Assembly: GCF_006539725.1 (NCBI RefSeq)
Contig: NZ_BJNO01000019.1
Coordinates: 1 to 64,000 of the forward strand
From: Klebsiella terrigena
GTDB lineage: Bacteria; Pseudomonadota; Gammaproteobacteria; Enterobacterales; Enterobacteriaceae
Length of the DNA stretch: 64,000 nt
Direction of reading: 5' to 3'
Part shown: piece after piece, positions 1 through 64,000 of the stretch
Layout of the letters: every line of letters begins with the position of its first letter
How positions within the stretch are numbered: the first letter of the stretch is position 1
Position numbers and translations under genes: made by a program
The notes under the pieces: generated by a model
The model's database searches: none
Seen by the model: the letters and a program-made list of their open reading frames with translations, nothing else
Told to the model about the DNA's origin: nothing

Positions 1-113
1 GGGGCGCATATTAACGGCGGTGCTCCACCTTGTCAAAGGCTGAATCATCGGAATGAGTTTGACTGCTGACAATTTCAGCAGTCTGCCGAGGTTCACTCAC
101 TTTTGCGCCGTTG

Positions 114-130
114 CGCACCGCGATGGTGCA
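114..130 (+). promoter_or_regulatory. Putative NtrC enhancer site upstream of nac
   Basis: A 15-bp inverted repeat, GCACC-N5-GGTGC, lies at 115-129. It matches the NtrC site pattern GCAC-N7-GTGC. It is about 150 bp upstream of the start point expected from the sigma-54 promoter at 248-263, the usual range for an enhancer acting by DNA looping. That nac is activated by phosphorylated NtrC under nitrogen limitation is established for Klebsiella; binding at this copy is inferred. Confidence 0.75.
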
Positions 131-247
131 AATGTACCCCTTATGGGGCATATCGTAATCCGCTTACCGGGCAAAAAAATCCCCTGCAGCAATCGGAATC
201 GCTTATTACGCGGCGTCCAGCGGCTTTTGCGCCGGGGATAATAAAAC

Positions 248-263
248 TGGCAAGTAAATTGCA
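248..263 (+). promoter_or_regulatory. Sigma-54 promoter of nac
   Basis: TGGCAAGTAAATTGCA has the invariant GG and GC elements of a sigma-54 (RpoN) promoter at the correct spacing, with transcription expected near 274. It lies 58 bp before the nac start codon and downstream of the NtrC-like palindrome at 114-130. No competing sigma-70 promoter was noticed here. Confidence 0.88.
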
Positions 264-320
264 AAACCTACTGTATCTCAACTGCCAGCGTTGGTACTGG
301 CGTTCCTTACAGGAGGCAAA

Positions 321-1238
321 ATGAACTTAAGACGACTGAAGTATTTTGTGAAAATCGTCGATATTGGCAGTCTGACTCAGGCAGCCGAAGTCCTGCATAT
401 CGCACAGCCCGCGCTGAGTCAGCAGGTTGCGACCCTGGAAGGTGAACTGGACCAGCAGCTGCTGATTCGCACTAAGCGAGGCGTCACGCCGACGGAAGCA
501 GGGAAAATCCTTTATACCCACGCCCGGACCATTCTGCGCCAGTGCGAGCAGGCGCAGCTGGCGGTCAATAACGTGGGCCATATCCTCAGCGGCCAGGTCT
601 CTATCGGGCTTGCGCCGGGAACCGCAGCATCCGCCATTACGATGCCGCTGCTGCAAACGGTCCGTAACGAGCTTCCTGAAGTGATGGTGTATCTGCAGGA
701 GAGCAGTGGGACTATCCTTAACGATAAGCTGCTCAGCGGTCAGCTGGATATGGCGGTACTGTACGAGCGGTCTCCGGTTGCCGGTATCGTCAGCCAGCCG
801 CTGCTGAAAGAGGACCTCTATCTGGTCGGTACCCGAGACTGTCCGGGGCAAAGCGTTGACCTGACGGCGGTCGCCGAGATGAATCTGTTCCTGCCCCGCG
901 ATTACAGCGCGGTGCGGGCGAGGGTCACGGAAGCCTTCACGCTACGTCGTCTGTCGGCAAAAATCATCGGCGAAATCGAGTCGATTACCACCTTAACCGC
1001 GGCAATCGCCAGCGGAATGGGGGCCACCGTGCTGCCGGAATCCGCCGCTCGCTCGCTGTGTAGCGCCGCTAACGGCTGGATGGCGCGTATCAGCACGCCG
1101 TCAATGAGCCTGTCGCTATCGCTGAATATGTCTGCCAAGGGCAGTCTGTCGCCGCAGGCGCAGGCGGTGAAGGAAATTTTACTGTCGCTGGTGAGCCGCC
1201 CTTCGCTGGAGAACCGTGAGCTGCTGCTGGTCAGTTAG
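321..1238 (+). CDS. nac: Nitrogen assimilation control LysR regulator Nac
   Basis: A 305-residue LysR-type regulator beginning MNLRRLKYFVKIVDIGSL, recognised as Nac from its whole length. Residues 1-60 form the winged helix-turn-helix (QAAEVLHIAQPALSQQVATLE); the rest is the co-inducer-type domain. Nac needs no known co-inducer; it links sigma-54 nitrogen control to sigma-70 promoters, activating hut, put and ure type operons and repressing gdhA. The start is the ATG after the strong ribosome site AGGAGG at 311-316. An in-frame ATG at 291 lies downstream of the expected transcription start but has no comparable site. cbl follows 106 bp downstream in the same direction, as in E. coli. Confidence 0.95.
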   Translation: MNLRRLKYFVKIVDIGSLTQAAEVLHIAQPALSQQVATLEGELDQQLLIRTKRGVTPTEAGKILYTHARTILRQCEQAQLAVNNVGHILSGQVSIGLAPGTAASAITMPLLQTVRNELPEVMVYLQESSGTILNDKLLSGQLDMAVLYERSPVAGIVSQPLLKEDLYLVGTRDCPGQSVDLTAVAEMNLFLPRDYSAVRARVTEAFTLRRLSAKIIGEIESITTLTAAIASGMGATVLPESAARSLCSAANGWMARISTPSMSLSLSLNMSAKGSLSPQAQAVKEILLSLVSRPSLENRELLLVS

Positions 1239-1344
1239 CGTATATTCCAGAATGGAATAAGTTGCTGGTTTTTATTATTTGTTAGCAAGGACAACAGACT
1301 TTAACAATAGAGCATATGTTATGTCTGATAGCCCGGAGGAAAGG

Positions 1345-2295
1345 GTGAATTTCCAGCAGCTAAAAATAATTCGTGAAGCGGCCCGTCAGGACTACAACCT
1401 GACGGAAGTCGCCAATATGCTCTACACATCGCAATCGGGCGTCAGCCGTCATATTCGTGAACTCGAAGAAGAGCTGGGGATCGAAATCTTTATCCGGCGC
1501 GGCAAGCGTCTGCTGGGGATGACGGAACCGGGTAAAGCGCTGCTCTCGATTGCCGAACGCATTCTTAATGAAGCCAGCAACGTCCGCCGTCTTGCGGATC
1601 TGTTTACCAACGACGCCTCGGGCGTCTTGACCATCGCCACGACGCATACCCAGGCGCGCTATAGCCTGCCGCCGGTGATTAAAGCGTTTCGCGAGCTGTT
1701 TGCCGACGTTCGCCTGGAGCTGGTGCAGGGGACGCCGCAGGAAATCGAAGCCCTGCTGCATAACGGCGGCGCCGATATCGGCATCGCCAGCGAGCGGCTG
1801 AGCAACGACCCGACGCTGGTCGCCTTCCCCTGGTTCCGCTGGCACCACAGCCTGCTGGTACCAAAAGATCATCCGCTGGTCCAGGTGAATCCGCTCACTC
1901 TGGAGGCCATTTCTCGCTGGCCGCTGATCACCTATCGTCAGGGGATTACCGGACGCTCGCGTATCGATGAGGCCTTCAATCGCAAAGGGTTGATGCCGGA
2001 TATCGTGCTCAGCGCCCAGGATTCCGACGTCATTAAAACCTACGTTGAGCTTGGTCTGGGGGTTGGGCTGGTCGCCGAGCAGTCGGGTGACGCCAGGGAA
2101 TCTGACACCTTCACGCGTCTCGAAACCCGGCACCTGTTCGATGCCAATACCGTCTGGCTAGGCCTAAAGCGCGGGCAGCTGCAGCGTAACTACGTCTGGC
2201 GCTTTATCGAGCTGTGTAACGCCGGGCTGTCGCTGGATGAAATTAAACGCCAGGCGATGGAGCCGGAAGAGACGGCGATCGATTACCAAATCTAA
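1345..2295 (+). CDS. cbl: Cbl, CysB-like LysR regulator of sulfur-starvation genes
   Basis: 316 residues, the length of E. coli Cbl, starting VNFQQLKIIREAARQDYNLT with a GTG codon preceded by GGAGG at 1335-1339. Upstream in-frame ATGs at 1279 and 1321 would add residues absent from the family. The N-terminal 60 residues are the helix-turn-helix; the remainder is the CysB-type sulfate/APS-responsive domain (ITYRQGITGRSRIDEAF). Cbl activates uptake and use of sulfonates when sulfate is scarce. In E. coli read-through from nac also places it under nitrogen control; the same arrangement holds here, with no clear terminator in the 106-bp gap. A sulfur-storage operon begins 3.4 kb downstream. Confidence 0.93.
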   Translation: MNFQQLKIIREAARQDYNLTEVANMLYTSQSGVSRHIRELEEELGIEIFIRRGKRLLGMTEPGKALLSIAERILNEASNVRRLADLFTNDASGVLTIATTHTQARYSLPPVIKAFRELFADVRLELVQGTPQEIEALLHNGGADIGIASERLSNDPTLVAFPWFRWHHSLLVPKDHPLVQVNPLTLEAISRWPLITYRQGITGRSRIDEAFNRKGLMPDIVLSAQDSDVIKTYVELGLGVGLVAEQSGDARESDTFTRLETRHLFDANTVWLGLKRGQLQRNYVWRFIELCNAGLSLDEIKRQAMEPEETAIDYQI

Positions 2296-2406
2296 CGGCG
2301 TACCGGCAGTGGACAGGGGAACGTGGCCCACCGCCGTGAGCTGGTATATAAGATTTCGATAATAAAGCTATAATTCATTCACGATTGTCGCGACTGAGGA
2401 AGGGAA

Positions 2407-3351
2407 ATGGTGCGGCGTGTGAAACTGCTTTGTTCTCTGTTATTTATCCTGTCAAGCCAGAGCGTTCTGGGCGTTAGCTACCCGTTGCCGCCGGAAGGAA
2501 GCCGCCTGGTGGGGAGTCCGCAAACCATCATCGTCCCGGACGGTAATACGCTACCGCTGGAGGCGTTTGCCGCGCAGTACGGGCAAGGGCTGAGCAATAT
2601 GCTCGAAGCCAACCCCGGGGTGGATGTCTACTTACCGAAGTCGGGTTCGACGCTGATCGTCCCGCAGCAGCTTATTCTGCCCGATACGGTGCGCGAGGGG
2701 ATTGTGGTCAACGTCGCGGAAATGCGCCTTTACTACTATCCGCCGGAGGGGACCACGGTTGAGGTTCTGCCGATAGGCATCGGCGAGGCTGGCCGTGAAA
2801 CACCGCGCAACTGGGTGACCGCGGTGGAGCGTAAGCAGGAGGCGCCAACCTGGACACCAACGGCCAATACTCGCCGCGAATATGCCAAAAGAGGGGAAAG
2901 CCTGCCGGCATTCGTGCCAGCCGGCCCGGAAAACCCGATGGGTCTGTATGCTATCTATATCGGCAGGCTGTACGCCATTCATGGCACTAATGCGAACTTT
3001 GGTATTGGGCTGCGCGTAAGCCAGGGATGTATCCGTTTGCGTAACGATGACATTAAGTATCTCTTCGACAACGTTCCGGTGGGGACGCGGGTGCAGATTA
3101 TCGATCGGCCGGTGAAATATAGCCTCGAGCCGGACGGCAGCCGCTGGCTGGAAGTTCACGAGCCGCTCTCGCGCAACCGCGCGGAATACGAGTCGGACCG
3201 AAAGGTGCCGCTGCCCATGACGACGGGGATCCAGGCGTTTGTGCAGGGCGAGGGCGTGGAGACGAACCGGGCCAGTGAGGCGATGCTGCGTCGTTCCGGA
3301 ATGCCGGTAAATATCGGCTATTCAGCGGTACAGTCCACGTTCGGCGGCTAG
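2407..3351 (+). CDS. ldtA: L,D-transpeptidase ErfK/LdtA
   Basis: A 314-residue exported enzyme. Residues 1-22 form a signal peptide, roughly 40-90 a LysM-like region, and 98-235 the YkuD catalytic domain with His192 ([12 protein letters not shown]) and catalytic Cys208 (SQGCIRLR). Family members attach Braun lipoprotein to meso-diaminopimelate of peptidoglycan through a 4-3 tripeptide donor in the periplasm. Sequence and position next to nac-cbl match E. coli ErfK. The ATG follows GGAAGGG. It ends before a strong hairpin terminator at 3383. Confidence 0.93.
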
Positions 3352-3382
3352 CGTAGCTGAGCGGTTAAGCGTTTAGAAAACA

Positions 3383-3415
3383 AAAGCCTGCCGGGTTCCC
3401 TCAGCAGGCTTTTTT
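3383..3415 (+). terminator. Rho-independent terminator after ldtA
   Basis: Stem AAAGCCTGC pairs with GCAGGCTTT around a 12-base loop, followed by TTTTT on the plus strand. The A-rich left arm gives a T run on the other strand too, so it could also stop transcripts leaving the diguanylate cyclase gene at 3554. Confidence 0.85.
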
Positions 3416-3553
3416 AATGGGCTCATCAGGCGAAGAGCGTTCTGGCTTAAGAAGCGCTTGTTCTGCCGATAGCCGCGGCAGGCGTCGCTATGGCCAGGGG
3501 ATAATCCCGGAGCGCCGGAAACGCAGGCCTGACGTTCACTATCCCGCTGGTGC

Positions 3554-5119
3554 TCATTGACTGCCGGGCTCAGGGATAATCTCGCTGAATACGACCTGAT
3601 TTCGTCCCTGCTGTTTGGCCTGATAGAGAGCCTGGTCGGCCATGCGAAGGAGCTTTTCCCTGTCGCCACCGCATTCCCGCAGCCCGGCCACGCCCGCGGA
3701 GATGGTGATATGTCCTGCGCGAGAGAAGGTGGCCCCGGCCATGACTCTGCGGATCCTCTCCGCCATGGTCATTGCTCCGTTACGCGTCGAGTCAGGGAGC
3801 AGAACAATAAACTCTTCCCCGCCGAAGCGGCTAATGATATCCCCATCCCGACAGGTCTGCTTCAGCAGGTCAGCAATACGAACCAGCACGAGGTCTCCCG
3901 CATCATGCCCGAACCGATCGTTAATGGTTTTAAAATGATCGATGTCTATGGCGATCGCGTACTGATCCTCTGCGGCCCCAACGCGCGCCGACTGCTCATG
4001 AAATCCCCGGCGGTTATAGAGCCCGGTCAGCGGGTCCGTCATCGCCTCATCGCTCAGCGTGGCGAAGCGGGCCGATACCGAGCGGAAGCTGTTCTGCATT
4101 GCGTTTCGCAGCATGTCGGCTTCCTGGTACCAGGCCTTGATAGTCGAGAGTTTTTCCGGCGATGTCAGGCTGTCCGTGGCGCGAACGCGCCCTGCAAGCT
4201 GCTCCAGCGGGCGCGCAATGCAGGAGGATAAAAGGGCCACGCTTCCCGCAACCAGCACAAGGATAACGAGAACAAACCCGGAGATTTTTTCGACCGTCCG
4301 CCATAGCATGCGGGTGACCGTATTGGCGGGTGTAGAAACGAAAATATTCCAGCTGGTTTGGTTAAGGCTGGCATAGCCGACCAGGCTCTTATGCTGCCCA
4401 TAGAGTCCGGTATAGTGCCCGCTTTTGTTCGCCTGTAACGCAGTCCGGATCTGTGCAGGCATGGAGAGGAACGAACCCTTTTGGGACGTATCTCTACTGA
4501 AGATAATCCGGCCATTGTTATCGACGACGCTGATGGTGATGTTGTCTTCATAGAAATGGAGGCTCAGAATATCGCTCAGCAAACTCTGCTTTTTCAAATA
4601 GATACTGCCACCCAAATACCCCAGATAGCGGCCATCGGGTGCCAGAATGGGCTGCGAGAGCAGGATCATCTCGTTCCCGGCAACCGACGTGAACGGGTCT
4701 GAAATCAAGGGCGATCGCGCGGCCAGAGCCCGTTGGTTAGCCTGTGAATGCAGCGTCACCCCCGTCAGCGCCGGTAAGTAGGGGGAGGTCGAAACCAGCA
4801 CCGACTGGGCATTGACCACCCCCACAGAGTTAAACATCCCGGACTGAAGACGAAGCCGATCTACTTCATTCTGGCTGTAAGAGGTGCTGCGGACCGACGC
4901 AGCGCTCCAGGCGAGCTCACGCTGGGCAAACGTCAGGTAGCGGTCGGTGGTGTCGGCAAGCTTTCGCGCATAGGCCTGATTGCTATCAAGGAGCGACTCC
5001 TCAATATTGTTCCTTTGGAAAAGCAGCATCGTTCCTGACAACAGGAGTGACGTGAGTACAACGCCTCCGGTTGTGAGCAAAATAAGCATAGGTCGGAGAA
5101 AGGGTTTTTTGCTGAACAT
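3554..5119 (-). CDS. Membrane-bound diguanylate cyclase with extracytoplasmic sensor
   Basis: A 521-residue protein that makes c-di-GMP from two GTP. A transmembrane helix (about 10-34) is followed by a periplasmic dCache-like sensor (40-270), a second helix (278-300), a HAMP-like linker (300-320) and a GGDEF domain (355-512). The catalytic motif is the active variant GGEEF at 433-437. RDGD at 424-427 is the RxxD inhibitory site, five residues upstream, so product feedback inhibition is expected. The gene stands alone, convergent with ldtA. The sensed ligand is unknown. Its proximity to the sulfur operon (629 bp, divergent) is noted but proves no link. Confidence 0.9.
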   Translation of the reverse strand: MFSKKPFLRPMLILLTTGGVVLTSLLLSGTMLLFQRNNIEESLLDSNQAYARKLADTTDRYLTFAQRELAWSAASVRSTSYSQNEVDRLRLQSGMFNSVGVVNAQSVLVSTSPYLPALTGVTLHSQANQRALAARSPLISDPFTSVAGNEMILLSQPILAPDGRYLGYLGGSIYLKKQSLLSDILSLHFYEDNITISVVDNNGRIIFSRDTSQKGSFLSMPAQIRTALQANKSGHYTGLYGQHKSLVGYASLNQTSWNIFVSTPANTVTRMLWRTVEKISGFVLVILVLVAGSVALLSSCIARPLEQLAGRVRATDSLTSPEKLSTIKAWYQEADMLRNAMQNSFRSVSARFATLSDEAMTDPLTGLYNRRGFHEQSARVGAAEDQYAIAIDIDHFKTINDRFGHDAGDLVLVRIADLLKQTCRDGDIISRFGGEEFIVLLPDSTRNGAMTMAERIRRVMAGATFSRAGHITISAGVAGLRECGGDREKLLRMADQALYQAKQQGRNQVVFSEIIPEPGSQ

Positions 5120-5747
5120 CAGTTCACCTGTAATTCAGACCATCCCGTCAAACCGGCTGCGGATAGTCCCGTCCCTGGAGAGGTCAAAAATTTTCCGATA
5201 TGTATATAGCTAAGGAACAGCGGTAACGCCAGGATTCTCCTCACCTGAGACCTGGCATCCTCAGGGCAGGATGGCTTCACCCGCTTGCGGCGAACCGCCT
5301 TCATCGCTACAGGCTGTCGGATAAGACGCTTCATATAATACTGCGATATGCATTGGCACATAAATAAATATGAGATAGCGGGCGGCGGATAGAGCACGCA
5401 ATTCGCTGCTGGTTAAAATTTGCACATTCGGCGCTATGGTCGACCTCACGCCCTCTGCAGCAATCTGACTCCAGGTTATCCACAGAGTTAGCTAGCCACT
5501 TTGTGGACAGACTCGGCCCCGTGTCCGCCGGCCTGGCCGGCGCGTTGACTGCGGGTGGAAGCGCGCCTGTCATATTGAATAGCGCTGGCTTAAGGCCATT
5601 CTGAATTTAGTATCTTGATTCGTAAGTATTTATTCTTTTCAGCTATTCAAAGTCAATAAGGTTATTTGTTTTTAATGTGGGTAATGCATAAAAGTGAGGT
5701 AACGCAGAAAACAGATTTATCGATGTGCTGTTAAGAAGGATATTATT
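5120..5747. other. Intergenic region with candidate sulfur-operon promoter
   Basis: 628 bp between the divergent cyclase and the acetyltransferase gene; no convincing gene. A weak sigma-70 candidate upstream of the operon is TTGTTT at 5666-5671 and TAAAAG at 5689-5694 with a 17-bp spacer, about 54 bp before the start codon. A single DnaA-box sequence TTATCCACA occurs near 5477. The right 180 bp is AT-rich. No CysB site could be assigned by eye. Confidence 0.35.
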
Positions 5748-6713
5748 ATGCCGGAAGCGGGTGAATTGTATCTCCTACCGAAAAGAGAAAATAACTGGCA
5801 TTTAAATAATGTCGTCGATGAACTGCGTCACGTTCGTCAGGCGTGGCGCGATGAACATTCGAAAAATAACTATCGTAATAAACGCAGTTTGCCTTCCCGT
5901 GAAAGCGTTAATTCCGTTACCGATACTTTGATAAAAGTGCTTTATCCGATGCGGCTGGGCGATGTCGAATTACGCAAAGAGGGCGAGGATTATTACGTCG
6001 GCCACCTGTTAGGTACCTCGCTTGACCGGCTGACCGAAGAAGCGCTTCTGGAACTCTACTATCAGTCCGATGAGCAGGATGAGCAGGGCGCGAGCCACGC
6101 GCTGACGCAGGAGGCGGTCAGGCGAGTCCAGCAGTTTGCTAACCGCTTGCCGCTTATCCGCCAGCGCCTCGACAGCGATATCCTCGCGGCCTATCAGGGC
6201 GATCCCTCCGCGCGCAGCATGGATGAGGTGCTGCTCTGCTATCCGGGAATTCATGCCGTTATCCACTATCGCCTGGCCCACGAACTGCATCAGCTCGATC
6301 TGCCCCTGCTGGCGCGCATGATAACCGAGAAAGCGCACGGCCAGACCGGGATAGATATTCATCCCGGGGCGCAGATTGATGACGGATTCTTTATCGATCA
6401 CGGGACCGGCGTGGTGATTGGCGAAACGGCCATCGTCGGTAAGCGGGTACGTATTTACCAGGCGGTTACCCTGGGGGCGAAACGATTTATTGCCGGTGAA
6501 GACGGGCAGTTACTAAAAAACTACCTGCGCCATCCGATAATAGAAGATGACGTCGTTATTTATGCCGGCGCAACAATATTAGGACGAATTACTATCGGTG
6601 CGCGTTCGAGCATTGGCGGGAATATATGGCTAACCCGCGATGTTCCGCCGGACAGTAATGTGCAACAGGCGCGAGCTCAGCAAAAACATTTCAGCGACGG
6701 CGACGGGATTTAA
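5748..6713 (+). CDS. Serine O-acetyltransferase, EpsC/CysE type
   Basis: A 321-residue enzyme expected to acetylate L-serine with acetyl-CoA to O-acetylserine, the acceptor for cysteine synthesis. The C-terminal third is a left-handed beta-helix of hexapeptide repeats (IDHGTGVVIGETAIVGKRVRIYQAVTLG). The N-terminal helical region is longer than in E. coli CysE (273 residues), matching the EpsC-like proteins found beside cysteine desulfurase genes. The start ATG follows AGAAGGA. It is the first gene of a seven-gene operon reaching 12086; cysM begins 68 bp downstream. This is probably not the housekeeping cysE. Confidence 0.9.
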   Translation: MPEAGELYLLPKRENNWHLNNVVDELRHVRQAWRDEHSKNNYRNKRSLPSRESVNSVTDTLIKVLYPMRLGDVELRKEGEDYYVGHLLGTSLDRLTEEALLELYYQSDEQDEQGASHALTQEAVRRVQQFANRLPLIRQRLDSDILAAYQGDPSARSMDEVLLCYPGIHAVIHYRLAHELHQLDLPLLARMITEKAHGQTGIDIHPGAQIDDGFFIDHGTGVVIGETAIVGKRVRIYQAVTLGAKRFIAGEDGQLLKNYLRHPIIEDDVVIYAGATILGRITIGARSSIGGNIWLTRDVPPDSNVQQARAQQKHFSDGDGI

Positions 6714-6781
6714 TTCTGCCGAAAATAAAATGGAATGGCCGGCGCATCGGGATAGATAAAAATAACGGCGTGATAATCATT

Positions 6782-7687
6782 ATGAATTTACTTGAAACGA
6801 TCGGCGCTACGCCGTTAATAACGTTGCCCTCTTTTGCCGCAGAGTTGCCAGGCGTAACACTGCTGGCAAAAGCAGAGTTTATGAACCCCAGCGGCTCGGT
6901 GAAAGACCGCGCGGCGAAAGCCATGGTGCTGGACGGGATTGCGCGGGGTTTATTAACGCCGGATAAAACAATTATTGATGCGACCAGCGGCAATACCGGC
7001 ATTGCCTACGCGATGATTGGCGCGGCGCTCGGATATCGCGTCCGGCTGTATCTGCCGCAGAATACCAGCCCGGAGCGCAAACGTATTATTCGCCATTATG
7101 GCGCCACGATTGTGGAAACCGATCCGCTTGAAGGCTCTGACGGCGCCTATATAGAAGTTCAGGCGCAGGTCGCGGCGCACCCGGAACGCTATTTTTATCC
7201 CGACCAGTATAACAACCCCGTCAATCCAGATACGCATTTCGCAACGACCGGAAAAGAGATCTGGGAGCAGAGCGGACAGCAAGTCACCCATTTTGTCGCC
7301 GGTATGGGCACCTCCGGCAGCTTTGTCGGCACCGCGCGGCGGCTTAAGTATGAGGATCCGCAGGTGAAAACGCTCGCCGTGCAGCCCGCTTCGCCGTTCC
7401 ACGGCATTGAAGGAACGAAGCATATGGGCAGCAGCATCAAGCCGGGCATTCTCGACGAAACCCTGTTCGACGATGTTATTTCCGTCACTACCGAGGAGGC
7501 CTATGCGAGCGCACGACGCCTCGCCCGGCGGGACGGCATTTTTGTCGGCATTTCATCCGGGGCAAACGTTGCCGCCGCCGCCAGGCTGGCCCGCACGCTG
7601 CCAGCGGGATCGGTGGTGGTCACGCTGCTGTGTGATGTCGGCTCGCGTTATCTGGCTGACTCTTTCTGGAATGAAACCAATGATTGA
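6782..7687 (+). CDS. cysM: PLP-dependent cysteine synthase, CysM type
   Basis: 301 residues, fold-type II PLP enzyme. Lys41 in NPSGSVKDRAAK is the Schiff-base lysine, SGNTGIA binds substrate, and GTSGSFVGTARRLK with the C-terminal SSGANVAAA binds PLP phosphate. The family replaces the acetyl (or phosphate) of activated serine with sulfur. Sharing an operon with a CysO carrier and a JAMM peptidase, this one may take a protein thiocarboxylate as sulfur donor, as M. tuberculosis CysM does. The ATG at 6782 is chosen; a GTG at 6770 in frame is possible, and neither has a strong ribosome site. It overlaps the next gene by 8 bp. Confidence 0.88.
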   Translation: MNLLETIGATPLITLPSFAAELPGVTLLAKAEFMNPSGSVKDRAAKAMVLDGIARGLLTPDKTIIDATSGNTGIAYAMIGAALGYRVRLYLPQNTSPERKRIIRHYGATIVETDPLEGSDGAYIEVQAQVAAHPERYFYPDQYNNPVNPDTHFATTGKEIWEQSGQQVTHFVAGMGTSGSFVGTARRLKYEDPQVKTLAVQPASPFHGIEGTKHMGSSIKPGILDETLFDDVISVTTEEAYASARRLARRDGIFVGISSGANVAAAARLARTLPAGSVVVTLLCDVGSRYLADSFWNETND

Positions 7688-8108
7688 ATTAACCCGCGAA
7701 ATTGCAAAGCAGATTAGCGCTGAAGGGGAAAAGGCCTACCCCAACGAGTGCTGCGGCGCGCTCTTTGGCCATTTCTCCGCCCAGGGTGATGCCCGCGTGA
7801 CGGCGATTTTTCCTATCGTCAATGCCCGCGAGTCGGAGGAGCAGTACCACCGTTTTGTCATCACCGCCGACGACTCCCTGCGGGCGGAACGCGCCGCGCT
7901 GGCTCAGGAGGTGGACGTGGTCGGCTATTACCATTCGCACCCCGATCATCCGGCCATTCCGTCGGAATTTGACCGCGAACACGCGCTGCCGTTTTACGCC
8001 TACATCATCGTTGCGGTTGCGCAGCGGCAGGCGGGCGCGCTCACCAGCTGGCGACTGACGCAGGACCGCCAGCGCTTTTTGCCGGAGGACGTGCGCACCG
8101 TTCTATAA
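7680..8108 (+). CDS. JAMM/MPN+ metallopeptidase, Mec-like
   Basis: A 142-residue zinc isopeptidase with the full JAMM signature: Glu23 (PNECCGALFG), then His85-x-His87-x7-Ser95-x2-Asp98 (HSHPDHPAIPSEFD). In M. tuberculosis the homologue Mec cleaves cysteine from the CysO-cysteine adduct. Relatives such as QbsD trim C-terminal residues from sulfur carriers to expose the diglycine. Both jobs are plausible here, since the carrier encoded next has five residues beyond its GG. The start overlaps the end of cysM, indicating translational coupling; the longer upstream reading frame lies inside cysM. Confidence 0.88.
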   Translation: MIELTREIAKQISAEGEKAYPNECCGALFGHFSAQGDARVTAIFPIVNARESEEQYHRFVITADDSLRAERAALAQEVDVVGYYHSHPDHPAIPSEFDREHALPFYAYIIVAVAQRQAGALTSWRLTQDRQRFLPEDVRTVL

Positions 8109-8167
8109 CGCGAATAACGGGCAGCACGCTGCCTGAATCCAGAAAAAAACACGGAGAGATTACCACT

Positions 8168-8458
8168 ATGGCATCGACATTACTGATTCCCACCGCACTT
8201 CGCGCCTTCACCGATGGCCAGGGGAAAGTGACCCTCGAAGGCCACACCGTTGGGCAGCTGGTCGCCGCGCTGGCGGAGCGTTTCCCTGACATTCAGCCGC
8301 ATCTGTACGACGACGCGGGGGAGCTGCGCAGCTTTATCAATCTGTACGTGGGGGAGAACAATATTAAAACCACCGGCGGGCTGGAGACCCCGATCGGCGA
8401 GGGCGCCGAGGTGCTGCTGGTCCCCGCCATTGCAGGCGGCGTCGGGAAGGCGGTATGA
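8168..8458 (+). CDS. cysO: CysO/MoaD/ThiS-type sulfur carrier protein
   Basis: A 96-residue ubiquitin-fold sulfur carrier. The C-terminal VPAIAGG matches the CysO-type end at which a glycine thiocarboxylate is formed. Unlike M. tuberculosis CysO, the diglycine (90-91) is not terminal: VGKAV follows at 92-96. The protein should therefore be inactive until trimmed, probably by the JAMM peptidase encoded upstream. The ribosome site CGGAGAG precedes the ATG. The stop overlaps the start of the adenylyltransferase gene (ATGA), giving a coupled carrier/activator pair. Confidence 0.88.
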   Translation: MASTLLIPTALRAFTDGQGKVTLEGHTVGQLVAALAERFPDIQPHLYDDAGELRSFINLYVGENNIKTTGGLETPIGEGAEVLLVPAIAGGVGKAV

Positions 8459-9630
8459 GCAGACCGAGCATTATTGCTGACGACCGTCTGACGGAGCTGA
8501 CGCATGCGGAAATTGCCCGCTACAGCCGCCATCTGCTGCTGCCGGAAGTGGGGCTTGAGGGGCAGAAGCGTCTGAAAGCGGCCCGCGTGCTGATTATCGG
8601 CACCGGAGGGCTGGGAGCGCCGGTGGCGCTTTATCTGGCCGCTGCGGGGGTCGGGACGTTGGGGATTGTCGATTTTGATTTTGTCGAAATCTCCAACCTG
8701 CAAAGGCAGATCATTCATAGCACCAAAGATCTCAACCGGCCCAAAGTCGCCTCGGCGAAAGACAAGCTTAAAGCGATTAATCCCGACCTTCAGGTGGTGA
8801 CCTATAACACCACCCTGAGCAGTAAAAACGCGCTCGAGATTATTCGCGAATACGACCTCGTGGTTGACGGTACGGATAACTATCCCACCCGTTATCTGAT
8901 CAACGATGCCTGCGTTTTGCTGGGTAAGCCGCTGGTCTACGGCTCCATTTTCCAGTTCGAAGGGCAGGCCAGCGTCTTTTATGCCGGGGAAGGGCCGTGC
9001 TACCGCTGTCTTTATCCCGAGCCGCCGCCGCCGGGGCTGGTGCCTTCCTGCGCGGAAGGCGGCGTGGTCGGCGTGCTGCCGGGAATTATCGGCACCATCC
9101 AGGCGGCGGAAGCGATCAAGCTTATCGTCGGCGGCAGCGAGAGCCTGATTGGCCGTCTGCTGCTCTTCGACGTGTGGCAGATGAAGCAGCGCGAGCTGCG
9201 GCTGGAGCGGGATGCCGGCTGCCCGGTGTGCGGTGAGCATCCGTCGATTCATGAGTTGATTGATTACGAAGAGTTTTGCGGGCTGAAACCCGATGAGGCG
9301 GAAATTCCGGTTGAAAGCGTCACGGCCAGGGAGCTTCACGCCTGGATAGAGGAGGGAAAACCCCTGCAGCTGATCGACATTCGTGAGCCCCACGAAAGGG
9401 CGATTGCCAAATTCCCGCAGGCAAAAGTGATGCCGCTGGGTCAGATAGTCAGACGCATCGGCGAATTCGATCCGACGGTCGATGCGGTGTTTCTGTGCAA
9501 GATAGGGCAGCGCAGTATTTTCGCGATTCGGGCACTGCAGCGCGCGGGTTATCAGGGGCGCGTGATGAATTTAAAAGATGGCCTAAACGCCTGGGCGCGG
9601 GATGTCGATACCCGTTTGCCGCAGTACTAA
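8455..9630 (+). CDS. moeZ: Adenylyltransferase/sulfurtransferase MoeZ (ThiF plus rhodanese)
   Basis: 391 residues in two domains. Residues 15-255 are an E1-like ThiF/MoeB domain with the nucleotide loop GTGGLG (49-54), CYRC and CPVC zinc ligands (182/185 and 256/259) and the conserved Cys199 of PSCAEGG. Residues 285-391 are a rhodanese domain with catalytic Cys348 in CKIGQRS. The family adenylates the C-terminal glycine of a carrier and then exchanges AMP for persulfide sulfur, yielding the thiocarboxylate. Having both domains means no separate sulfurtransferase is needed. Likely partner: the CysO protein whose gene overlaps it. Likely sulfur source: the desulfurase at 10599. Confidence 0.92.
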   Translation: MSRPSIIADDRLTELTHAEIARYSRHLLLPEVGLEGQKRLKAARVLIIGTGGLGAPVALYLAAAGVGTLGIVDFDFVEISNLQRQIIHSTKDLNRPKVASAKDKLKAINPDLQVVTYNTTLSSKNALEIIREYDLVVDGTDNYPTRYLINDACVLLGKPLVYGSIFQFEGQASVFYAGEGPCYRCLYPEPPPPGLVPSCAEGGVVGVLPGIIGTIQAAEAIKLIVGGSESLIGRLLLFDVWQMKQRELRLERDAGCPVCGEHPSIHELIDYEEFCGLKPDEAEIPVESVTARELHAWIEEGKPLQLIDIREPHERAIAKFPQAKVMPLGQIVRRIGEFDPTVDAVFLCKIGQRSIFAIRALQRAGYQGRVMNLKDGLNAWARDVDTRLPQY

Positions 9631-9667
9631 CCTTCAGCTCCACTATTTCAAACACTAAGGAATCATC

Positions 9668-10612
9668 ATGGCAGAACAAAAAGGCATTAATGCACTGGGG
9701 CGTGAAGCCGCGTATCAGTTAGCGAACGTGACCAAAACGGCTCCGCAGTTTGCGGCAATTACCCCGCGCTGGATCAGCCGTTTCCTCGATTATAAGGGCC
9801 TGGAGTCGGGGATTTATCGGGTCAACAAGGTCGTGGAGGGCGAAACGCCGCTCGACGCATTGTGCAGCCAGGACCCGACCCGCGTTGAGATACCGCAGGG
9901 CTATATCGAATATCAGACCACGCCGCGTGAATACCAGCTCGATTCGATTGCGACCATTATTAACGTGGATACCAAAATCGCCGATCTCTACAGCTCGCCT
10001 TACGATCAGGCGTCAGAGCAAATTGCGCTGGCGATTGAAAGCCTGCGCGAGCGCCAGGAGAGCCAGCTTATCAATAACGATGAATATGGATTGCTGAAAA
10101 ATATCGATGATTCGCAGCGTATTCAGACCCGCAACGGCCGCCCGACGCCGGATGACCTGGATGAGCTGCTGTCAAAAGTGTGGAAGGAGCCCTCCTTCTT
10201 CCTGGCCCATCCGCGCGCGATTGCCGCATTTCAGCGTGAAGCCACGCGACGCGGCGTCCCGCCGGTTACCGTGAATTTACAGGGCGGTACTTTTATCCTG
10301 TGGCGCGGTATTCCGCTTATTCCTTCCGATAAGCTGTTTGTTGATGGCCTGAAAAACCCGAAAGGCCAGGGCGGGAAAACCAATATCCTGCTGATCCGTT
10401 CCGGTGAAAGCAAACGCGGCGTGCTGGGGCTTTATCAGGAAGGGCTGCCAAACGAACAGTCTCGCGGGCTGTCGGTACGCTTCCGCGGAATAGACGATAA
10501 CGGCGTGGCCTCCTATTTACTCTCACTTTACTGCTCCGCCGCGATCCTCGCCGATGACGCCATTGCCGTGCTGGAAGACGTTGAGGTGGGGGAATATTAT
10601 GACTACGAGTAA
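9668..10612 (+). CDS. Family 2A encapsulin shell protein (SrpI-like)
   Basis: 314 residues, recognised as a Family 2A encapsulin from its overall sequence (GREAAYQLANVTKT near the start, TPRWISRFLDYKGLESGIYRVNK, DLDELLSKVWKEPSFFLAHPRAIAAFQRE, YLLSLYCSAAILADDAIAVLEDVEV at the end) and its genetic partner. These proteins have the HK97 phage-capsid fold and build icosahedral protein shells. No cyclic-nucleotide-binding domain is present, which separates it from Family 2B. Homologues in Synechococcus elongatus and Acinetobacter baumannii enclose a cysteine desulfurase; the latter was reported to accumulate elemental sulfur. The start follows CTAAGGA. The 3' end overlaps the desulfurase gene by 14 bp, so shell and cargo are coupled. 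Confidence 0.9.
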   Translation: MAEQKGINALGREAAYQLANVTKTAPQFAAITPRWISRFLDYKGLESGIYRVNKVVEGETPLDALCSQDPTRVEIPQGYIEYQTTPREYQLDSIATIINVDTKIADLYSSPYDQASEQIALAIESLRERQESQLINNDEYGLLKNIDDSQRIQTRNGRPTPDDLDELLSKVWKEPSFFLAHPRAIAAFQREATRRGVPPVTVNLQGGTFILWRGIPLIPSDKLFVDGLKNPKGQGGKTNILLIRSGESKRGVLGLYQEGLPNEQSRGLSVRFRGIDDNGVASYLLSLYCSAAILADDAIAVLEDVEVGEYYDYE

Positions 10613-12086
10613 TCTATTCACGCTTCCCCACGCGCCGGGCGGATGGCCCGGCGAGGCGGGCGAGGCGCCTTCTGCGCGCGATTATGGCCTGCCCGACGCG
10701 CGGGATCTGCAAGGCCTGTCGGGCGATTCGCCCGCACGCCCGCGTGCCGGAGAGGCCGCTTACGCGCCGAGGGTGGTGCCGCTGGGCCAGGAGAGCAGAG
10801 CGGACATCGCGCCTCGCGGGTTTGCCGCACTGCCTGCTTCCGGCACCCAACCTGCGCCACCGGCGCGGGTCGGGCAGATCCCGGTTGAGCGGATCCGCGC
10901 AGACTTCCCGATCCTTGCCGAGCGGGTGGACGGTCATCCGCTGGTCTGGCTGGATAATGCCGCGACGACCCAGCGCCCGAAGCAGGTTATCGATCGCATC
11001 AGCCACTACTATTTACACGAGAACTCGAACGTTCATCGGGCGGCGCATGCGCTGGCCGCACGTTCCACCGATGCGTACGAGGCCGCGCGTGAGAAAGTGT
11101 CGCGCTTTATCGGCGCCCGCGGTCCGGAGAATATCATCTTCGTGCGCGGTACCACCGAAGGGCTCAACCTGATTGCGCACAGCTACGTGAAGCCGCTGTT
11201 ACGACCGGGGGATGAGATTATCCTCACGCAGCTCGAGCATCACGCCAACATCGTGCCGTGGCAACTTATTGCGCAGGAGACGGGCGCGACGATCCGCGTT
11301 GCGCCGGTTGATGAGCACGGGCAGCTGATCGTTGAGGAATATATTCGGCTATTCAACGACAAAACCCGCTTTGTGTCCGCCACTCACGTTTCCAACGCGC
11401 TGGGTACCGTCACGCCGGTTCATGAGCTGGTACAGATTGCCCATCGGTTTGGCGTGCGCATCGCCATCGACGGCGCGCAGTCTATTTCGCATATCCCGAC
11501 CAACGTCACGGCGCTGGATGCCGATTTCTTCGTCTTCTCCGGCCACAAAATTTTTGGACCGACCGGGATCGGCGTCGTGTACGGCAAACAGGACGTGCTG
11601 GAGGAGGCGCGCCCGTATCAGGGCGGGGGGAATATGATTGCCGACGTGACCTTTGAACTGACGCGCTATCAGCCCGCGCCGAATAAGTTTGAGGCGGGAA
11701 CGGGCAATATTGCCGATGCCGTCGGGCTGGGGGCGGCTATCGATTATGTTACTTCCCTGGGGATAGAAAATATTGCGCACTACGAGCATGCCTTACTGGA
11801 GTATGGCATTGAGAAGCTGTCGGCTATTCCGGGCCTGACGCTGGTCGGCACCGCGGCGAATAAAACCAGCGTGCTCTCCTTCGTGCTGGCGGGGCATGAA
11901 AATGAAGCCGTGGGGCGCTATCTGAGCCAGGTCGGGATTGCCGTGCGATCCGGGCATCACTGCGCGCAGCCGATCCTGCGCCGCTTGGGCTATGAAAGTA
12001 CCGTCCGGCCTTCGCTGGCTTTCTACAATACGCCGCAGGAGATTGATTTTCTTGCAGAGCACGTCGCCCGGTTTGCTTCGCGCTAG
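10599..12086 (+). CDS. Encapsulated cysteine desulfurase with N-terminal cargo extension
   Basis: A 495-residue SufS-type desulfurase. The catalytic domain (about 93-495) has PLP Lys317 (SGHKIFGPTG) and persulfide Cys455 (RSGHHCAQP), and converts cysteine to alanine plus enzyme-bound persulfide. Residues 1-92 are a Pro/Gly/Ala/Arg-rich, apparently disordered extension absent from housekeeping SufS (about 400 residues). In Family 2A systems this extension carries the signal that docks the enzyme inside the shell. The start lies inside the encapsulin gene (14-bp overlap); an in-frame ATG at 10554 is deeper within it and less likely. The DNA of the extension looks more GC-rich than its surroundings. 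A strong terminator follows. Confidence 0.92.
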   Translation: MTTSNLFTLPHAPGGWPGEAGEAPSARDYGLPDARDLQGLSGDSPARPRAGEAAYAPRVVPLGQESRADIAPRGFAALPASGTQPAPPARVGQIPVERIRADFPILAERVDGHPLVWLDNAATTQRPKQVIDRISHYYLHENSNVHRAAHALAARSTDAYEAAREKVSRFIGARGPENIIFVRGTTEGLNLIAHSYVKPLLRPGDEIILTQLEHHANIVPWQLIAQETGATIRVAPVDEHGQLIVEEYIRLFNDKTRFVSATHVSNALGTVTPVHELVQIAHRFGVRIAIDGAQSISHIPTNVTALDADFFVFSGHKIFGPTGIGVVYGKQDVLEEARPYQGGGNMIADVTFELTRYQPAPNKFEAGTGNIADAVGLGAAIDYVTSLGIENIAHYEHALLEYGIEKLSAIPGLTLVGTAANKTSVLSFVLAGHENEAVGRYLSQVGIAVRSGHHCAQPILRRLGYESTVRPSLAFYNTPQEIDFLAEHVARFASR

Positions 12087-12218
12087 CGCTGTCCGACGCG
12101 GTCAGCCAGGTGTTCGGCGATAAAACGGCCTGTAGATTGAGCTCTGGCGGCGCCCGGGCGTTGCCAGGCTATTTGAGATGTCGGCGTGATGAACCGTCTG
12201 GAGGGGATAAAAAGCAAA

Positions 12219-12250
12219 AAGCCTGCTTAGTTTCCTAAGCAGGCTTCTTA
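12219..12250 (+). terminator. Rho-independent terminator of the sulfur/encapsulin operon
   Basis: A perfect 10-bp stem, GCCTGCTTAG at 12221-12230 with CTAAGCAGGC at 12235-12244, encloses a four-base loop and is followed by a T-rich tail. It lies about 135 bp after the desulfurase stop and marks the end of the seven-gene operon. The A-rich left flank makes it potentially bidirectional. Confidence 0.88.
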
Positions 12251-12596
12251 AATTTGGCTCCTCTGACTGGAGGGACTTTGCTATTAAATAGCCGATTGAT
12301 AAGCTAAAAATAAAAATTTGGGTTGTTAAGACCACCTTGCTGACCGCTATTTCAGAGCAACATTTGAAGTTCACTTAGTTACACCTTTAACTTCACTGAC
12401 AATCTATTAACCAGCGAAAATAGTTGTACTTACAACCGCAACAACTTACAGATCCGATTACAAATATCACCTGCTATCCACTCTGGTGCTATCGTGCGTG
12501 ATAATCAATAATTTGGGCGCTGGCTGGCAACTACACTGTAATGTATCAAATTCCAGTGCGGCTTCACTCTAAAACGCCCCGACGTTTCGAACCCGT

Positions 12597-13472
12597 TTAC
12601 GGCAGATCACGCGTGACAATCTGCAGGAACTCATCCCGCACCTGATTGTCGATTTTCGGATTCCACGCCACACCAATGTTCCATATGACCTGCGTTCCCA
12701 GCGTAACCAGCTTGACTCCCACAGGTAAAAAATTCCCGGCGCTGGCGGGCAGCAGCGCGATACCATTCCCTCCGGCTATCAAAGCCAGCAGGGAATGAAT
12801 GTTATTCGTCGCTGAGACTGGCTCAGCGATAAGCTCATGATCCCGCAGGAACGCAGCCGTTTGCTCCGCCAGACAGGGGTTGGCGGCTGGATCCATGCAT
12901 AAAATCGGATGGACTGCCAGCGTATGCTGGAGGTCTGCGGGATCAATATCGACGGTTACTGGGACAGCCAGTACCAGATTTTCTTTATTTATGAGTCGAG
13001 AGGCCAATAATTCAGTTACCGGCATACGGACAAAACCAGCATGCAATTCACCTTCCATCAGCATTCTGACTTGTACGCTGGAGGGGATTTGGCTGATAAC
13101 AACGTCGCAGTCGGGAAATTTTTGGCGAAAAATATTGATCCAAACCGGTGTGCTTTTAAACGAAGAGATCCCAAAGCCGAGCACCAGTTTACCCGTACTC
13201 CCCTTCTGGAGTTCCCGGGCGTAGGTTAAAAAATCACGGTGGGATTTCAGCAACTCATGAGCTTTAGCAAACAGCTGCCTGCCAACTATCGTCAACACCG
13301 CCCCATGGCGACCACGCAGGAAAAGCTGTCCTCCGGTCTTCTGTTCGAGCATCTGAATCTGCTTTGAAAGCGCAGGTTGTGTCAGAAACAGGGTTTCCGC
13401 AGCTTTATTGTAATTTCCCTTTTCCGCCAGCGTCACAAATGCACGCAATAGTCTTATATCTATTCCTGACAT
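12597..13472 (-). CDS. LysR-family transcriptional regulator
   Basis: 291 residues with an N-terminal helix-turn-helix (YNKAAETLFLTQPALSKQIQMLE, about 18-42) and a periplasmic-binding-protein-like effector domain. The start codon faces that of an isochorismatase-fold hydrolase 226 bp away, the usual layout for a LysR protein controlling its divergent neighbour and itself. The effector is unknown. Between it and the sulfur operon terminator lie about 340 bp with no gene. Confidence 0.85.
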   Translation of the reverse strand: MSGIDIRLLRAFVTLAEKGNYNKAAETLFLTQPALSKQIQMLEQKTGGQLFLRGRHGAVLTIVGRQLFAKAHELLKSHRDFLTYARELQKGSTGKLVLGFGISSFKSTPVWINIFRQKFPDCDVVISQIPSSVQVRMLMEGELHAGFVRMPVTELLASRLINKENLVLAVPVTVDIDPADLQHTLAVHPILCMDPAANPCLAEQTAAFLRDHELIAEPVSATNNIHSLLALIAGGNGIALLPASAGNFLPVGVKLVTLGTQVIWNIGVAWNPKIDNQVRDEFLQIVTRDLP

Positions 13473-13698
13473 TTATCGAATCCTGAAAAATTGGAATTAT
13501 ACAAATACTCGCAATAGATGACATGATGCAGAAAATGATTTAAGCCGAGCTACTTCCGGCTTGTCAAATTCAGAAACGTCATACCTGCTGTTCCTGATTC
13601 TGTTTAGCACTTACTAATGCGAAGGTTAGCTATAAAAATTAAGCTCGCCAATCATTCAGAAATATATCTCCCATGAATGATCTAAGGATTAAATATAT

Positions 13699-14298
13699 AT
13701 GCCAAATATTGCCGTTCTCACTAATGACCTGCAGTACGAGTTTACTTACAAAATAACACGTTCTTCAGAAATTCTGGCGCAAAAACTGGCCCAGTTTAAC
13801 CAGTTTCTCGATGGCATCCGATCCCTGGAGCAATCCGTCATCCACCTGCAACTTATCAACGATCCCAATGACCCGGCGGTACAAAAGCGCTATCGCAACC
13901 GCGAAGCGGGCATTCCCGCATTGGCTGGTCGCCCTGAAAACCAGATCATCGATAAAGTCTATCGCCCCACCGATCTTGTGGTAGTCAAAGGCAGAGACAG
14001 CGGCTTTTTTAATAACGATCTCGACGAAATCCTTCAGCAGCTCGGGGTAGAAACCGTAATTGTTACCGGCTTACAAACTCATGTCTGCGTGCAGACCACA
14101 GCAGCAGATGCCTTCTTTCGCGGCTATAACGTGTGGGTACCGGACGACTGCGTGTTCGCCCCTTCGTCAGAGGATACCGAGCGCGCACTCGAGTGGCTTG
14201 CCAGCTATTGCGCAACCGTAGCTTCTTCTGCGGAAATTTTATCAATACTGCAAAAACAGAACGATCTACCTGAACGTGGCGAAAGGAAAGCATCATGA
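13699..14298 (+). CDS. Isochorismatase-fold cysteine hydrolase
   Basis: 199 residues with the catalytic triad of the cysteine-hydrolase branch: Asp10 (TNDLQYEF), Lys97 (VVVKGRDSGFF) and Cys130 (THVCVQTTAADAFFRGY). Members hydrolyse amides, carbamates or vinyl ethers; the presence of Cys favours an amidase or carbamoyl hydrolase over true isochorismatase. It overlaps a hypE-like gene by 4 bp (ATGA) and is divergent from a LysR gene. That pairing suggests a small pathway handling carbamoyl, thiocarbamoyl or nitrile groups, but the substrate is not determined. The rest of the operon has been lost at a deletion junction. Confidence 0.8.
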   Translation: MPNIAVLTNDLQYEFTYKITRSSEILAQKLAQFNQFLDGIRSLEQSVIHLQLINDPNDPAVQKRYRNREAGIPALAGRPENQIIDKVYRPTDLVVVKGRDSGFFNNDLDEILQQLGVETVIVTGLQTHVCVQTTAADAFFRGYNVWVPDDCVFAPSSEDTERALEWLASYCATVASSAEILSILQKQNDLPERGERKAS

Positions 14299-14810
14299 GC
14301 ATAACCCAGATGCTAAATCATGAAGACGTCGTTGTACTGGATCATGGTACCGGGGCGAAATTAAGCCGCGAGTTGGTTGAAAAAATTGCTGGCATTCTCG
14401 GCGACACCTATCTGGGTGTGATGGAAGACTGCGCAGTGTTGGAACTATCCACCAGGCGAATTGCTTTCACCACCGACTCCTTCGTTGTCACTCCGCTGAT
14501 TTTCGGCAACGGCGACATCGGTAAAATCGCCGTCTGCGGCACCGTTAACGATCTTGCTGTCAGCGGCGCTCGTCCCCTTTATATCACGCTAAGTCTTATC
14601 ATTGAGGAAGGTATGCCTATACCCACGTTATCAATGTTGCTGATGTTGAAGGTGTCCTCCTCATTGTCGAATACCCAGCCGAACTCGCCGCCCTGCGCCC
14701 ACTGTTTAAGGCGAATACGTAGTCCGTTGAGGCGGGCGTCGGTGGTTGGCGGCTCCGGCAGCACTTCCAGCAGCCGGGTGATCCCGAACTTGCGGTATTC
14801 CGGCGGGTAG
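14295..14810 (+). pseudogene. Truncated hypE-like gene (5' fragment)
   Basis: Residues 1 to about 108 match the N-terminal half of HypE/AIR-synthase proteins (LDHGTGAKLSRELVEKI, TTDSFVVTPLIF, GNGDIGKIAVCGTVNDLAVSGA, EEGMPI). HypE dehydrates a protein thiocarbamate to thiocyanate for the CN ligands of NiFe hydrogenase, with ATP. About two thirds of the gene, including the ATP-binding C-terminal domain, is missing. From about 14615 onward the frame runs through antisense virB4 sequence, so residues after about 110 are junk. No other hyp or hydrogenase genes are in the window, so this may be a paralogue from a different pathway, coupled to the hydrolase upstream. Confidence 0.8.
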
Positions 14811-16780
14811 TCGAGCATAATGGTATCTACGGCAGCACTGATCCGCTCCTCATCGCGCGGATCGAGCGGCTTGCCGTTGCGGCCGCACAGCATGCGCACC
14901 AGTCGTTTGATAAAGCTGATATTCCGGCGGGTTGGGGCAAGCGAAAACGGGTTAAACCCGGTGGGCGTGCCGGTACGGATACGGAAGTAGCGTCCGCCCA
15001 TCTGGCGTATCGCCATCTCCGCCGCCCGGTCCTTGTCGAAATACACCGTGGTGAACCGCTGAATTGTGGCTGAGGCGGAGAACGTCACAGGATTGCGGTA
15101 CTTCTGCATCAGTTGCTGCATCATGGTCATCAGCATCGTTTTCCCTGAGCCGGTTTTACCGATAATCGCCGTATTACCCGGCGTTTTTTCGTTGAAGTCA
15201 TCCCGTCCGCTCTGGCTGTCGTGTAGGTTCAGGTAATACCCGCCACCGCCGGGGGATTTGAGGATGGCGATGGCATCGCCCCAGGGATTGCCGTTTCGTT
15301 TATGAGGATGAAAATTGTGCAGGCTCGCCAGGTCGGCAAAGTTCTGGCTGCTGACGGCCACCAGACGGGGGCGCAGCGTATAGATACCCGGCAGTTGCGC
15401 CAGGTACGCGGCGGGCAGCGACAGCGTGGACAGCGTCGTCATGATGCCGAGGTCGGCGAAAGGCTGCGCCAGCGCGTTGGCATCCTTCACCACCTGCTCG
15501 GGGCTGTCTGAAGATACCAGCAGGGAAAAGTGGTATTTTCCGCAGGAGACATGCCCGGACTGGAGCAGGTCACGCAACACAATCAGCTCTTCACGCTGTG
15601 AAATGGCGTCGTCATCCGCCGAAGTCAGGCGCTTTTCCGCCAGACGAATATGCTTCTGCGCCTCATCGCGGGCCATGCAGGTGAAGGACTGCGTCAGCAC
15701 ATACTCACTTTCGGCATACAGCAGCGCGTCCAGCAGGCCGGTCGCGGTTTCAGGCGAATAATCTTTGATTTCCAGACTGCGGAAAAAACGGGAGCCGCCG
15801 ACGGTCTGGCACTCGGCGGTGTCGGTGGTAAAAAAGACATCCGGCGTGCTTAATGTTTCATAAAACGCCGCAGGCGTGACCGCCACCTTTTGCCACTGGC
15901 CGGTGAGCAGACGGTGATAAAAGGACAACTGGGCGGAATACACCCGCCCGTTGTCTTCATACATCCCCAGCGGCGTCGCCGTATAGCGGGACAGCGCGGA
16001 AGCCAGTGCCTCCCGGTATTCCAGCATCACGTTCAGAGCATCATCCAGCGCCGCTTTGCGTTTACCGGACGGCTGCGCCTTCATGGCCTTTTTCTCCAGC
16101 GGAGAGAAGGGCGCGTAGCAGACGGTGAAAAACAGCCGGTGCCGCCAGAACGGTTTTTCGCTGATCGGCTGGGAATACAGCCGGGTCACTTCATCAGAAA
16201 AGGGAATACCTGAATTTGCATCAAAGGCATCGTGGTATTTTTCCCGGATACGGTGAAGATAGAAAGTGACTGGCAGGCCTTCATACGCACGAATAACGTT
16301 ATTGAGATGCGTCGCCATTAACGTCAGATGATGTTCGTCCTCGCATTCAAATACCGTGCCCTCCAGCTCCCAGGTGGAAACCAAGTCACCCTGGCGGTTT
16401 CTGATGACGTGCGGGTGAACATGGGAGGAATACGGAATATGTTTATCCAGCGTAACGCGCTCGTTTAACTTCATTTTTTCAATAAACTCCGAGACGTCGA
16501 CGGCGTCATAGCGGTTTGCCAGCAGGGCGTTGGCACCAAAATGTTTATTGGTGCCAAACCGGCCACGGGTTTTAAAGGCCAGCCAGAGCAGCCCGAAATA
16601 GTGAATATCGGTTCTGGCCTTTGCCTTCATCTCCAGCCAGGCGGGAATAAGCAGTAATACCAGGTAATAGCTGACATAGACTGCCAGCAGGACGATGGCC
16701 CCGCTGACCATCACGAACGGCACGAGGGGAATGCCGGCTATGGCGGCAGGCCGCGTCAGCGCTTTGTTCAGCGTAGCCAT
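14579..16780 (-). pseudogene. virB4: Truncated VirB3-VirB4 fusion ATPase of a type IV secretion system
   Basis: 733 residues. Residues 1-85 are a VirB3-like membrane segment (FVMVSGAIVLLAVYVSYYLVLLLIPAW); the remainder is CagE/TrbE/VirB4 with Walker A GKTGSGKTM. VirB4 energises pilus assembly and substrate transfer. Homology stops at FNISNIDNVG, before Walker B and the C-terminal lobe; the last dozen residues are read backwards through the hypE fragment. The true element sequence ends at about 14618. Without Walker B the ATPase should be inactive, so this T4SS is dead. virB2 lies 11 bp upstream. Confidence 0.88.
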
Positions 16781-16791
16781 CGTTACCTCCC

Positions 16792-17073
16792 TTATGACGC
16801 CCAGTAGGCACCGAAACCTGACGCACCGACGATAAGGATGGCGCCAATGATGACGTTGCGCATGTCATGCAGGCTCTTGCCGTCAAACAAGACTTTGTAT
16901 CCTACCCACATGGTGGCCAGCGTGATGGTGACGGCGGCCAGTCCGAGCAGGCCTGTGGAAGTGTTGCTCAGCGTCTCATTGGCTTTATTAAATCCGCTGT
17001 CTGCTGCCAGCACCGGGGTTGTCATTAGCAAGGACGTGAGGACGCGCCAGTCAGTCTGTTTTCGTTTCATCAT
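16792..17073 (-). CDS. virB2: VirB2-type pilin of the T4SS
   Basis: 93 residues: a signal peptide (about 1-24, ending VLAADSGF), then two hydrophobic helices (GLLGLAAVTITLATMWVGYKVLF and NVIIGAILIVGASGFGAYW) separated by a short basic loop, the layout of VirB2/TrbC pilins. It overlaps virB1 by 4 bp and lies 11 bp before virB3-4, matching canonical order. It can no longer form a pilus because the rest of the machine is absent. Confidence 0.82.
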   Translation of the reverse strand: MMKRKQTDWRVLTSLLMTTPVLAADSGFNKANETLSNTSTGLLGLAAVTITLATMWVGYKVLFDGKSLHDMRNVIIGAILIVGASGFGAYWAS

Positions 17074-17717
17074 TGTTCCTCCTGGGGGCTGGGAATGGGT
17101 AACGCGCCGCGTATCACGGCATTGGGGTAGCGCAGGGATGCCAGAACTGGCGTGGCGTTATCGGTAAGCTCGCCACGCATGACGGCGGTGGGGTAACGGA
17201 TTTCCGGCACGAGCTTTTCTGCGGGTGGTCGTTGCCGGTCTTCCCGCGTTGACGGTACGGCGTAGCCGATGCGCTGGATGTAGCTGGTCTGGTTAAACGC
17301 GGATTCCGGCTGTTGGCCGGTCGTGAAATTTCCCGAGTAGTAGCAACTGAGTGCACGCTTGAGGGAACCGCCGCGGCGGTAGCAGTCGGTGAGGATGCGC
17401 TCAAACACGGACAGGTTGGTACAGGGATCAAGAAGGTCGCGGGCGCTCACGCCGTAATGACGGAAATTGGTGCTGGTGATTTGCATCAGCCCCACCGAAT
17501 AGCGTCGGCCCTGTGCCGCCAGACGTGCGGTGAGGCTGACGGCCTCATCCTTACTGGCGGGGAAATGTGAAGTCACGCCTTTGCCACCGGGCAGGATTTC
17601 AGCGATGGCATACGGATTCAAACCGGATTCGACCCGCGCCACATCAAGCGCCGTGGACGGGTGAATGCTGGCGGCGCACTGCATGGCCGCCGCCAGAAAT
17701 ACGGTGGTGGATAGCAT
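17070..17717 (-). CDS. virB1: VirB1-like lytic transglycosylase
   Basis: 215 residues with a signal peptide and a goose-lysozyme/SLT-type fold: catalytic Glu in VARVESGLNPYAI (about residue 31), SVGLMQITSTNFRHYGV, and CYYSGNFTTG. It cuts peptidoglycan to let the conjugation channel through. The C-terminal 60 residues are Pro-rich with two similar stretches (RYPTAVMRGEL and RYPNAVIRGAL), an internal duplication. First core vir gene of the remnant, translationally coupled to virB2. Confidence 0.85.
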   Translation of the reverse strand: MLSTTVFLAAAMQCAASIHPSTALDVARVESGLNPYAIAEILPGGKGVTSHFPASKDEAVSLTARLAAQGRRYSVGLMQITSTNFRHYGVSARDLLDPCTNLSVFERILTDCYRRGGSLKRALSCYYSGNFTTGQQPESAFNQTSYIQRIGYAVPSTREDRQRPPAEKLVPEIRYPTAVMRGELTDNATPVLASLRYPNAVIRGALPIPSPQEEQ

Positions 17718-17785
17718 GGTGGCCTCTTAACAGTCAGCTCGGCGGGTGTGTACCAAGCCCCTGCCGGAGGAAGGTCAAAAGCGGA

Positions 17786-18007
17786 TTAAGCAGAGGCGGT
17801 ATCCTGCGAAATGCCGCTATCTTCTCTGGGTTCAAGCAGCACCAGCTTACCGGAGACAGCAATACCGGGTGTCAGCATGATATTCAGGCCAGACTTACCG
17901 TTATGAGCGAACGCCACGCCAACTCTGGTCCAATACGTGTTTATTTCGCCCTGTGGGTCGGGTTGACTTTCCTGGGTGACAAATACGTGATAAATGGGTT
18001 TTCGCAT
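17786..18007 (-). CDS. Small conserved ICE protein of unknown function
   Basis: 73 residues, 68 bp upstream of virB1 and on the same strand. The sequence has alternating beta-type pattern (VFVTQESQPDPQGEINTYWTRVGVAFAHNGKSGLNIML) resembling small uncharacterised proteins encoded beside conjugation genes. No catalytic motif or membrane segment is seen. The start follows GGAGGCCTC-type sequence on the minus strand. Judged real from composition, position and ribosome site; function not assigned. Confidence 0.6.
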   Translation of the reverse strand: MRKPIYHVFVTQESQPDPQGEINTYWTRVGVAFAHNGKSGLNIMLTPGIAVSGKLVLLEPREDSGISQDTASA

Positions 18008-18403
18008 GAGGCCTCCTCTACTAAAAACAACGATGAGTTAAATAAATGTCACATCCCAATTCTGCATTCCGGTTTTAACGGGTCAGCGAGAACATTCAGC
18101 GGCACCCTGAATTGTGGTTATGTGACAGCCCGAACCTTATTTTTAAAGAACAATGCCCGTTCCAAGAGAATTAACGTCAATACGGGGAACTATTATGTAA
18201 TGACGTTTTTATGATCAGATATCCGGGGCGGTATATAAACGATAAATTCAAAGTTAAAATGAGAGAGATAAATTAGCGGTAGAAGGGGATAAGCTTTGGG
18301 GTAAATAAATGGAAGTGAAATATATAATAAAGACGACTGTGGATTTATAGTTAATGATAGAGACATGCAGGGGAAATATTCCTGCATGTCTCTGTGACCA
18401 TTA
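18008..18403. other. AT-rich gap inside the ICE remnant
   Basis: About 395 bp without a convincing gene. The right half (18200-18370) is strongly AT-rich. A near-palindromic stretch, TGCAGGGGAAATATTCCTGCA around 18366-18387, could be a hairpin terminating the TraR-like gene at 18404 or a protein-binding site. Confidence 0.4.
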
Positions 18404-18613
18404 TTAACGTCTTCGGCGTTCAAGTTTTTCCTGACATTCCGTGCAGGTGGTTATGCCAGGAAGTGCTTGCCGTCGCTTTTCAGGAATGGGCTTACCGCAT
18501 ACACGACAATGGAATAATGATGGCGTAGACCCTGGCTTAAAACGGCTCTGTTCAATCATCTCCTCCAGTCGTTGCTCATTAAATTCCTGATCGCGGTCGA
18601 TCTCATCCGGCAT
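18404..18613 (-). CDS. TraR/DksA-type C4 zinc-finger protein
   Basis: 69 residues. The C-terminal half has four cysteines in two pairs (CRVCGKPIPEKRRQALPGITTCTEC), the TraR/DksA zinc finger. The N-terminal helix (MPDEIDRDQEFNEQRLEEMIEQSR) has the acidic residues that insert into the RNA polymerase secondary channel. TraR proteins mimic DksA plus ppGpp and shift host transcription. It overlaps the DUF2857 gene by 11 bp. Confidence 0.8.
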   Translation of the reverse strand: MPDEIDRDQEFNEQRLEEMIEQSRFKPGSTPSLFHCRVCGKPIPEKRRQALPGITTCTECQEKLERRRR

Positions 18614-19190
18614 GTGCGGCCCTCCGGTCTGACGCCTCCCGCTCGCAAAGTGCGATACGCTTCCAGACCATGGTCAGTGACAATCCTTCGACTTTCGGCA
18701 GCAGGGTTTGCGTTACCTGCATCATGGCGGCCAGCGCATCGGTCGATTCCAGGTTGGCCACCCGGCATTGTTGCCATTGCCGCCAGATGGCCGCATCCGT
18801 ATCTTCGTTCGGCTCTGGCGTCCGGCCATAAGGCACACGGACGCCCAGTAACCGGCGGCGAAGGCAAACTTCGTTGGAGGTGAGGCCAAAATACTTGTTG
18901 AGTAGCGCAATTGACCCACCCAGCCGGATGGCATGATCGATACGTTGCTGCTGCAGAACCTCCTCACGGGATTTCGCCAGAAGAAGGTGTAATGCGTCGT
19001 GATGAACCGTCACAGCCAAAAACTGCGCAGACTCCCGACTGATGATAAAGAGCTCGTCTAGTGATAATTGGTTGAGGGCATTCATTTCGTCGAAAGTGAA
19101 TCCTAGCGATTCACAGTAACGAATATTGCCATCCTTCAATGCATGCAGGGCATCGGTTAATACGGCGTAATTCAGTGACGGGATAATCAT
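18603..19190 (-). CDS. DUF2857 domain protein of ICE/pathogenicity islands
   Basis: 195 residues matching the DUF2857 family found in the replication/maintenance block of Salmonella and Klebsiella islands, next to AlpA-like genes. It is predominantly helical (LNQLSLDELFIISRESAQFLAV, HHDALHLLLAKSREEVLQQQRIDHAIRLGGS) with a putative helix-turn-helix at GSIALLNKYFGLTSNEVCLRRRLLGV. Function is unknown; DNA binding is possible. It lies 14 bp from alpA and overlaps the TraR-like gene. Confidence 0.75.
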   Translation of the reverse strand: MIIPSLNYAVLTDALHALKDGNIRYCESLGFTFDEMNALNQLSLDELFIISRESAQFLAVTVHHDALHLLLAKSREEVLQQQRIDHAIRLGGSIALLNKYFGLTSNEVCLRRRLLGVRVPYGRTPEPNEDTDAAIWRQWQQCRVANLESTDALAAMMQVTQTLLPKVEGLSLTMVWKRIALCEREASDRRAAHAG

Positions 19191-19204
19191 GGCGTTTTCT
19201 CCCT

Positions 19205-19399
19205 TCAGCTTATTGAGCGGCGGACTAATTTAATATTGATCCATTCGTCAATTTCCGATTCGAGCCAGGCGACACTGGCCGGGCCAATCTTGATTGAGCG
19301 GGGGAAGGTACCGCCTTTCATATACAGATAGATTTGAGAACGTTTCAGGCCAGTTTTTTCTTCAACCTGTTTCAGACGTAATAACTGATGAGATGTCAC
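19205..19399 (-). CDS. alpA: AlpA-family DNA-binding regulator
   Basis: 64 residues with a MerR-like helix-turn-helix (RLKQVEEKTGLKRSQIYLYMKGGTFPRSIKIG) and the AlpA ending ASVAWLESEIDEWI. AlpA proteins activate excision or integrase genes of prophages and islands. The GTG start is preceded by AGGAG on the minus strand; the upstream ATG at 19453 lacks a site. No integrase gene remains for it to act on in this window. Confidence 0.82.
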   Translation of the reverse strand: MTSHQLLRLKQVEEKTGLKRSQIYLYMKGGTFPRSIKIGPASVAWLESEIDEWINIKLVRRSIS

Positions 19400-19480
19400 G
19401 GTATTCTCCTGTGGCAGATATAGCGCTAGCCGGGAGATAACACGACAACACAAAATAGTGGTGTGGCGAAAGTTGATGAG

Positions 19481-19518
19481 CCCGTATTACGGAAAATACA
19501 ATCCTTAATACGGGTTTT
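19481..19518 (+). terminator. Inverted repeat followed by T run
   Basis: CCCGTATTA at 19481-19489 pairs with TAATACGGG at 19506-19514 across a 16-base loop, followed by TTTT on the plus strand. It has terminator form for plus-strand transcripts, although no plus-strand gene ends here; it may block read-through into the remnant. Confidence 0.4.
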
Positions 19519-19537
19519 CATAGTGAAGGGCATCATC

Positions 19538-20464
19538 TTACTTTTGTGTTGGTATGGAAGGGGGCGAGCCACGCTCAAGCGCAGTCTTGAGCGTGTCGCC
19601 ACTGAATCGATCGGTAATGCCTTCCTCAGATGCCCATTGTTCAAAAATGGACAATAGTTTATACGGTTGCATGATTAACGGACTGATAGTTTCATTATTT
19701 TTGCAGGCAAGCCAGAAGAGGCGTGATAGAGGGGTGGATATCCGAGTTGGAGACGGTTGAAGTATTTCTTTTTCGATCGGTTTGTTGATCAACTTATCAA
19801 GTTCACTTTTTCTGAGGACAAAGCAGGCATCACTCGGTAATTCATGTATAGGAAAATAATATTTATGCGAATCTTTCTTTGTAGCGTTTAGTATTATATC
19901 TTCGTAATCATCTGATGAAATATCTATAGGTAGCCTTTTTACGTGTCGTTCGATTCTTTCATGCCATGTCATCTTTTCGAAAAGTTGAAACGTTTCCCCC
20001 AATAAACAAACGGTAATGCCATAATTATTCGACTTTGCTCCTGTTACAGGTGATGGTATCTTTAATGAATGTGCAAGTAAACGCTGTATAAGGACATATT
20101 CATAGCCGAGCAATGTTGTGTCAATGACTCTTTGTACAGGGTGGATATATCTTCCTTCAGTACTGAAAGTTAAATTGTTTTCGCTGACAAAGGAACTTTC
20201 GGCAAGCATGAATGGTTTCATCGTTGACGAACTTTTTATTGGTCTTAGCTTTAATTTATGATTTCGTGATTTAATTTTTCTCAATATTACTGGGGATTGA
20301 AAATATATTGAAAACCGAATTTTCCCTTGCAGAGCAAAACGATAAAAATCACTTTTTCTTATTTTACACCCATTCAATCCATTGAGAAGTCTTACCGCCT
20401 CCCTGATAGTTATCCAGTCTGGAATTCCATCTCTAATGTTTAGGCAAGTTGGATTGTCTGACAT
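19538..20464 (-). CDS. Hypothetical protein at the edge of the ICE remnant
   Basis: 308 residues beginning MSDNPTCLNIRDGIPDWITIREAVRLLN; the N-terminal 40 residues look like a winged-helix or excisionase-type fold (DWITIREAVRLLNGLNGCKIRKSDFYRFALQGKI). No recognised catalytic motif. The ATG at 20464 is preceded by AAAGGAGATG on the minus strand, a strong site; an extension to 20611 is unlikely. The gene is AT-rich compared with the virB genes. Similar proteins sit upstream of alpA in enteric islands. Confidence 0.6.
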   Translation of the reverse strand: MSDNPTCLNIRDGIPDWITIREAVRLLNGLNGCKIRKSDFYRFALQGKIRFSIYFQSPVILRKIKSRNHKLKLRPIKSSSTMKPFMLAESSFVSENNLTFSTEGRYIHPVQRVIDTTLLGYEYVLIQRLLAHSLKIPSPVTGAKSNNYGITVCLLGETFQLFEKMTWHERIERHVKRLPIDISSDDYEDIILNATKKDSHKYYFPIHELPSDACFVLRKSELDKLINKPIEKEILQPSPTRISTPLSRLFWLACKNNETISPLIMQPYKLLSIFEQWASEEGITDRFSGDTLKTALERGSPPSIPTQK

Positions 20465-20629
20465 AATACATCTCCTTTCACACAATGATATTGCTGATGA
20501 ATTTCGCTGTGTTTTTGAAAGATGTTTAAAATTCTGATTGATATGAAATAGATCAGAATGATATAGGCTGATTTTATAAAATAAAAAATAACCTGTGTTT
20601 GGTTGTGACATTTTTCAAAGAGGTAAAAT

Positions 20630-20667
20630 AAAATGGCTCAGTGATTTGGTGTTCACTGAGCCATTTT
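20630..20667 (-). terminator. Terminator after the MFS transporter gene
   Basis: A perfect 14-bp stem, AAAATGGCTCAGTG with CACTGAGCCATTTT, encloses a 10-base loop 18 bp beyond the MFS stop codon. Both flanks are A/T-rich, so it should end transcripts arriving from either side. It separates the ICE remnant from the DJ-1/MFS operon. Confidence 0.88.
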
Positions 20668-20684
20668 AAATGCTATGTGTACTA

Positions 20685-21878
20685 TCATGAGTAATCGGAG
20701 GTGGTGCGTCTTTTATTTGAATTTATTTGTAATAACATCCACAAAATACCAACGATTACAACTCCGCCTCCAACCCAAGTAGGGCTTGTAAGACCAGTAA
20801 CATCCAGTGCTACACCCCCCAATAGCGACCCTAATGCAATTCCTCCGTTAAAACCGGCAATATTCAGTCCTGCTGCCACAGCTGGAGCTTCAGGTGCATG
20901 TATGTGAGATAGCCCTATCACTCTTGCTTGCATTGAGGGGACCGCTGCGTATGTCAATGCTCCAAGCAACCCAATAAACAGTGCCATTAACATTAAGGAT
21001 GAGACAGAGAACCACATAGCAAAGAGGACGATCGCCAGACCAATAAGAATTGTCATCACGGCACGGTCTGCACCTTGCTTGTCAGTCAGGCGACCACCCC
21101 AGACATTCCCGATAGCGGCCATCACGCCGTAGACCAACATAAGCAAACTACTCGTACGCTCGTCTACATGCGTTACCTGAAGTAGAATCGGGGAAATATA
21201 CGTATACAGGGCAAAAGATCCTGCATAGGCCAAAACTGTAATTCCTGCTCCGGCAAGCAGTAGTGGGTTAAACATGGCTTTTAAACCGTCCATGGCATTT
21301 GCTTGCAAGGAGGGATCATTTTGATCCGTGGGCATCAGCATTGCCAATCCAATGAAACCGATCGCTCCACTTGCCGTTACTGCCATGAATATAGACTGCC
21401 AACTCAACAGACTACCGATGTAGGTACCAAGTGGTACGCCTAATGCCAACGCAATTGTAAGACCGCCAAAAACGACCGAAACAGCGGCGCCAGCACGATG
21501 TCGCCCAGCCAGTTGGGTTGCCACACTTGAAGCAACAGCAAGAAACACTCCGTGCCCTAAACCGGAAGCAAATCGTGCAATCAACATCGGCGTTAGGGAC
21601 TCAGACGCACCGACGATACCATTGCCAACTGTAAACAGGCCCATAGCAACAAGTAATAATCTTTTACGAGGCCATCGTGTTGCCAACGCAGTTAATCCCG
21701 GAGCACCAATTACGGCACCGAGGGCGTAGGCTGTCACTGCTGTACCTACATGACTGACACTGACGTTTAGATCAGCTGATATCCTGGAAACTAAGCCGAT
21801 CGTGACAAATTCAGTGAATCCCAAAGCAAAAGCGCAGAGTGCAAAGACATATATAACAAAAGGCATGCGTTCTTTCAT
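20685..21878 (-). CDS. MFS efflux transporter, DHA1 family
   Basis: A 397-residue inner-membrane protein with 12 predicted helices, of the AraJ/YdhP-like drug-proton antiporter group. Motif A-like LATRWPRKRLL lies after helix 2, and the second half has a comparable VWGGRLTDKQGADR. The substrate is not known; sugar or small toxic metabolite efflux is typical. Its gene follows the DJ-1 gene by 3 bp on the same strand, with a LysR gene divergent from the pair, suggesting one operon induced by a compound that the DJ-1 protein detoxifies and MFS exports. Confidence 0.85.
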   Translation of the reverse strand: MKERMPFVIYVFALCAFALGFTEFVTIGLVSRISADLNVSVSHVGTAVTAYALGAVIGAPGLTALATRWPRKRLLLVAMGLFTVGNGIVGASESLTPMLIARFASGLGHGVFLAVASSVATQLAGRHRAGAAVSVVFGGLTIALALGVPLGTYIGSLLSWQSIFMAVTASGAIGFIGLAMLMPTDQNDPSLQANAMDGLKAMFNPLLLAGAGITVLAYAGSFALYTYISPILLQVTHVDERTSSLLMLVYGVMAAIGNVWGGRLTDKQGADRAVMTILIGLAIVLFAMWFSVSSLMLMALFIGLLGALTYAAVPSMQARVIGLSHIHAPEAPAVAAGLNIAGFNGGIALGSLLGGVALDVTGLTSPTWVGGGVVIVGILWMLLQINSNKRRTTSDYS

Positions 21879-21881
21879 AAC

Positions 21882-22586
21882 TCAGGCTCTTCTATTTTCA
21901 ATAGAAGCCAACAAAGGCAGCATTGCCTCAGCGACTCCTTTTGCGGAAGCGGGATTCTGTCCGGTCACTAATCTCTCGCTGACAATCACCTGTGGCTGAA
22001 AATTTGCGGCTGCAAGATGCTCAGCACCTCTTTGCTTCAGCGTGTCTTCAAGTAAGAATGGAACAATGTCGTACAACCCTACAGCACGTTCTTCATCGTT
22101 GGTAAAAGCTGACACCTTTTTGCCCGCAACCAGATATTCATTATCGGAAAGCCGAATATTCACCAATCCGGCGGGGCCATGACAAACCGCAGCGACAACG
22201 CCACCCTTTTCATAAATTCGTGATGAAACACCCGCCAACTCTATATTGTCAGGGAGATCCCACATCGTCGCATGCCCTCCTGCATAGAAGACGGCGTCAT
22301 AGACGTCAGGATCAATCTGCGAGGGTTTTAATGTGGTTTTAGTTGCCTCGCGTAAGGAATCATTATTCCAAAAGGAGGCGTTAACCGGATCGCTGAGGTC
22401 TAAACCGTCAACATGTGTCTTGCCCCCCTTGGGACTCACGAAATCAATTTCATATCCTTCTTTTGTGAGTACATCGTAGGGGTGAGACACCTCAGAAAGA
22501 TAGAAACCACTGGGTGCGGCATCTTTACTCTCGGCTTGACCTTTACGGTCATGGTTGGTCAATACAAACAGTATACGTTTAGGCAT
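21882..22586 (-). CDS. DJ-1/PfpI family protein, Hsp31/glyoxalase III-like
   Basis: 234 residues of the type 1 glutamine-amidotransferase-like fold. The nucleophile elbow is VVAAVCHGPAGLV; a Glu near DFVSPKGG and the His after Cys complete a glyoxalase III/chaperone-like site. Relatives convert methylglyoxal to lactate or repair glycated proteins. The start MPKRILFVLTNHDRKG follows GAGGAAGTT on the minus strand; a 24-residue upstream extension is not supported. First gene of a two-gene operon with the MFS exporter, 142 bp from a divergent LysR gene. Confidence 0.85.
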   Translation of the reverse strand: MPKRILFVLTNHDRKGQAESKDAAPSGFYLSEVSHPYDVLTKEGYEIDFVSPKGGKTHVDGLDLSDPVNASFWNNDSLREATKTTLKPSQIDPDVYDAVFYAGGHATMWDLPDNIELAGVSSRIYEKGGVVAAVCHGPAGLVNIRLSDNEYLVAGKKVSAFTNDEERAVGLYDIVPFLLEDTLKQRGAEHLAAANFQPQVIVSERLVTGQNPASAKGVAEAMLPLLASIENRRA

Positions 22587-22728
22587 TTTAACTTCCTCTA
22601 CATGGGGGGACTTAAAGCAAAATTCTTCTGACTGCATGCGACATAACAGACTTGTCATATTGAGTCTTATTGTGGAACAATCTATTTATCCTTTAAATAG
22701 ACCTAAACGGACAAACACTTACCCAAAA

Positions 22729-23646
22729 ATGAACAAAATAAACTTGAGAAATGACGACCTTGAAGTGTTTTTACACGTCGTCGACAGAAACAATTTCTCT
22801 GCCGCAGCACGAGACCTACAGATACTCCCCAAGATGGTGAGCAAGCAGATAGCTAGGCTGGAAACTGCACTTGGCACTACACTTTTTGAAAGAAACACCC
22901 GTAATCTACGTATTACAGACGAGGGCAGAGCTATAGCTGAGAGGGCCCGCGTAGCGTTGGCCGTTCTGGATGAGATGAAGGAACTTTCCCGAGGGGATAG
23001 TGAGGAGTTAAGCGGAAATATTCGTTTGACTGCGCCCGCACCGTTTGGCCGAAAATATGTTGCTCCTGCGATCGCTGCATTCTGCAAAGTACATCCGAGG
23101 GTGGGCTTTGATTTAAGGTTATCTGACCAAATCCAGGATCTTTACAGTGGTGATTTCGATCTGGCTATTCGTATGGGGGATCTGGCTGATTCTCGCCTTC
23201 TGGCCAGAAAAATAGCAAATAATAGACGTATTCTCATCGCATCGTCCGAATATCTGAAGAATCATCCACCCATTGAGCGACCAGAAGATCTTTTAAATCA
23301 CAACTGCTTAGTATTCGCTTACCCGGGTTTTTTACACAATTCATGGACGTTACGTAAAGCCGGTCATGAAAGAAGCATCAGCGTTACTGGCAACCTTATC
23401 AGTGACAACGGAGACGTATTGCATGCCTGGAGTTTGGCGGGGCTTGGCATATCTCTTCGAGAAACTTGGGATATTCATGATGAATTGAGAGCTGGGAAAC
23501 TTTGCCGAGTTCTGCCTGATTGGGAAGCAAACACATCTCAGATCAGTGTTGTCCGGGCGCGGCGAGAACCAATACCCCGTAGGCTAAGTGTATTTATTGA
23601 TTTCATGACTGAAAAATGGAAACGGGCACCATGGGATGATGATTAA
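22729..23646 (+). CDS. LysR-family regulator divergent from the DJ-1/MFS operon
   Basis: 305 residues of the CrgA-like LysR group (LRNDDLEVFLHVVDRNNFSAAARDL, then VSKQIARLETALGTTLFERNTRNLRIT). The start ATG at 22729 gives the family N-terminus; an ORF extending to 22555 would run into the divergent gene. The target is most probably the DJ-1/MFS pair. The ligand is unknown. Confidence 0.85.
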   Translation: MNKINLRNDDLEVFLHVVDRNNFSAAARDLQILPKMVSKQIARLETALGTTLFERNTRNLRITDEGRAIAERARVALAVLDEMKELSRGDSEELSGNIRLTAPAPFGRKYVAPAIAAFCKVHPRVGFDLRLSDQIQDLYSGDFDLAIRMGDLADSRLLARKIANNRRILIASSEYLKNHPPIERPEDLLNHNCLVFAYPGFLHNSWTLRKAGHERSISVTGNLISDNGDVLHAWSLAGLGISLRETWDIHDELRAGKLCRVLPDWEANTSQISVVRARREPIPRRLSVFIDFMTEKWKRAPWDDD

Positions 23647-24071
23647 TGTTCCGAGAGGTAGTCCGAACCGGTCTAAAAGAAGCTACCGCTTCGCTGACCA
23701 ACGGAATTTGTGATAACTCGATTTGAGTTGAGGTTGTCAACGTTAATAGATAAAAATACAATGATTGTTTAGCCAATTTAAAGGTTTAGCGACTATCACT
23801 CCCCAGAGTATGTAATAGAAGACAACCCGCCAATCCGAATCTCATGGCATGCTTGAAACCTTAATGCCAACCAGATATAACGCACGTAAAATATAGGCAT
23901 GTCAATGGGTTATCTTGATATATTCTATCCTTACCCTATAAAATCCTTTAATTGTTAAAATAAGTTAATATGTATAGAAGCATTAACGGAACATGTTTAT
24001 AACATAATACTGTGCAGGCTTTCGATTTTATGTCGTAATCGGAGAGCTTCAGGCTCTTAAGGATGCGCAGT
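23647..24071. other. AT-rich intergenic region
   Basis: 425 bp with no gene. GAAGCTACCGCTTC around 23680-23695 can form a short hairpin after the LysR stop. The rest shows no repeat or RNA gene that I recognise. Confidence 0.4.
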
Positions 24072-24974
24072 ATGAGCTATCTGGTTCAGTTACGAAGTTT
24101 TGTTGAAGTATACAAAGCTGGTTCGATTTCAAAAGCGGCAATGCGGTTGGGCATAAGCCAGCCTGCAATGTCTGCCCACATTCATTCACTTGAGGCTTTT
24201 ACCGGGTGTGTTCTCTTTACTCGTCGTTCACATGGTGTGGTGGCTACAGTGGATGGGGAGGAATTGGCGAGATTGGTGGCTTCAGATTTAGAAACGATTG
24301 AACTGAAGTTGTCGATGCTTCGATCACGTACAAGAAAGTCCTCGGGGACAGTATCTTTCATCGGGCCAGCAGAATTAATGTGGTCAAAATTACCGTACTT
24401 GGTGAAAATATTATTCAATGAAGGTATTAAATTTAAAGTTTTGACAGGAAATAGGAAGCGCATATACAGCTGTCTTCTGGACGGAAGTTGTCAACTAGGT
24501 TTCACAACTTCTATGCCGGATAAACAAAAATTTGGATATGCTGAAATTGGAATGGAAAAGTTAATAGTTGTGGTAGCGTCACTCATAGCAGACAACTTCA
24601 AAGAAAACGAGGACGTGATTGATACGCTGTCGAAGCTTCCTCTAATAGCTTACGATGGGCAGTTACCCTTGATAAGGGAAGTTTTCCAGGATTCTTCGCG
24701 ATTTTTTGCACTGCTTCGTCCGTCTATTACTGTACCGGATTTGCGGATTTTAGAAAGAATGATTCGAGAAAATATTGGTTGGACTGTGATGCCTGAGTAT
24801 TTATGCGCCCAAAGCATAGCAGGAGGTCAGATCGTTGAAGTCAATGTCCATGAGAGACTCCCCATAAATTCAATCTATTTGGTATGGATTGATAGCTCAT
24901 TACGTAACCCACTCGTTTCAGGAATCAGAGACAGAATTCTCGAACTATCAAAAAATAGCGGATTTATGGTTTGA
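24072..24974 (+). CDS. LysR-family regulator beside the cupin/deacetylase operon
   Basis: 300 residues from MSYLVQLRSFVEVYKAGSISKAAMRLGISQPAMSAHIHSLE, a LysR helix-turn-helix, with a standard effector domain. The ATG at 24072 is preferred because AAGGA lies 9 bp upstream; ATG 24063 has no site. The gene converges on the operon at 25013-27990 rather than diverging from it. It shares the AT-rich composition and may have arrived with that operon, but regulation of it is only a guess. Confidence 0.8.
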   Translation: MSYLVQLRSFVEVYKAGSISKAAMRLGISQPAMSAHIHSLEAFTGCVLFTRRSHGVVATVDGEELARLVASDLETIELKLSMLRSRTRKSSGTVSFIGPAELMWSKLPYLVKILFNEGIKFKVLTGNRKRIYSCLLDGSCQLGFTTSMPDKQKFGYAEIGMEKLIVVVASLIADNFKENEDVIDTLSKLPLIAYDGQLPLIREVFQDSSRFFALLRPSITVPDLRILERMIRENIGWTVMPEYLCAQSIAGGQIVEVNVHERLPINSIYLVWIDSSLRNPLVSGIRDRILELSKNSGFMV

Positions 24975-24987
24975 GATACATAAAACA

Positions 24988-25006
24988 GGCAGCCTTATCG
25001 GCTGCC
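24988..25006 (-). terminator. Hairpin between convergent LysR and deacetylase genes
   Basis: GGCAGCC (24988-24994) pairs with GGCTGCC (25000-25006) around a five-base loop, followed on the minus strand by TGTTTTA. It fits a terminator for the minus-strand operon and perhaps for the LysR gene. Confidence 0.7.
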
Positions 25007-25012
25007 GCGTCA

Positions 25013-25894
25013 TTATTTTATCCGTGGCGATCGCTTGACAAAGTCATCTGCAATGTCATTCAATTTTAGGAATTTCACCCCTGGATGACCAAGCATATGA
25101 GTTAAGAGGCGTTCGAGCATCATTAATACGTGCGGGCGTCCAGATACGTCCGGGTGAATCGTGAAAGTAAAGATCGCATATTCATGCTCACGGTAGACCC
25201 AATCGAATTGATCCCTCCACAACTGTTCGATGTCCCTGGGATTCATGAAACCTTGGCTGTTGGGTTTTGTTTTCATGAACATGAAAGGAGGAATATCGTC
25301 GATTGTCCAACTGGCGGGTAATTCAATAAGGTCCGTCTCTTCTCCGCGTACCAGCGGTTTCATCCATTCGGTCGGTGTCTTGGAATAATCTATCTTGGTC
25401 CAGGAATCACCTTTCCTGACATAATAAGGCTGATGATCATGATGCATTAGTGAATGGTCATATTTGATGCCATTTTCTAATAGAAGATCTGTGGTTACAG
25501 GAGAAAATTCCCACCATGGAGCGACATATCCAGTAGGTCTCTTCCCTGTTAATTTTGTGACCATGTCAATGCCTTTTAGAAGGACTTCTCTTTCTTGGTC
25601 AGGCGACATAGATATTGGGTTTTCATGACTGTAATTATGAACCCCTACCTCATGTCCAGCATTGACAACTGCTTCCATTTGCCGAGGAAAGGTTTCGATG
25701 GAATGACCAGGCATAAACCAGGTGGTGGGGATATTAAACTGGTCAAATAGATCCAGAAGACGTGGAGTACCTACTTCGCCAGCGAACATACCGCGAGATA
25801 TATCGCTTGGAGAATCTTCTCCCCCATAAGAAGATAGCCAGCCTGCAACGGCATCTACACCCACTCCAAAACCACATAGTATTTCTTTCGCCAT
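25013..25894 (-). CDS. Polysaccharide deacetylase-family (NodB-fold) hydrolase
   Basis: A 293-residue carbohydrate esterase 4/PuuE-like protein. Metal ligands are Asp14 ([11 protein letters not shown]) and His86/His90 ([10 protein letters not shown]). This variant ([26 protein letters not shown], then [13 protein letters not shown]) resembles cyclic-imidase, allantoinase and Helicobacter PgdA-type enzymes that act on small substrates rather than chitin. No signal peptide, so it is cytoplasmic. Last gene of a four-gene minus-strand operon (cupin, PfpI, HAD, this). GAGGAG precedes the start. Product unknown. Confidence 0.8.
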
Positions 25895-25937
25895 GAGTTA
25901 TTACTCCTCATACAGAAAAAATTGAAATAATATTGCG

Positions 25938-26669
25938 TTAAGAGGGTTTCTTGACTAATTTCAAGAGATCCTCGGTATCTAATTCATTAATTCCTTTTTG
26001 AAGTGCCATTAATTTATGCTCAGGGATGTTGTATCCCCAATTAGCCCAAAATGATTGAATGCCATGATCTAATGCATCAATAACATTTTGGATATTGTCA
26101 TCAATAAATAGAATACCCTCGTTTTTATCGAAGGCTATTGATTTTAGCAAGGTAAGAGTCTTGTTTTTGTCGGTCATCCTCCCATATATTTTATTCGCGG
26201 GTATGTTTAAACCATATTTACTTAGAATGTATAATATAGATTCTTCATCCTTTCCTGATACAATATAGATATCATTAGCTGTTTTAAATAAATTTGAAAC
26301 ATCCAATAGCGGACGGTGTAGTTCAGCCCAAAAATCAGGGTAGAGACTTCTTGCCAGCTTCCTATAATGGATGAACTTATCCCTGAATATTTTCTTATCT
26401 TCAGTTGGAATTGATTCATATATAGCAGTGAATCTGTCATTATCTATAGCTTCATTACCAAATTCAGTGAATGAGGCAATAAAGTGACCGTCATGGCGTA
26501 CAAAATTCCTTAATTTCCTGAATCGTTTAGCCATCAGGCGTGGGATGTTTTGAAGTACATCTTGGTTAAAATCACTGAGAGGTCTGTCATGTAATACATT
26601 CCATGTAATTAGCATGCATTCGTCTACTCCATCAACCACGACCCCGTCGAAATCCATTGCTATTAACAT
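25938..26669 (-). CDS. HAD-superfamily hydrolase
   Basis: 243 residues. Motif I is MDFDGVVVDGV with nucleophile Asp6 and acid Asp8; motif II YIVSGKDEES; motif IV ILFIDDNIQNV. A helical cap lies between motifs I and II. Such enzymes usually dephosphorylate a small metabolite. The gene starts 4 bp after the PfpI stop on the same strand, so it is co-translated with the cupin and PfpI genes. Low GC. Substrate unknown. Confidence 0.8.
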   Translation of the reverse strand: MLIAMDFDGVVVDGVDECMLITWNVLHDRPLSDFNQDVLQNIPRLMAKRFRKLRNFVRHDGHFIASFTEFGNEAIDNDRFTAIYESIPTEDKKIFRDKFIHYRKLARSLYPDFWAELHRPLLDVSNLFKTANDIYIVSGKDEESILYILSKYGLNIPANKIYGRMTDKNKTLTLLKSIAFDKNEGILFIDDNIQNVIDALDHGIQSFWANWGYNIPEHKLMALQKGINELDTEDLLKLVKKPS

Positions 26670-26673
26670 CGAA

Positions 26674-27249
26674 TTATACCACCAGCGGTTCTTTAAGAGT
26701 TTCGCCGCGCTTCCATCTATCTATTGCATCGAATGTCTGACGCATAAATTTTCCACATTCGGCATAATAGGAGCAAGTTATGATATTCCCGTCGACAACT
26801 ACATCTGCTTCAATTACATTGGCGCCGGAATTAACCATATCGTCTTTCAGACCAACATAAGCGCAGGCGAGTTTGTCTCTTAGAATACCGGCAGAAATCA
26901 TAATCCAGGGACCATGGCAGAGCCCAGCCACAACTTTCCCCTGTATTACCATCTGCTTTAGAAAATCTTTAACTCTCTGATCTTGGCGAACTCTATCAGG
27001 CGCTTCATGACCGCCAGTGAGAATAACAGCATCAAAATCAGTGGCGTTGAGTTGATCAAAATTAATATTGTCTTTGGATCTTTTATCCATAGGAACAGTG
27101 ATGCCATATTTCCCTGTCGCTGCACTTCCATCCTTTGTTGCAATAGATATATCGTATCCTTCCTCTTTAGAACGATAGTAAGTATAAACTACATCGTGAT
27201 CCTGAAAACCTGGACCAGTGATTATCACTACTCGTGTCGGATTAGACAT
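26674..27249 (-). CDS. DJ-1/PfpI family protein (YhbO/protease I type)
   Basis: 191 residues with the PfpI core: VVIITGPGFQDHDVVYTYYRSKEEGYDI at the start, AVILTGGHEAPDRVR, and the Cys-His pair in VVAGLCHGPWIMISAGIL. Relatives are deglycase/glyoxalase-type or amidase-like enzymes. Second gene of the four-gene operon; GAAGGAAAA precedes the start. It is different from the DJ-1 protein at 21882, so two members of the superfamily lie 5 kb apart in unrelated operons. Confidence 0.82.
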   Translation of the reverse strand: MSNPTRVVIITGPGFQDHDVVYTYYRSKEEGYDISIATKDGSAATGKYGITVPMDKRSKDNINFDQLNATDFDAVILTGGHEAPDRVRQDQRVKDFLKQMVIQGKVVAGLCHGPWIMISAGILRDKLACAYVGLKDDMVNSGANVIEADVVVDGNIITCSYYAECGKFMRQTFDAIDRWKRGETLKEPLVV

Positions 27250-27270
27250 GTTATTTTCCTTCTTATTGCG

Positions 27271-27990
27271 TTACGGGACGTTAATTAAAAATACATTCTG
27301 ACCACAGTACATTTCTGAGATGGCATCTTTAGCTCGTAGGATATGAATCTTTCCCATTAGATGGCTTTTTACATCTAATGAAATAAAAATAAAATCATCC
27401 TCGTCATTCAACATTTTTCTATCAAGATTTTTGACGGAAAAGTATGCTAATTTGTGTAGGTCATGTTCTCTGATCAATGTGCCTGCAGCTATCTGTTGCA
27501 AAGGAGGTAAAAGATCATGTTCCTGTGATTTCTTTTCATATGCCATATTTTGCCGGCCATAATTATCTTTAAGTCTGAGTAAGTCGAATTTGTTTCTTGG
27601 ATTTTCAACTTCGATTAATTCGATGCCTGATTTTCCCGAAATAGTCTGATGGAATACACCTTTTGCAATATATATGCTGTCGCCAGATTTTAACGCCTGA
27701 TGTGTACCATCAAGAAATCTGGTCTCGCCATCACCATGTAGGCATATAAGGACGGTGTCTTTCAATATATGACAATGCATTGAAGTGGATTGATTCTTTG
27801 ATATATGAAGGCGCCATACATCAAAAATAGAATCACAATAAACTCTATACTCATATCCCCATGGTTTTTCTATGAATCCATTGAGATGTAAGTCTTTCTC
27901 AAATGACTCACCATTATTTGAAGTTGAAAGTAGGATTTTGTTTATTTCATGCAAGTCATATACATTTGGAGTCCGGTTGTGGATTTCCAT
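27271..27990 (-). CDS. Cupin protein, first gene of an unassigned operon
   Basis: 239 residues with a single cupin barrel: STSMHCHILKDTVLICLHGDGETRFLDGTHQALKSGDSIYIAKGVFHQT, containing the His/Glu/Gln/His metal-binding pattern, similar to the C-terminal cupin of type II mannose-6-phosphate isomerases. The N-terminal third (IEKPWGYEYRVYCDSIFDVWRLHI) also recalls sugar-phosphate isomerases. The C-terminal 80 residues have no assignment. GGGGGAG precedes the start. Partners PfpI, HAD and deacetylase suggest metabolism of a modified sugar or nucleoside; the pathway is not recognised. Confidence 0.75.
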   Translation of the reverse strand: MEIHNRTPNVYDLHEINKILLSTSNNGESFEKDLHLNGFIEKPWGYEYRVYCDSIFDVWRLHISKNQSTSMHCHILKDTVLICLHGDGETRFLDGTHQALKSGDSIYIAKGVFHQTISGKSGIELIEVENPRNKFDLLRLKDNYGRQNMAYEKKSQEHDLLPPLQQIAAGTLIREHDLHKLAYFSVKNLDRKMLNDEDDFIFISLDVKSHLMGKIHILRAKDAISEMYCGQNVFLINVP

Positions 27991-28449
27991 ATGGTCGCTC
28001 CCCCGCTAATCGAATTGCTGAATGTTGATTTCACTTCGCTCAATCGTTCTGTGAGTTCAGTCTATATCGATTATTTAGTACGAGAGAAATAACTTTTATG
28101 ATGATTACCTATATTGTTTCTTTTGATCAGTCCTTCATACTCAATAATTATTGAAAACTATGCTTCTATACTTGGGTACTGTTAAAGATGCTAGATTCTA
28201 TGCCGTCAGGAGGTCATAGCTCACAAGCGATTAAGATGCTTAGCAAGATGCCGAACTCGGACCTCAGCACGATACATCGCATAATGTAGGTATCGCAGCG
28301 TTTACTTCTCTGTTTGTAGCTCTATCTTAAGAATTTGCCCCCATAGTGGTAGACAACACCTCAATCTTAAAGTAATCTACCATCTAGTAGGTTGATTGCA
28401 TTTGGCACCAACCTTATCTTTGAGATCACTCGACACTTCAGGAGTTGTC
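27991..28449. other. Intergenic region with promoter of the osmC gene
   Basis: 459 bp. The left part (27991-28340) is AT-rich and shows no gene; the sequence around 28330-28360 looks degenerate, possibly an old insertion scar. The right end holds the osmC promoter: TTGATT at 28392-28397, a 17-bp spacer and TATCTT at 28415-28420, with a shared operator at 28374-28396 overlapping the -35 box. Confidence 0.5.
28374..28396 (+). promoter_or_regulatory. Shared palindromic operator, copy 1 (osmC promoter)
   Basis: An imperfect palindrome with core ACCATCTAGTAGGT, matching the pattern ACC-WW-CTAG-WW-GGT found upstream of five transcription units between 28.3 and 37.0 kb. It overlaps the -35 box of the osmC promoter. 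Binding by the TetR protein encoded at 29191 is inferred from the presence of another copy in its own promoter. Confidence 0.75.
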
Positions 28450-29007
28450 ATGACTAATTCAAAAAAACCTTTTGCTGACGCTAATGTTATTCGCGGTACA
28501 CGAGAAGCTATTCGCCAGCAGCCAGAGCTGGGCAATCTCACCTTTAACATGAAGAGTAAATCCAACGGTGGGGTATCCGTCCGTGTGGAAACTCATGCGA
28601 CTATCCAGAACGGCCAGGTTGATACCAGTCGCTCCGGAAAATTTGCTAATGTTGGCGATGAACCTGCTGATTTATCGGGTACTGATAGCGGTATGGGCCC
28701 AGCTGAATACATTTTGCAGGCACTTGCCGGCTGTTATACCGCGACTCTGACTGTTATGGCGGCAGAAAAGGGCATTGAACTTGATGGTATTGAACTTGAC
28801 CTGAACTTCGACATTAATCTGAACGGTTTCCTGGGTCTTGACGAAAAAGTTCGCAACGGGGCGAAAGCGATCCGTGTTGGCGTTAAGCTCTCCAGTCCTA
28901 CCGCCAGCCGTGAACAGCTTGAAGAAATGGTTCGTGCACTGCCAGAAAGCTCGCCGATCCACGATACGTTGGCGAACCCGGTCAATATTGATACCCGGTT
29001 GGTGTAG
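28450..29007 (+). CDS. OsmC-family peroxiredoxin-like protein
   Basis: A 185-residue OsmC/Ohr-fold protein: LNFDINLNGFLG and a single conserved active-site region MGPAEYILQALAGCYTATLTVMAAEKGIELDGIEL, with the Cys at the start of the central helix. The family reduces organic hydroperoxides using paired cysteines. The second Cys of Ohr is not evident here, so the mechanism may differ. Start MTNSKKPFADANVIRGT after AGGAGTTGTC. First gene of a redox island; the gene stands under its own operator-bearing promoter. Confidence 0.82.
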   Translation: MTNSKKPFADANVIRGTREAIRQQPELGNLTFNMKSKSNGGVSVRVETHATIQNGQVDTSRSGKFANVGDEPADLSGTDSGMGPAEYILQALAGCYTATLTVMAAEKGIELDGIELDLNFDINLNGFLGLDEKVRNGAKAIRVGVKLSSPTASREQLEEMVRALPESSPIHDTLANPVNIDTRLV

Positions 29008-29127
29008 GTAAACCTCAGAGGGGGAAATGCCTGAGCACTGTCATTTCCCTACTGCCTGATGGCTATTAACCCCGACCAAAACGCGTTATCAGAGAAGGTT
29101 AAATCGCTGTTGTGAACTGATGTCCCC

Positions 29128-29176
29128 TTGCAGGGAACAACAGGCGCAGATAATATCTACCAACTAGTAGATTATA
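29128..29176 (+). promoter_or_regulatory. tetR promoter with operator copy 2
   Basis: TTGCAG at 29128-29133 and TAATAT at 29151-29156 are separated by 17 bp. The operator at 29155-29176 (core ACCAACTAGTAGAT, with perfect arms CTAC and GTAG) overlaps the -10 box and the start point. That is the position expected for autorepression by the TetR-family protein starting at 29191. Confidence 0.75.
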
Positions 29177-29190
29177 ATTGTGAGGATTAT

Positions 29191-29760
29191 ATGTCAGTCA
29201 TGACACGAGAAAGGCTTCTGAATGAAGCGGACCATCTGATGCGCGAACGGGGTTACTCTGCATTCAGCTATGCTGATTTGTCAAAGAGCATTGGTATCAC
29301 TAAGGCCAGTATTCATCACCACTTCCCAACCAAAGACGTTTTGGGCGAACAAGTGGTGATTCAGGCCCATACCGATACCAAAAACCGATTTGAACAGATT
29401 GAAGCGACGGAGAATACGGTTGCGCAGATGCTTACCGCCTACGTGGAGCTTTTCATCGAAAGCTATCGCACGTCGCGTATGCCGCTGTGCTGTGCTTTGT
29501 CTTCGGAAATGGCCAATCTGCCACCGAATATCAGAGTACAGGCGACCGAATATTTCGATATGCAGATTGCCTGGCTGACCAAGATTGTCAGCCGTGGCGT
29601 TGATGCAGGGGAGCTGACTGCTGACTTGCCGCCATCAAAAATGGCGCTGCTTATTTTGAATTTATGCGAAGGCGCTAGCGTTGTTTCCCGGGCAATTAAC
29701 AAGCCTGAGCTTTTCAACGATACGCTTGAACAGATCCTAATGATTGTTAAAAGAAAATAA
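29191..29760 (+). CDS. TetR-family repressor of the redox island
   Basis: 189 residues. The N-terminal helix-turn-helix (RERLLNEADHLMRERGYSAFSYADLSKSIGITKASIHHHFPTKDVLGEQV) is typical of TetR, and the C-terminal domain (TAYVELFIESYRTSRMPLCCALSSEMANLPPNI) resembles the YxaF/LmrA-type group. Two adjacent Cys residues (MPLCCAL) and the redox neighbours make thiol or electrophile sensing plausible, as in NemR. GAGGA precedes the start. An ahpD-like gene follows by 16 bp. The five shared operators suggest this is a local regulon master. Confidence 0.85.
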   Translation: MSVMTRERLLNEADHLMRERGYSAFSYADLSKSIGITKASIHHHFPTKDVLGEQVVIQAHTDTKNRFEQIEATENTVAQMLTAYVELFIESYRTSRMPLCCALSSEMANLPPNIRVQATEYFDMQIAWLTKIVSRGVDAGELTADLPPSKMALLILNLCEGASVVSRAINKPELFNDTLEQILMIVKRK

Positions 29761-29776
29761 TTCTGGAGATAACCCC

Positions 29777-30115
29777 ATGTTAGATTGGAATGAATACCGC
29801 TCAGAAGTGATGCAACGTGTTGGTGACCTGGGTAAATTGGCCCCGGATACGTTAAAAGGCGTTATGGCTCTGGGCAACGCCGGCAATAAGACCAACCTTC
29901 TTGGCGCGAAAGTGCGTGAACTGATTGCACTGGCTTGTGCGGTGACGACTCGCTGTGATGGTTGCATTGCCGTTCATGCCGAAGCTGCCGTTAAAGCTGG
30001 CGCCACAGAAGAAGAAATTGCTGAAGCCCTGGGTGTGGCAATCAACCTGAATGCAGGTGCTGCCGTGGTCTATTCCGCACGTACGCTGGATGCGATTAAG
30101 CAACTGAAAGCGTAA
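29777..30115 (+). CDS. Carboxymuconolactone decarboxylase/AhpD-like protein
   Basis: 112 residues with the AhpD signature TTRCDGCIAVHAEAAVKAGAT: Cys60-x2-Cys63 and His67, the redox-active CxxC of alkylhydroperoxidase D-like proteins. These are trimeric or hexameric all-helical thiol peroxidases or reductant relays. Co-transcribed with the TetR gene (16-bp gap, GGAGATAA ribosome site). Likely detoxifies peroxides or serves as a reductant for the OsmC protein nearby; that pairing is inferred. Confidence 0.85.
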   Translation: MLDWNEYRSEVMQRVGDLGKLAPDTLKGVMALGNAGNKTNLLGAKVRELIALACAVTTRCDGCIAVHAEAAVKAGATEEEIAEALGVAINLNAGAAVVYSARTLDAIKQLKA

Positions 30116-30136
30116 TAGTTATCGCGTTGAAAATAT

Positions 30137-30160
30137 AAAAGGGCATTACTGCCCTTTTTT
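30137..30160. terminator. Bidirectional terminator between ahpD-like and thioredoxin genes
   Basis: AAAAGGGCA, a four-base loop, and TGCCCTTTTTT form a stem with U-tracts on both strands. The stop codon of the minus-strand thioredoxin gene lies within it, so convergent transcripts share one terminator. Confidence 0.88.
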
Positions 30161-30475
30161 CAGCTCTAACAATGCTTGCTGATAAAACCCTGCCGATTTA
30201 ACACCCGGTATACGCTGGACCAACTGCCCATCCTTGAACATCAGTACGGACGGCATTCCCCAAATTTCATATTTGGTGGTCAGTACCGGTGCCAGATCCA
30301 CATTCACTTTGCCGACTTTGATGTCGCTTTCAATCTGCTCGGCAAAATGGTTAAAAATGTCTTCGCTCATCTGACAAGGTGGGCACCAGGGGGCAGAGAA
30401 GCGCACCACCGCAACCCCTTCATGCCTCTCGATTTCTCTAAAATTATCTTCATTGTAAAGGGTTAATTCACGCAT
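30146..30475 (-). CDS. Thioredoxin-like protein (CPPC active site)
   Basis: A 109-residue thioredoxin fold: FSAPWCPPCQMSEDIF with Cys31/Cys34, cis-proline region WGMPSVLMFKDG. The CPPC motif rather than CGPC gives a different redox potential from TrxA. The second of two adjacent ATGs (30475) is chosen because AGGAG then sits 6 bases away. Operator copy 3 lies 34 bp upstream, placing it in the same regulon as OsmC, AhpD and the old yellow enzyme. Confidence 0.87.
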   Translation of the reverse strand: MRELTLYNEDNFREIERHEGVAVVRFSAPWCPPCQMSEDIFNHFAEQIESDIKVGKVNVDLAPVLTTKYEIWGMPSVLMFKDGQLVQRIPGVKSAGFYQQALLELKKGQ

Positions 30476-30508
30476 CATTCACTCCTGCAGGATGTAACTT
30501 GATAGTAA

Positions 30509-30530
30509 TTCTACCTACTAGTTGGTTTGT
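30509..30530 (-). promoter_or_regulatory. Operator copy 3 (thioredoxin promoter)
   Basis: Core ACCTACTAGTTGGT fits ACC-WW-CTAG-WW-GGT with a perfect CTAG centre. It lies 34 bp upstream of the thioredoxin start codon on the minus strand, where a promoter would be. Confidence 0.72.
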
Positions 30531-30766
30531 TTAATTAACATAAAAAGCTATCATCGATAGAAAGGTGCTTAAGCGAAGATAATGCCATGTTTTATCAATG
30601 GATAAGCGTCATCTTATGTGGACGGCGTGCTGAGGATTATGATATTTCATTCCATCTGAATGAGAAAACTGACGTATTGTAAAATCGGGATTACTTTATA
30701 AAAAAGCAAGCCCATCCATAAAGTGTCGGCCTACAGGGCAGGCCTATTCCTTTTCGTAAGGCGATG

Positions 30767-31609
30767 ATGGAAAGAACATTATCCAGTCGTATTAATGTGG
30801 GGAGTACAGCGCATGTGCTGCATACGCAGCCCCTGATGATGCGCCATATCACTATAGATGAACCCACAATCATCCTGGTCCGCCATGGCAGGAAAATAAT
30901 CCGCTGGGCGCAAGAGGAGATAACGCTGGAAGCGGGGGACGCGGTGGTCATCGGGGAGGGGCACTCTTTTGATATCATCAATACACCATCACCTTTAACG
31001 GGTACGTACGAAGCATCATGGCTGAGTTTTTGTGCCGATTTCGTCCAAAACTACTGCTTCATGCATGCCCCACGTATGAGCATGAACGAAGCAAATAAAA
31101 TGGCAGAGCCAGGCAACAGTTTTCGCCAGGCCTTTTATCACACTGCGGAGGCCATTACAGATACTGAAAACATCCCTGAAAGTATCGTGGCCAGGCGTAT
31201 GGAAGAGATGCTGAGCTGGCTGGATGAATACCGAATTTTCTTCGCGCTGAAACAACATACCGGACTGGCGATAAAAATCCGCAAACTCGTTGCAGCAGAC
31301 ATATCACAAGACTGGAATACTGCGCAGGTGGCGGCTGAATTGGGTATGTCGGCCACCACCCTGAGACGCCATCTGCATGCCGAAAATACCTCATTTACCC
31401 ATCTGGTGACTGACATTCGCATGTGTCGTGCACTGACACTTTTGCAGGTGACCGATCTTTCAGTCACCCGCATATCCCTGGAAGTCGGCTACGAAAATCC
31501 GTCTAAGTTCGCCGCCAGATTTCGAACCCGCTTCGGATTCAGCCCCAGCCTGGTCCGGGTTTCCGGCCAGGCTATCGGCAACCTGGCTGCGGTTAGCGGC
31601 CCTGCGTAA
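30767..31609 (+). CDS. AraC-family transcriptional regulator
   Basis: About 280 residues. The N-terminal cupin-like domain (TIILVRHGRKIIRWAQEEITLEAGDAVVIGEG) senses an effector; the C-terminal 100 residues carry two helix-turn-helices (WNTAQVAAELGMSATTLRRHLHAENTSF and SVTRISLEVGYENPSKFAARFRTRFGFSPS). The second of two adjacent ATGs gives better spacing from AAGG. It overlaps the convergent PEBP gene at its 3' end by 17 bp. Target unknown; no shared operator lies upstream. Confidence 0.85.
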   Translation: MERTLSSRINVGSTAHVLHTQPLMMRHITIDEPTIILVRHGRKIIRWAQEEITLEAGDAVVIGEGHSFDIINTPSPLTGTYEASWLSFCADFVQNYCFMHAPRMSMNEANKMAEPGNSFRQAFYHTAEAITDTENIPESIVARRMEEMLSWLDEYRIFFALKQHTGLAIKIRKLVAADISQDWNTAQVAAELGMSATTLRRHLHAENTSFTHLVTDIRMCRALTLLQVTDLSVTRISLEVGYENPSKFAARFRTRFGFSPSLVRVSGQAIGNLAAVSGPA

Positions 31610-32156
31610 TCTGAAGATGCGCTTCGCCCAGTGAGTTCGCTTTTGCCATAAAGCCGACCAGGGCGGGCGTCGAGTCCGCCGTTATTCCCGGAAGTTTGTC
31701 GACACGAAGTGCCGTCAGCGTGATCTCATAACGGTGCGTTTCACCCTTCGGCGGGCAAGGGCCGCCATAACCCGGGATACCGAAATCAGTCCGGGTCTGA
31801 AGAGCCCCTTGCGGGAGATTTTTGTTATCCGCCGTTATCCCGGCCGGTAACGAGTGAAGGGATGAGGGAATGTTCACCACCTGCCAGTGGATCCAACCGA
31901 GGCCTGTCGGCGCATCCCTGTCATAAATTTTGAGAGCGAAGCTTTGGGTTCCTGCCGGCGCGCCGCTCCAGTTAAAAGAGGGGGCAAGGTTTCCACCGCT
32001 GCACCCAAATCCATAAGGTGAACTCAGGGTCTGAGCTGCGGGGAAATGGTTTTTTTCAAGTTCATGGCTTGTCAGCGTAAAACTGGCTGCAAAAGCGACC
32101 TGGCTCGACAACGCCAGGCATAATGTACTGATAACAGTAAGGTGAAGTCTGGACAT
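31593..32156 (-). CDS. YbhB/YbcL-type phosphatidylethanolamine-binding protein, exported
   Basis: 187 residues: signal peptide (1-23, SSQVAFA then ASFT), then the PEBP fold with GFGCSGGNLAPSFNWSGAPAGTQSFALKIYDRDAPTGLGWIHWQVVNIP and GYGGPCPPKGETHRYEITLTAL. Periplasmic relatives (YbcL) are linked to host-response modulation; enzymatic function is not established. Its 3' end overlaps the AraC gene. The upstream gap to 32526 is shared with the divergent old yellow enzyme operon. Confidence 0.87.
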   Translation of the reverse strand: MSRLHLTVISTLCLALSSQVAFAASFTLTSHELEKNHFPAAQTLSSPYGFGCSGGNLAPSFNWSGAPAGTQSFALKIYDRDAPTGLGWIHWQVVNIPSSLHSLPAGITADNKNLPQGALQTRTDFGIPGYGGPCPPKGETHRYEITLTALRVDKLPGITADSTPALVGFMAKANSLGEAHLQITQGR

Positions 32157-32383
32157 TTACTCTTCTCCATCGGGGTGATTAATATCCCAATGATAAGGGG
32201 AGAGAACGACTCCTCGCCGCCCTGAACCGGCCAGTCTTAGCTCCGTAACGCCCAATAATGATATTTGTCATTCCCTGATTTCACAGGATGACGACCCTCT
32301 CGCCGACGGCAGCTCACCTTACACAGCATTCCCTGAACCTGTCTCCGGTGACAAAAGGACAGCATGATTTGTTCTTTTACCCA

Positions 32384-32413
32384 TTGACCAATCAACTAGT
32401 AGGTAGGTATAGT
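32384..32413 (+). promoter_or_regulatory. Old yellow enzyme operon promoter with operator copy 4
   Basis: TTGACC at 32384-32389 and TATAGT at 32408-32413 form a good sigma-70 promoter with an 18-bp spacer. The operator at 32387-32408 (core ATCAACTAGTAGGT) fills the spacer, so a bound repressor would exclude RNA polymerase. The start codon of the first gene is at 32526, giving a leader of roughly 105 bases. Confidence 0.8.
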
Positions 32414-32525
32414 GCAGCCATACGCTTAACCGGCATCAGGAAGCGATCGTCAGCTCCCCGGCCCGCTAAGTATTAACTCCGGCCCCCGGCGGGGCTTTTC
32501 TCTCTTTCGCCTTGCGAGGTATACG

Positions 32526-33632
32526 ATGAGTAAGTTGTTCACCCCCTACAATCTGTCAGGCATGCAGTTAAAAAACCGCGTGGTCATGGCCCCGATGACC
32601 CGCACCCGCACCATGAACGACGTGCCGGATGACGTCGTTGCACTTTACTACGCCCAGCGCGCCTCTGCGGGGCTGCTTATCACCGAAGGCATGCCTGTTT
32701 CTGAAGAAGGGCGCGGCTATCTGTATACCCCCGGCATCTATAACGCTGCGCACGTTCAGGGCTGGCGCAAAGTGACCGATGCGGTACATGCGAAGGGCGG
32801 CCGTATTTTTGCTCAGTTGTGGCATGTGGGCCGGATGTCTCATACCTCAATTCAGCCGGGCAACATCGCGCCAGTTTCCGCCGGTACCGTACAAGCGGTT
32901 AACACCACTGTCTTTGCACTGACAGAGTCTGGCGAACCGGGGCCTGTGGTTCCAAGCCAGCCGCGTGCGCTTGAAACCGTAGAAGTTCGACGCGTTACCG
33001 CTGACTTTGTCCATTCAGCGCGTCTGGCAATGGAGGCCGGGTTTGACGGCGTGGAAATCATGGCGGCGAACGGCTTCATTTTCGACCAGTTCCTCAGCAG
33101 TGAACTGAACCCTCGCACTGATGAATACGGTGGCTCTGTGGAAAACCGTCAGCGGTTCCTGCTGGAAACGGTGGATGCCATCTCTGCGGCTATTGGTAGC
33201 AATAAGGTGGGCTTGCGCATTTCACCGTTCGGGCGGATTTACGACCTGGCGCCTTATGAAGGTGAAGAAGAGATTTGGGCCAGTATCGCTGCGGCCCTCG
33301 GCCAACGTGAGCTGGCTTATGTGCACCTCTATTATCAACCTGTTTATACCCAGGCACCGGTACCTGCCGGTTTCAAAGCCGCGTTCCGTAAAACTCTGGG
33401 GGGCACCGTTATTGCCGCCGGCGGCTTCACCCGCGAGATTGCCGAAACCGCACTTGAGGCAGACGAACTGGATCTTGTTGCGTTTGGCGTGCCGTACATC
33501 GCCAACCCTGATCTGGTCGAAAGAATGCAGAACGGCTGGCCGCTGGCTGAAAGCGATCGCACGACGTATTACGGCGTGACGGGGTCGCCGGAAAAAGGCT
33601 ACACCGATTATCCCGCCTGGGAAGCCAACTAA
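32526..33632 (+). CDS. Old yellow enzyme, NemA-like alkene reductase
   Basis: A 368-residue FMN-dependent flavoprotein. The TIM barrel has KNRVVMAPMTRTR (FMN), AQLWHVGRMSH, GFDGVEIMAANGFIFDQFLSSELNPRTDEYGGSVENRQRF, and the C-terminal GGFTREIAE..VAFGVPYIANPDL. It reduces alkenes, quinones, N-ethylmaleimide or nitro compounds with NAD(P)H. Note MAANGF instead of the usual HAANGY: the first substrate-binding His is Met here and Tyr is Phe, so substrate or stereo-preference may differ. First of four co-directional genes (FrnE, SDR, hydrolase) behind operator copy 4. Confidence 0.9.
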   Translation: MSKLFTPYNLSGMQLKNRVVMAPMTRTRTMNDVPDDVVALYYAQRASAGLLITEGMPVSEEGRGYLYTPGIYNAAHVQGWRKVTDAVHAKGGRIFAQLWHVGRMSHTSIQPGNIAPVSAGTVQAVNTTVFALTESGEPGPVVPSQPRALETVEVRRVTADFVHSARLAMEAGFDGVEIMAANGFIFDQFLSSELNPRTDEYGGSVENRQRFLLETVDAISAAIGSNKVGLRISPFGRIYDLAPYEGEEEIWASIAAALGQRELAYVHLYYQPVYTQAPVPAGFKAAFRKTLGGTVIAAGGFTREIAETALEADELDLVAFGVPYIANPDLVERMQNGWPLAESDRTTYYGVTGSPEKGYTDYPAWEAN

Positions 33633-33713
33633 CGCCACGTAGCTGGTGGTATTTGCGGTGCCCACATAAAGAGGCACCGCCAGACGACATTAATGGGGTA
33701 TTCAGGAGCCAAT

Positions 33714-34415
33714 ATGCAAACCCTTAAGCCGATTATTACGATAGATATCTGGTCAGATCTGGTCTGCCCCTGGTGTTGGATTGCCAAAAAGCGTTTCGAA
33801 CAGGGCCTTGCCGCCTTTGAACACAAGGAACAGGTCGTGGTCCGCCACCACAGTTTCCGTATTTCCGGCGACCGGCCTGCCGTGCCGTTCCGCAAAGCCC
33901 TTTACAAGAAGTTTGGCGGGGAACATGGGGCGGAACTGATGATGAATCAGGTGGGCACGGCCGGGAAGGCAGAAGGGCTCCAGTATAACTTTGACACCAT
34001 GCTCTTTGGCGATACCGAAGATGCCCATACGCTGCTCGCGGCTGCACGTCACGCCAATATGGGCGACGCCATGGCAGAACGGTTTTATCGGGCCAGTGTG
34101 ACTGAGGGGCGTTCCATTTTCGATCCGCAGGAGCTCATTGCGTTAGCTACCGAAGTGGGCATGTCCAGAGCCGACGCTGAAAGTGCCCTTGCCAATGAGG
34201 CCTTCCGTGCATCGGTGGCCGAAGATGAAGCCCATGCCCGGTCGATCGGGGTCAGCGGTGTCCCGCTGTTCCTGCTCAATGAAAAATATGCCATCAGCGG
34301 CGCGCAATCTGCGGACAACTTCCTGAACGCGCTGAAGCAAGTCTGGGAAGAAAAAGCGGCTGAACTGGCAAAAACCGATGGACAGATCTGCGGCGCTGAC
34401 GGTTGCAGCATCTGA
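33714..34415 (+). CDS. DsbA-family FrnE-like cytoplasmic oxidoreductase
   Basis: 233 residues, no signal peptide. Cys18-Pro-Trp-Cys21 ([15 protein letters not shown]) and the helical insertion and [27 protein letters not shown] match FrnE-type DsbA proteins, which work as disulfide isomerases/oxidoreductases in the cytoplasm. Ends with CGADGCSI, an additional Cys pair typical of this subgroup. CAGGAG precedes the start. Second gene of the operon led by the old yellow enzyme gene. Confidence 0.88.
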
Positions 34416-34477
34416 AATCTGAACGAGCCGGCTGCTTGACTGCCGGCAAATCTACCCTGCAAATAACGGAGTTCAAA

Positions 34478-35251
34478 ATGAGCGATGACTTTAAAGGCAA
34501 AAAACTGCTTGTCGTGGGTGGCACCAGCGGCATGGGTCTGGAAACGGCGCGTATGGTGCTGAAAGCCGGTGGCAGCGTGGTACTGACGGGCAATAAAAAA
34601 GACAAGGCAGAAGCGGTTCAGAAAGAGCTGAGCCCACTGGGTTCCGTGTCCGTGATTGCGGCAAACCTGATGACCGAAGAGGGCATGAACGCCATTCGTC
34701 AGGAGATTAATGCTAATCATCGCGATATTAGCCTGATGGTCAATGCGGCCGGGATCTTCATGCCGAAAGACTTTACCGAGCATTTGGAAGCCGATTACGA
34801 CATGTACCTGATGTTGAACCGGGCAACCTTCTTCATCACGCAGGACGTGGTGAAGAACATGCTGGCCGACGGCCGTGAAGGGGCGATTGTGAACGTGGGC
34901 TCCATTGGCGCGCAAGCCGCACTCGGCGACTCACCGGCTTCCGCGTACTCCATGGCCAAAGCCGGTCTCCACGCCTTGACACGCAACCTGGCCATTGAGC
35001 TGGCCAGTGCGGGTATCCGCGTGAACGCGGTCTCGCCAGGGATCGTGCATACCCCGATTTATGAAGGCTTCATGGCGAAAGAAGACATTGCCAGCGCAAT
35101 GCAATCGCTGAACGCTTTCCATCCGCTGGGGCGTGTCGGCACGCCGGAAGATGTGGCCAATACCATCTTCTTCCTGTTGTCCGACAAAGCCTCTTGGGTA
35201 ACTGGCGCCATCTGGGATGTCGATGCCGGTATCATGGCCGTTCGCAGATAA
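34478..35251 (+). CDS. Short-chain dehydrogenase/reductase
   Basis: A 257-residue classical [16 protein letters not shown] nucleotide-binding motif, catalytic Ser in VNVGSIGAQ, and [18 protein letters not shown] with Tyr/Lys. It reduces carbonyls or oxidises alcohols with NAD(P)H; substrate unknown. ACGGAG precedes the ATG. It lies 62 bp after the FrnE gene. In the redox island it would reduce reactive aldehydes or ketones formed by the old yellow enzyme. Confidence 0.88.
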
Positions 35252-35270
35252 GTTCGTCGTAACCTCGCAA

Positions 35271-35293
35271 AGCCGCCCCATGATGGGGCGGCT
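35271..35293 (+). other. GC-rich hairpin between SDR and hydrolase genes
   Basis: AGCCGCCCCA pairs with TGGGGCGGCT across a three-base loop, a 10-bp stem with no T run. It may act as an mRNA stabiliser or attenuate expression of the downstream hydrolase. Confidence 0.65.
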
Positions 35294-35338
35294 GATAGGT
35301 ATCTTGCTTGTAATTCAACCATTCTGAAAGTTAACATA

Positions 35339-36091
35339 ATGAAAAAATTGAAATTTACCTTCAAAAATGCAGAAGGTGAGGAACTTGCCGGGTTGCTTGA
35401 ATTGCCAGAAAATCCAAAAGCCTTTGCCCTGTTGGCGCACTGCTTTACCTGCGGGAAGGATCTGAAAGGAGCTGCACGCATTGCCAGGAAACTGACAGAA
35501 AATTCAATTGCGGTGCTTCGCTTTGATTTCACCGGGTTAGGCAACAGCGAAGGCGATTTTTCCAATACTAATTTTTCCTCGAATATTTCTGACCTGCTGT
35601 GCGCGGTCGATTATCTTCGTCGGGAATACGAGGCTCCTTCGCTGCTGATTGGTCACAGCCTTGGCGGTTCGGCAATCCTCTCTATTGCAGCCAAAGTGCC
35701 TGAAGCCAGAGCGGTCGTAACCATCGGTTCGCCAGGCGAATTGACGCATGTACAGCGGTTGTTCAAAGACAATATCGAAGATATCAGGAACCATGGCGCT
35801 TTCCCGGTAGAGCTTGCAGGCCGGGTATTCACGCTCAAAAAGCAAATGCTGGATAACATTCAGGAGCATAAAATAGCGGAGAAGGTATTTACCATGAATA
35901 AGCCGCTGCTGATTTTTCATGCTCCCAATGATGATACCGTGCTGATTGAACAGGCAGAGAAAATTTTTAAAGCCGCCAGACACCCCAAAAGCTTTATCTC
36001 ACTGGGTGAAGCAGATCATCTTCTGACGCATCCTCAGGATGCGGAATATGTTGCCGGGATTATCGTTGCCTGGAGTTCTGCTTACATTTAA
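35339..36091 (+). CDS. Alpha/beta hydrolase resembling the first half of hydrolase-OsmC fusions
   Basis: 250 residues: LLAHCFTCGKDLKGAARIARKLTENSIAVLRFDFTGLGNSEGDF, nucleophile elbow GHSLGG, acid region HAPNDDTV, and His in GEADHLL. The sequence is characteristic of the N-terminal half of bifunctional alpha/beta hydrolase/OsmC proteins. Here it is separate, while a stand-alone OsmC protein is encoded 7 kb upstream. Last of the four-gene operon starting at 32526. The ATG has no strong ribosome site. Confidence 0.85.
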   Translation: MKKLKFTFKNAEGEELAGLLELPENPKAFALLAHCFTCGKDLKGAARIARKLTENSIAVLRFDFTGLGNSEGDFSNTNFSSNISDLLCAVDYLRREYEAPSLLIGHSLGGSAILSIAAKVPEARAVVTIGSPGELTHVQRLFKDNIEDIRNHGAFPVELAGRVFTLKKQMLDNIQEHKIAEKVFTMNKPLLIFHAPNDDTVLIEQAEKIFKAARHPKSFISLGEADHLLTHPQDAEYVAGIIVAWSSAYI

Positions 36092-36201
36092 AGGGCGTGT
36101 AAAGCTTCGTGAAGCTGCAGGTGCTGTCGTTGGCCACTGAATAAACGGGCGTAGCATTTTGGTTGCACATACAAGACTGCGTAGCATGCTTTCTTTACGC
36201 G

Positions 36202-36228
36202 AAAAAAGCCCTGCTTAGATGCAGGGCT
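36202..36228 (-). terminator. Terminator of the minus-strand thioredoxin gene
   Basis: AGCCCTGC at 36207-36214 pairs with GCAGGGCT at 36221-36228, followed on the minus strand by TTTTTTC. It lies 108 bp beyond the thioredoxin stop and could also stop the hydrolase operon. Confidence 0.8.
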
Positions 36229-36335
36229 AAGGGCATTGTTGCTATGGTTTATTTTTATTATTTCCCTGGCATTGCTCAACTTCCAGGTTTATTACCTTCA
36301 AGTTGAGATTCAATTAATTTAACTTTAACGCTCTC

Positions 36336-36830
36336 TTATTTTCCTGGAAAAATTGAAGTCACTTCGCGGGCGGTATCGACCAGAAGCTCACCGTTTTTGT
36401 ACCTCTCGCTCACTTCTCCATTCTTGCCGGTAGCATTTTCAGGTCGTTCAATAAACTGCCCCAGCGGAGTCGCGTTCTCATCCAGTACCACGGCAAACGG
36501 AATTTTGACTTTATCGACACCAAAGTGTGCCTTAAAGACGGCTTCAGCCTTGTCGCGGGTGATAATACCCAGACGTATTGCTGGCGCTGACGCGGCAATG
36601 GCATGGATTACAGGCAAGTTTTTATGGCAGTCGGGGCACCACATTTCAGCAGCTACCAGAATGCTGTACGAACCCGGAAGTTGCGAGAGCTTACTGATGA
36701 CATCGTCAGGTAATGCCTCGTTGGCAAGCCCCTCAAAATGCCTCAATGCGTTGCGGTCTTCTTCTGCTCCGCTGCCAACAAATTCGTTATAATCTGATGC
36801 TGCTTCGAGCAGTACGTTGAAATCTTGCAT
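36336..36830 (-). CDS. Thioredoxin-family protein (CPDC active site)
   Basis: 164 residues with a helical N-terminus (1-55) followed by a thioredoxin fold: LVAAEMWCPDCHKNLPVIHAI, Cys65/Cys68, and the cis-Pro segment KIPFAVVLDENA. This family is often annotated as bacilliredoxin- or YbbN-like; the exact partner is unknown. Operator copy 5 lies 129 bp upstream in the region shared with the divergent EamA gene, so regulation by the TetR protein is possible for both. Confidence 0.8.
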   Translation of the reverse strand: MQDFNVLLEAASDYNEFVGSGAEEDRNALRHFEGLANEALPDDVISKLSQLPGSYSILVAAEMWCPDCHKNLPVIHAIAASAPAIRLGIITRDKAEAVFKAHFGVDKVKIPFAVVLDENATPLGQFIERPENATGKNGEVSERYKNGELLVDTAREVTSIFPGK

Positions 36831-36953
36831 ATGTTCTCCTTTGTTAGTAGCGGGTCTACGGCTTCACATAAATCTGGCAATGATAAAGGTCAATGCTCCA
36901 GGCATGACCTGAAAAGGGGTACCATTTTAGTGTCTGGCTACCATAAGTAGATA

Positions 36954-36982
36954 TTGCCATCCTACCTACTAATTGATAGATT
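36954..36982 (+). promoter_or_regulatory. EamA promoter with operator copy 5
   Basis: TTGCCA at 36954-36959, a 17-bp spacer and TAGATT at 36977-36982. The operator at 36960-36981 (core ACCTACTAATTGAT, with one change in the CTAG centre) occupies the spacer and -10, as in copy 4. Confidence 0.68.
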
Positions 36983-37017
36983 ATCACGTAATTTATTAAT
37001 TTTGAGGCGTCACGCTG

Positions 37018-37866
37018 ATGGGGCGGTCTGTTGGATTCAAGATAGTGATAGCAATGATGGCATTCGCAGCCAATTCTGTGCTCTGTCGGATTGCGTTGAA
37101 AGGCGAACATATTGATCCGGTGACGTTCAGTGACCTTCGCCTGATGAGCGGGGCGGTGGTCTTGTTACCACTGTTGTTGAGACGTGAGGGGAAAAAGCAG
37201 GGCGTCTGGAGCTTGAAAAGCGGGTTCTTTCTTATGGCCTACGCCCTGTGTTTCTCCCTTGCCTATATCCATTTGGATACAGGAACAGGTGCTTTGCTCT
37301 TGTTTGGCGTTGTGCAACTGGCGATGGTGGCTCATGGCCTTTTCCATGGGGAAAGGCTGTCTTTTTCCAGAGCAACGGGGCTTGGGCTGGCTGTAGCCGG
37401 CATGGCTGCTCTTCTCTTACCTGGTGCCAAAACGCCCCCCTTGGGCAGCGCTGTTCTGATGGCGCTTTCAGGCCTTGCCTGGGCGGCTTATACCCTTTGC
37501 GGAAAGCGCTCTCCCAATGCAGCGCAGGCCACTGCGGCAAATTTCATCCTTGCTGTACCTTTTGCCCTGGTGTTGTCGCCGTTCATTAGCCAGGGAGCGC
37601 ACTTCGACGGTATCGGAATTGTCCTGGCAGTGCTCTCTGGTGCGGGTGCTTCTGCAGGAGCCTATGTACTCTGGTATTCACTTTTACCTCGTCTTGAGTC
37701 TGTTGCAGCCAGTACGGTTCAGTTGAGTGTGCCCTGTCTGGCGATGCTGGGAGGCGTAACATTTTTGGGCGAGTCACTGAGCCTCAGAATGGCATTTTCA
37801 ACGCTGGCAGTCCTTGCGGGCATTCTGTTGGTGATCAAGGCACCGGGTCAGAAAATACGACACTGA
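37018..37866 (+). CDS. EamA/DMT-superfamily exporter
   Basis: A 282-residue inner-membrane protein with about ten hydrophobic helices in two EamA repeats. Many relatives export amino acids or thiol metabolites (RhtA, YdcZ, EamA for cysteine/O-acetylserine). Substrate unknown. Divergent from the thioredoxin gene, behind operator copy 5. The next gene encodes a PatB/MalY cysteine-S-conjugate lyase, so export of thiol or drug conjugates is conceivable. Confidence 0.83.
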   Translation: MGRSVGFKIVIAMMAFAANSVLCRIALKGEHIDPVTFSDLRLMSGAVVLLPLLLRREGKKQGVWSLKSGFFLMAYALCFSLAYIHLDTGTGALLLFGVVQLAMVAHGLFHGERLSFSRATGLGLAVAGMAALLLPGAKTPPLGSAVLMALSGLAWAAYTLCGKRSPNAAQATAANFILAVPFALVLSPFISQGAHFDGIGIVLAVLSGAGASAGAYVLWYSLLPRLESVAASTVQLSVPCLAMLGGVTFLGESLSLRMAFSTLAVLAGILLVIKAPGQKIRH

Positions 37867-37996
37867 TATCAACGTGCCAGTCATGACTTGATCACTCTGC
37901 AAATGATTTTTTAGGTTTTAAAGCAAAGGAATATCTAATCGTTAGCAAAATCAGTGACGCTGTGACCTCTTTGGATAAACTAATCGGGTAACCTCT

Positions 37997-39220
37997 ATGA
38001 AATACGATTTTGATGAAGCAGTGGACAGAGCAGGGACAGACAGCTTAACCGTCGACGGCTGGCGTGAATATATGTTTGGTGCCCATGAAGGCCCCGCGCC
38101 GGAAGTACCGGCGAATGGTTTTATAAACCTCTGGGTAGCAGATATGGCTTTTTCCACACCCGAGCCGGTGCTTGAAGCCATACGTTCCCGGTTAGATAAA
38201 AAAATTCTTGGCTACACCCGAGTTTATGACAGGGACTACTATGAGATTTTTGGGGCCTGGTGTGAAAGGAATTACGGATACCGGTTTCAGGAAGAAAGCA
38301 TTGTTTTCTCCCCCGGTATTATCCCTGCACTTAACCGATTGGTGCCGTTACTCACCCACGAAGAAGATAGCATCCTCATCCTGACCCCTTCTTACGCACC
38401 GTTTAAAAAAGCCGGAGACTATAGCGGTCGTCGCGTCGTCGATTGCCCGCTTAGAAATAACGAAGGCCACTGGGCGGTAGATTTTGAGGCAATGGAACAA
38501 GCCCTGAGCGATGACCAGCAGCGAATTAAAGCCTTCTTTCTCTGTAACCCGCATAATCCCACCGGGCGAGTTTGGCGACGTGATGAGTTGCAGAAAATGA
38601 TAGCGTTATGCCTTAAATATGATGTGTGGGTTATTTCTGATGAAATCCACTGTGATTTATCCCGCTCGGGCGTCACGCATATTCCCGCCGCGTCAATTTT
38701 TCCTGAAAATCATAAAATTATCACCTGCATGTCGACCAGCAAAACGTTCAATCTGGCGGGTAACCTGCTGGCAAACATCATGATCCCTGATGCCTCAGTG
38801 AGAGCCGAATGGCTTCGCCTGCATGATGATTTTATCTCTCCGCTGAGCCTGGTGGCTAACAAGGCCGCCTGGTCCGAGTGCGATGAGTGGTTGACTCAGG
38901 TCAGGCACTACATTGACGAGAACTTCCGTTTTCTGCAGGACTACCTGGGGACATATCATCCGCTGGCCCGTTTTATCATTCCTGAAGGGACTTATCTTGC
39001 CTGGATTGATATCTCTCGTCTGGTAGATGTCAGTAATCAGGAAGAGGTAACCCTCTTTTTTGCCAGACATGCGGGTGTATTGCTTGAAGGGGGGCAAATG
39101 TTTGTCAGTAACGGCGACGGGCACATCCGCCTTAATCTGGCTTGTCCACGCGCTATGCTTGCTGAGGGGCTCAACCGCATAAGCAAGGCATTGAGTGCCA
39201 GTTCAGGCGATGCTACCTGA
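37997..39220 (+). CDS. PatB/MalY-type PLP aminotransferase (cystathionine beta-lyase)
   Basis: A 407-residue fold-type I PLP enzyme: CNPHNPTGRVW, VISDEIHCDLSRSG, and Schiff-base Lys in CMSTSKTFNLAGN. The family performs beta-elimination on cystathionine and cysteine conjugates, releasing thiol, pyruvate and ammonia. No shared operator was recognised upstream. It sits between an exporter and a periplasmic disulfide isomerase, in line with sulfur and redox metabolism. Confidence 0.88.
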   Translation: MKYDFDEAVDRAGTDSLTVDGWREYMFGAHEGPAPEVPANGFINLWVADMAFSTPEPVLEAIRSRLDKKILGYTRVYDRDYYEIFGAWCERNYGYRFQEESIVFSPGIIPALNRLVPLLTHEEDSILILTPSYAPFKKAGDYSGRRVVDCPLRNNEGHWAVDFEAMEQALSDDQQRIKAFFLCNPHNPTGRVWRRDELQKMIALCLKYDVWVISDEIHCDLSRSGVTHIPAASIFPENHKIITCMSTSKTFNLAGNLLANIMIPDASVRAEWLRLHDDFISPLSLVANKAAWSECDEWLTQVRHYIDENFRFLQDYLGTYHPLARFIIPEGTYLAWIDISRLVDVSNQEEVTLFFARHAGVLLEGGQMFVSNGDGHIRLNLACPRAMLAEGLNRISKALSASSGDAT

Positions 39221-39281
39221 ATTTTGAAAGCAGCAGTACCTACAACGGTTCGTAACAGGGCCGTATTATATGGAGATAAGA

Positions 39282-40043
39282 ATGAACAAATACATCCTCG
39301 CGTTATCTGCTGCACTTATCGGCTCGCAGGTTCAGGCAGCAACGCCCGCAGCGCTTCCCGCACCGATCAAGCAGTTGGAAAAACAAGGTATAGAAATAAT
39401 CAAACCCTTCACGGCTCCCGGCGGGGTCCAGGGCTGGTTGGGAAAATATCAGGGAACGGGGGTGACAATTTATCTGACCCCCGATAAAAAACATGCCATA
39501 TCAGGTTATATGTACGATGAGAATGGAAGTAACCTCAGCGAACAGGTCATAAAAGAGGAGATTTACATCCCTGCTGGCCGCGAGATGTGGAAAACACTCT
39601 CCAAAGCTGCCGGTATCACGGAAGGCAGTAATAATGCAAATTGTCAGATTATCGTGTTTGCCGATCCTTTCTGTCCTTACTGTACAAAATTCAGACAGGA
39701 AGTGCAGCCCTATATTAAGGACAATAAAATCGCTATGAAAACGCAGTTAGTGGGTGTCATGCAGCCCGACAGTGGCCGTTACGCGGCTGCGATATTGTCT
39801 TCTGAAAACCCCGCGAAGGTCTGGCAGGATTTCGAGTTGTCGGGTGGCAAAAACAAGCCTGCACTTTTGGAGAAAACGCCGCAGCCGATTTTCTCGCAGA
39901 TCCAATACAACCAGAAATTGATGGAAGATGTGGGGGCAAGCGGTACGCCAGCAATTTATTATCTTAACCACGCCAACATGCTTCAACAGATCGTCGGTCT
40001 GCCGGACCAGGAACAGATGGCCAATCTTATAGCGTGTAAATAG
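39282..40043 (+). CDS. dsbG: Periplasmic disulfide isomerase DsbG
   Basis: 253 residues. Signal peptide 1-19 (cleavage after VQA), N-terminal dimerisation domain, linker, then a thioredoxin fold with Cys131-Pro-Tyr-Cys134 (FADPFCPYC) and cis-Pro in SGTPAIYYL. DsbG reduces sulfenylated cysteines and rearranges disulfides in the periplasm. GGAGAT precedes the ATG. The active site CPYC and length fit DsbG more than DsbC (CGYC). A chromosomal dsbG elsewhere is usual in this group, so this may be a second copy. Confidence 0.88.
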   Translation: MNKYILALSAALIGSQVQAATPAALPAPIKQLEKQGIEIIKPFTAPGGVQGWLGKYQGTGVTIYLTPDKKHAISGYMYDENGSNLSEQVIKEEIYIPAGREMWKTLSKAAGITEGSNNANCQIIVFADPFCPYCTKFRQEVQPYIKDNKIAMKTQLVGVMQPDSGRYAAAILSSENPAKVWQDFELSGGKNKPALLEKTPQPIFSQIQYNQKLMEDVGASGTPAIYYLNHANMLQQIVGLPDQEQMANLIACK

Positions 40044-40266
40044 TTTCTGAGTCACTGGCTACGAAATGGGTAAATTCACACATGGATGTGGGGATTTTAT
40101 GAGTACACTCCTTAAAATCCTATTTTTATCTTGTGCTTATGTGGCTATCAGATCTTTTCGCTATGTGTTTTGTACTGATTTAGAATGGCGCAGCGCAAAG
40201 TGAACGGATTGAAATGTAAATCAGCTACCCTAACTAACGAAACCCGATGCAACCTGGAGAAAAGAC

Positions 40267-40578
40267 ATGAACAGAGCTCAATTGTTTTCTTATCTTTTTT
40301 TAACGGGATTTTCCGTTATAGCCTTTGCCTGTCAGGGAGGTGAAGGCGGGAAAGGCGGAACTGGAGGGAAAGGGGGATCCGTGGTAATCGGTAATCAGAA
40401 CGGTGGGGCTGGTCTTAATGGAAAAAACGGAAAATCTGGGATGAATGGTTGTCCCGGTGGAACTCAGGCCGCACCCGATGGGCATTTTTATTTGCGAGGA
40501 ACACATGAGCAATGTAACCCGTTTCACGCCAAAAAACAGAAATCACAGGCCACAGCGTCACTGATTGAGAGCACATAA
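40267..40578 (+). CDS. Small exported glycine-rich protein
   Basis: 103 residues. A hydrophobic signal (1-21, ending AFA) precedes Cys22 and a glycine-rich, low-complexity body (QGGEGGKGGTGGKGGSVVIGNQNGGAGLNGKNGKSGMNGCPGG) with collagen-like GxG spacing. Three Cys residues and a basic C-terminus follow. CTGGAGAA precedes the start. No family is recognised; it could be an exported matrix or bacteriocin-like peptide. The 200-bp gap to dsbG holds no gene; proximity to dsbG may matter because of the cysteines. Confidence 0.6.
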   Translation: MNRAQLFSYLFLTGFSVIAFACQGGEGGKGGTGGKGGSVVIGNQNGGAGLNGKNGKSGMNGCPGGTQAAPDGHFYLRGTHEQCNPFHAKKQKSQATASLIEST

Positions 40579-40670
40579 CGTAAAGCCTTGCCACCGTCTA
40601 AAAAAACTCTGGTCTCTTCACCCATTATCATCAGATGTGTCAGCTATCACACCGCCAAAAGATAAGACTC

Positions 40671-40722
40671 ATTTGCTCATGTCAAAAGAGCAGGTAAAAG
40701 TGTACTCTTATGAGTAAATTGC
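40671..40722. promoter_or_regulatory. SorC-type operators upstream of the regulator gene
   Basis: Two copies of a GCTCAT-type motif lie upstream of the SorC gene: TTTGCTCATGTCAAAAGAGC near 40672-40691 and ACTCTTATGAGT near 40704-40715. They resemble the perfect palindrome at 42007. Autoregulation is inferred. Confidence 0.6.
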
Positions 40723-40759
40723 AGGGGTAACAGTTTAACTCAGCTGATATTGTCTTTGG

Positions 40760-41746
40760 ATGAAGATGGAATGCTCTATGCCTAAACGTATAAAAAACAG
40801 CCGCTGGTCAGGTTACGATCCCCGCTATATCTATTCTCTCGTCGTCCGACGTTACTTTGTTGAGATGAAGACCAAAACTGAGATTGCTGAAGAACTCGAG
40901 ATTTCGAGATTTAAAGCGGCGCGTCTTATCGATGAGGCAATAAAGGAAGAGTATGTGAAGTTTCTCTTTCCAAAGCAGCAACTGCTTGACGAAGAGATCG
41001 CACTTAATCTCTGCGGAAAGTATGGTCTGCAGAAGGCAATCGTGCTTTCCGTGTCAGAATCCTGGTCCAATCAGGAAGAACTGAATGAGAAGCTGGGGGG
41101 TATCACTGCAAGTTATCTCAACAATAATCTCGCTGAGGGAATGAAGGTTGGTATTGCCTGGGGACGCGTTTTATCCAGCACAGTGAGTCAACTCACCAGC
41201 TTGCCGGCATTAGATGTTGTGCAGCTATCTGGCGTTCATCCGGGCATTGAATTTAGCCAGGGCCCGATCGACCTTATCCACAGACTGTCGACTATCTCTC
41301 AGGGCAAGGCTCATCCTATGTATGTGCCGATGTGGGTGGATGATGAAAGCCTGGCTCAAAAACTGGCCAGTGATCCGGCTGTGGTGGATACCCAACAATA
41401 TTATTCTCAGCTGGATGTCGTCATCACCGGTATTGGCGCCTGGAAAACGGGTTCATCCAGTCTGTGTGATATTTTTCCCGAGTCGTGGCAAAAAAATCTG
41501 TTTGAGAAAGATATCGCTGCGGATGTCTGCATTACTCTCGTTAACAGTAAAGGCGAGATCCTTGATAGCCCGATGAGCCGTCTTGGGTTTGGTATTTCAA
41601 CCGAACAATTGCGTAACACGAAAACCGTGATTGGTGTGGCGGGGGGAGAACAGAAGTATGAAGGCATCGTCGCTTCTCTGAAGTCAGGCCTTTTAGATGT
41701 GTTAATCACTGACTTCGATACTGCGGTGAAGCTAGTCAATTCCTGA
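40760..41746 (+). CDS. SorC/DeoR-family sugar-responsive regulator
   Basis: 328 residues. Helix-turn-helix at KTKTEIAEELEISRFKAARLIDEAIKEEYV; the rest is the SorC sugar-phosphate-binding domain (GMKVGIAWGRVLSSTVSQL, VDVVQLSGVHPG-type, LGFGISTEQLRNTKTVIGVAGGEQKYEGIVASLKSGLLDVLITD). Such proteins activate or repress sugar operons in response to phosphorylated intermediates. ATGs at 40766 and 40778 are also possible starts. It is transcribed toward the PTS operon 420 bp downstream, and a palindrome shared by this gene, the PTS operon and the ABC/kinase operon suggests it controls all three. Confidence 0.87.
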   Translation: MKMECSMPKRIKNSRWSGYDPRYIYSLVVRRYFVEMKTKTEIAEELEISRFKAARLIDEAIKEEYVKFLFPKQQLLDEEIALNLCGKYGLQKAIVLSVSESWSNQEELNEKLGGITASYLNNNLAEGMKVGIAWGRVLSSTVSQLTSLPALDVVQLSGVHPGIEFSQGPIDLIHRLSTISQGKAHPMYVPMWVDDESLAQKLASDPAVVDTQQYYSQLDVVITGIGAWKTGSSSLCDIFPESWQKNLFEKDIAADVCITLVNSKGEILDSPMSRLGFGISTEQLRNTKTVIGVAGGEQKYEGIVASLKSGLLDVLITDFDTAVKLVNS

Positions 41747-42165
41747 TTGAAATAGATCCCGGAACATCAGCAACAGGGGCGTAGCTCGCGCCCTTGATCA
41801 CCTTCCTCTCAGGCATGTATTAGGCACTGCTATCAGTCATTCAGTAAACCCACATGACTTACATCAGAGCATGGCCAAATCCTCTGACATAGGTCAGTCC
41901 GCATATATAAACCTTCAAAAAATCTATTATCCGTTTGATTTATAATAAAATTTTCACTCCCCCTCTCCGGTTGACTTGATTGATCTAAAAGATGAATTAC
42001 TCGATATTGCTCATATGAGCAAATATTTGCGCGCACTTATGCATTTATTTTGTGATCAGCTTATAACTTTTGCATGTTTTCTGTTTGCGCGGAAAATTGG
42101 CATGCTATAACTGCTCATGTGATCGATTATATTTGCTCTAATGAGCAAAAAAGCGAGGTGAAAAG
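41747..42165. promoter_or_regulatory. Control region of the PTS operon
   Basis: 419 bp with no gene. A perfect 16-bp palindrome, TTGCTCATATGAGCAA, is at 42007-42022. A half-site follows near 42112-42119 (GCTCATGT), and an 18-bp palindrome TTTGCTCTAATGAGCAAA lies at 42132-42149, next to the GTG start. An extended -10 TGCTATAAC at 42103-42111 lies between them. Paired SorC-type sites straddling a promoter fit regulation by looping. Confidence 0.75.
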
Positions 42166-42615
42166 GTGAGTACAGTCGCTATTAATGTTGCAGATGGTGC
42201 AGCATTCAAAAATTACGATGAGGTGCTGCAGCACATCCATGAAAAGCTGTATTCAGAAGGGATAGTGAAAAAGACCTATCTGGCAGCACTGCGCGAACGC
42301 GAAGCCCTGTATCCAACCGGTATTTTGCTTGATGGTTATTCTGTGGCGATCCCACATTGCGACAGCAACCAGGCCAACAGCCCGTCGATTTATATTATTC
42401 GCTTACCTGAACCGGTTCAGGTTGATCAGGCTGATGGCGACGATAAATTGTGGGTCAAACTCATTATCAATTTGGTCGTTACCGATCCGGCTAATCAGTT
42501 GCAACTGCTGAAGGCCCTTTTTAGTCATCTTCAAATGGAAGACTTTTATCAAAATTTACTTGAGCTTCCTGCCGAGAAAGCGCAGGCACTTTTTATTTCC
42601 ACCGTCATGCAATAA
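42166..42615 (+). CDS. PTS enzyme IIA, galactitol/fructose type
   Basis: 149 residues of the EIIA-fructose/mannitol fold; phosphoryl-accepting His64 in GYSVAIPHCDSNQ. It passes phosphate from HPr to EIIB. The GTG start has GAGG 8 bases upstream. First gene of a six-gene operon (EIIA, EIIB, EIIC, epimerase, SDR, hexuloisomerase). Confidence 0.88.
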   Translation: MSTVAINVADGAAFKNYDEVLQHIHEKLYSEGIVKKTYLAALREREALYPTGILLDGYSVAIPHCDSNQANSPSIYIIRLPEPVQVDQADGDDKLWVKLIINLVVTDPANQLQLLKALFSHLQMEDFYQNLLELPAEKAQALFISTVMQ

Positions 42616-42633
42616 GAGTTCAGGAGCATAATG

Positions 42634-42927
42634 ATGATTAATATCCTCGTAGCCTGCGGGAGCGGTGTCGCAACGTCAACTATCGCTGCTGATGAAGTGA
42701 AATCCGTGTGTACAGAATATGGCATTACTCAGTTCAAAATAAATAAATGCAGCATGTCAGAACTTCCTTCTGAATTACAGAATGCTGATGTTGTGTTAAC
42801 CACGAATAACTACAAAGGTGATATCGGAAAACCGCATATGAGTGTGGCCGGGTTTATCACCGGGATTAATGAAGCTGTGTTACGAAAAAAACTAGGGGAT
42901 TTATTAACAGAGCTGGCTAAAAACTAA
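42634..42927 (+). CDS. PTS enzyme IIB, galactitol type
   Basis: 97 residues; Cys8 in ILVACGSGVATSTIA is the phosphorylation site of GatB-like EIIB. AGGAG precedes two ATGs; the second has better spacing. It accepts phosphate from EIIA His64 and delivers it to the sugar moving through EIIC. Confidence 0.88.
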   Translation: MINILVACGSGVATSTIAADEVKSVCTEYGITQFKINKCSMSELPSELQNADVVLTTNNYKGDIGKPHMSVAGFITGINEAVLRKKLGDLLTELAKN

Positions 42928-42951
42928 TAAGAAAACACAGGGGATGACAAG

Positions 42952-44205
42952 ATGGACATGTTAAAAAACATAATGCTAACGATAACAAGCATGGGGGCAA
43001 CGGCAATCCTACCACTTGTCATCTTCATTTTGGGTTTGGTTTTCCGCATGAAAGTCGGTGCTGCCATTAAGTCTGGTATCACCGTGGGTATCGGTTTTAT
43101 TGGTTTAGGTTTGGTTGTTAATCTGTTGAGTACATCCCTGCAACCGGCAATTGCCTACTATTCAAAACTGGGAAGCGGATTCACTGTGGCTGATATCGGA
43201 TGGCCTGCGGTGGGCGCGGCTGCATGGGTGGCACCCTTTGCCGCTTTAGTTGTTCCAGTGGGTATTATTCTTAATTTGCTACTTGTTCGTCTTAAATTAA
43301 CCAAAACGCTGAACGTTGATATCTGGAATTATATGCACTTCCTGGTTCCCGGCGCGCTGGCCTATTTCGTGTTTGACAGCTTCTTTATCGGTTTTGGCGT
43401 GGCAGTCGCACTTAGCGTTATCGCTCTGTTTATTGGCGATTTAATTGCTCCCCGTTGGCAGAAATATTATGGCCTGGAAGGGACGACCTGTACCACCATG
43501 ATCCATATAGGCTGGACATTACCTTTTGCACTGCTGGTCAATAAAATTATCGACCTGATCCCCGGCCTGAACAAGCTCGACGTTGATTTGGAGAGCGTAC
43601 AGAAACGTCTGGGTGTGTTTGGTGAACCCGCTATCATCGGTGTCATTGTAGGCTGTCTGCTTGGACTGCTGACGAAACAGCCTGTGACCACTATTGTCCC
43701 GATGGCAATGGGGGTGGCTGCGGTAATGGTGCTCCTGCCTAAAGTGGTGGGTGTCCTGATGGAAGGACTGTCTCCCATTGGGAAAAGTGCCAAAGAGATT
43801 ATGCAAAAACAGATGGGTAAAGACGCCGAACTGAACATCGGTATGGACTGTGCACTGGCACTGGGCGACCCGGCGACCATCACCGTCACCGTTATCACCA
43901 TTCCGTTGACCATGCTTTGCGCACTGATTTTACCGGGGATCATGATTTTCCCCATCGGTGTTCTGATGTCAATCATCTATATGACAACCATGACCGTAAT
44001 GGCCAGCAACGGAAACGTCATCCGCTCAATTATTTCAACCTTACTGTTCAGTATTGTCGTGATGTATTTAGGCGGGTATGTGGCTCCGGGTGCAACCCAA
44101 TTCCTGCATGGCGCAGGCGTCGGCTTGCAGGGGCAGGGTACTGACTTTGTACTGACTGGCCCGTGGGAAGTATTGACGTATTGGTTGAGCACTGTATTCC
44201 ATTGA
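42952..44205 (+). CDS. PTS enzyme IIC, galactitol family permease
   Basis: A 417-residue inner-membrane protein with multiple helices and the GatC-type pattern (GAAAWVAPFAALVVPVGIILNLLL, MIHIGWTLPFALLVNKIIDLIPGL, GDPATITVTVITIPLTML). It moves a hexitol, pentitol or related sugar while it is phosphorylated. Length is slightly below E. coli GatC (451). The substrate cannot be fixed; operon partners suggest a hexitol or rare ketose. Confidence 0.87.
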   Translation: MDMLKNIMLTITSMGATAILPLVIFILGLVFRMKVGAAIKSGITVGIGFIGLGLVVNLLSTSLQPAIAYYSKLGSGFTVADIGWPAVGAAAWVAPFAALVVPVGIILNLLLVRLKLTKTLNVDIWNYMHFLVPGALAYFVFDSFFIGFGVAVALSVIALFIGDLIAPRWQKYYGLEGTTCTTMIHIGWTLPFALLVNKIIDLIPGLNKLDVDLESVQKRLGVFGEPAIIGVIVGCLLGLLTKQPVTTIVPMAMGVAAVMVLLPKVVGVLMEGLSPIGKSAKEIMQKQMGKDAELNIGMDCALALGDPATITVTVITIPLTMLCALILPGIMIFPIGVLMSIIYMTTMTVMASNGNVIRSIISTLLFSIVVMYLGGYVAPGATQFLHGAGVGLQGQGTDFVLTGPWEVLTYWLSTVFH

Positions 44206-44229
44206 TTTTAAAAATGAGGTTTGCTTACC

Positions 44230-44874
44230 ATGGCACAGATTTTACCATCAATTTTTGGCGCGAATATCTTAAGTCTGCAAGATGAGCTCCGTTTTTTAGA
44301 AGAAGAGAACACTGAAATATTGCATGTTGATTTAATGGATGGAACCTTTGTAAATAATATTGCCTTTGGGCCGAATCAAATTTCTGCAATGAAAAAAGCC
44401 AGCAAAATGACTTTCGACGTACACATGATGCTGGCTAATCCTGAAAGACATATTGATGATGTTATCAATACCGGCGCAGAAATGATCTCAGTGCATTATG
44501 AATCAACGCCGCATGTGCATTTTATTTTACAGAAAATAAAAAAGGCCGGGCGAAAAGCCGGTGTGGTCATCAATCCGGGTACGCCTGAAAGCGTTCTGGA
44601 ATATTTGTTGGACGATATTGATTACATCCTGATTATGACCATTAACCCAGGGCAACCCGGGCAGGCTTTCATCGAGAAAAGCTTCGAGAAAATTAAGAAA
44701 ACCAGAGAAATGATTGCTGGCCGGCACATTCAAATTGAAGTCGACGGTGGTGTTAATCTGGAAATAGCGGAAAAAGTACAGGAGGCGGGTGCTGATTTAA
44801 TTGTTGTCGGTGGCGCATTATTTAATGACAACCCTAAAGCAAGCTATCAGGCATTAAAGTCTGTCATGCATTAA
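44230..44874 (+). CDS. Ribulose-phosphate/allulose-6-phosphate 3-epimerase family
   Basis: A 214-residue TIM-barrel metal enzyme: LPSIFGANIL, HVDLMDGTFVNNIAFGP, HMMLANPERHIDD, VDGGVNLEIAEKVQEAGADLIVVGGALF. The family inverts C3 of ketulose-5- or 6-phosphates. In a PTS operon with a hexuloisomerase, allulose-6-phosphate/fructose-6-phosphate epimerisation (AlsE type) is likelier than the housekeeping Rpe role. ATG 44230 is chosen with GAGG 11 bases upstream; the TTG at 44221 is too close to the site. Confidence 0.85.
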   Translation: MAQILPSIFGANILSLQDELRFLEEENTEILHVDLMDGTFVNNIAFGPNQISAMKKASKMTFDVHMMLANPERHIDDVINTGAEMISVHYESTPHVHFILQKIKKAGRKAGVVINPGTPESVLEYLLDDIDYILIMTINPGQPGQAFIEKSFEKIKKTREMIAGRHIQIEVDGGVNLEIAEKVQEAGADLIVVGGALFNDNPKASYQALKSVMH

Positions 44875-44983
44875 GTATCCAACATATATTCACGCGCTCT
44901 TAATTGAGCGCGTAATCATTATGTAGACCGCAGACGTGGGGGATTTCTCTCACGTTAAGTACAAAGATTCAGGAGAACAACCG

Positions 44984-45736
44984 ATGAGTCATTTTGAAGG
45001 TAAAGTTGCGCTAATTACCGGTGGTGCGCATGGGATTGGTAAAGGAATTGCAAAACAATTCGCCGAACGCGGTGCGCATACCGTCATTGTCGATTATAAC
45101 GAGGCTAATGGCATCAAAACTGCGCAAGAACTGACCTTTGGCAATGTTAAATCGCTCTTTGTCAAAACGGACGTCTCTGATCCGCAGGCACTGGCTGAAG
45201 TGCGCAGAAAAGTTATCGAGGCTTATGGCCGTATCGACATTCTGGTTTTGAACGCAGGTGTCGCTTTTGCTAATAAAGTCAAAGACATTACTTTCGAAGA
45301 GTGGAACAAAACACTCTCAATCAACCTGACGGGTTTATTCAATACGGTCAAAGCCTTCTACGATGACTTCTTAACTAACCAGGGTTCAATCGTTTACATC
45401 TCCTCCGGTTCTGCGCTGTCAGGTACCGGCGGGGGGGTGAGCTATCCAGCCAGTAAAGCGGGAGGGGAAGGCCTTATTCGTGGTCTGGCAAAGGAGTTGG
45501 GTCCAAAAGGTGTTAACGTCAACGCTATCGCGCCGCGTCTTATCGACACCGGCGAAATGATGCGTGTTAATTACCCGACGCAGGCAGATTTAGACGCAGT
45601 ACTGGAGAAAATTCCGGTCCGTCGTCTGGGTACAATCGATGATGTCGCAAACCTGGCCATCTTCCTTGCTGATAAGTCAAATTCTTACATCCAGGGACAG
45701 ACGATCCTCATGGATGGTGGCCGTACAATTGCCTGA
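44984..45736 (+). CDS. SDR-family polyol/sugar-phosphate dehydrogenase
   Basis: A 250-residue short-chain dehydrogenase: GGAHGIGKG cofactor motif, Asp in VIVDYN (NAD preference), VYISSGSALSGTGGGVSYPASKAGGEGLIRGLAKE with catalytic Ser, Tyr and Lys. Likely oxidises the phosphorylated polyol imported by the PTS to a ketose phosphate. AGGAG precedes the start. A hairpin at 44893-44912 without a T run lies in the 109-bp gap before it. Confidence 0.85.
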   Translation: MSHFEGKVALITGGAHGIGKGIAKQFAERGAHTVIVDYNEANGIKTAQELTFGNVKSLFVKTDVSDPQALAEVRRKVIEAYGRIDILVLNAGVAFANKVKDITFEEWNKTLSINLTGLFNTVKAFYDDFLTNQGSIVYISSGSALSGTGGGVSYPASKAGGEGLIRGLAKELGPKGVNVNAIAPRLIDTGEMMRVNYPTQADLDAVLEKIPVRRLGTIDDVANLAIFLADKSNSYIQGQTILMDGGRTIA

Positions 45737-45751
45737 CCGGAGGAAAAGAAA

Positions 45752-46312
45752 ATGGGTGTTCAGGAAAATACTGTCAGTATTCTCAGGGAACTGGAGCAAA
45801 ACGCGCTCAATATCGACAATGATCAGGCACAGCATTTTATCGGGCAGATTAGAAATGCGAAGCATATTTTCCTGCAAGGTGCAGGGCGCAGCGGTATAGC
45901 CATCCGCGCGTTCGCTAACCGTTTATTGCATTTAGGCTTCTCGGTCAGCGTAGTCGGGGAAATTTCATCACCTCATACGAAAGCGGGTGATTTGTTAATT
46001 ATTGGTTCAGGCAGTGGCGAAACAGGCAGTCTCAAGAGCCTGGCGCAGAAAGCCGTTGAGTGTGGCGTCGACGTGGCGCTGGTCACCATGAAGAAAGACT
46101 CTGCGATTGGCCAGTTGGCCAACTGCGTGCTGGTATTACCGGGAACGGTCAAAACTGAAAACGATCGCACTCCGGGCCAGTTTTCGCAGCCAATGGGTTC
46201 CTCTTTCGAGCAACTCTGCTTTATCACCTACGATGCCATCGTGCTGGAACTCATGGACCAACTGCGTGAAACCAGTGAAACCATGTTCAAACGACACGCT
46301 GATTTTGAGTAA
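45752..46312 (+). CDS. 6-phospho-3-hexuloisomerase, HxlB-like SIS protein
   Basis: 186 residues with the SIS fold of HxlB: FLQGAGRSGIAIRAFANRLLHLGFSVSVVGEISSPHTKAGDLLIIGSGSGETGSL and the C-terminal MGSSFEQLCFITYDAIVLELM. HxlB converts arabino-3-hexulose 6-phosphate to fructose 6-phosphate in the ribulose monophosphate pathway. No hexulose-phosphate synthase (HxlA) accompanies it, so formaldehyde fixation is unlikely; it more probably receives a 3-keto sugar phosphate made by the SDR. Last gene of the PTS operon, 15 bp after the SDR. Confidence 0.85.
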   Translation: MGVQENTVSILRELEQNALNIDNDQAQHFIGQIRNAKHIFLQGAGRSGIAIRAFANRLLHLGFSVSVVGEISSPHTKAGDLLIIGSGSGETGSLKSLAQKAVECGVDVALVTMKKDSAIGQLANCVLVLPGTVKTENDRTPGQFSQPMGSSFEQLCFITYDAIVLELMDQLRETSETMFKRHADFE

Positions 46313-46319
46313 TGACACT

Positions 46320-46341
46320 GAGCGCTTCGCCGGAAGCGCTC
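46320..46341 (+). terminator. Hairpin after the PTS operon
   Basis: GAGCGCTTC pairs with GAAGCGCTC around a four-base loop, 8 bp after the hexuloisomerase stop; weak T-rich tail. Confidence 0.65.
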
Positions 46342-46474
46342 ATTCGCTTATAACATCGCATCATTAAAATTAACGTGCTGAATGTGTTGCCCTGCATTGT
46401 CTCTGCGCATACCCGAGATGTAAAAGTCTGCCATTTTTTTGCCCTCTCGCCGCTGGCACGTTAATCAAATGCTG

Positions 46475-46504
46475 AAACAAAAACGGCCAGCTTAGCTGGC
46501 CGTT
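46475..46504 (-). terminator. Terminator of the ABC/kinase operon
   Basis: AACGGCCAGC and GCTGGCCGTT form a 10-bp stem with a three-base loop (46482-46504), followed on the minus strand by TTTTTGTTT. It lies 31 bp beyond the ATPase stop. Confidence 0.85.
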
Positions 46505-46534
46505 GGATGCGTTCAGTTCCGGGGAACGAGTGCC

Positions 46535-48046
46535 CTAAGCCTGGGCTTCAGCATGCTCCCATGCGGCTTTGCGAAGATCTGCGGGTTTAAGGTCGCGTGC
46601 AGGAATGATCACACCATCGCATTTACCCTGCCGGAACACCGTAATGGTATCTGCCACGTCCAGCAATTCCTCTTCCTCACTCGATACCACGATGACGCAG
46701 CAGCCTTTATCCGCCAGCTGATGGATGATGCGATAAATATCCGCTTTTGCCCCAATGTCGACGCCTTTGGTCGGCTCATCCAGCAATACCAGATTGGCGT
46801 TTTGCGCAATGACCCTGGCGAGCAGAACTTTTTGCTGATTGCCGCCGGAAAGCGATTTAATCGGTCCGCTCAGCGTTCCCAGCGTATTCATCTTGCTCAG
46901 CAACTCAGCGGCGGCCTGCCGCGCAGCGCTGTGACTGACAAATCCGCCAGAACGGAATTTTTTCAGAACCGGCAGCATGGCGTTGGCATAGCTCGACATC
47001 TGAGGAATGAAGCCATCTTTTTTACGTTCTTCTGTCAGGTAAGCAATCCCCTTATCAATGGCTTTCGCCGGTGAAGAAGGATGGTATTCTTTGTGACCCA
47101 GCCGGATGTCACCACCGGTAACGGTTTCCAACCCAAACAGCGTCTGGCACAAGCGCGTTCGGCCTGCGCCGGCCAGCCCGTATATACCCAAAATTTCCCC
47201 GCGATATGCCTCAAGGTTGATGCCTTTCAGGCGATCAGTCTGCAGGTTTGTGACCGAGAGCCAGGGGTTGCCCATCGCGCCGCGTATCAGACTACGGCTG
47301 TTAGACGGCGCCTGATAAGCATTTGCATCGCCCACAATAGCGTCAATGATGGCGCTTTTGCTCAGCGTCTTTTTGCCTTCGTTATAAATCACCCGGCCGC
47401 CGCACATGACGGTTGCTTCATCACAAACACCCAACACTTCGTCTAATTTATGAGAGACCAGCACTACGCCAATCTGCTTTTCGCGTGCGATACGTTGTAC
47501 TGCCTGCAGCAGTTCTTCTGCCTGCGCACCTTCCAGCGCGGTCGTCGGTTCATCGAGGAAAAGAAAACGGGCGTCGCGATCAAGGTTAGAAACCACTTCC
47601 AGCATCTGCTTTTCAGGATGTGACAGATTTTTGACCAGCGCGGTAGCGCTGAAACTCAGATGGTAATCATTTAGTACTTTCTCGGTATGCGCGATCATAC
47701 TTGCATCATCTATAAAGCCACTGCCTTTACGACATTCACGTCCGAGAAAAAGGTTTTGCCAGACGCTCATGCCGGGAATGAGACGGAGTTCCTGATACAC
47801 ACAAGCAATACCTTTGTTGAGTGCATCCCGTGGCGAAGCAAGGTGCACCGGCGTTTCGCCGATCATCAGCTCTCCACTATCCTGCGTGTTAACGCCCGCC
47901 AGGATTTTCAGTAGCGTTGATTTACCCGCTCCATTATGGCCAAAGAGGCCGTGGATCTCGCCAGGCTTTACGCTGAAATCCACACCGTGGAGAACCTGCA
48001 CACCCGAAAAACCAATTTTGACCTGCTTCGCCACATAATTCATCAT
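46535..48046 (-). CDS. Sugar ABC transporter ATPase, RbsA/MglA type
   Basis: 503 residues with two ATPase domains. N-terminal Walker A GHNGAGKST, signature LSHPEKQML (degenerate), Walker B FLFLDEPTTAL; C-terminal site has degenerate Walker A GLAGAGRTR, LSGGNQQKV signature and LVLLDEPTKGVD. This asymmetric layout is typical of ribose/galactose/allose type importers. Last gene of the minus-strand operon kinase, permease, binding protein, ATPase. Confidence 0.9.
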   Translation of the reverse strand: MMNYVAKQVKIGFSGVQVLHGVDFSVKPGEIHGLFGHNGAGKSTLLKILAGVNTQDSGELMIGETPVHLASPRDALNKGIACVYQELRLIPGMSVWQNLFLGRECRKGSGFIDDASMIAHTEKVLNDYHLSFSATALVKNLSHPEKQMLEVVSNLDRDARFLFLDEPTTALEGAQAEELLQAVQRIAREKQIGVVLVSHKLDEVLGVCDEATVMCGGRVIYNEGKKTLSKSAIIDAIVGDANAYQAPSNSRSLIRGAMGNPWLSVTNLQTDRLKGINLEAYRGEILGIYGLAGAGRTRLCQTLFGLETVTGGDIRLGHKEYHPSSPAKAIDKGIAYLTEERKKDGFIPQMSSYANAMLPVLKKFRSGGFVSHSAARQAAAELLSKMNTLGTLSGPIKSLSGGNQQKVLLARVIAQNANLVLLDEPTKGVDIGAKADIYRIIHQLADKGCCVIVVSSEEEELLDVADTITVFRQGKCDGVIIPARDLKPADLRKAAWEHAEAQA

Positions 48047-48065
48047 TCTTCGCCTTTCACTTAAG

Positions 48066-49046
48066 TCAGTATGCTGAACCCATTACCGATGCTGCGTTGT
48101 CTTTGGTGACCAGCAGCGGTGGGTTGTTGATCATGGCTGGAACCTGTTCACCGTTCAGACTCTTCCTGGCATTTTCAACCAGCAACTGAGCCAGTTTAAC
48201 CGGCTCCTGAATCGCACCGGCTTTCAATATGCTGTTGTTCTGAACGGCTTTGACGCCTTCTTTATCCACAAACGCATACAGCTTCACTTTGTCACTGACC
48301 CCCAGTTGCTGGATTGCCGCCAGTGACCCGAGCGCGGAAGGTTCGGTGTCTGAGTACACGACGTTAATTTCTGGCCTGCCCTGCAGCATTTCAGTGGTGA
48401 CTTTCAGGGAGGTTGTTTCTTCTACTTTGCCATTGACCAGCGCGACGAACTTAATGTTTTTGTTGGATGCCACGGCTTCCTTGAAGCCTTCATCACGTGC
48501 GTTTGCTGCAATGGATGTTGGTTCTCCCACGATACCCACTGTCGCCGTGCCATTTTCACCAATGTCTTTCAACAGCTGCTGGCCAATGAGCTTGCCGCCT
48601 TCACGCTGATCGGTCTGAACACCTTGAACCAGCGTGACGTTTTGCTGCTTCATCCCCTCGGTATCCGGAAGGATGTTGATGGCAAACGCCGGAATTTTTG
48701 CCTGATTAAGCTGGTTTATGATCGACACGCACGGGCCTGAGGAGACGCAGTTCACTGCGACCGCATCCACCTTCTGTTCAATGAAGTTCTGCACCTGCGA
48801 AAGTTGCTTGGCGTCGTCATTATCAGCAATCGAAATTTTTACGTTCAAGCCCTGTGCCGCTGCATTGTCTTCAAAGCTTTTTTTCATGGCAACGTAATAA
48901 GGGTTGGTGAGGTTCGGCAGCGTAACGCCCAATGTTTTTTTGCCGGCACCCACGGTGCTTTCAGTATCCTCACGGTTACAGCCGGCGAGCATGCAGGACA
49001 GTGCGACTATCGCTGCACCTGCGGTGATTGTGGTACGGAGTTTCAT
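48066..49046 (-). CDS. Sugar ABC transporter substrate-binding lipoprotein
   Basis: A 326-residue periplasmic-binding protein of the RbsB/AlsB (Peripla_BP_4) family. The leader ends in lipobox LAGC with Cys23, so it is a lipid-anchored protein. VTLPNLTNPYYVAMKKSFEDNAAAQGLNVKI begins the mature fold. Sugar specificity cannot be read by eye; the family binds pentoses, hexoses or polyols. Confidence 0.88.
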   Translation of the reverse strand: MKLRTTITAGAAIVALSCMLAGCNREDTESTVGAGKKTLGVTLPNLTNPYYVAMKKSFEDNAAAQGLNVKISIADNDDAKQLSQVQNFIEQKVDAVAVNCVSSGPCVSIINQLNQAKIPAFAINILPDTEGMKQQNVTLVQGVQTDQREGGKLIGQQLLKDIGENGTATVGIVGEPTSIAANARDEGFKEAVASNKNIKFVALVNGKVEETTSLKVTTEMLQGRPEINVVYSDTEPSALGSLAAIQQLGVSDKVKLYAFVDKEGVKAVQNNSILKAGAIQEPVKLAQLLVENARKSLNGEQVPAMINNPPLLVTKDNAASVMGSAY

Positions 49047-49087
49047 GTTTATCTCCTGGATATATGTAGGTCAGGGTTTAAGAAGCG

Positions 49088-50113
49088 TTATTGTTGTGTT
49101 TTGCGTGACTTCCTGACTTTGAGCCAGGGGATCACGATTTTTTTCGAGGTACGTAAGGTATCGAAGGTGACGCCGAACAGAATGATCAGGCCGATGACCA
49201 GCGGCTGCCAGTAAGCACTGACGTTCAGCACGTTCATCAGATTCGATATTGAGGCAATAAGCATGGCGCCAATCATCGCGCCGATAAGGCTGCCAGTGCC
49301 GCCAAACAGACTGACGCCACCGACCACCGCACCCGCTATTGAGAAGAACAGTTCGTCACCACGGCCCGCCGTCGGATAGCCTGTCATCAGACGCGATCCA
49401 TAAATCAGGCCGCCGCATGCCGCACAAAGTCCGGAAATTGCATACACCAACAGGGTGATGCGTGGAATGCTGATCCCCGATAAGCGTGCAGCATCTGCGT
49501 TACCGCCTACCGCATAGATGTGAGTCCCGGTGATGGTGCGGCGCAGGAAGATGACACCAATAACAATGGCCAGCAGCAGCGCTATGACAGGGAACGGAAT
49601 ACCCAGCGGTTTTGACTGACCGATGAGGCTGTAACCAATTTGCGTCACGCGTATCGATTCGGCGCCGGTGATAATTTGTGGTATGGATGCCGCAACCCCC
49701 ATCATCGCAAAGGTGACAATGAATGGCGGCACGCCAGTGCGTTCGATTATCAGACCATTTACCAGCCCACTCAGCGCACCCACCGCCAACACGATGGGTA
49801 CGGCAAGCTGCCACGGAATGCCAAATTTCTCCATCAGCAACGCCGCAACCACGCAGGTCATCGCCACGATGGAGCCGCAGGAGAGGTCGATACCCCCGGT
49901 CAGCAGGACAAAGGATTGTCCCAGGCAAAGGAAGCCGATGACCGCGCCGTTCAGAAGCAACACCATCATGTTCGAAACAGTCAGGAAGTTAGGCGTGGCG
50001 ATAAACCCGCCCAGCATGACCAGTAAGAAAACAACGGCGATACCTGCTTCTGCAGGGACTTTGAGCGGCTGCTTAGGCGGTTTGGTTTTTGCAGGGGTAG
50101 TTATTGAACTCAT
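49088..50113 (-). CDS. Sugar ABC transporter permease, RbsC type
   Basis: A 341-residue inner-membrane protein with about ten helices and the BPD_transp_2 pattern (LLTGGIDLSCGSIVAMTCVVAALLM, ITGTHIYAVGGNADAARLSGISIPRITLLVYAISGLCAACGGLIYGSRL, GGVSLFGGTGSLIGAMIGAMLIASISNLMNVLNV). It starts 4 bp inside the end of the kinase gene, so the two are coupled. Confidence 0.9.
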   Translation of the reverse strand: MSSITTPAKTKPPKQPLKVPAEAGIAVVFLLVMLGGFIATPNFLTVSNMMVLLLNGAVIGFLCLGQSFVLLTGGIDLSCGSIVAMTCVVAALLMEKFGIPWQLAVPIVLAVGALSGLVNGLIIERTGVPPFIVTFAMMGVAASIPQIITGAESIRVTQIGYSLIGQSKPLGIPFPVIALLLAIVIGVIFLRRTITGTHIYAVGGNADAARLSGISIPRITLLVYAISGLCAACGGLIYGSRLMTGYPTAGRGDELFFSIAGAVVGGVSLFGGTGSLIGAMIGAMLIASISNLMNVLNVSAYWQPLVIGLIILFGVTFDTLRTSKKIVIPWLKVRKSRKTQQ

Positions 50114-51558
50114 TGCAGCTCTCCTGATAATGCATTGGCATAGGTAACGTAAGCGTCCAGGACATGGCGCGCATCTTGTTGTGGCTCGGCCACTTTCTCA
50201 AGCGGCACACTCCAGCGATCGGCCATTTCAATATTTGTGTATCCCAGCACGGCAGCGGCAGCCTGAATGGCTGCACCCGCGGCTGCCGTTTCACCCACCG
50301 GAGAAATCCATACGGGCCTGCCCGTCAGGTCAGCCAGAATCTGACGATAGGCTCGTGACTTTGCGCCGCCGCCGGTGACAATAATGCGACCGTCGTCAGT
50401 GAAACCGTGTTGTTTCAGTACCAGACCGCCCGCCAGCAGGCCGCACAACACGCCTTCCACGGTGGCGCGTGCCATATCCTGCATCGTTGTGGTGGTACGT
50501 AATCCACGCATGTGTCCCGTGGCGTCAGGAAGGTTGGGCGTGCGCTCGCCGTCCAGCCACGGAACAAGCTGAAGACCGTTGGCGCCGGGTGGGGAACTCA
50601 GCGCGAGCTCGTCGAATTCGTCAGGGGTAACGCGCAGCATTTTGCGAAATGTATCGGTGACTTTGGCGGCGTTCAGCGTAGTAATCATGGGGATAAAGCG
50701 ATCGGCCGCATCGGCATAACCGTTGATGGTGCCGGTGCTGTCGGTAATACCTTTGTTGGTGATGCCATATAACGTACCGCTGGTCCCGATAGAGATACCG
50801 GTATCACCGGTTTTCAGGTTCATCCCTAACGCGGCGGACATGTTATCGCCGGTCCCGACACCGACGATTGCCCCCGCCAGTCCAGCCAGTTCGGGCATTA
50901 ACTTCACAACGCCAGCCGGTTGATGCGACGGGATGATAGTGGGCCAGCGGGAAATCCAGTCAATTTGACTGTTAACCACCGCTGCCAGCTGTGGTTCCCA
51001 GCTATTGGTGAAGGGGTTGAAGTAACCCGTACCGGATGCCCCGCCGCGCTCGCACACAAAGCTACCGCTCAGACGGTAAACCAGATAATCAAACGGCAGC
51101 ATGATGCGGTGGGCTTTTTCCAGCAGCCCCGGATAATTTTGTTCTGTCCAGGCCAGTTTAGAAATGGTCATTGCCGGCCCCGGAACGGAACCCGTCAGGC
51201 GTGCCCATTCTTCCGGGGCAATCTTCTCGCACAATACACGCGCCTGCGGTGCAGACTCCGTGTCATTCCACAGCTTCGCAGGACGCAGCGGGCGATCGTG
51301 ATTATCAAGCATGACGAGGCCGTGCCCCTGACCACCGACAGCCAGACCTGCAATACGTGGCCACCACTGTTTTAATTCAGTGAGCGCGGAGACTAATGCA
51401 TCCCACCAGGCTTGCGGATCCTGCTCGCTACACGGCGGCGTGGTCGGTGGATGCAACTTACGAGCCTGTGCGATCACCTTGCCATTTTCAAGACTACGCA
51501 GCATGACGGTACAAGACTGGGTGGAGGAATCTATACCCGCTACAAGGTCCTGTTTCAT
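50110..51558 (-). CDS. FGGY-family carbohydrate kinase, xylulokinase-like
   Basis: A 482-residue sugar kinase: GIDSSTQSCTVMLRS phosphate-1 loop, AVGGQGHGLVMLD and FDYLVYRLSG typical of XylB, GVGTGDNMSAALG, GTSGTLYGI, and VTGGGAKSRAYRQILADLTGRPVW. It phosphorylates a ketose (xylulose or a relative) delivered by the co-transcribed ABC transporter. No xylose isomerase or polyol dehydrogenase precedes it, so the substrate is probably already a ketose, or dehydrogenation is done by the SDR of the PTS operon. Confidence 0.87.
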   Translation of the reverse strand: MKQDLVAGIDSSTQSCTVMLRSLENGKVIAQARKLHPPTTPPCSEQDPQAWWDALVSALTELKQWWPRIAGLAVGGQGHGLVMLDNHDRPLRPAKLWNDTESAPQARVLCEKIAPEEWARLTGSVPGPAMTISKLAWTEQNYPGLLEKAHRIMLPFDYLVYRLSGSFVCERGGASGTGYFNPFTNSWEPQLAAVVNSQIDWISRWPTIIPSHQPAGVVKLMPELAGLAGAIVGVGTGDNMSAALGMNLKTGDTGISIGTSGTLYGITNKGITDSTGTINGYADAADRFIPMITTLNAAKVTDTFRKMLRVTPDEFDELALSSPPGANGLQLVPWLDGERTPNLPDATGHMRGLRTTTTMQDMARATVEGVLCGLLAGGLVLKQHGFTDDGRIIVTGGGAKSRAYRQILADLTGRPVWISPVGETAAAGAAIQAAAAVLGYTNIEMADRWSVPLEKVAEPQQDARHVLDAYVTYANALSGELQ

Positions 51559-52159
51559 TGAACTACCTCTGAACTATCGTTAAGAAATGACAGAGCTGAA
51601 AGCGATAACTGAATGACAAGCAAACTGGGTTATGGTTTTAGATACTCAGCTTTTTGCTCATATGATCAGTTTTTATTGCTCGTTTGTAAGATATAGACAA
51701 TACCCACGGCAAAACATTCGTCAATTGTCGTGTTAAGAGAACGTTACACAGCTCTCACTTTTAGTTTCACCTGACAGCTCTGACGGTTTGTTCATTTGAA
51801 CAGTGGAAAAACCTTAATTTTTTGCAGTAGGGTAGAAATTAGCGCTGAGAGTCATCTTCTGTTCGGTGTTTAAGATTGTTTATTTTGGCGAGGGCAGTGA
51901 TGTGAAGAGGTTTTATTTGCAAATAATCAGGTGAGATGAACGTGCCGGGGATGTGGTACAGAAAGCTCATAATAAATCGTCTCAATGTTGAAGAGACGGT
52001 TAATCTCGGAGACTTTAAAGGGGCTATCAGAAGGCCTGAGACTGCTCATTTATTTATCATCAGGAGACATTGGGTGGTCACGCCATTATCGAACCGCAAA
52101 TGCCACCCGGTCTGAGCACCCAGCGACGTTGATGAGCGAATCAGGGGGCTGGCACGTAC
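51559..52159. promoter_or_regulatory. Control region of the kinase/ABC operon
   Basis: 601 bp without a gene. TTGCTCATATGATCAG at 51654-51669 differs by few bases from the perfect palindrome at 42007, with a further half-site TTGCTCG at 51676-51682 and a diverged copy TTGTTCATTTGAACAG at 51788-51803. These tie the minus-strand operon to the SorC regulator. The part from 51860 to 52159 shows no recognisable element. Confidence 0.65.
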
Positions 52160-53080
52160 TTACTTATTGTTGGAGTTGGGAACATGCTGCTGCATCAATT
52201 CAACGATCCAATCAATAAAAACTCGCAGTCTGGCGCTGACATGGCGGTTTGGCGGAAATGCCAGGTACAGGGGCATTGGATTAATACGCCAATGTTCAAA
52301 TAGCGGGATCAGGGAGCCACAAGCCTGATGTGCTGCCGCCATATAGACTGGCAGCGCAATCACGCCTAACCCGGCCAGCCCAGCTTCGAGGTAAGCATTG
52401 CCATCATCCACTGCAAGCACATAACTGCTCTTGATTTCAATACGTTCACTCTCACAGTGCAGTACCAGAGAATCAATCTTGCCGGTGCGTGAGGACAAGA
52501 ATCCCACTATGCGATGGTCGGTGTTTTCCAGATCGCGCGGGTGCGCAGGAGCGCCAAGGCGTTCCACATAACGGGGGGCGGCGTAGACGCCGATTTGCAA
52601 ATCGCCGACATGGCGTGCGATCAGGGACTGGTCGGTGATTTCGCCACCGCGCAGGACGCAATCCACATTGTCGCCGATCAGATCCACCACCCGGTCGCTC
52701 ACGCCCATGTCGAACTGGATATCAGGGTAGCGTGCGTGGAAAGCCGGTAGCGCCGGCACCAGCACAAGGCGGGCCAGCGGACTGGGCACATCCACCCGTA
52801 GCCGTCCTCCGGGCGTAATCGCCGTCCTTGACAGGCTGTTTTCAGCATCATCCATGTCCGCCAGCAGGCGGATGACGCGCTCGTAGTACGCCGCTCCATC
52901 AGGAGTGACACCAAGCTTGCGGGTGGTGCGATGGAGTAACCTGACGCGCAGCCGCGCTTCCAACTGCTGAATGAGTTGTGTCACCGTGGTTTTGCTCATA
53001 TGAAGTGTTTGGGCAGCCTTTGTGAAGCTACCTGCTTCCACTACCCGAGCAAAGGCGCGCATCGCATCGAAACGATCCAT
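52160..53080 (-). CDS. LysR-family regulator divergent from ridA-like gene
   Basis: 306 residues, CrgA-like LysR: MDRFDAMRAFARVVEAGSFTKAAQTLHMSKTTVTQLIQQLEARLRVRLLHRTTRKLGVT, then the effector domain. It diverges from the RidA-family gene at 53222 with 141 bp between start codons, so that gene and perhaps the oxidoreductase after it are the probable targets. Ligand unknown. Confidence 0.87.
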   Translation of the reverse strand: MDRFDAMRAFARVVEAGSFTKAAQTLHMSKTTVTQLIQQLEARLRVRLLHRTTRKLGVTPDGAAYYERVIRLLADMDDAENSLSRTAITPGGRLRVDVPSPLARLVLVPALPAFHARYPDIQFDMGVSDRVVDLIGDNVDCVLRGGEITDQSLIARHVGDLQIGVYAAPRYVERLGAPAHPRDLENTDHRIVGFLSSRTGKIDSLVLHCESERIEIKSSYVLAVDDGNAYLEAGLAGLGVIALPVYMAAAHQACGSLIPLFEHWRINPMPLYLAFPPNRHVSARLRVFIDWIVELMQQHVPNSNNK

Positions 53081-53221
53081 TCCTTACCCTCTCTTTTCAC
53101 CGATTGTTTGGATTTTACAAACAATGATGAACAAAGTCGCTTGTTTATCCACCCGATCTGGCACCTGTAAAGTGTCTTTATATTCATCGGGCAGATTTCG
53201 CCCCATTGCAAAGGTACAAAC

Positions 53222-53611
53222 ATGACAACACGCGAAGCAGTTTTTCCCTTCGGGCGACAGGCGCTCTATGAGCGCAACCGGTATTCACCGGCCATCAAAT
53301 CTAACGGCTTCTTGTTTGTTTCGGGGCAGGTGGGTAGCCGGGAGGATGGTTCGCCTGAACAGGATCTTAAAGAGCAGATCAGGCTGGCATTCGATAACCT
53401 TAATGCTGTTCTCACGGCTGCGGGCTGCACGTTCGGTGACGTGGTTGACGTTACCCTCTTTGTCGTCGATCCCGAGTCAAACCTCGACGCTATCTGGAGT
53501 ATCCTGCCAGAATATTGGGGGGAAGCGCCTTACCCTACGTTGACCGGGATCGGCGTGACGTGGCTTTACGGATTCAAGTTCGAGATTAAGGTGATTGCCA
53601 GGCTGCCCTGA
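53222..53611 (+). CDS. RidA/YjgF-family enamine/imine deaminase-like protein
   Basis: 129 residues of the trimeric Rid fold: NGFLFVSGQVGSREDGS, QIRLAFDNLNAVLTAAGCTFGDVVDVTLFV, PTLTGIGVTWLYGFKFEIKVIA. The Arg that binds substrate carboxylate in RidA (about residue 105) is not obvious (GIGVTWLYGFKFEIK), which suggests a Rid2-7 subgroup with a different reaction. An oxidoreductase gene follows 149 bp downstream. Confidence 0.83.
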   Translation: MTTREAVFPFGRQALYERNRYSPAIKSNGFLFVSGQVGSREDGSPEQDLKEQIRLAFDNLNAVLTAAGCTFGDVVDVTLFVVDPESNLDAIWSILPEYWGEAPYPTLTGIGVTWLYGFKFEIKVIARLP

Positions 53612-53760
53612 GCGTTACGGGTCTTTCCGCCCGTCGAAAATTCAACAGGGCAGCCCGCGCTGCCTGTAAAGGCAACAGAGAGATTTCTGACGTGCTATAG
53701 GCCGGACCGGGATGGTTTGCCGGACGGGGCCGCATTGACTAATAAGACAGAGGAAAATTT

Positions 53761-54720
53761 ATGAAAGCAGCGGTTTATGACGTGGAAGGCGCTCCCGGCG
53801 TCCTGAAATATGTCGATATCCCGGATCCGGTCACAGGGCCTGACGACATCCTGATTTCTGTCGAGGCTATCTCGATTGAAGGTGGGGATCTGATCAACCG
53901 CCGTTCAACTCCGCCGCCTCATCCTTTATGGATCGTCGGCTACGCGGCCGCGGGCACAGTTATTGCAGTCGGATCGAAAGTCAGTAGCCGTAAGGTTGGG
54001 GACAGAGTCGCCGCTTTTAACATACAGGGATCACATGCGGAACGTTGGGCTGTGCCTGCGGAACGAACCTGGCTGATACCCGACGGGGTGGATACGGCAG
54101 AAGCGGCGGTGTTACCGATTTCTTTTGGAACCGCGCATCATTGCCTTTTCACACGAGGCATGCTCCGGCACGGGGAAACCGTCCTTATTCAGGCAGCAGC
54201 GGGTGGCGTGGGGCTCGCGGCCGTTCAGCTTGCCTCACAAGCAGGCGCGACGGTCATCGCCGTGGCAAGCGGGACGCAGCGAAGAAGCCGGTTGCTTGAA
54301 CTTGGTGCCGATCATGTCGTGGATCGTGCAGAGAATAACGTCGTGGACAGTGTCCGACAGTACACCCATGGCACCGGTGTTGACCTCGTCATCGATCCGG
54401 TGGGGACGACGTTGCCTGCTTCGCTTTCTGCACTCGCTCCGCAAGGACGTCTCGTCTTCGTCGGTAATGCGGGCGGTGGCAGCCTGACTGTCGACTTGTG
54501 GCCGCCAATGCAGTCTAACCAGACACTCATGGGGGTATTTATGGGACCCCTTTTTGAAAAGCCCGGAGTTCGGGCAAGTGTGGACGACATGTTGCAGGCT
54601 CTAGCCGCAGGGCGCATCAGGGTTGTCATTGACCGCATCTTCCCCCTGGCCAGCGCTGCTGCGGCCCACGAATTCGCCGAGACAGCGAAACCGCTTGGCC
54701 GCATCGTTATGAAGCCATGA
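53761..54720 (+). CDS. Zinc-independent quinone oxidoreductase/MDR family
   Basis: 319 residues of the medium-chain dehydrogenase/reductase family, QOR type: VGYAAAGTVIAVGSKVSSRKVGDRV, ETVLIQAAAGGVGLAAVQLASQAGATVIAVASG (NADPH site AAAGGVG), and no zinc Cys cluster. It reduces quinones or enones with NADPH. GAGGAAAA precedes the start. Regulation by the LysR at 52160 is possible but unproven. Confidence 0.88.
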   Translation: MKAAVYDVEGAPGVLKYVDIPDPVTGPDDILISVEAISIEGGDLINRRSTPPPHPLWIVGYAAAGTVIAVGSKVSSRKVGDRVAAFNIQGSHAERWAVPAERTWLIPDGVDTAEAAVLPISFGTAHHCLFTRGMLRHGETVLIQAAAGGVGLAAVQLASQAGATVIAVASGTQRRSRLLELGADHVVDRAENNVVDSVRQYTHGTGVDLVIDPVGTTLPASLSALAPQGRLVFVGNAGGGSLTVDLWPPMQSNQTLMGVFMGPLFEKPGVRASVDDMLQALAAGRIRVVIDRIFPLASAAAAHEFAETAKPLGRIVMKP

Positions 54721-54894
54721 GGCGCGTTTGACCAGTATGAGTGCGCTGGGCTAATTACTGGGTTCTGGTATCAAGGCTAAGTTCAGATGTCAGGGGTAGG
54801 GCAAAGCTGAAATGCCCGCTCTGTGCCAAAGCAGACATTGCTAGCTCTACACTGCATTAATTATTGGGGAACATGTCAGTTCGTTATCTCAGGC

Positions 54895-55797
54895 TCATTT
54901 CATTGAGTTCTGAACTTTGAAGCCGGGATTTTTTTCAAAAATCTCAGCAACAAAATCCATGAACACAATCGCCCGTTTTGGTAAAAGTCGATTAGCAACA
55001 TAAACGGCTTGAATGGGAACGAGCGATGCAGTGTAATCAGTCAGTAATAATTGTAAATTGCCACTTTCCAGTCCCTCCTCGAACAACCATTCTGGGCCCT
55101 GTGCGATCCCAATCCCTGCATTGACAAATTTCTGTACTGCTTCGGGTGAATTGACCCTGAGCCGACCAGAAACAGGAACATTGATATCTTGAAATCTCCA
55201 GGTAGCTCCTGTTGTCAGCAAGGTATAAATCAAACAATCATGTTTTTTTAAATCCTCGGGGGTATTAGGGGTTCCACGTTTCGCTAAGTACTTGTTACTG
55301 GCAACACAGACTCGCTCAAACATGCCAAGTCTGCGGGCACGCATAGCACTGTCCTCCAGGTGTCCAATGCGGATTGCCAGCTCAGCCCCTTCATCAACGA
55401 GATTGATATAGCGGTCATTAATCTGTAGATCGAGTGTTATCTCAGGGTAGCGTTCTAAAAAATCTGAGATGTGCGGGACTAAGAATGTGTGAGCCAATGC
55501 TGTGGGGCAGGCAACGCGTAATAGCCCTGTGGGTGTAACATTTCCTCTGAAAGAAGACTCTGACTCTTCGACCGCTTCCAGAATACGCCTTGCTTCCAAA
55601 TAATAACGTTCTCCTTCAGGAGTCAGGGAAAGCTTGCGGGTTGATCTGTGAAGTAATCTGGTCTGCAAATGCTCTTCGAGGGCTGCAATATGACGACTCA
55701 CGTTCGGTTGCCCTAAGCCCAAATCCCTGCCGGCTGCGGAAAAGCTGCCTGTTTCAGCGGTACGGACAAAGCATGTCATCAACAGTAATCTATCCAT
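54895..55797 (-). CDS. LysR-family regulator divergent from SDR/GST operon
   Basis: 300 residues from MDRLLLMTCFVRTAETGSFSAAGRDLGLGQPNVSRHIAALEEHLQTRLLHRSTRKLSLT. An ATG four codons upstream (55809) is possible. It faces the SDR at 55935 with 137 bp between starts; the SDR is its likely target. Confidence 0.87.
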   Translation of the reverse strand: MDRLLLMTCFVRTAETGSFSAAGRDLGLGQPNVSRHIAALEEHLQTRLLHRSTRKLSLTPEGERYYLEARRILEAVEESESSFRGNVTPTGLLRVACPTALAHTFLVPHISDFLERYPEITLDLQINDRYINLVDEGAELAIRIGHLEDSAMRARRLGMFERVCVASNKYLAKRGTPNTPEDLKKHDCLIYTLLTTGATWRFQDINVPVSGRLRVNSPEAVQKFVNAGIGIAQGPEWLFEEGLESGNLQLLLTDYTASLVPIQAVYVANRLLPKRAIVFMDFVAEIFEKNPGFKVQNSMK

Positions 55798-55934
55798 CCT
55801 AAAACCCATTTATGCTTTTAATGCATGAAAGATATTTAAAAATACAATCTTATCACTATCTGAGCATGAGCATACAGTGGCTATCAAATCGGTCATTCGC
55901 CGGTCAGTAGTTAAAACTAACAGGAGATAGTTAT

Positions 55935-56681
55935 ATGGCTAGATTACAAGGTAAACGCGCACTGATCACGGGTGGAACAAGTGGTATTGGTCTTGAAACA
56001 GCGAAGCTGTTTGTTGCAGAAGGTGCACGCGTAATTGTTACGGGTGTTAACCCTGATTCTATCGCAAAGGCGAAAGTAGAACTGGGTAATGACGTGTTAG
56101 TCGTGAGTGCTGATTCCGCTGATGTGAACGCACAGAAAGCGCTGGCTCAGACAGTTCAGGAACACTTTGGACAACTGGATATCGCTTTTCTGAATGCGGG
56201 TATATCAATGTATATGCCAATTGAGGTATGGACAGAAGAGCAGTTCGACCGCATTTATGATATCAACGTTAAAGGTCCTTACTTCTTGATGCAGGCGCTG
56301 CTGCCAGTGTTCGCAAGCTCTGCATCAGTGGTCTTTAATACCTCTGTAAATGCTCACACGGGACCGGTGAACTCTTCAGTTTATGGCTCAACAAAAGCAG
56401 CATTACTGAACATGTCGAAAACACTTTCCAACGAGTTACTTTCTCGTGGGATCCGTATCAACGCAGTGAGCCCTGGCCCTGTTGATACACCGCTTTACGA
56501 TAAGGCGGGGATCCCAGTGGAATATCATGATCAAGTGATGAAAGATATCGTTGCAACCATCCCTGCCGGTCGTTTTGGTAAGCCTCAGGAAGTAGCACAA
56601 GCGGTACTTTACTTCGCATCTGATGAGTCTGCCTGGACCGTGGGTTCAGAAATCATCATCGACGGCGGCGTTTCAATCTAA
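55935..56681 (+). CDS. Short-chain dehydrogenase/reductase
   Basis: A 248-residue classical SDR: GGTSGIGLETAKLF, FLNAGISMYMP, NTSVNAHTGPVNSSVYGSTKAALLNMSKTLSNELL with catalytic Tyr/Lys, SPGPVDTPLYDKAGIP. AGGAGATAG precedes the ATG. Substrate unknown. It is followed by a strong terminator and a broken GST gene. Confidence 0.88.
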   Translation: MARLQGKRALITGGTSGIGLETAKLFVAEGARVIVTGVNPDSIAKAKVELGNDVLVVSADSADVNAQKALAQTVQEHFGQLDIAFLNAGISMYMPIEVWTEEQFDRIYDINVKGPYFLMQALLPVFASSASVVFNTSVNAHTGPVNSSVYGSTKAALLNMSKTLSNELLSRGIRINAVSPGPVDTPLYDKAGIPVEYHDQVMKDIVATIPAGRFGKPQEVAQAVLYFASDESAWTVGSEIIIDGGVSI

Positions 56682-56710
56682 GCCACCAAAATAAGATTTA
56701 CAATTCATCA

Positions 56711-56746
56711 AGCCCGCCACCTTTTATAGCGGCGGGCTATCTTTTT
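56711..56746 (+). terminator. Terminator after the SDR gene
   Basis: AGCCCGCC pairs with GGCGGGCT, then ATCTTTTT. It lies 30 bp after the SDR stop and 15 bp before the GST start, so the GST gene depends on read-through or its own promoter. Confidence 0.82.
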
Positions 56747-56760
56747 ATCTGGAGTCTGAG

Positions 56761-57434
56761 ATGTCTACCTGTGACCTGACACTTATTAGCCACCTACTGT
56801 GCCCCTTTGTGCAGCGTTCAGCGATCGTTCTTCTCGAGAAAAATGTGCTATTTGAACGCGTAAATGTAGACTTATCGGCAAACCTGACTGGTTTCTTGCT
56901 CTGTCACCCACTGGCAAGGTGCCGCTACTTAAAGTGTGTCAGGAAAATGGTGAAGGTGCTCTTATTTTCGAGAGCATGGTGATCTGCGAGTACCTTAATG
57001 AAACACAGGACGGTTATTCGATGTATGCTGACGATGCATTAGTAAGAGCCAGACAGCGCGCATGGATCGAGTTCTCTACATCAATGCTTGGAAATGCATG
57101 GCAATTTTTAAATGCGACTGATCAGGTCATTGCAGACAGCAAACGCGCGGTGTTCCGTGAGCAGCTTGAACGTATTGAATCTGAATTGAGCCTGGGACCT
57201 TATTTCTCTGGTGCCGAATTCAGTATGGTTGATGCGGTCTACGCTCCTGTTTTCCGTTACTTCTCCATCATCGATGCATCAGTCTCTGAGGCGATTTTTG
57301 AGGGGCTTCCACGTGCTTTAGCGTGGAAAGCTGCACTTGCGAAAAGGGAAAGTGTACAAGCCGCTGTATCATCAGATTATGCAGAACTTTTCCAAAATCA
57401 TCTTCGTCAGCATTCCGCAATTCTCGCTGCCTGA
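56761..57434 (+). pseudogene. Glutathione S-transferase gene broken by a one-base deletion
   Basis: The first 40 codons (LISHLLCPFVQRSAIVLLEKNVLFERVNVDLSA) encode a GST thioredoxin-like N-terminus with CPF. The frame then breaks: translation resumes in another frame at about 56883 as PDWFLALSPTGKVPLLKVCQ, continuing LIFESMVICEYLNE and a normal GST C-terminal domain to 57434. One base is missing in the A run at 56880-56882. With it restored the protein would be about 224 residues, a usual GST length. Either a recent inactivation or a sequencing error; AT-run length favours checking the reads. Confidence 0.85.
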
Positions 57435-57531
57435 AGATATTCGCTGGGAAACCGTGACCTGTTTCCCGCTGATTAAAACACTGCAATGTTAGTAATTCCT
57501 CCACCAACTGAGAGAACAATTTTGAACTTCT

Positions 57532-57740
57532 GCTTTTCGCTCAGGCTGTGTGAAAACCCTAGTCCAAAACTGATGTGAGCGTGTCTACGCAAAATCTGAA
57601 ATTAATCGACCGGTTAGTAGAGCCGAATTTTACGTATGAGCGCGGTTTTCAGCTCTGTTTTTGGCAGTTTCAGCGGCCAAAAAAGTTTTCACACAGCCTG
57701 CGCTCTCAGCAGACCTTCAGCGTCACGTATTTGTCTGCTG
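57532..57740 (+). repeat. 46-bp repeat, copy 1, split by an insertion
   Basis: GCTTTTCGCT at 57532-57541 and CGCTCTCAGCAGACC...GTCTGCTG at 57701-57740 are the two parts of a repeat that is intact at 60703-60748. The 159-bp element at 57542-57700 separates them. The arm pair CAGCAGAC/GTCTGCTG could form a hairpin. Confidence 0.82.
57542..57700. mobile_element. 159-bp MITE-like element
   Basis: It starts with CAGGCTGTGTGAAAAC and ends with the exact complement GTTTTCACACAGCCTG, giving 16-bp perfect terminal inverted repeats. It is flanked by CGCT on both sides (57538-57541 and 57701-57704), a 4-bp target duplication. The empty site is preserved in the repeat copy at 60703. Interior 127 bp carry no transposase gene, so it must be mobilised in trans. 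The parent insertion sequence is not identified. Confidence 0.8.
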
Positions 57741-57774
57741 TGTGCCATAAGCGGACATTTTGAACTACCTAACG

Positions 57775-58473
57775 TTATATTTTCTCCTGATTGACGCGTG
57801 ACGAAAGTTCCTGATGGCTCTCTTTTCGTTCGCTGTAGCGATCGGCAAGGTAACTGCTTTGCCCCTTGAACAGGAGAGTGATTTTAAATAACTCCTCGGC
57901 GACATCGACAATGCGGTCATACCAGGACGAAGGTTTCATTCGCCCGTTTTCATCGAATTCCTGCCAGGCTTTAGCGACTGAAGACTGGTTAGGAATAGTG
58001 AACATCCTCATCCAGCGGCCAAGAATTCGCATCTGGTTCACCGCATTAAAAGACTGCGAGCCGCCACATACCTGCATTACAGCGAGAGTTTTGCCTTGAG
58101 AAGGGCGGACCGCGCCTTCGCTTAACGGGATCCAGTCGATCTGGGCCTTCATCACCGCACTCATTGCCCCATGCCGCTCAGGAGAGCTCCACACCATTCC
58201 ATCACACCATCTGACCAGTCCGCGCAGCTCTATGACTTTTGGGTGTGTATCCGGAGCATCATCCGGCAGGGGTAAACCTGAAGGATTAAACAGCCTGACT
58301 TCCGCCCCCATCGCCGTCAGCAGGCGACCCGCCTCTTCTGCTGCAAAACGACTGTACGAACGCTCTCTTACCGAGCCATACAGAATCAGAATGCGTGGAG
58401 ATTCATTGAGCTGTAGGTGCTCAGCAATCTTTTTATCGAAACAATCAGCGTTCAGTGCAGGAAAGTGTTCCAT
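57775..58473 (-). CDS. arsH: ArsH NADPH-dependent flavoprotein
   Basis: A 232-residue flavodoxin-like FMN oxidoreductase: [25 protein letters not shown] (phosphate site), [26 protein letters not shown]. ArsH oxidises trivalent methyl- and aromatic arsenicals to less toxic pentavalent forms. GGAGGAG precedes the ATG. Divergent from arsR, sharing the operator at 58515-58532. Confidence 0.93.
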
Positions 58474-58514
58474 TATTTCTCCTCCGGGATATTACGGTGA
58501 TTTCAAAGCTAATG

Positions 58515-58532
58515 CATATGGTTTACCATATG
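58515..58532. promoter_or_regulatory. Putative ArsR operator between arsH and arsRBC
   Basis: An 18-bp perfect inverted repeat, CATATGGT-TT-ACCATATG, lies between divergent arsH and arsR. The half-site ACCATATG occurs again at 58904-58911 before arsB. Position fits repression of both directions by ArsR without arsenite. Confidence 0.72.
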
Positions 58533-58559
58533 TATATTCTGAAGGGAACGGAGTAATCA

Positions 58560-58880
58560 ATGCTACAGCCTGTTCAGCTTTTTAAAATCCTGTCGGATGA
58601 AACACGTCTCGCCATTGTCATGCTTCTCCGGGAGTCCGGCGAACTATGCGTATGCGATATATGTGCGGTCACTACTGAGTCACAGCCCAAAATATCTCGC
58701 CATATGGCTATTCTGCGTGAAGCAGAGTTAGTGCTTGACCGCCGGGAAGGCAAATGGATTCACTACCGTCTGTCTCCCCACATGCCAGCGTGGGCGGCTG
58801 AGACGATCACGACGACCTGGCAATGTATGAGAGAAGATGTGGGTGAATGGCTGTCAAAATCAGCCTGTACATCATGCTGA
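58560..58880 (+). CDS. arsR: ArsR arsenite-responsive repressor
   Basis: 106 residues of the ArsR/SmtB winged-helix fold: ELCVCDICAVTTESQPKISRHMAILREAELV. The CVCDIC stretch holds the As(III)-binding cysteines; the ion releases the repressor. CGGAGT precedes the start. First gene of arsRBC. The C-terminus has another Cys pair (SACTSC), seen in some homologues. Confidence 0.93.
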   Translation: MLQPVQLFKILSDETRLAIVMLLRESGELCVCDICAVTTESQPKISRHMAILREAELVLDRREGKWIHYRLSPHMPAWAAETITTTWQCMREDVGEWLSKSACTSC

Positions 58881-58925
58881 GAATTTTTCATCACATATAC
58901 ATAACCATATGCAAAGGAACCTGAA

Positions 58926-60215
58926 ATGATTTTGGCAGGGAGTATATTTATACTGACGCTGGTCCTGGTCATCTGGCAGCCCAGAGGTCTAAGCATCGGT
59001 TGGAGTGCAAGTATCGGAGCAGTGTTGGCGCTGGGAACGGGAGTTATCCACATTCATGATATCCCTGTAGTCTGGAACATCGTCTGGAACGCAACAGCGG
59101 CATTCATTGCGGTGATCATCATCAGCCTGCTGCTCGATGAGTCCGGTTTCTTTGAATGGGCCGCGCTGCATGTTTCCAGATGGGGTAACGGGCACGGCCG
59201 CCTGCTGTTTACCTGGATAGTACTGCTTGGCGCAGCTGTTGCTGCTCTGTTTGCTAACGACGGTGCCGCGCTGATACTGACGCCAATTGTGATTGCAATG
59301 CTGCTCGCACTGGGGTTCAGCCAGGCGACGACGCTGGCTTTTGTTATGGCTGCGGGATTTATTGCCGATACCGCCAGCCTGCCGCTGATAGTTTCCAACC
59401 TGGTGAATATTGTCTCGGCGGATTTCTTCGATCTGGGCTTTACGCAGTACGCCTCCGTGATGGTCCCTGTGAACCTTGCGGCCATCGCTGCAACGCTGGT
59501 CATGCTCCATCTCTTCTTCCGCCGCGATATTCCGGCCAGATATGACGTTTCACTGCTCAAAACGCCTGCCAGCGCGATTAAAGATCCAGCGACGTTCAGG
59601 GCGGGCTGGGTTGTTTTACTGTTCTTGCTGACCGGTTTCTTTGTTCTGGAGCCGCTGGGGATCCCTGTAAGTGCGATAGCAGCAGTTGGGGCTGCGGTGC
59701 TTTTCGTGGTAGCAAAGCGTGGTCATGCCATAAATACCGGGAAAGTGCTGCGCGGTGCGCCCTGGCAGATAGTGATTTTCTCGCTGGGTATGTATCTGGT
59801 CGTCTACGGCCTGCGTAACGCTGGACTGACTGAGTCTCTTTCAGCCGTACTCAATATGCTGGCAGACAAAGGTTTATGGGCTGCTACGTTCGGTACCGGC
59901 TTCCTGACTGCGTTCCTGGCGTCTGTGATGAACAATATGCCGACGGTACTCATTGGCGCATTGTCTATAGACGGGAGCACTGCGTCCGGCATAGCCAGAG
60001 AGGCGATGATTTATGCCAATGTGATTGGCTGCGATTTAGGTCCTAAAATCACCCCGATAGGCAGTCTGGCAACCCTGTTATGGCTTCATGTGTTGGCACA
60101 GAAAAACATGACCATCACCTGGGGGTATTACTTCCGCACGGGCATAATCATGACTCTGCCCGTGCTGTTTGTCACTCTGGCCGCGCTGGCGTTACGGCTC
60201 TCCGTCACTTTGTAA
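58926..60215 (+). CDS. arsB: ArsB arsenite/antimonite efflux permease
   Basis: A 429-residue, 12-helix Ars[38 protein letters not shown] and the conserved [13 protein letters not shown]. It exports As(OH)3 and Sb(OH)3 using the proton gradient, or as a subunit with ArsA, which is not encoded here. AAAGGAA precedes the ATG. Confidence 0.95.
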
Positions 60216-60227
60216 TGAGATACAGAT

Positions 60228-60653
60228 ATGAGCAACATTACCATCTATCACAATCCGGCCTGTGGGACCTCACGTAACACGCTGGAGATGATCCGTAACA
60301 GCGGTAACGAACCAACCATTATTTATTATCTCGATACTCCCCCGACTCGTGATGAACTTATCAAACTGATTTCAGATATGGGTATTGGAGTACGTGCATT
60401 GCTGCGTAAGAACGTCGAACCCTATGAGCAGTTGGGTCTTGATGAAGAGAAATTTAGTGATGAGCAGTTGATTGATTTCATGCTTCAACACCCGATCCTG
60501 ATTAATCGGCCGGTAGTCGTTACGCCGCTTGGCACTCGTCTTTGCCGCCCTTCAGAAATAGTGTTGGATATTCTACCGGAAGGTCAGAAAGGAGTGTTTA
60601 CCAAAGAGGATGGCGAGAAAGTCATTGACGAAATGGGGAAACGGGTTAAGTAA
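60228..60653 (+). CDS. arsC: ArsC glutaredoxin-coupled arsenate reductase
   Basis: 141 residues: ITIYHNPACGTSRNTLEMI with catalytic Cys12, and NRPVVVTPLGTRLCRPSE with the conserved arginines. It reduces arsenate to arsenite using glutathione and glutaredoxin. It starts 12 bp after arsB and ends the operon. Confidence 0.95.
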   Translation: MSNITIYHNPACGTSRNTLEMIRNSGNEPTIIYYLDTPPTRDELIKLISDMGIGVRALLRKNVEPYEQLGLDEEKFSDEQLIDFMLQHPILINRPVVVTPLGTRLCRPSEIVLDILPEGQKGVFTKEDGEKVIDEMGKRVK

Positions 60654-60672
60654 TCTGCCCACTTCAAAATAT

Positions 60673-60707
60673 CGGACGCCTGTTAATGCTTTGCGGGCGT
60701 CCGCTTT
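60673..60707 (+). terminator. Terminator of arsRBC
   Basis: CGGACGCC at 60673-60680 pairs with GGCGTCCG at 60696-60703, followed by CTTTT. The right arm runs directly into repeat copy 2 at 60703. Confidence 0.8.
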
Positions 60708-60748
60708 TCGCTCTCAGCAGACCTTCAGCGTCACGTGTTTGTCTGCTG
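60703..60748 (+). repeat. 46-bp repeat, copy 2, uninterrupted
   Basis: GCTTTTCGCTCTCAGCAGACC through GTCTGCTG. Apart from one base (G at 60737 against A at 57729) it equals copy 1 minus the 159-bp insertion. Same orientation, so copies bracket arsH-arsRBC. Confidence 0.82.
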
Positions 60749-60886
60749 GTCAGGAGCGGACGTCACCAACAATTGAGTGTGCTACTCATAAGGGAGCAGA
60801 TCAGACGAACTCAAAAATAGTTGTCGGGACCCTTAGCGAGCATGCGGATAGGATGCATTTCAGATGCATTTCTGTTTCAGGGAAGC

Positions 60887-61984
60887 TTAATCCACGTGAT
60901 ACGTGGGATAATCTATATAACCTGCATCTCGCCCGGTATAGAACGTATCCTTATCAGGAATAGCTATCGGCCACCCATTTTTCATGCGTTTAACGAGATC
61001 AGGATTGGCTATGAAAGGACGCCCAAATGCGATTAAGTCGGCATAACCTTCTCTGAGTGCCAGTTCTGCACGCTCCTGTGTATAGCTGCCCGCGACGATG
61101 AGGGTACCTTCGTAGGCCTCGCGAAACTTTGTCAGAAAGCCAGCAGGAATGGCCTGAGCTCCCAGAGATTCCTGATCGCTCAAATGCACATATGCGAGAT
61201 GTCGACGACGCAGTTCGATACCCAAAGATAACCAGGTATCCTGCTCATCATCAAAGCCATGCATATCCTGCAGGCGGCCAAAGGGTGCAATACGGATACC
61301 TGTCAGATGACTCCCGATGGCTGCAGAGACGGCATCCACCGTTTCCAGCGTAAACCGCAGGCGATTAGCAATATTACCGCCATAGCGGTCTGTCCTGTCG
61401 TTAAGTCCACCATTGATAAATTGCTCGAAGATGTAGCCGTTAGCCGCGTGGATCTCCACACCGTCAAAACCCGCCTCGATAGCATTTTTAGCCGCCCGAA
61501 CGAAATCCTGTGTCACCCGCGGGACTTCATCCGTTGCTAATGCGCGGGGCTGGCTGTGAAATACGCGTACAGACTGACAGTTATCACCGGGAATGTGAGT
61601 GGTGCAGCCTTCTGCAACGCGTGAGACGGAGCTGACCGGTGCCTGCCCATCAGGCTGGTGAGCAATGTGAGAGGAACGACCTACGTGCCAAAGCTGGATG
61701 AATATTCTCCCACCTTGCGCATGTACTGCCTCAGTCACCTTTTTCCAGCCCTCTATCTGTTCGTCAGTGTAAATTCCCGGCGTGTAAGCCTGTCCACGGC
61801 CTTCCATTGAAACAGGTGAACCTTCGGAAACAATTAAACCTGCTGTTGCGCGCTGGCGATAGTAGGTGACCATACTGTCAGTGGGAACATGGTCATAGGC
61901 CCGCGATCGGGTCATTGGTGCCATAACGACACGATTATTAAGCTTTATTCCATTCATTGTATAGATATTCAGTAACTCGCTCAT
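60887..61984 (-). CDS. NemA-like old yellow enzyme (second copy)
   Basis: A 365-residue FMN alkene reductase: NRVVMAPMTRSRAYDHVPTDSM, FIQLWHVGRSSH, GFDGVEIHAANGYIFEQFINGGLNDRTDRYGGNIANRLRF, AFGRPFIANPDLVKRMKNGWP. The HAANGY motif is intact, unlike the copy at 32526, so this enzyme should have the standard substrate site. AGGAGACA precedes the ATG at 61984; a longer ORF lies over the divergent promoter. Divergent from the LysR gene at 62104. Confidence 0.9.
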   Translation of the reverse strand: MSELLNIYTMNGIKLNNRVVMAPMTRSRAYDHVPTDSMVTYYRQRATAGLIVSEGSPVSMEGRGQAYTPGIYTDEQIEGWKKVTEAVHAQGGRIFIQLWHVGRSSHIAHQPDGQAPVSSVSRVAEGCTTHIPGDNCQSVRVFHSQPRALATDEVPRVTQDFVRAAKNAIEAGFDGVEIHAANGYIFEQFINGGLNDRTDRYGGNIANRLRFTLETVDAVSAAIGSHLTGIRIAPFGRLQDMHGFDDEQDTWLSLGIELRRRHLAYVHLSDQESLGAQAIPAGFLTKFREAYEGTLIVAGSYTQERAELALREGYADLIAFGRPFIANPDLVKRMKNGWPIAIPDKDTFYTGRDAGYIDYPTYHVD

Positions 61985-62103
61985 TCTGTCTCCTGAAGCC
62001 ATTTCATGGTAAAAATCTGTTAGCAACGATCTTATCCTTATTTGAAGGCCATGATTACCTGGGCAAAAAGACCCTCAGTGTTGAGATAAAGGAACCAATA
62101 TTT

Positions 62104-63033
62104 GTGACGGCACAACTCAATGGCGTACAGGAATTTACTGAAGTCGTCAGAAAAGGCAGTTTCGTTGCTGCAGCTGAGGGTTTAGGCGTGACGCGTTCTG
62201 CACTCAGCAAAAGCATCAAGCGTCTGGAAATTCGGCTGGGGGTTCGCTTACTCAACCGCAGTACGCGAAGCCTGTCGCTGACACCGGAAGGTGAGATCTA
62301 TTTCAATCGCTGCACTGTTGCTCTGGATATGATTTCAGATGCCGAAAGCAGAATAGAGGCGGGGATAGTCGAGCCGTCTGGACTGATGCGGCTGACGGTT
62401 CCCGTGGCCTTTGGGCACCTTTTCATTATGCCCTTACTCAATATCATGGCGTTAAAATACCGGGCCCTGAATATCGAAGTTGATTTCAGCGATCGGGTTC
62501 GCGACCCCGCGACAGACGGCTTTGACCTTGCACTGAGGCTTGGCCCCCTGCCTGACTCAGGTGATTTGGTTGCCACCCGCCTGGGCGAGCAAAGGCTTAT
62601 CATTTGTGCCTCAGCGGGCTATCTGGAACGAGCAGGCATCCCCATTGATCTTCGTGAGCTTTCATCACACAGATGCATTTCAGGGTTACCATCAGACGGG
62701 CAAACTTACTGGCTAATCCGGGGCAAAGAGGGGCACGTTGTAAGACATGTTGTTTCCTCAGCCTACCGTTTTAATAATGGTCAAGCCATGCTGGAAGCGG
62801 CTATCGCAGGATGTGGGGTGACGCAACTTCCGGACTGGTTATGCGGTGATGCCATCAAAAAGGGGCAGCTTCGTGCAATTCTACCCACCTTTCAGGCACC
62901 GCCCACCCCCATTTCTGCAATGTGGCCCAGGACTCACACGGTGCTTCCTAAAGTGAGAGCCTTGATTGAAGAACTGAAAAAAGAGTTGCCGGCACTGTTA
63001 ACGAGCGCGCAGCGTTCATCTGTTACGAGATAA
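62104..63033 (+). CDS. LysR-family regulator divergent from the old yellow enzyme gene
   Basis: 309 residues beginning at GTG with AAAGGA about 10 bases upstream: VTAQLNGVQEFTEVVRKGSFVAAAEGLGVTRSALSKSIKRLEIRLGVRLLNRSTRSLSLT. Extension to 61957 would run across the neighbouring gene and is not supported. Its likely target is the old yellow enzyme gene, 119 bp between starts. Confidence 0.85.
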   Translation: MTAQLNGVQEFTEVVRKGSFVAAAEGLGVTRSALSKSIKRLEIRLGVRLLNRSTRSLSLTPEGEIYFNRCTVALDMISDAESRIEAGIVEPSGLMRLTVPVAFGHLFIMPLLNIMALKYRALNIEVDFSDRVRDPATDGFDLALRLGPLPDSGDLVATRLGEQRLIICASAGYLERAGIPIDLRELSSHRCISGLPSDGQTYWLIRGKEGHVVRHVVSSAYRFNNGQAMLEAAIAGCGVTQLPDWLCGDAIKKGQLRAILPTFQAPPTPISAMWPRTHTVLPKVRALIEELKKELPALLTSAQRSSVTR

Positions 63034-63400
63034 TGAGATATCAGTGCCTGATACACCAGCGACCGCAAGCCTGCCAGAATTATATTCGCTCAAGCATATT
63101 GACCAATGATTGTGAGCGTCTGTTTCCATTCTTGCCCGGTAATGAGCACCGTAGATTTCGCCCCCCTGAGTCATACGTTTTCTCCTGGATAATCCGGCCT
63201 ATTATCAGGAAGGCCGACTGGTTAACCTTCAAGCGGCATAATAATAAAGCCGAAGGTCAGGCGGCCCAGGCGGAATACGCGCTTATATGCGCTATGTGAG
63301 GCAAGATCCGGCGGATAAGTGAGTTGTATCTGTAAATGGGGGATTTTCACTCCTGACGGGCGCAGTCAGTCGCGCCCGTTATTTAGTTCATCATTGATGA
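63034..63400. other. Intergenic region
   Basis: 367 bp with no convincing gene. ACGGGCG (63356-63362) and CGCCCGT (63373-63379) form a hairpin between the convergent LysR and esterase genes, with no clear T run. Nothing else recognised. Confidence 0.4.
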
Positions 63401-64000
63401 TTACTTCGCAGCATCCCGCAGGACCTGCTTCATAAAGGCGACGGAGCTCTCCAGAGCCTGCACTGCTTCTGGCTGCAGCGTGGAGAAGAAATGCCAGGCG
63501 TGGAACATACCCGGCCAAACCTCCAAATTTACGCGAACCCGGTTATCACCCAGATGAGTTGCGAGCCGCATCGCGTCGCTCAGCATCAGTTCATTCTCGC
63601 CAATCTGAACCAGCACCGGCGGCAGACCCGTCACATCCGCAAACACCGGTGATGCCATTGGGTGATTAGGTAACGCATCGCCCAGGAAGGTGCGTGCCAG
63701 GAAATCCAGGCCGGCCTTGGTGTTCAGAGGATCAAGACCTTCCCGGTTGGTCATGGAGACGCCCGTATGCTCAAGGTTGGCCCATGGGGAAATGGAAACA
63801 CCGCCGGCCGGAAGTGGCAGGCCTTTATTACGTGCAGCTACCATAATGGTAACCACCATTGCTCCGCCCGCAGACTCGCCCGCCAGTAAGATTTTGCTGG
63901 CATCAAAGCCCTGTTCAATCAACCACTCATACGCACGAACGGTATCGGTAACGGGCGTGGGGAAAGGATACTCCGGTGCCAGACGGTAATCCGGCATGTA
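63401..64000 (-). CDS. HSL-type alpha/beta hydrolase (esterase), partial
   Basis: The C-terminal 200 residues of a hormone-sensitive-lipase family esterase, running off the right end. Visible: DYRLAPEYPFP, nucleophile GESAGGAMV, oxyanion-type context WANLEHTGVSM, catalytic Asp in QIGENELMLSDA and His in GMFHAWHFF. The usual HGGG motif lies outside the window. The apparent MPDYRLAPE start is internal to the gene, since this segment is normally preceded by about 100 residues. Confidence 0.85.
   Translation of the reverse strand, partial: YMPDYRLAPEYPFPTPVTDTVRAYEWLIEQGFDASKILLAGESAGGAMVVTIMVAARNKGLPLPAGGVSISPWANLEHTGVSMTNREGLDPLNTKAGLDFLARTFLGDALPNHPMASPVFADVTGLPPVLVQIGENELMLSDAMRLATHLGDNRVRVNLEVWPGMFHAWHFFSTLQPEAVQALESSVAFMKQVLRDAAK

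Follow-up and report, generated by a model that had tools for sequence, protein, structure and literature searches.

Four open reading frames, all on the minus strand, occupy positions 27990-25013 of the window, the 64,000-nucleotide stretch of Klebsiella terrigena DNA analysed here, and run in the order cupin, PfpI/DJ-1-like protein, HAD-like protein and PuuE/PgdA-like protein, the last called imidase-like below. From the cupin to the imidase-like end, the intergenic gaps are 21, 4 and 43 bases. The genes and their accompanying features are as follows.

12255..12270, minus strand: 16 bases that repeat the 3' end of tRNA-Asn, probably marking the far end of an island
20685..21878, minus strand: DHA1-type MFS transporter, Cmx/CmrA-, AraJ- and SotB-like (all named models below cut-off)
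21882..22658, minus strand: second DJ-1-type protein, HchA-like class (family scan)
22555..23646, plus strand: second LysR-type gene (LysR by resemblance), beside the second DJ-1-type gene
24063..24974, plus strand: LysR-type regulator (family scan), convergent with the operon
24988..25006, minus strand: terminator-like stem after the operon
25013..25894, minus strand: imidase-like protein, 293 aa, of the cyclic-imide-hydrolase/HP0310 clade (family scans, PDB match, alignment and tree)
25938..26669, minus strand: HAD-like protein of an orphan family, 243 aa (motifs by eye: DxD at 6 and 8, Lys168, Asp190/191)
26674..27249, minus strand: PfpI/DJ-1-like protein, 191 aa (PF01965, 126.3 bits)
27271..27990, minus strand: cupin, 239 aa (PF01050, 25.2 bits, cut-off 23.6; PF07883, 25.7 bits, cut-off 27.2)
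Contig C19:74445-74468, strand not given: 24-base copy of the tRNA-Asn 3' end, adjoining an integrase

When 84,980 species genomes were scanned with the cupin as seed, eight Enterobacterales loci came up, and in all eight the orthologues of the four genes lie in identical order without internal stops. The original prediction of four closely spaced genes on one strand is thereby borne out, and the genes travel together rather than being scattered in the carriers examined; no match to a described cluster or pathway was found in open-licence PMC text, as had been anticipated. Relative to two Brenneria loci, dN/dS for the four genes is 0.03-0.21, and against Brenneria L018 it is 0.033 for the imidase-like gene, 0.061 for PfpI, 0.075 for the cupin and 0.203 for the HAD-like gene, at a dS of 0.4-0.8. 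Judged by these ratios, the operon genes are under purifying selection, and the shared order, the lack of internal stops and the low dN/dS confirm a real four-gene operon, above chance.

The four-gene set is also found on a Rouxiella plasmid, and there are two Rouxiella copies. In a plasmid search at E<=1e-5, the cupin and HAD-like proteins match the Rouxiella record only, and the imidase-like protein matches 436 records. Complete E. coli genomes give no megablast match to 24000-28400. Within the genus, the operon is present in one of 20 genomes, the window's own. A passenger without current function that hitch-hikes on an island would account for this patchiness, for a broken cupin gene in genome G389, and for Rouxiella copy two, where the HAD-like, the second DJ-1-type and the imidase-like gene all have interrupted reading frames. 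That account is largely refuted by the selection test, in which every gene has a dN/dS far under 1 at this dS and the four genes are free of stops in each of the eight loci, and it is very improbable.

The original prediction missed that the operon sits within a larger mobile cluster, which also includes the LysR gene, the second DJ-1-type gene and the MFS transporter. The LysR gene adjoins the operon in all eight Enterobacterales loci and both Rouxiella copies, and is cut or split in 3 of these 10. The other accompanying genes, namely the second LysR-type gene, the second DJ-1-type gene and an efflux-type MFS gene, are each present in six of the eight loci; the Rouxiella operon contains a gene 43% identical to the second DJ-1-type gene, and Rouxiella copy two has a gene 50% identical to the MFS gene. 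The HchA-, AraJ- and Cmx-type names all score below their curated cut-offs. The Pantoea/S. bockelmannii lineage lacks the MFS gene and has a cut LysR gene, which shows that neither is needed for the four genes to persist. Upstream lie OsmC-, AhpD-, thioredoxin- and OYE-like genes, named by eye.

An integrase next to a repeat of the 3' end of tRNA-Asn, a direct repeat of it at the probable far end, and VirB1- and VirB3/B4-like genes identify the operon, on sequence features, as cargo of a tRNA-Asn integrative island, of the kind that we take to be represented by the ICEKp/HPI-type tRNA-Asn islands of Enterobacterales. Unlike the ICEKp/HPI-type islands, this one bears the enzyme cluster. The low GC of the operon, described earlier as unlike that of the flanks, is 39.3% compared with 56.0% (1-17500) and 50.7% (31001-64000), but low GC extends to the surrounding 17501-31000 (44.1%) and the adjacent LysR gene (41.9%), and within the operon it is uneven, at 35% for the cupin and HAD-like genes, 42% for PfpI and 45% for the imidase-like gene. 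The 250 bases upstream of the operon are conserved with Brenneria. No known RNA family was found in those 250 bases or in 18000-31500, where both Rfam matches fall far below the gathering score. The terminator-like stem is not significant alone, the region having 3 such sites against 3.1 in shuffles.

The protein predicted to be a PuuE-like deacetylase or cyclic amidohydrolase scores 82.4 bits against the PuuE allantoinase model TIGR03212, for which the cut-off is 424.6, and PuuE was rejected. It belongs, by homology, to the cyclic-imide-hydrolase clade of HP0310 (HpPgdA, PDB 3qbu), with a full-length, gap-free match to HP0310 at E 3.6e-143, and keeps the zinc residues Asp14, His86 and His90 as well as Trp127, Trp128 and His247. 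Unlike HP0310, in which Asp12 contacts the zinc-bound water, the protein has Gly at this position in the window, in all nine aligned operon rows and in Rouxiella copy two, whereas Asp is present in all nine non-operon rows, in L079 and in HP0310. In the tree, the operon copies form one clade with 100/100 support, set apart by 15 fixed differences, D12G and 14 others. The cluster genes also include no amidase or asparaginase partner, in contrast to the neighbourhoods of five of six annotated relatives, the exception being the archaeal L069; canonical imidase relatives adjoin amidase or asparaginase, SDR, GTP-binding-protein and transport genes. A published account ties HxnM of Aspergillus nidulans both to HP0310 and to the P. 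putida YZ-26 imidase, a link taken here from that paper (PMC9304392).

The clade of the imidase-like protein, and the amidase or asparaginase, SDR and transport neighbours of its canonical relatives, would fit a catabolic or detoxification cluster, in which a plant, fungal or bacterial cyclic imide or amide compound is opened and degraded, the MFS transporter expels the compound or a by-product, and the LysR protein acts as sensor. A LysR gene that adjoins enzyme genes, as it does here, is a usual catabolic layout. The MFS transporter resembles drug efflux pumps, and the carriers of the operon are, for several genera, presumably largely plant-associated. The missing amidase or asparaginase gene and the loss of Asp12 in all operon copies read argue against catabolism, as does the occurrence of the cupin-PfpI pair elsewhere in glycan loci rather than in imide catabolism, and this explanation is possible but doubtful.

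Deacetylation of the cell envelope or a polysaccharide, for which the cupin would provide a sugar phosphate, is suggested by a PF01522 score above its cut-off for the imidase-like protein, by activity of HP0310 on acetylated xylan, chitin and pNP-acetate as reported in one study (PMC3688963), and by an effect of HP0310 on peptidoglycan, reported in work that PMC3084791 cites. PMC3084791 itself describes HP0310 as having a closed site and no activity on N-acetylglucosamine or chitotriose. By eye, signal peptides are absent from all four proteins, as had been predicted, and the residue that would touch the zinc-bound water is Gly, which makes deacetylation a highly unlikely function.

The PfpI/DJ-1-like protein has as its best PDB match PH1704 (E 9.3e-39), placing it near the glyoxalase-deglycase family that also includes P. 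aeruginosa PfpI, and scores 123 against TIGR01382, below the cut-off of 139.05. The nucleophile Cys and its neighbouring His are kept as Cys111-His112, the His being Ser in the distant L059. Unlike the glyoxalase-deglycases, the operon protein has Gln16 in place of the catalytic Glu (Glu12 in PH1704, Glu18 in DJ-1), with Gln in all seven rows; the control from own-genome paralogues is weak, with Glu in one row, two rows of other classes unaligned there, and Tyr in the second DJ-1-type genes. The E18Q substitution abolishes cPGA hydrolysis by DJ-1, according to an excerpt of PMC12135873. DJ-1-family proteins clear methylglyoxal or cPGA, as described in parts of two papers (PMC11987610, PMC12135873), and the cluster has two DJ-1-type genes with the OsmC-, AhpD-, thioredoxin- and OYE-like genes upstream, as might a metabolite-repair set that clears damaged or reactive side products such as dicarbonyls, cyclic phosphate anhydrides or cyclised amides. 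Repair of this type is improbable, given that the operon protein has Gln for the Glu needed for both activities, and that general repair is not expected in so few genomes.

The cupin had been called phosphomannose-isomerase-like, a name that holds for the sequence family but not for the metal site. The match to type II phosphomannose isomerase, the C-terminal domain of ManC/GMP-PMI, is weak (TIGR01479, 33.6 bits against a cut-off of 372.95), with PF01050 just above its cut-off. We take the metal site of that enzyme to be Gln-His-Glu-His. Rather than these ligands, the stand-alone cupin has His72, His74, Thr79 and His114, as do all six cluster-type rows, so that Gln and Glu are replaced by His72 and Thr79. 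For PMI-type cupins, among loci L023-L045 (n=23), the 12 with a usable frame were counted and 11 left out; Gln72 is present in 11 of the 12 and Glu79 in every one. An initial reading in which Lys77 replaced the metal Glu was abandoned, as the alignment puts Glu at position 79. The AlphaFold model of the cupin has a mean pLDDT of 35.5, too poor for a fold search.

In distant loci, the family cupin lies beside a Gln-type PfpI in four of five cases and beside E1 alpha/beta-type genes in three of five, such that the cupin-PfpI pair is found in sugar-biosynthesis loci adjoining ThDP (E1) enzymes. The locus in G550 (L062) has no PfpI in 8 kb, and its match starts 759 bases from the contig end. The imidase relative is missing from all five distant cupin genomes, of which G544 is 69% and G550 71% complete, so the imidase link is limited to Enterobacterales. 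The cupin profile finds only the starting genome in each of two sets, one being the group of the KSB1 MAG with 82 genomes and the other a set of 11, where the starting genome is G706.

The HAD-like protein owes its name to motifs recognised by eye: DxD, Ser/Thr, Lys and an acidic motif IV, with most residues invariant and Ser138 replaced by Leu in L015. The protein matches no family at E<=0.001 in Pfam, NCBIfam, PHROGs or PADLOC and no PDB sequence better than E 0.11, its AlphaFold model is too poor for a fold search (mean pLDDT 48.0), and its profile finds one of 299 genomes of the phylum, the window's own. A defence system was rejected, none of the four proteins having a PADLOC match at E<=0.001, as were phage genes, since at that threshold only PfpI has PHROGs matches, and these are two families without an assigned function. 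Of the phosphorylated, acylated small molecule originally proposed, the HAD motifs would fit a phosphorylated substrate, but "acylated" is unsupported, given the placement of the imidase-like protein in the HP0310 clade and its loss of Asp12.

Aligned with their families, the imidase-like protein, PfpI and the cupin all depart at catalytic positions, and the three enzymes may therefore perform undescribed chemistry on a small molecule. The changed residues could alternatively mean lost activity in individual proteins. The gene set, with its order, conservation and mobility, the recurring regulator and transporter, and the changed catalytic positions are tentatively read, at somewhat less than an even chance, as a mobile LysR-controlled cluster for a cytoplasmic pathway that makes or modifies a probably sugar-derived, phosphorylated small compound, which would be dephosphorylated and then exported. 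The LysR protein would probably control the cluster. Rearrangement or oxidation of the compound would fall to the cupin and the PfpI-like protein, an old pair, and removal of its phosphate to the HAD-like protein; a ring or amide within it would be the target of the re-tooled relative of cyclic imide hydrolases, with the DHA1 transporter predicted to export the product. Weighing against this reading are the motif-based HAD label with its poor model, the persistence of the four genes in one lineage that has no MFS gene and a cut LysR gene, the limitation of the imidase link to Enterobacterales, and the HchA-, AraJ- and Cmx-type names that fall below cut-off. From substrate class to transport direction, with the regulation, the order of steps and the phosphatase activity between them, we infer this scheme. 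A more speculative version, rather less likely than not, is that enzymes with re-tooled active sites (a three-His cupin, a DJ-1 protein of the Gln type and an imidase without Asp12) make up a new pathway for a secreted small molecule. The pathway would have formed around a cupin-PfpI pair of ancient origin, which would perform an unrecognised step of sugar biosynthesis beside ThDP E1-type enzymes. If so, glycan loci and a mobile metabolite cluster would have one undescribed reaction in common.

Since the residues split cleanly, a handful of purified proteins would suffice to test the question directly. If the preferred reading of a pathway on a sugar-derived compound is right, the names polysaccharide deacetylase, PfpI deglycase and mannose-6-phosphate isomerase, as copied by databases, would cover re-tooled enzymes, and plant-associated Enterobacterales would carry a compact, mobile and conserved pathway, the product of which could affect plants or competitors.

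The four genes of the Klebsiella terrigena operon encode, in order, a cupin, a PfpI protein, a HAD-like protein and an imidase-like protein, which was earlier called a PuuE-like deacetylase or cyclic amidohydrolase. They are tightly packed, as had been proposed, and share one strand, and the operon faces a LysR gene:

27990-25013, minus strand: four-gene operon, with intergenic gaps of 21, 4 and 43 bases
25006-24988, minus strand: terminator-like stem, directly past the operon
24063-24974, plus strand: LysR gene, convergent with the operon

The original prediction also described a low GC content unlike the flanks. The operon does have 39.3% GC against 50.8% for the entire window, but low GC extends over the surrounding 17501-31000 (44.1%). 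In family profile searches, the cupin matches PF01050 just above and PF07883 just below the cut-off, the PfpI protein matches PF01965 (126.3 bits), the imidase-like protein matches PF01522, and the HAD-like protein has no family match.

A pattern scan of an 84,980-species collection was seeded with the cupin, by a method that detects close relatives only, and returned nine loci: one in a KSB1 MAG and eight in Enterobacterales (Rahnella, three Serratia, Pantoea, Pectobacterium and two Brenneria). This neighbourhood search, suggested as a check in the original prediction, finds the four genes together, in identical order and free of internal stops, in all eight Enterobacterales loci. Six loci share 92-99.6% protein identity with the window, and the two Brenneria loci 75-96%. 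The Pantoea coffeiphila and Serratia bockelmannii loci (L015 and L016, 1-16717) are 99.98% identical across 16.7 kb, by very recent transfer, sample mix-up or mislabelling, and are therefore counted as one lineage. The set is present in two copies on a Rouxiella plasmid, where the operon also contains a second DJ-1-type gene; the reading frames of the HAD-like, DJ-1-type and imidase-like genes are broken in one of the copies. By profile search, the cupin is matched at E<=0.001 in 79 of 394 Enterobacterales genomes, but better than 1e-12 in only two, the window's own and a broken copy in genome G389, and the remaining matches are at most at the level of phosphomannose isomerase (PMI). The cupin occurs in one of 20 genomes of the genus and the HAD-like protein in one of 299 of the phylum, in each case the window's own. 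Against one Brenneria locus (L018), dN/dS is 0.033-0.203 across the four genes (dS 0.43-0.64), strong conservation that counts only against decay. No described cluster matching the set was found in searches of open-licence literature, which agrees with the earlier view that the set matches no known pathway.

The operon is associated with integrase genes and copies of a tRNA-Asn 3' end:

window 12255-12270: 16-base tRNA-Asn 3' end copy
contig C19 (coordinates beyond the window) 73015-74283: integrase gene, adjoining a 24-base tRNA-Asn 3' end copy at 74445-74468
C19 97017-98315: second integrase gene
C19 98496-98571: tRNA-Asn gene

The 16-base copy and the 24-base copy by the integrase suggest an island of about 62 kb between them, and two integrase genes with two full tRNA-Asn end copies suggest two islands in tandem (C19 73015-98571). 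The window's share of the island includes VirB1-like, VirB3/VirB4-like and DUF2857 genes. The order tRNA-Asn, integrase, operon recurs in Serratia M24T3 (L014, with two transposase-like genes in between) and in both Brenneria loci (L018, L019), and in the Pectobacterium locus (L017) an integrase is accompanied by a 20-base tRNA-end copy. The integrase-operon interval of L017 (4113-6745) encodes an MBL-fold protein that weakly matches PDC-M48B and LmuA in PADLOC, and another protein with no PADLOC match. The probable island end at 12255 is closely flanked on its left by a type 2A encapsulin shell gene (SrpI-like; 9668-10612; PF19307, 316.6 bits), whose neighbours appear, by eye, cysteine-metabolism-like (6770-12086).

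Three of the proteins differ from their families at active-site positions. The cupin has His72, His74, Thr79 and His114 in all six cluster-type rows, whereas PMI-type cupins have Gln72 in 11 of 12 rows and Glu79 in 12 of 12; in PMI these positions are metal ligands. In the HAD-like protein most motif residues are conserved, with Ser138 replaced by Leu in L015. The catalytic Glu position of the PfpI protein is Gln in all seven rows (those of the window, Brenneria and Rouxiella, plus four from distant loci, including KSB1), unlike the comparison protein PH1704, which has Glu. In a study of DJ-1, E18Q abolishes cPGA (cyclic 3-phosphoglyceric anhydride) hydrolysis, and glyoxalase and esterase activities are stated to require E18 (PMC12135873). 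Glu22 of P. aeruginosa PfpI, listed among putative catalytic residues (PMC11987610), is taken as the equivalent position.

Over its full length, the imidase-like protein aligns with H. pylori HP0310 (E 3.6e-143). HP0310 has a closed site and was inactive on the polysaccharide substrates assayed (PMC3084791); in a separate study, it is reported to act on acetylated xylan, chitin and pNP-acetate (PMC3688963). HP0310 is also the closest known structural homologue of HxnM, a cyclic imidase of nicotinate breakdown with 64.2% identity to a P. putida imidase homologue (PMC9304392). The main rival to a small-molecule pathway draws on this kinship: the operon may serve to break down or detoxify a cyclic imide. 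In HP0310, Asp12 contacts the zinc-bound water. Position 12 is Gly in the window, in nine of nine aligned operon rows and in Rouxiella copy two, and Asp in nine of nine aligned non-operon rows and in the second imidase relative of Brenneria sp. hezel4-2-4 (locus L079), which is 73% identical and lies apart from the operon copy. By eye, this gene adjoins MFS-, SDR- and CobW-type genes (L079, 4484-9685). In a midpoint-rooted tree of nine operon and ten other rows (L016 and L078 left out), the operon rows form a single group with 100/100 support. Fifteen fixed differences, counted without L069 and L070, separate them from eight of the ten others, including D12G, G87N (adjoining a metal His) and F154H. 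Loss of Asp12 could also indicate a non-catalytic role. Judged from sequence, the residue changes in the operon proteins argue against a plain transfer of family activities, without proving new reactions.

Amidase/asparaginase and GTP-binding-protein genes adjoin the non-operon imidase relatives in five of six annotated neighbourhoods, the sole exception being archaeal L069. There, in Halorussus vallis (6995-10086), the relative adjoins E1 alpha and beta genes, an enzyme type that also accompanies the cupin-PfpI pair elsewhere. In a set of 398 phylum genomes, cupin profiles pick out G544, G550, G706 and the window's own, and in a set of 274 class genomes they pick out G765; with the KSB1 MAG, this gives five distant cupin genomes. 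A Gln-type PfpI gene lies beside or close to the cupin in four of the five (L020, L059, L060, L061), and E1 alpha/beta-type genes are close in three (L020, L059, L060). These three also have heptose-kinase-like, nucleotidyltransferase-like and epimerase-like genes nearby, many named by eye with model scores below cut-off, and HAD-type genes of a different sort occur in L020 and L060. At E<=1e-15, imidase relatives are absent from all five genomes.

The LysR gene adjoins the operon in all ten copies examined (eight loci and two Rouxiella copies); an apparent IS3-type transposase truncates it in L015/L016, and it is split in copy one of Rouxiella. The window, L012, L013, L014, L017, L018 and L019 all have a DHA1-type MFS gene; Rouxiella has it intact in copy two (50% identity) and broken in copy one, and L015/L016 lack it. 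Its best curated models (Cmx/CmrA efflux, the sugar transporter SotB, and AraJ) all score below cut-off. A second DJ-1-type, HchA-like gene precedes it in the window, and a gene of that class adjoins the broken cupin of G389. The island also encodes a 357-aa protein (19538-20611) conserved in six of eight loci (two internal stops in L017, two pieces in L019); at E<=0.001 it matches nothing in Pfam, PHROGs or PADLOC. Upstream of the operon, 28396-34415 carries OsmC-, TetR-, AhpD-, thioredoxin-, AraC-, PEBP-, old yellow enzyme- and DsbA-type genes, named by eye; L012 and L013 are the only loci that have part of this stretch in common with the window.

We favor the reading, drawn from gene content and residues, that the operon encodes a small-molecule pathway. 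The cupin and PfpI protein would take a sugar-phosphate-like compound as their substrate, its phosphate would be removed by the HAD-like protein, the imidase-like protein would work on a ring or an amide, and the product would be exported by the MFS protein. The folds are already known; what is new is their conserved combination and the changed active sites.
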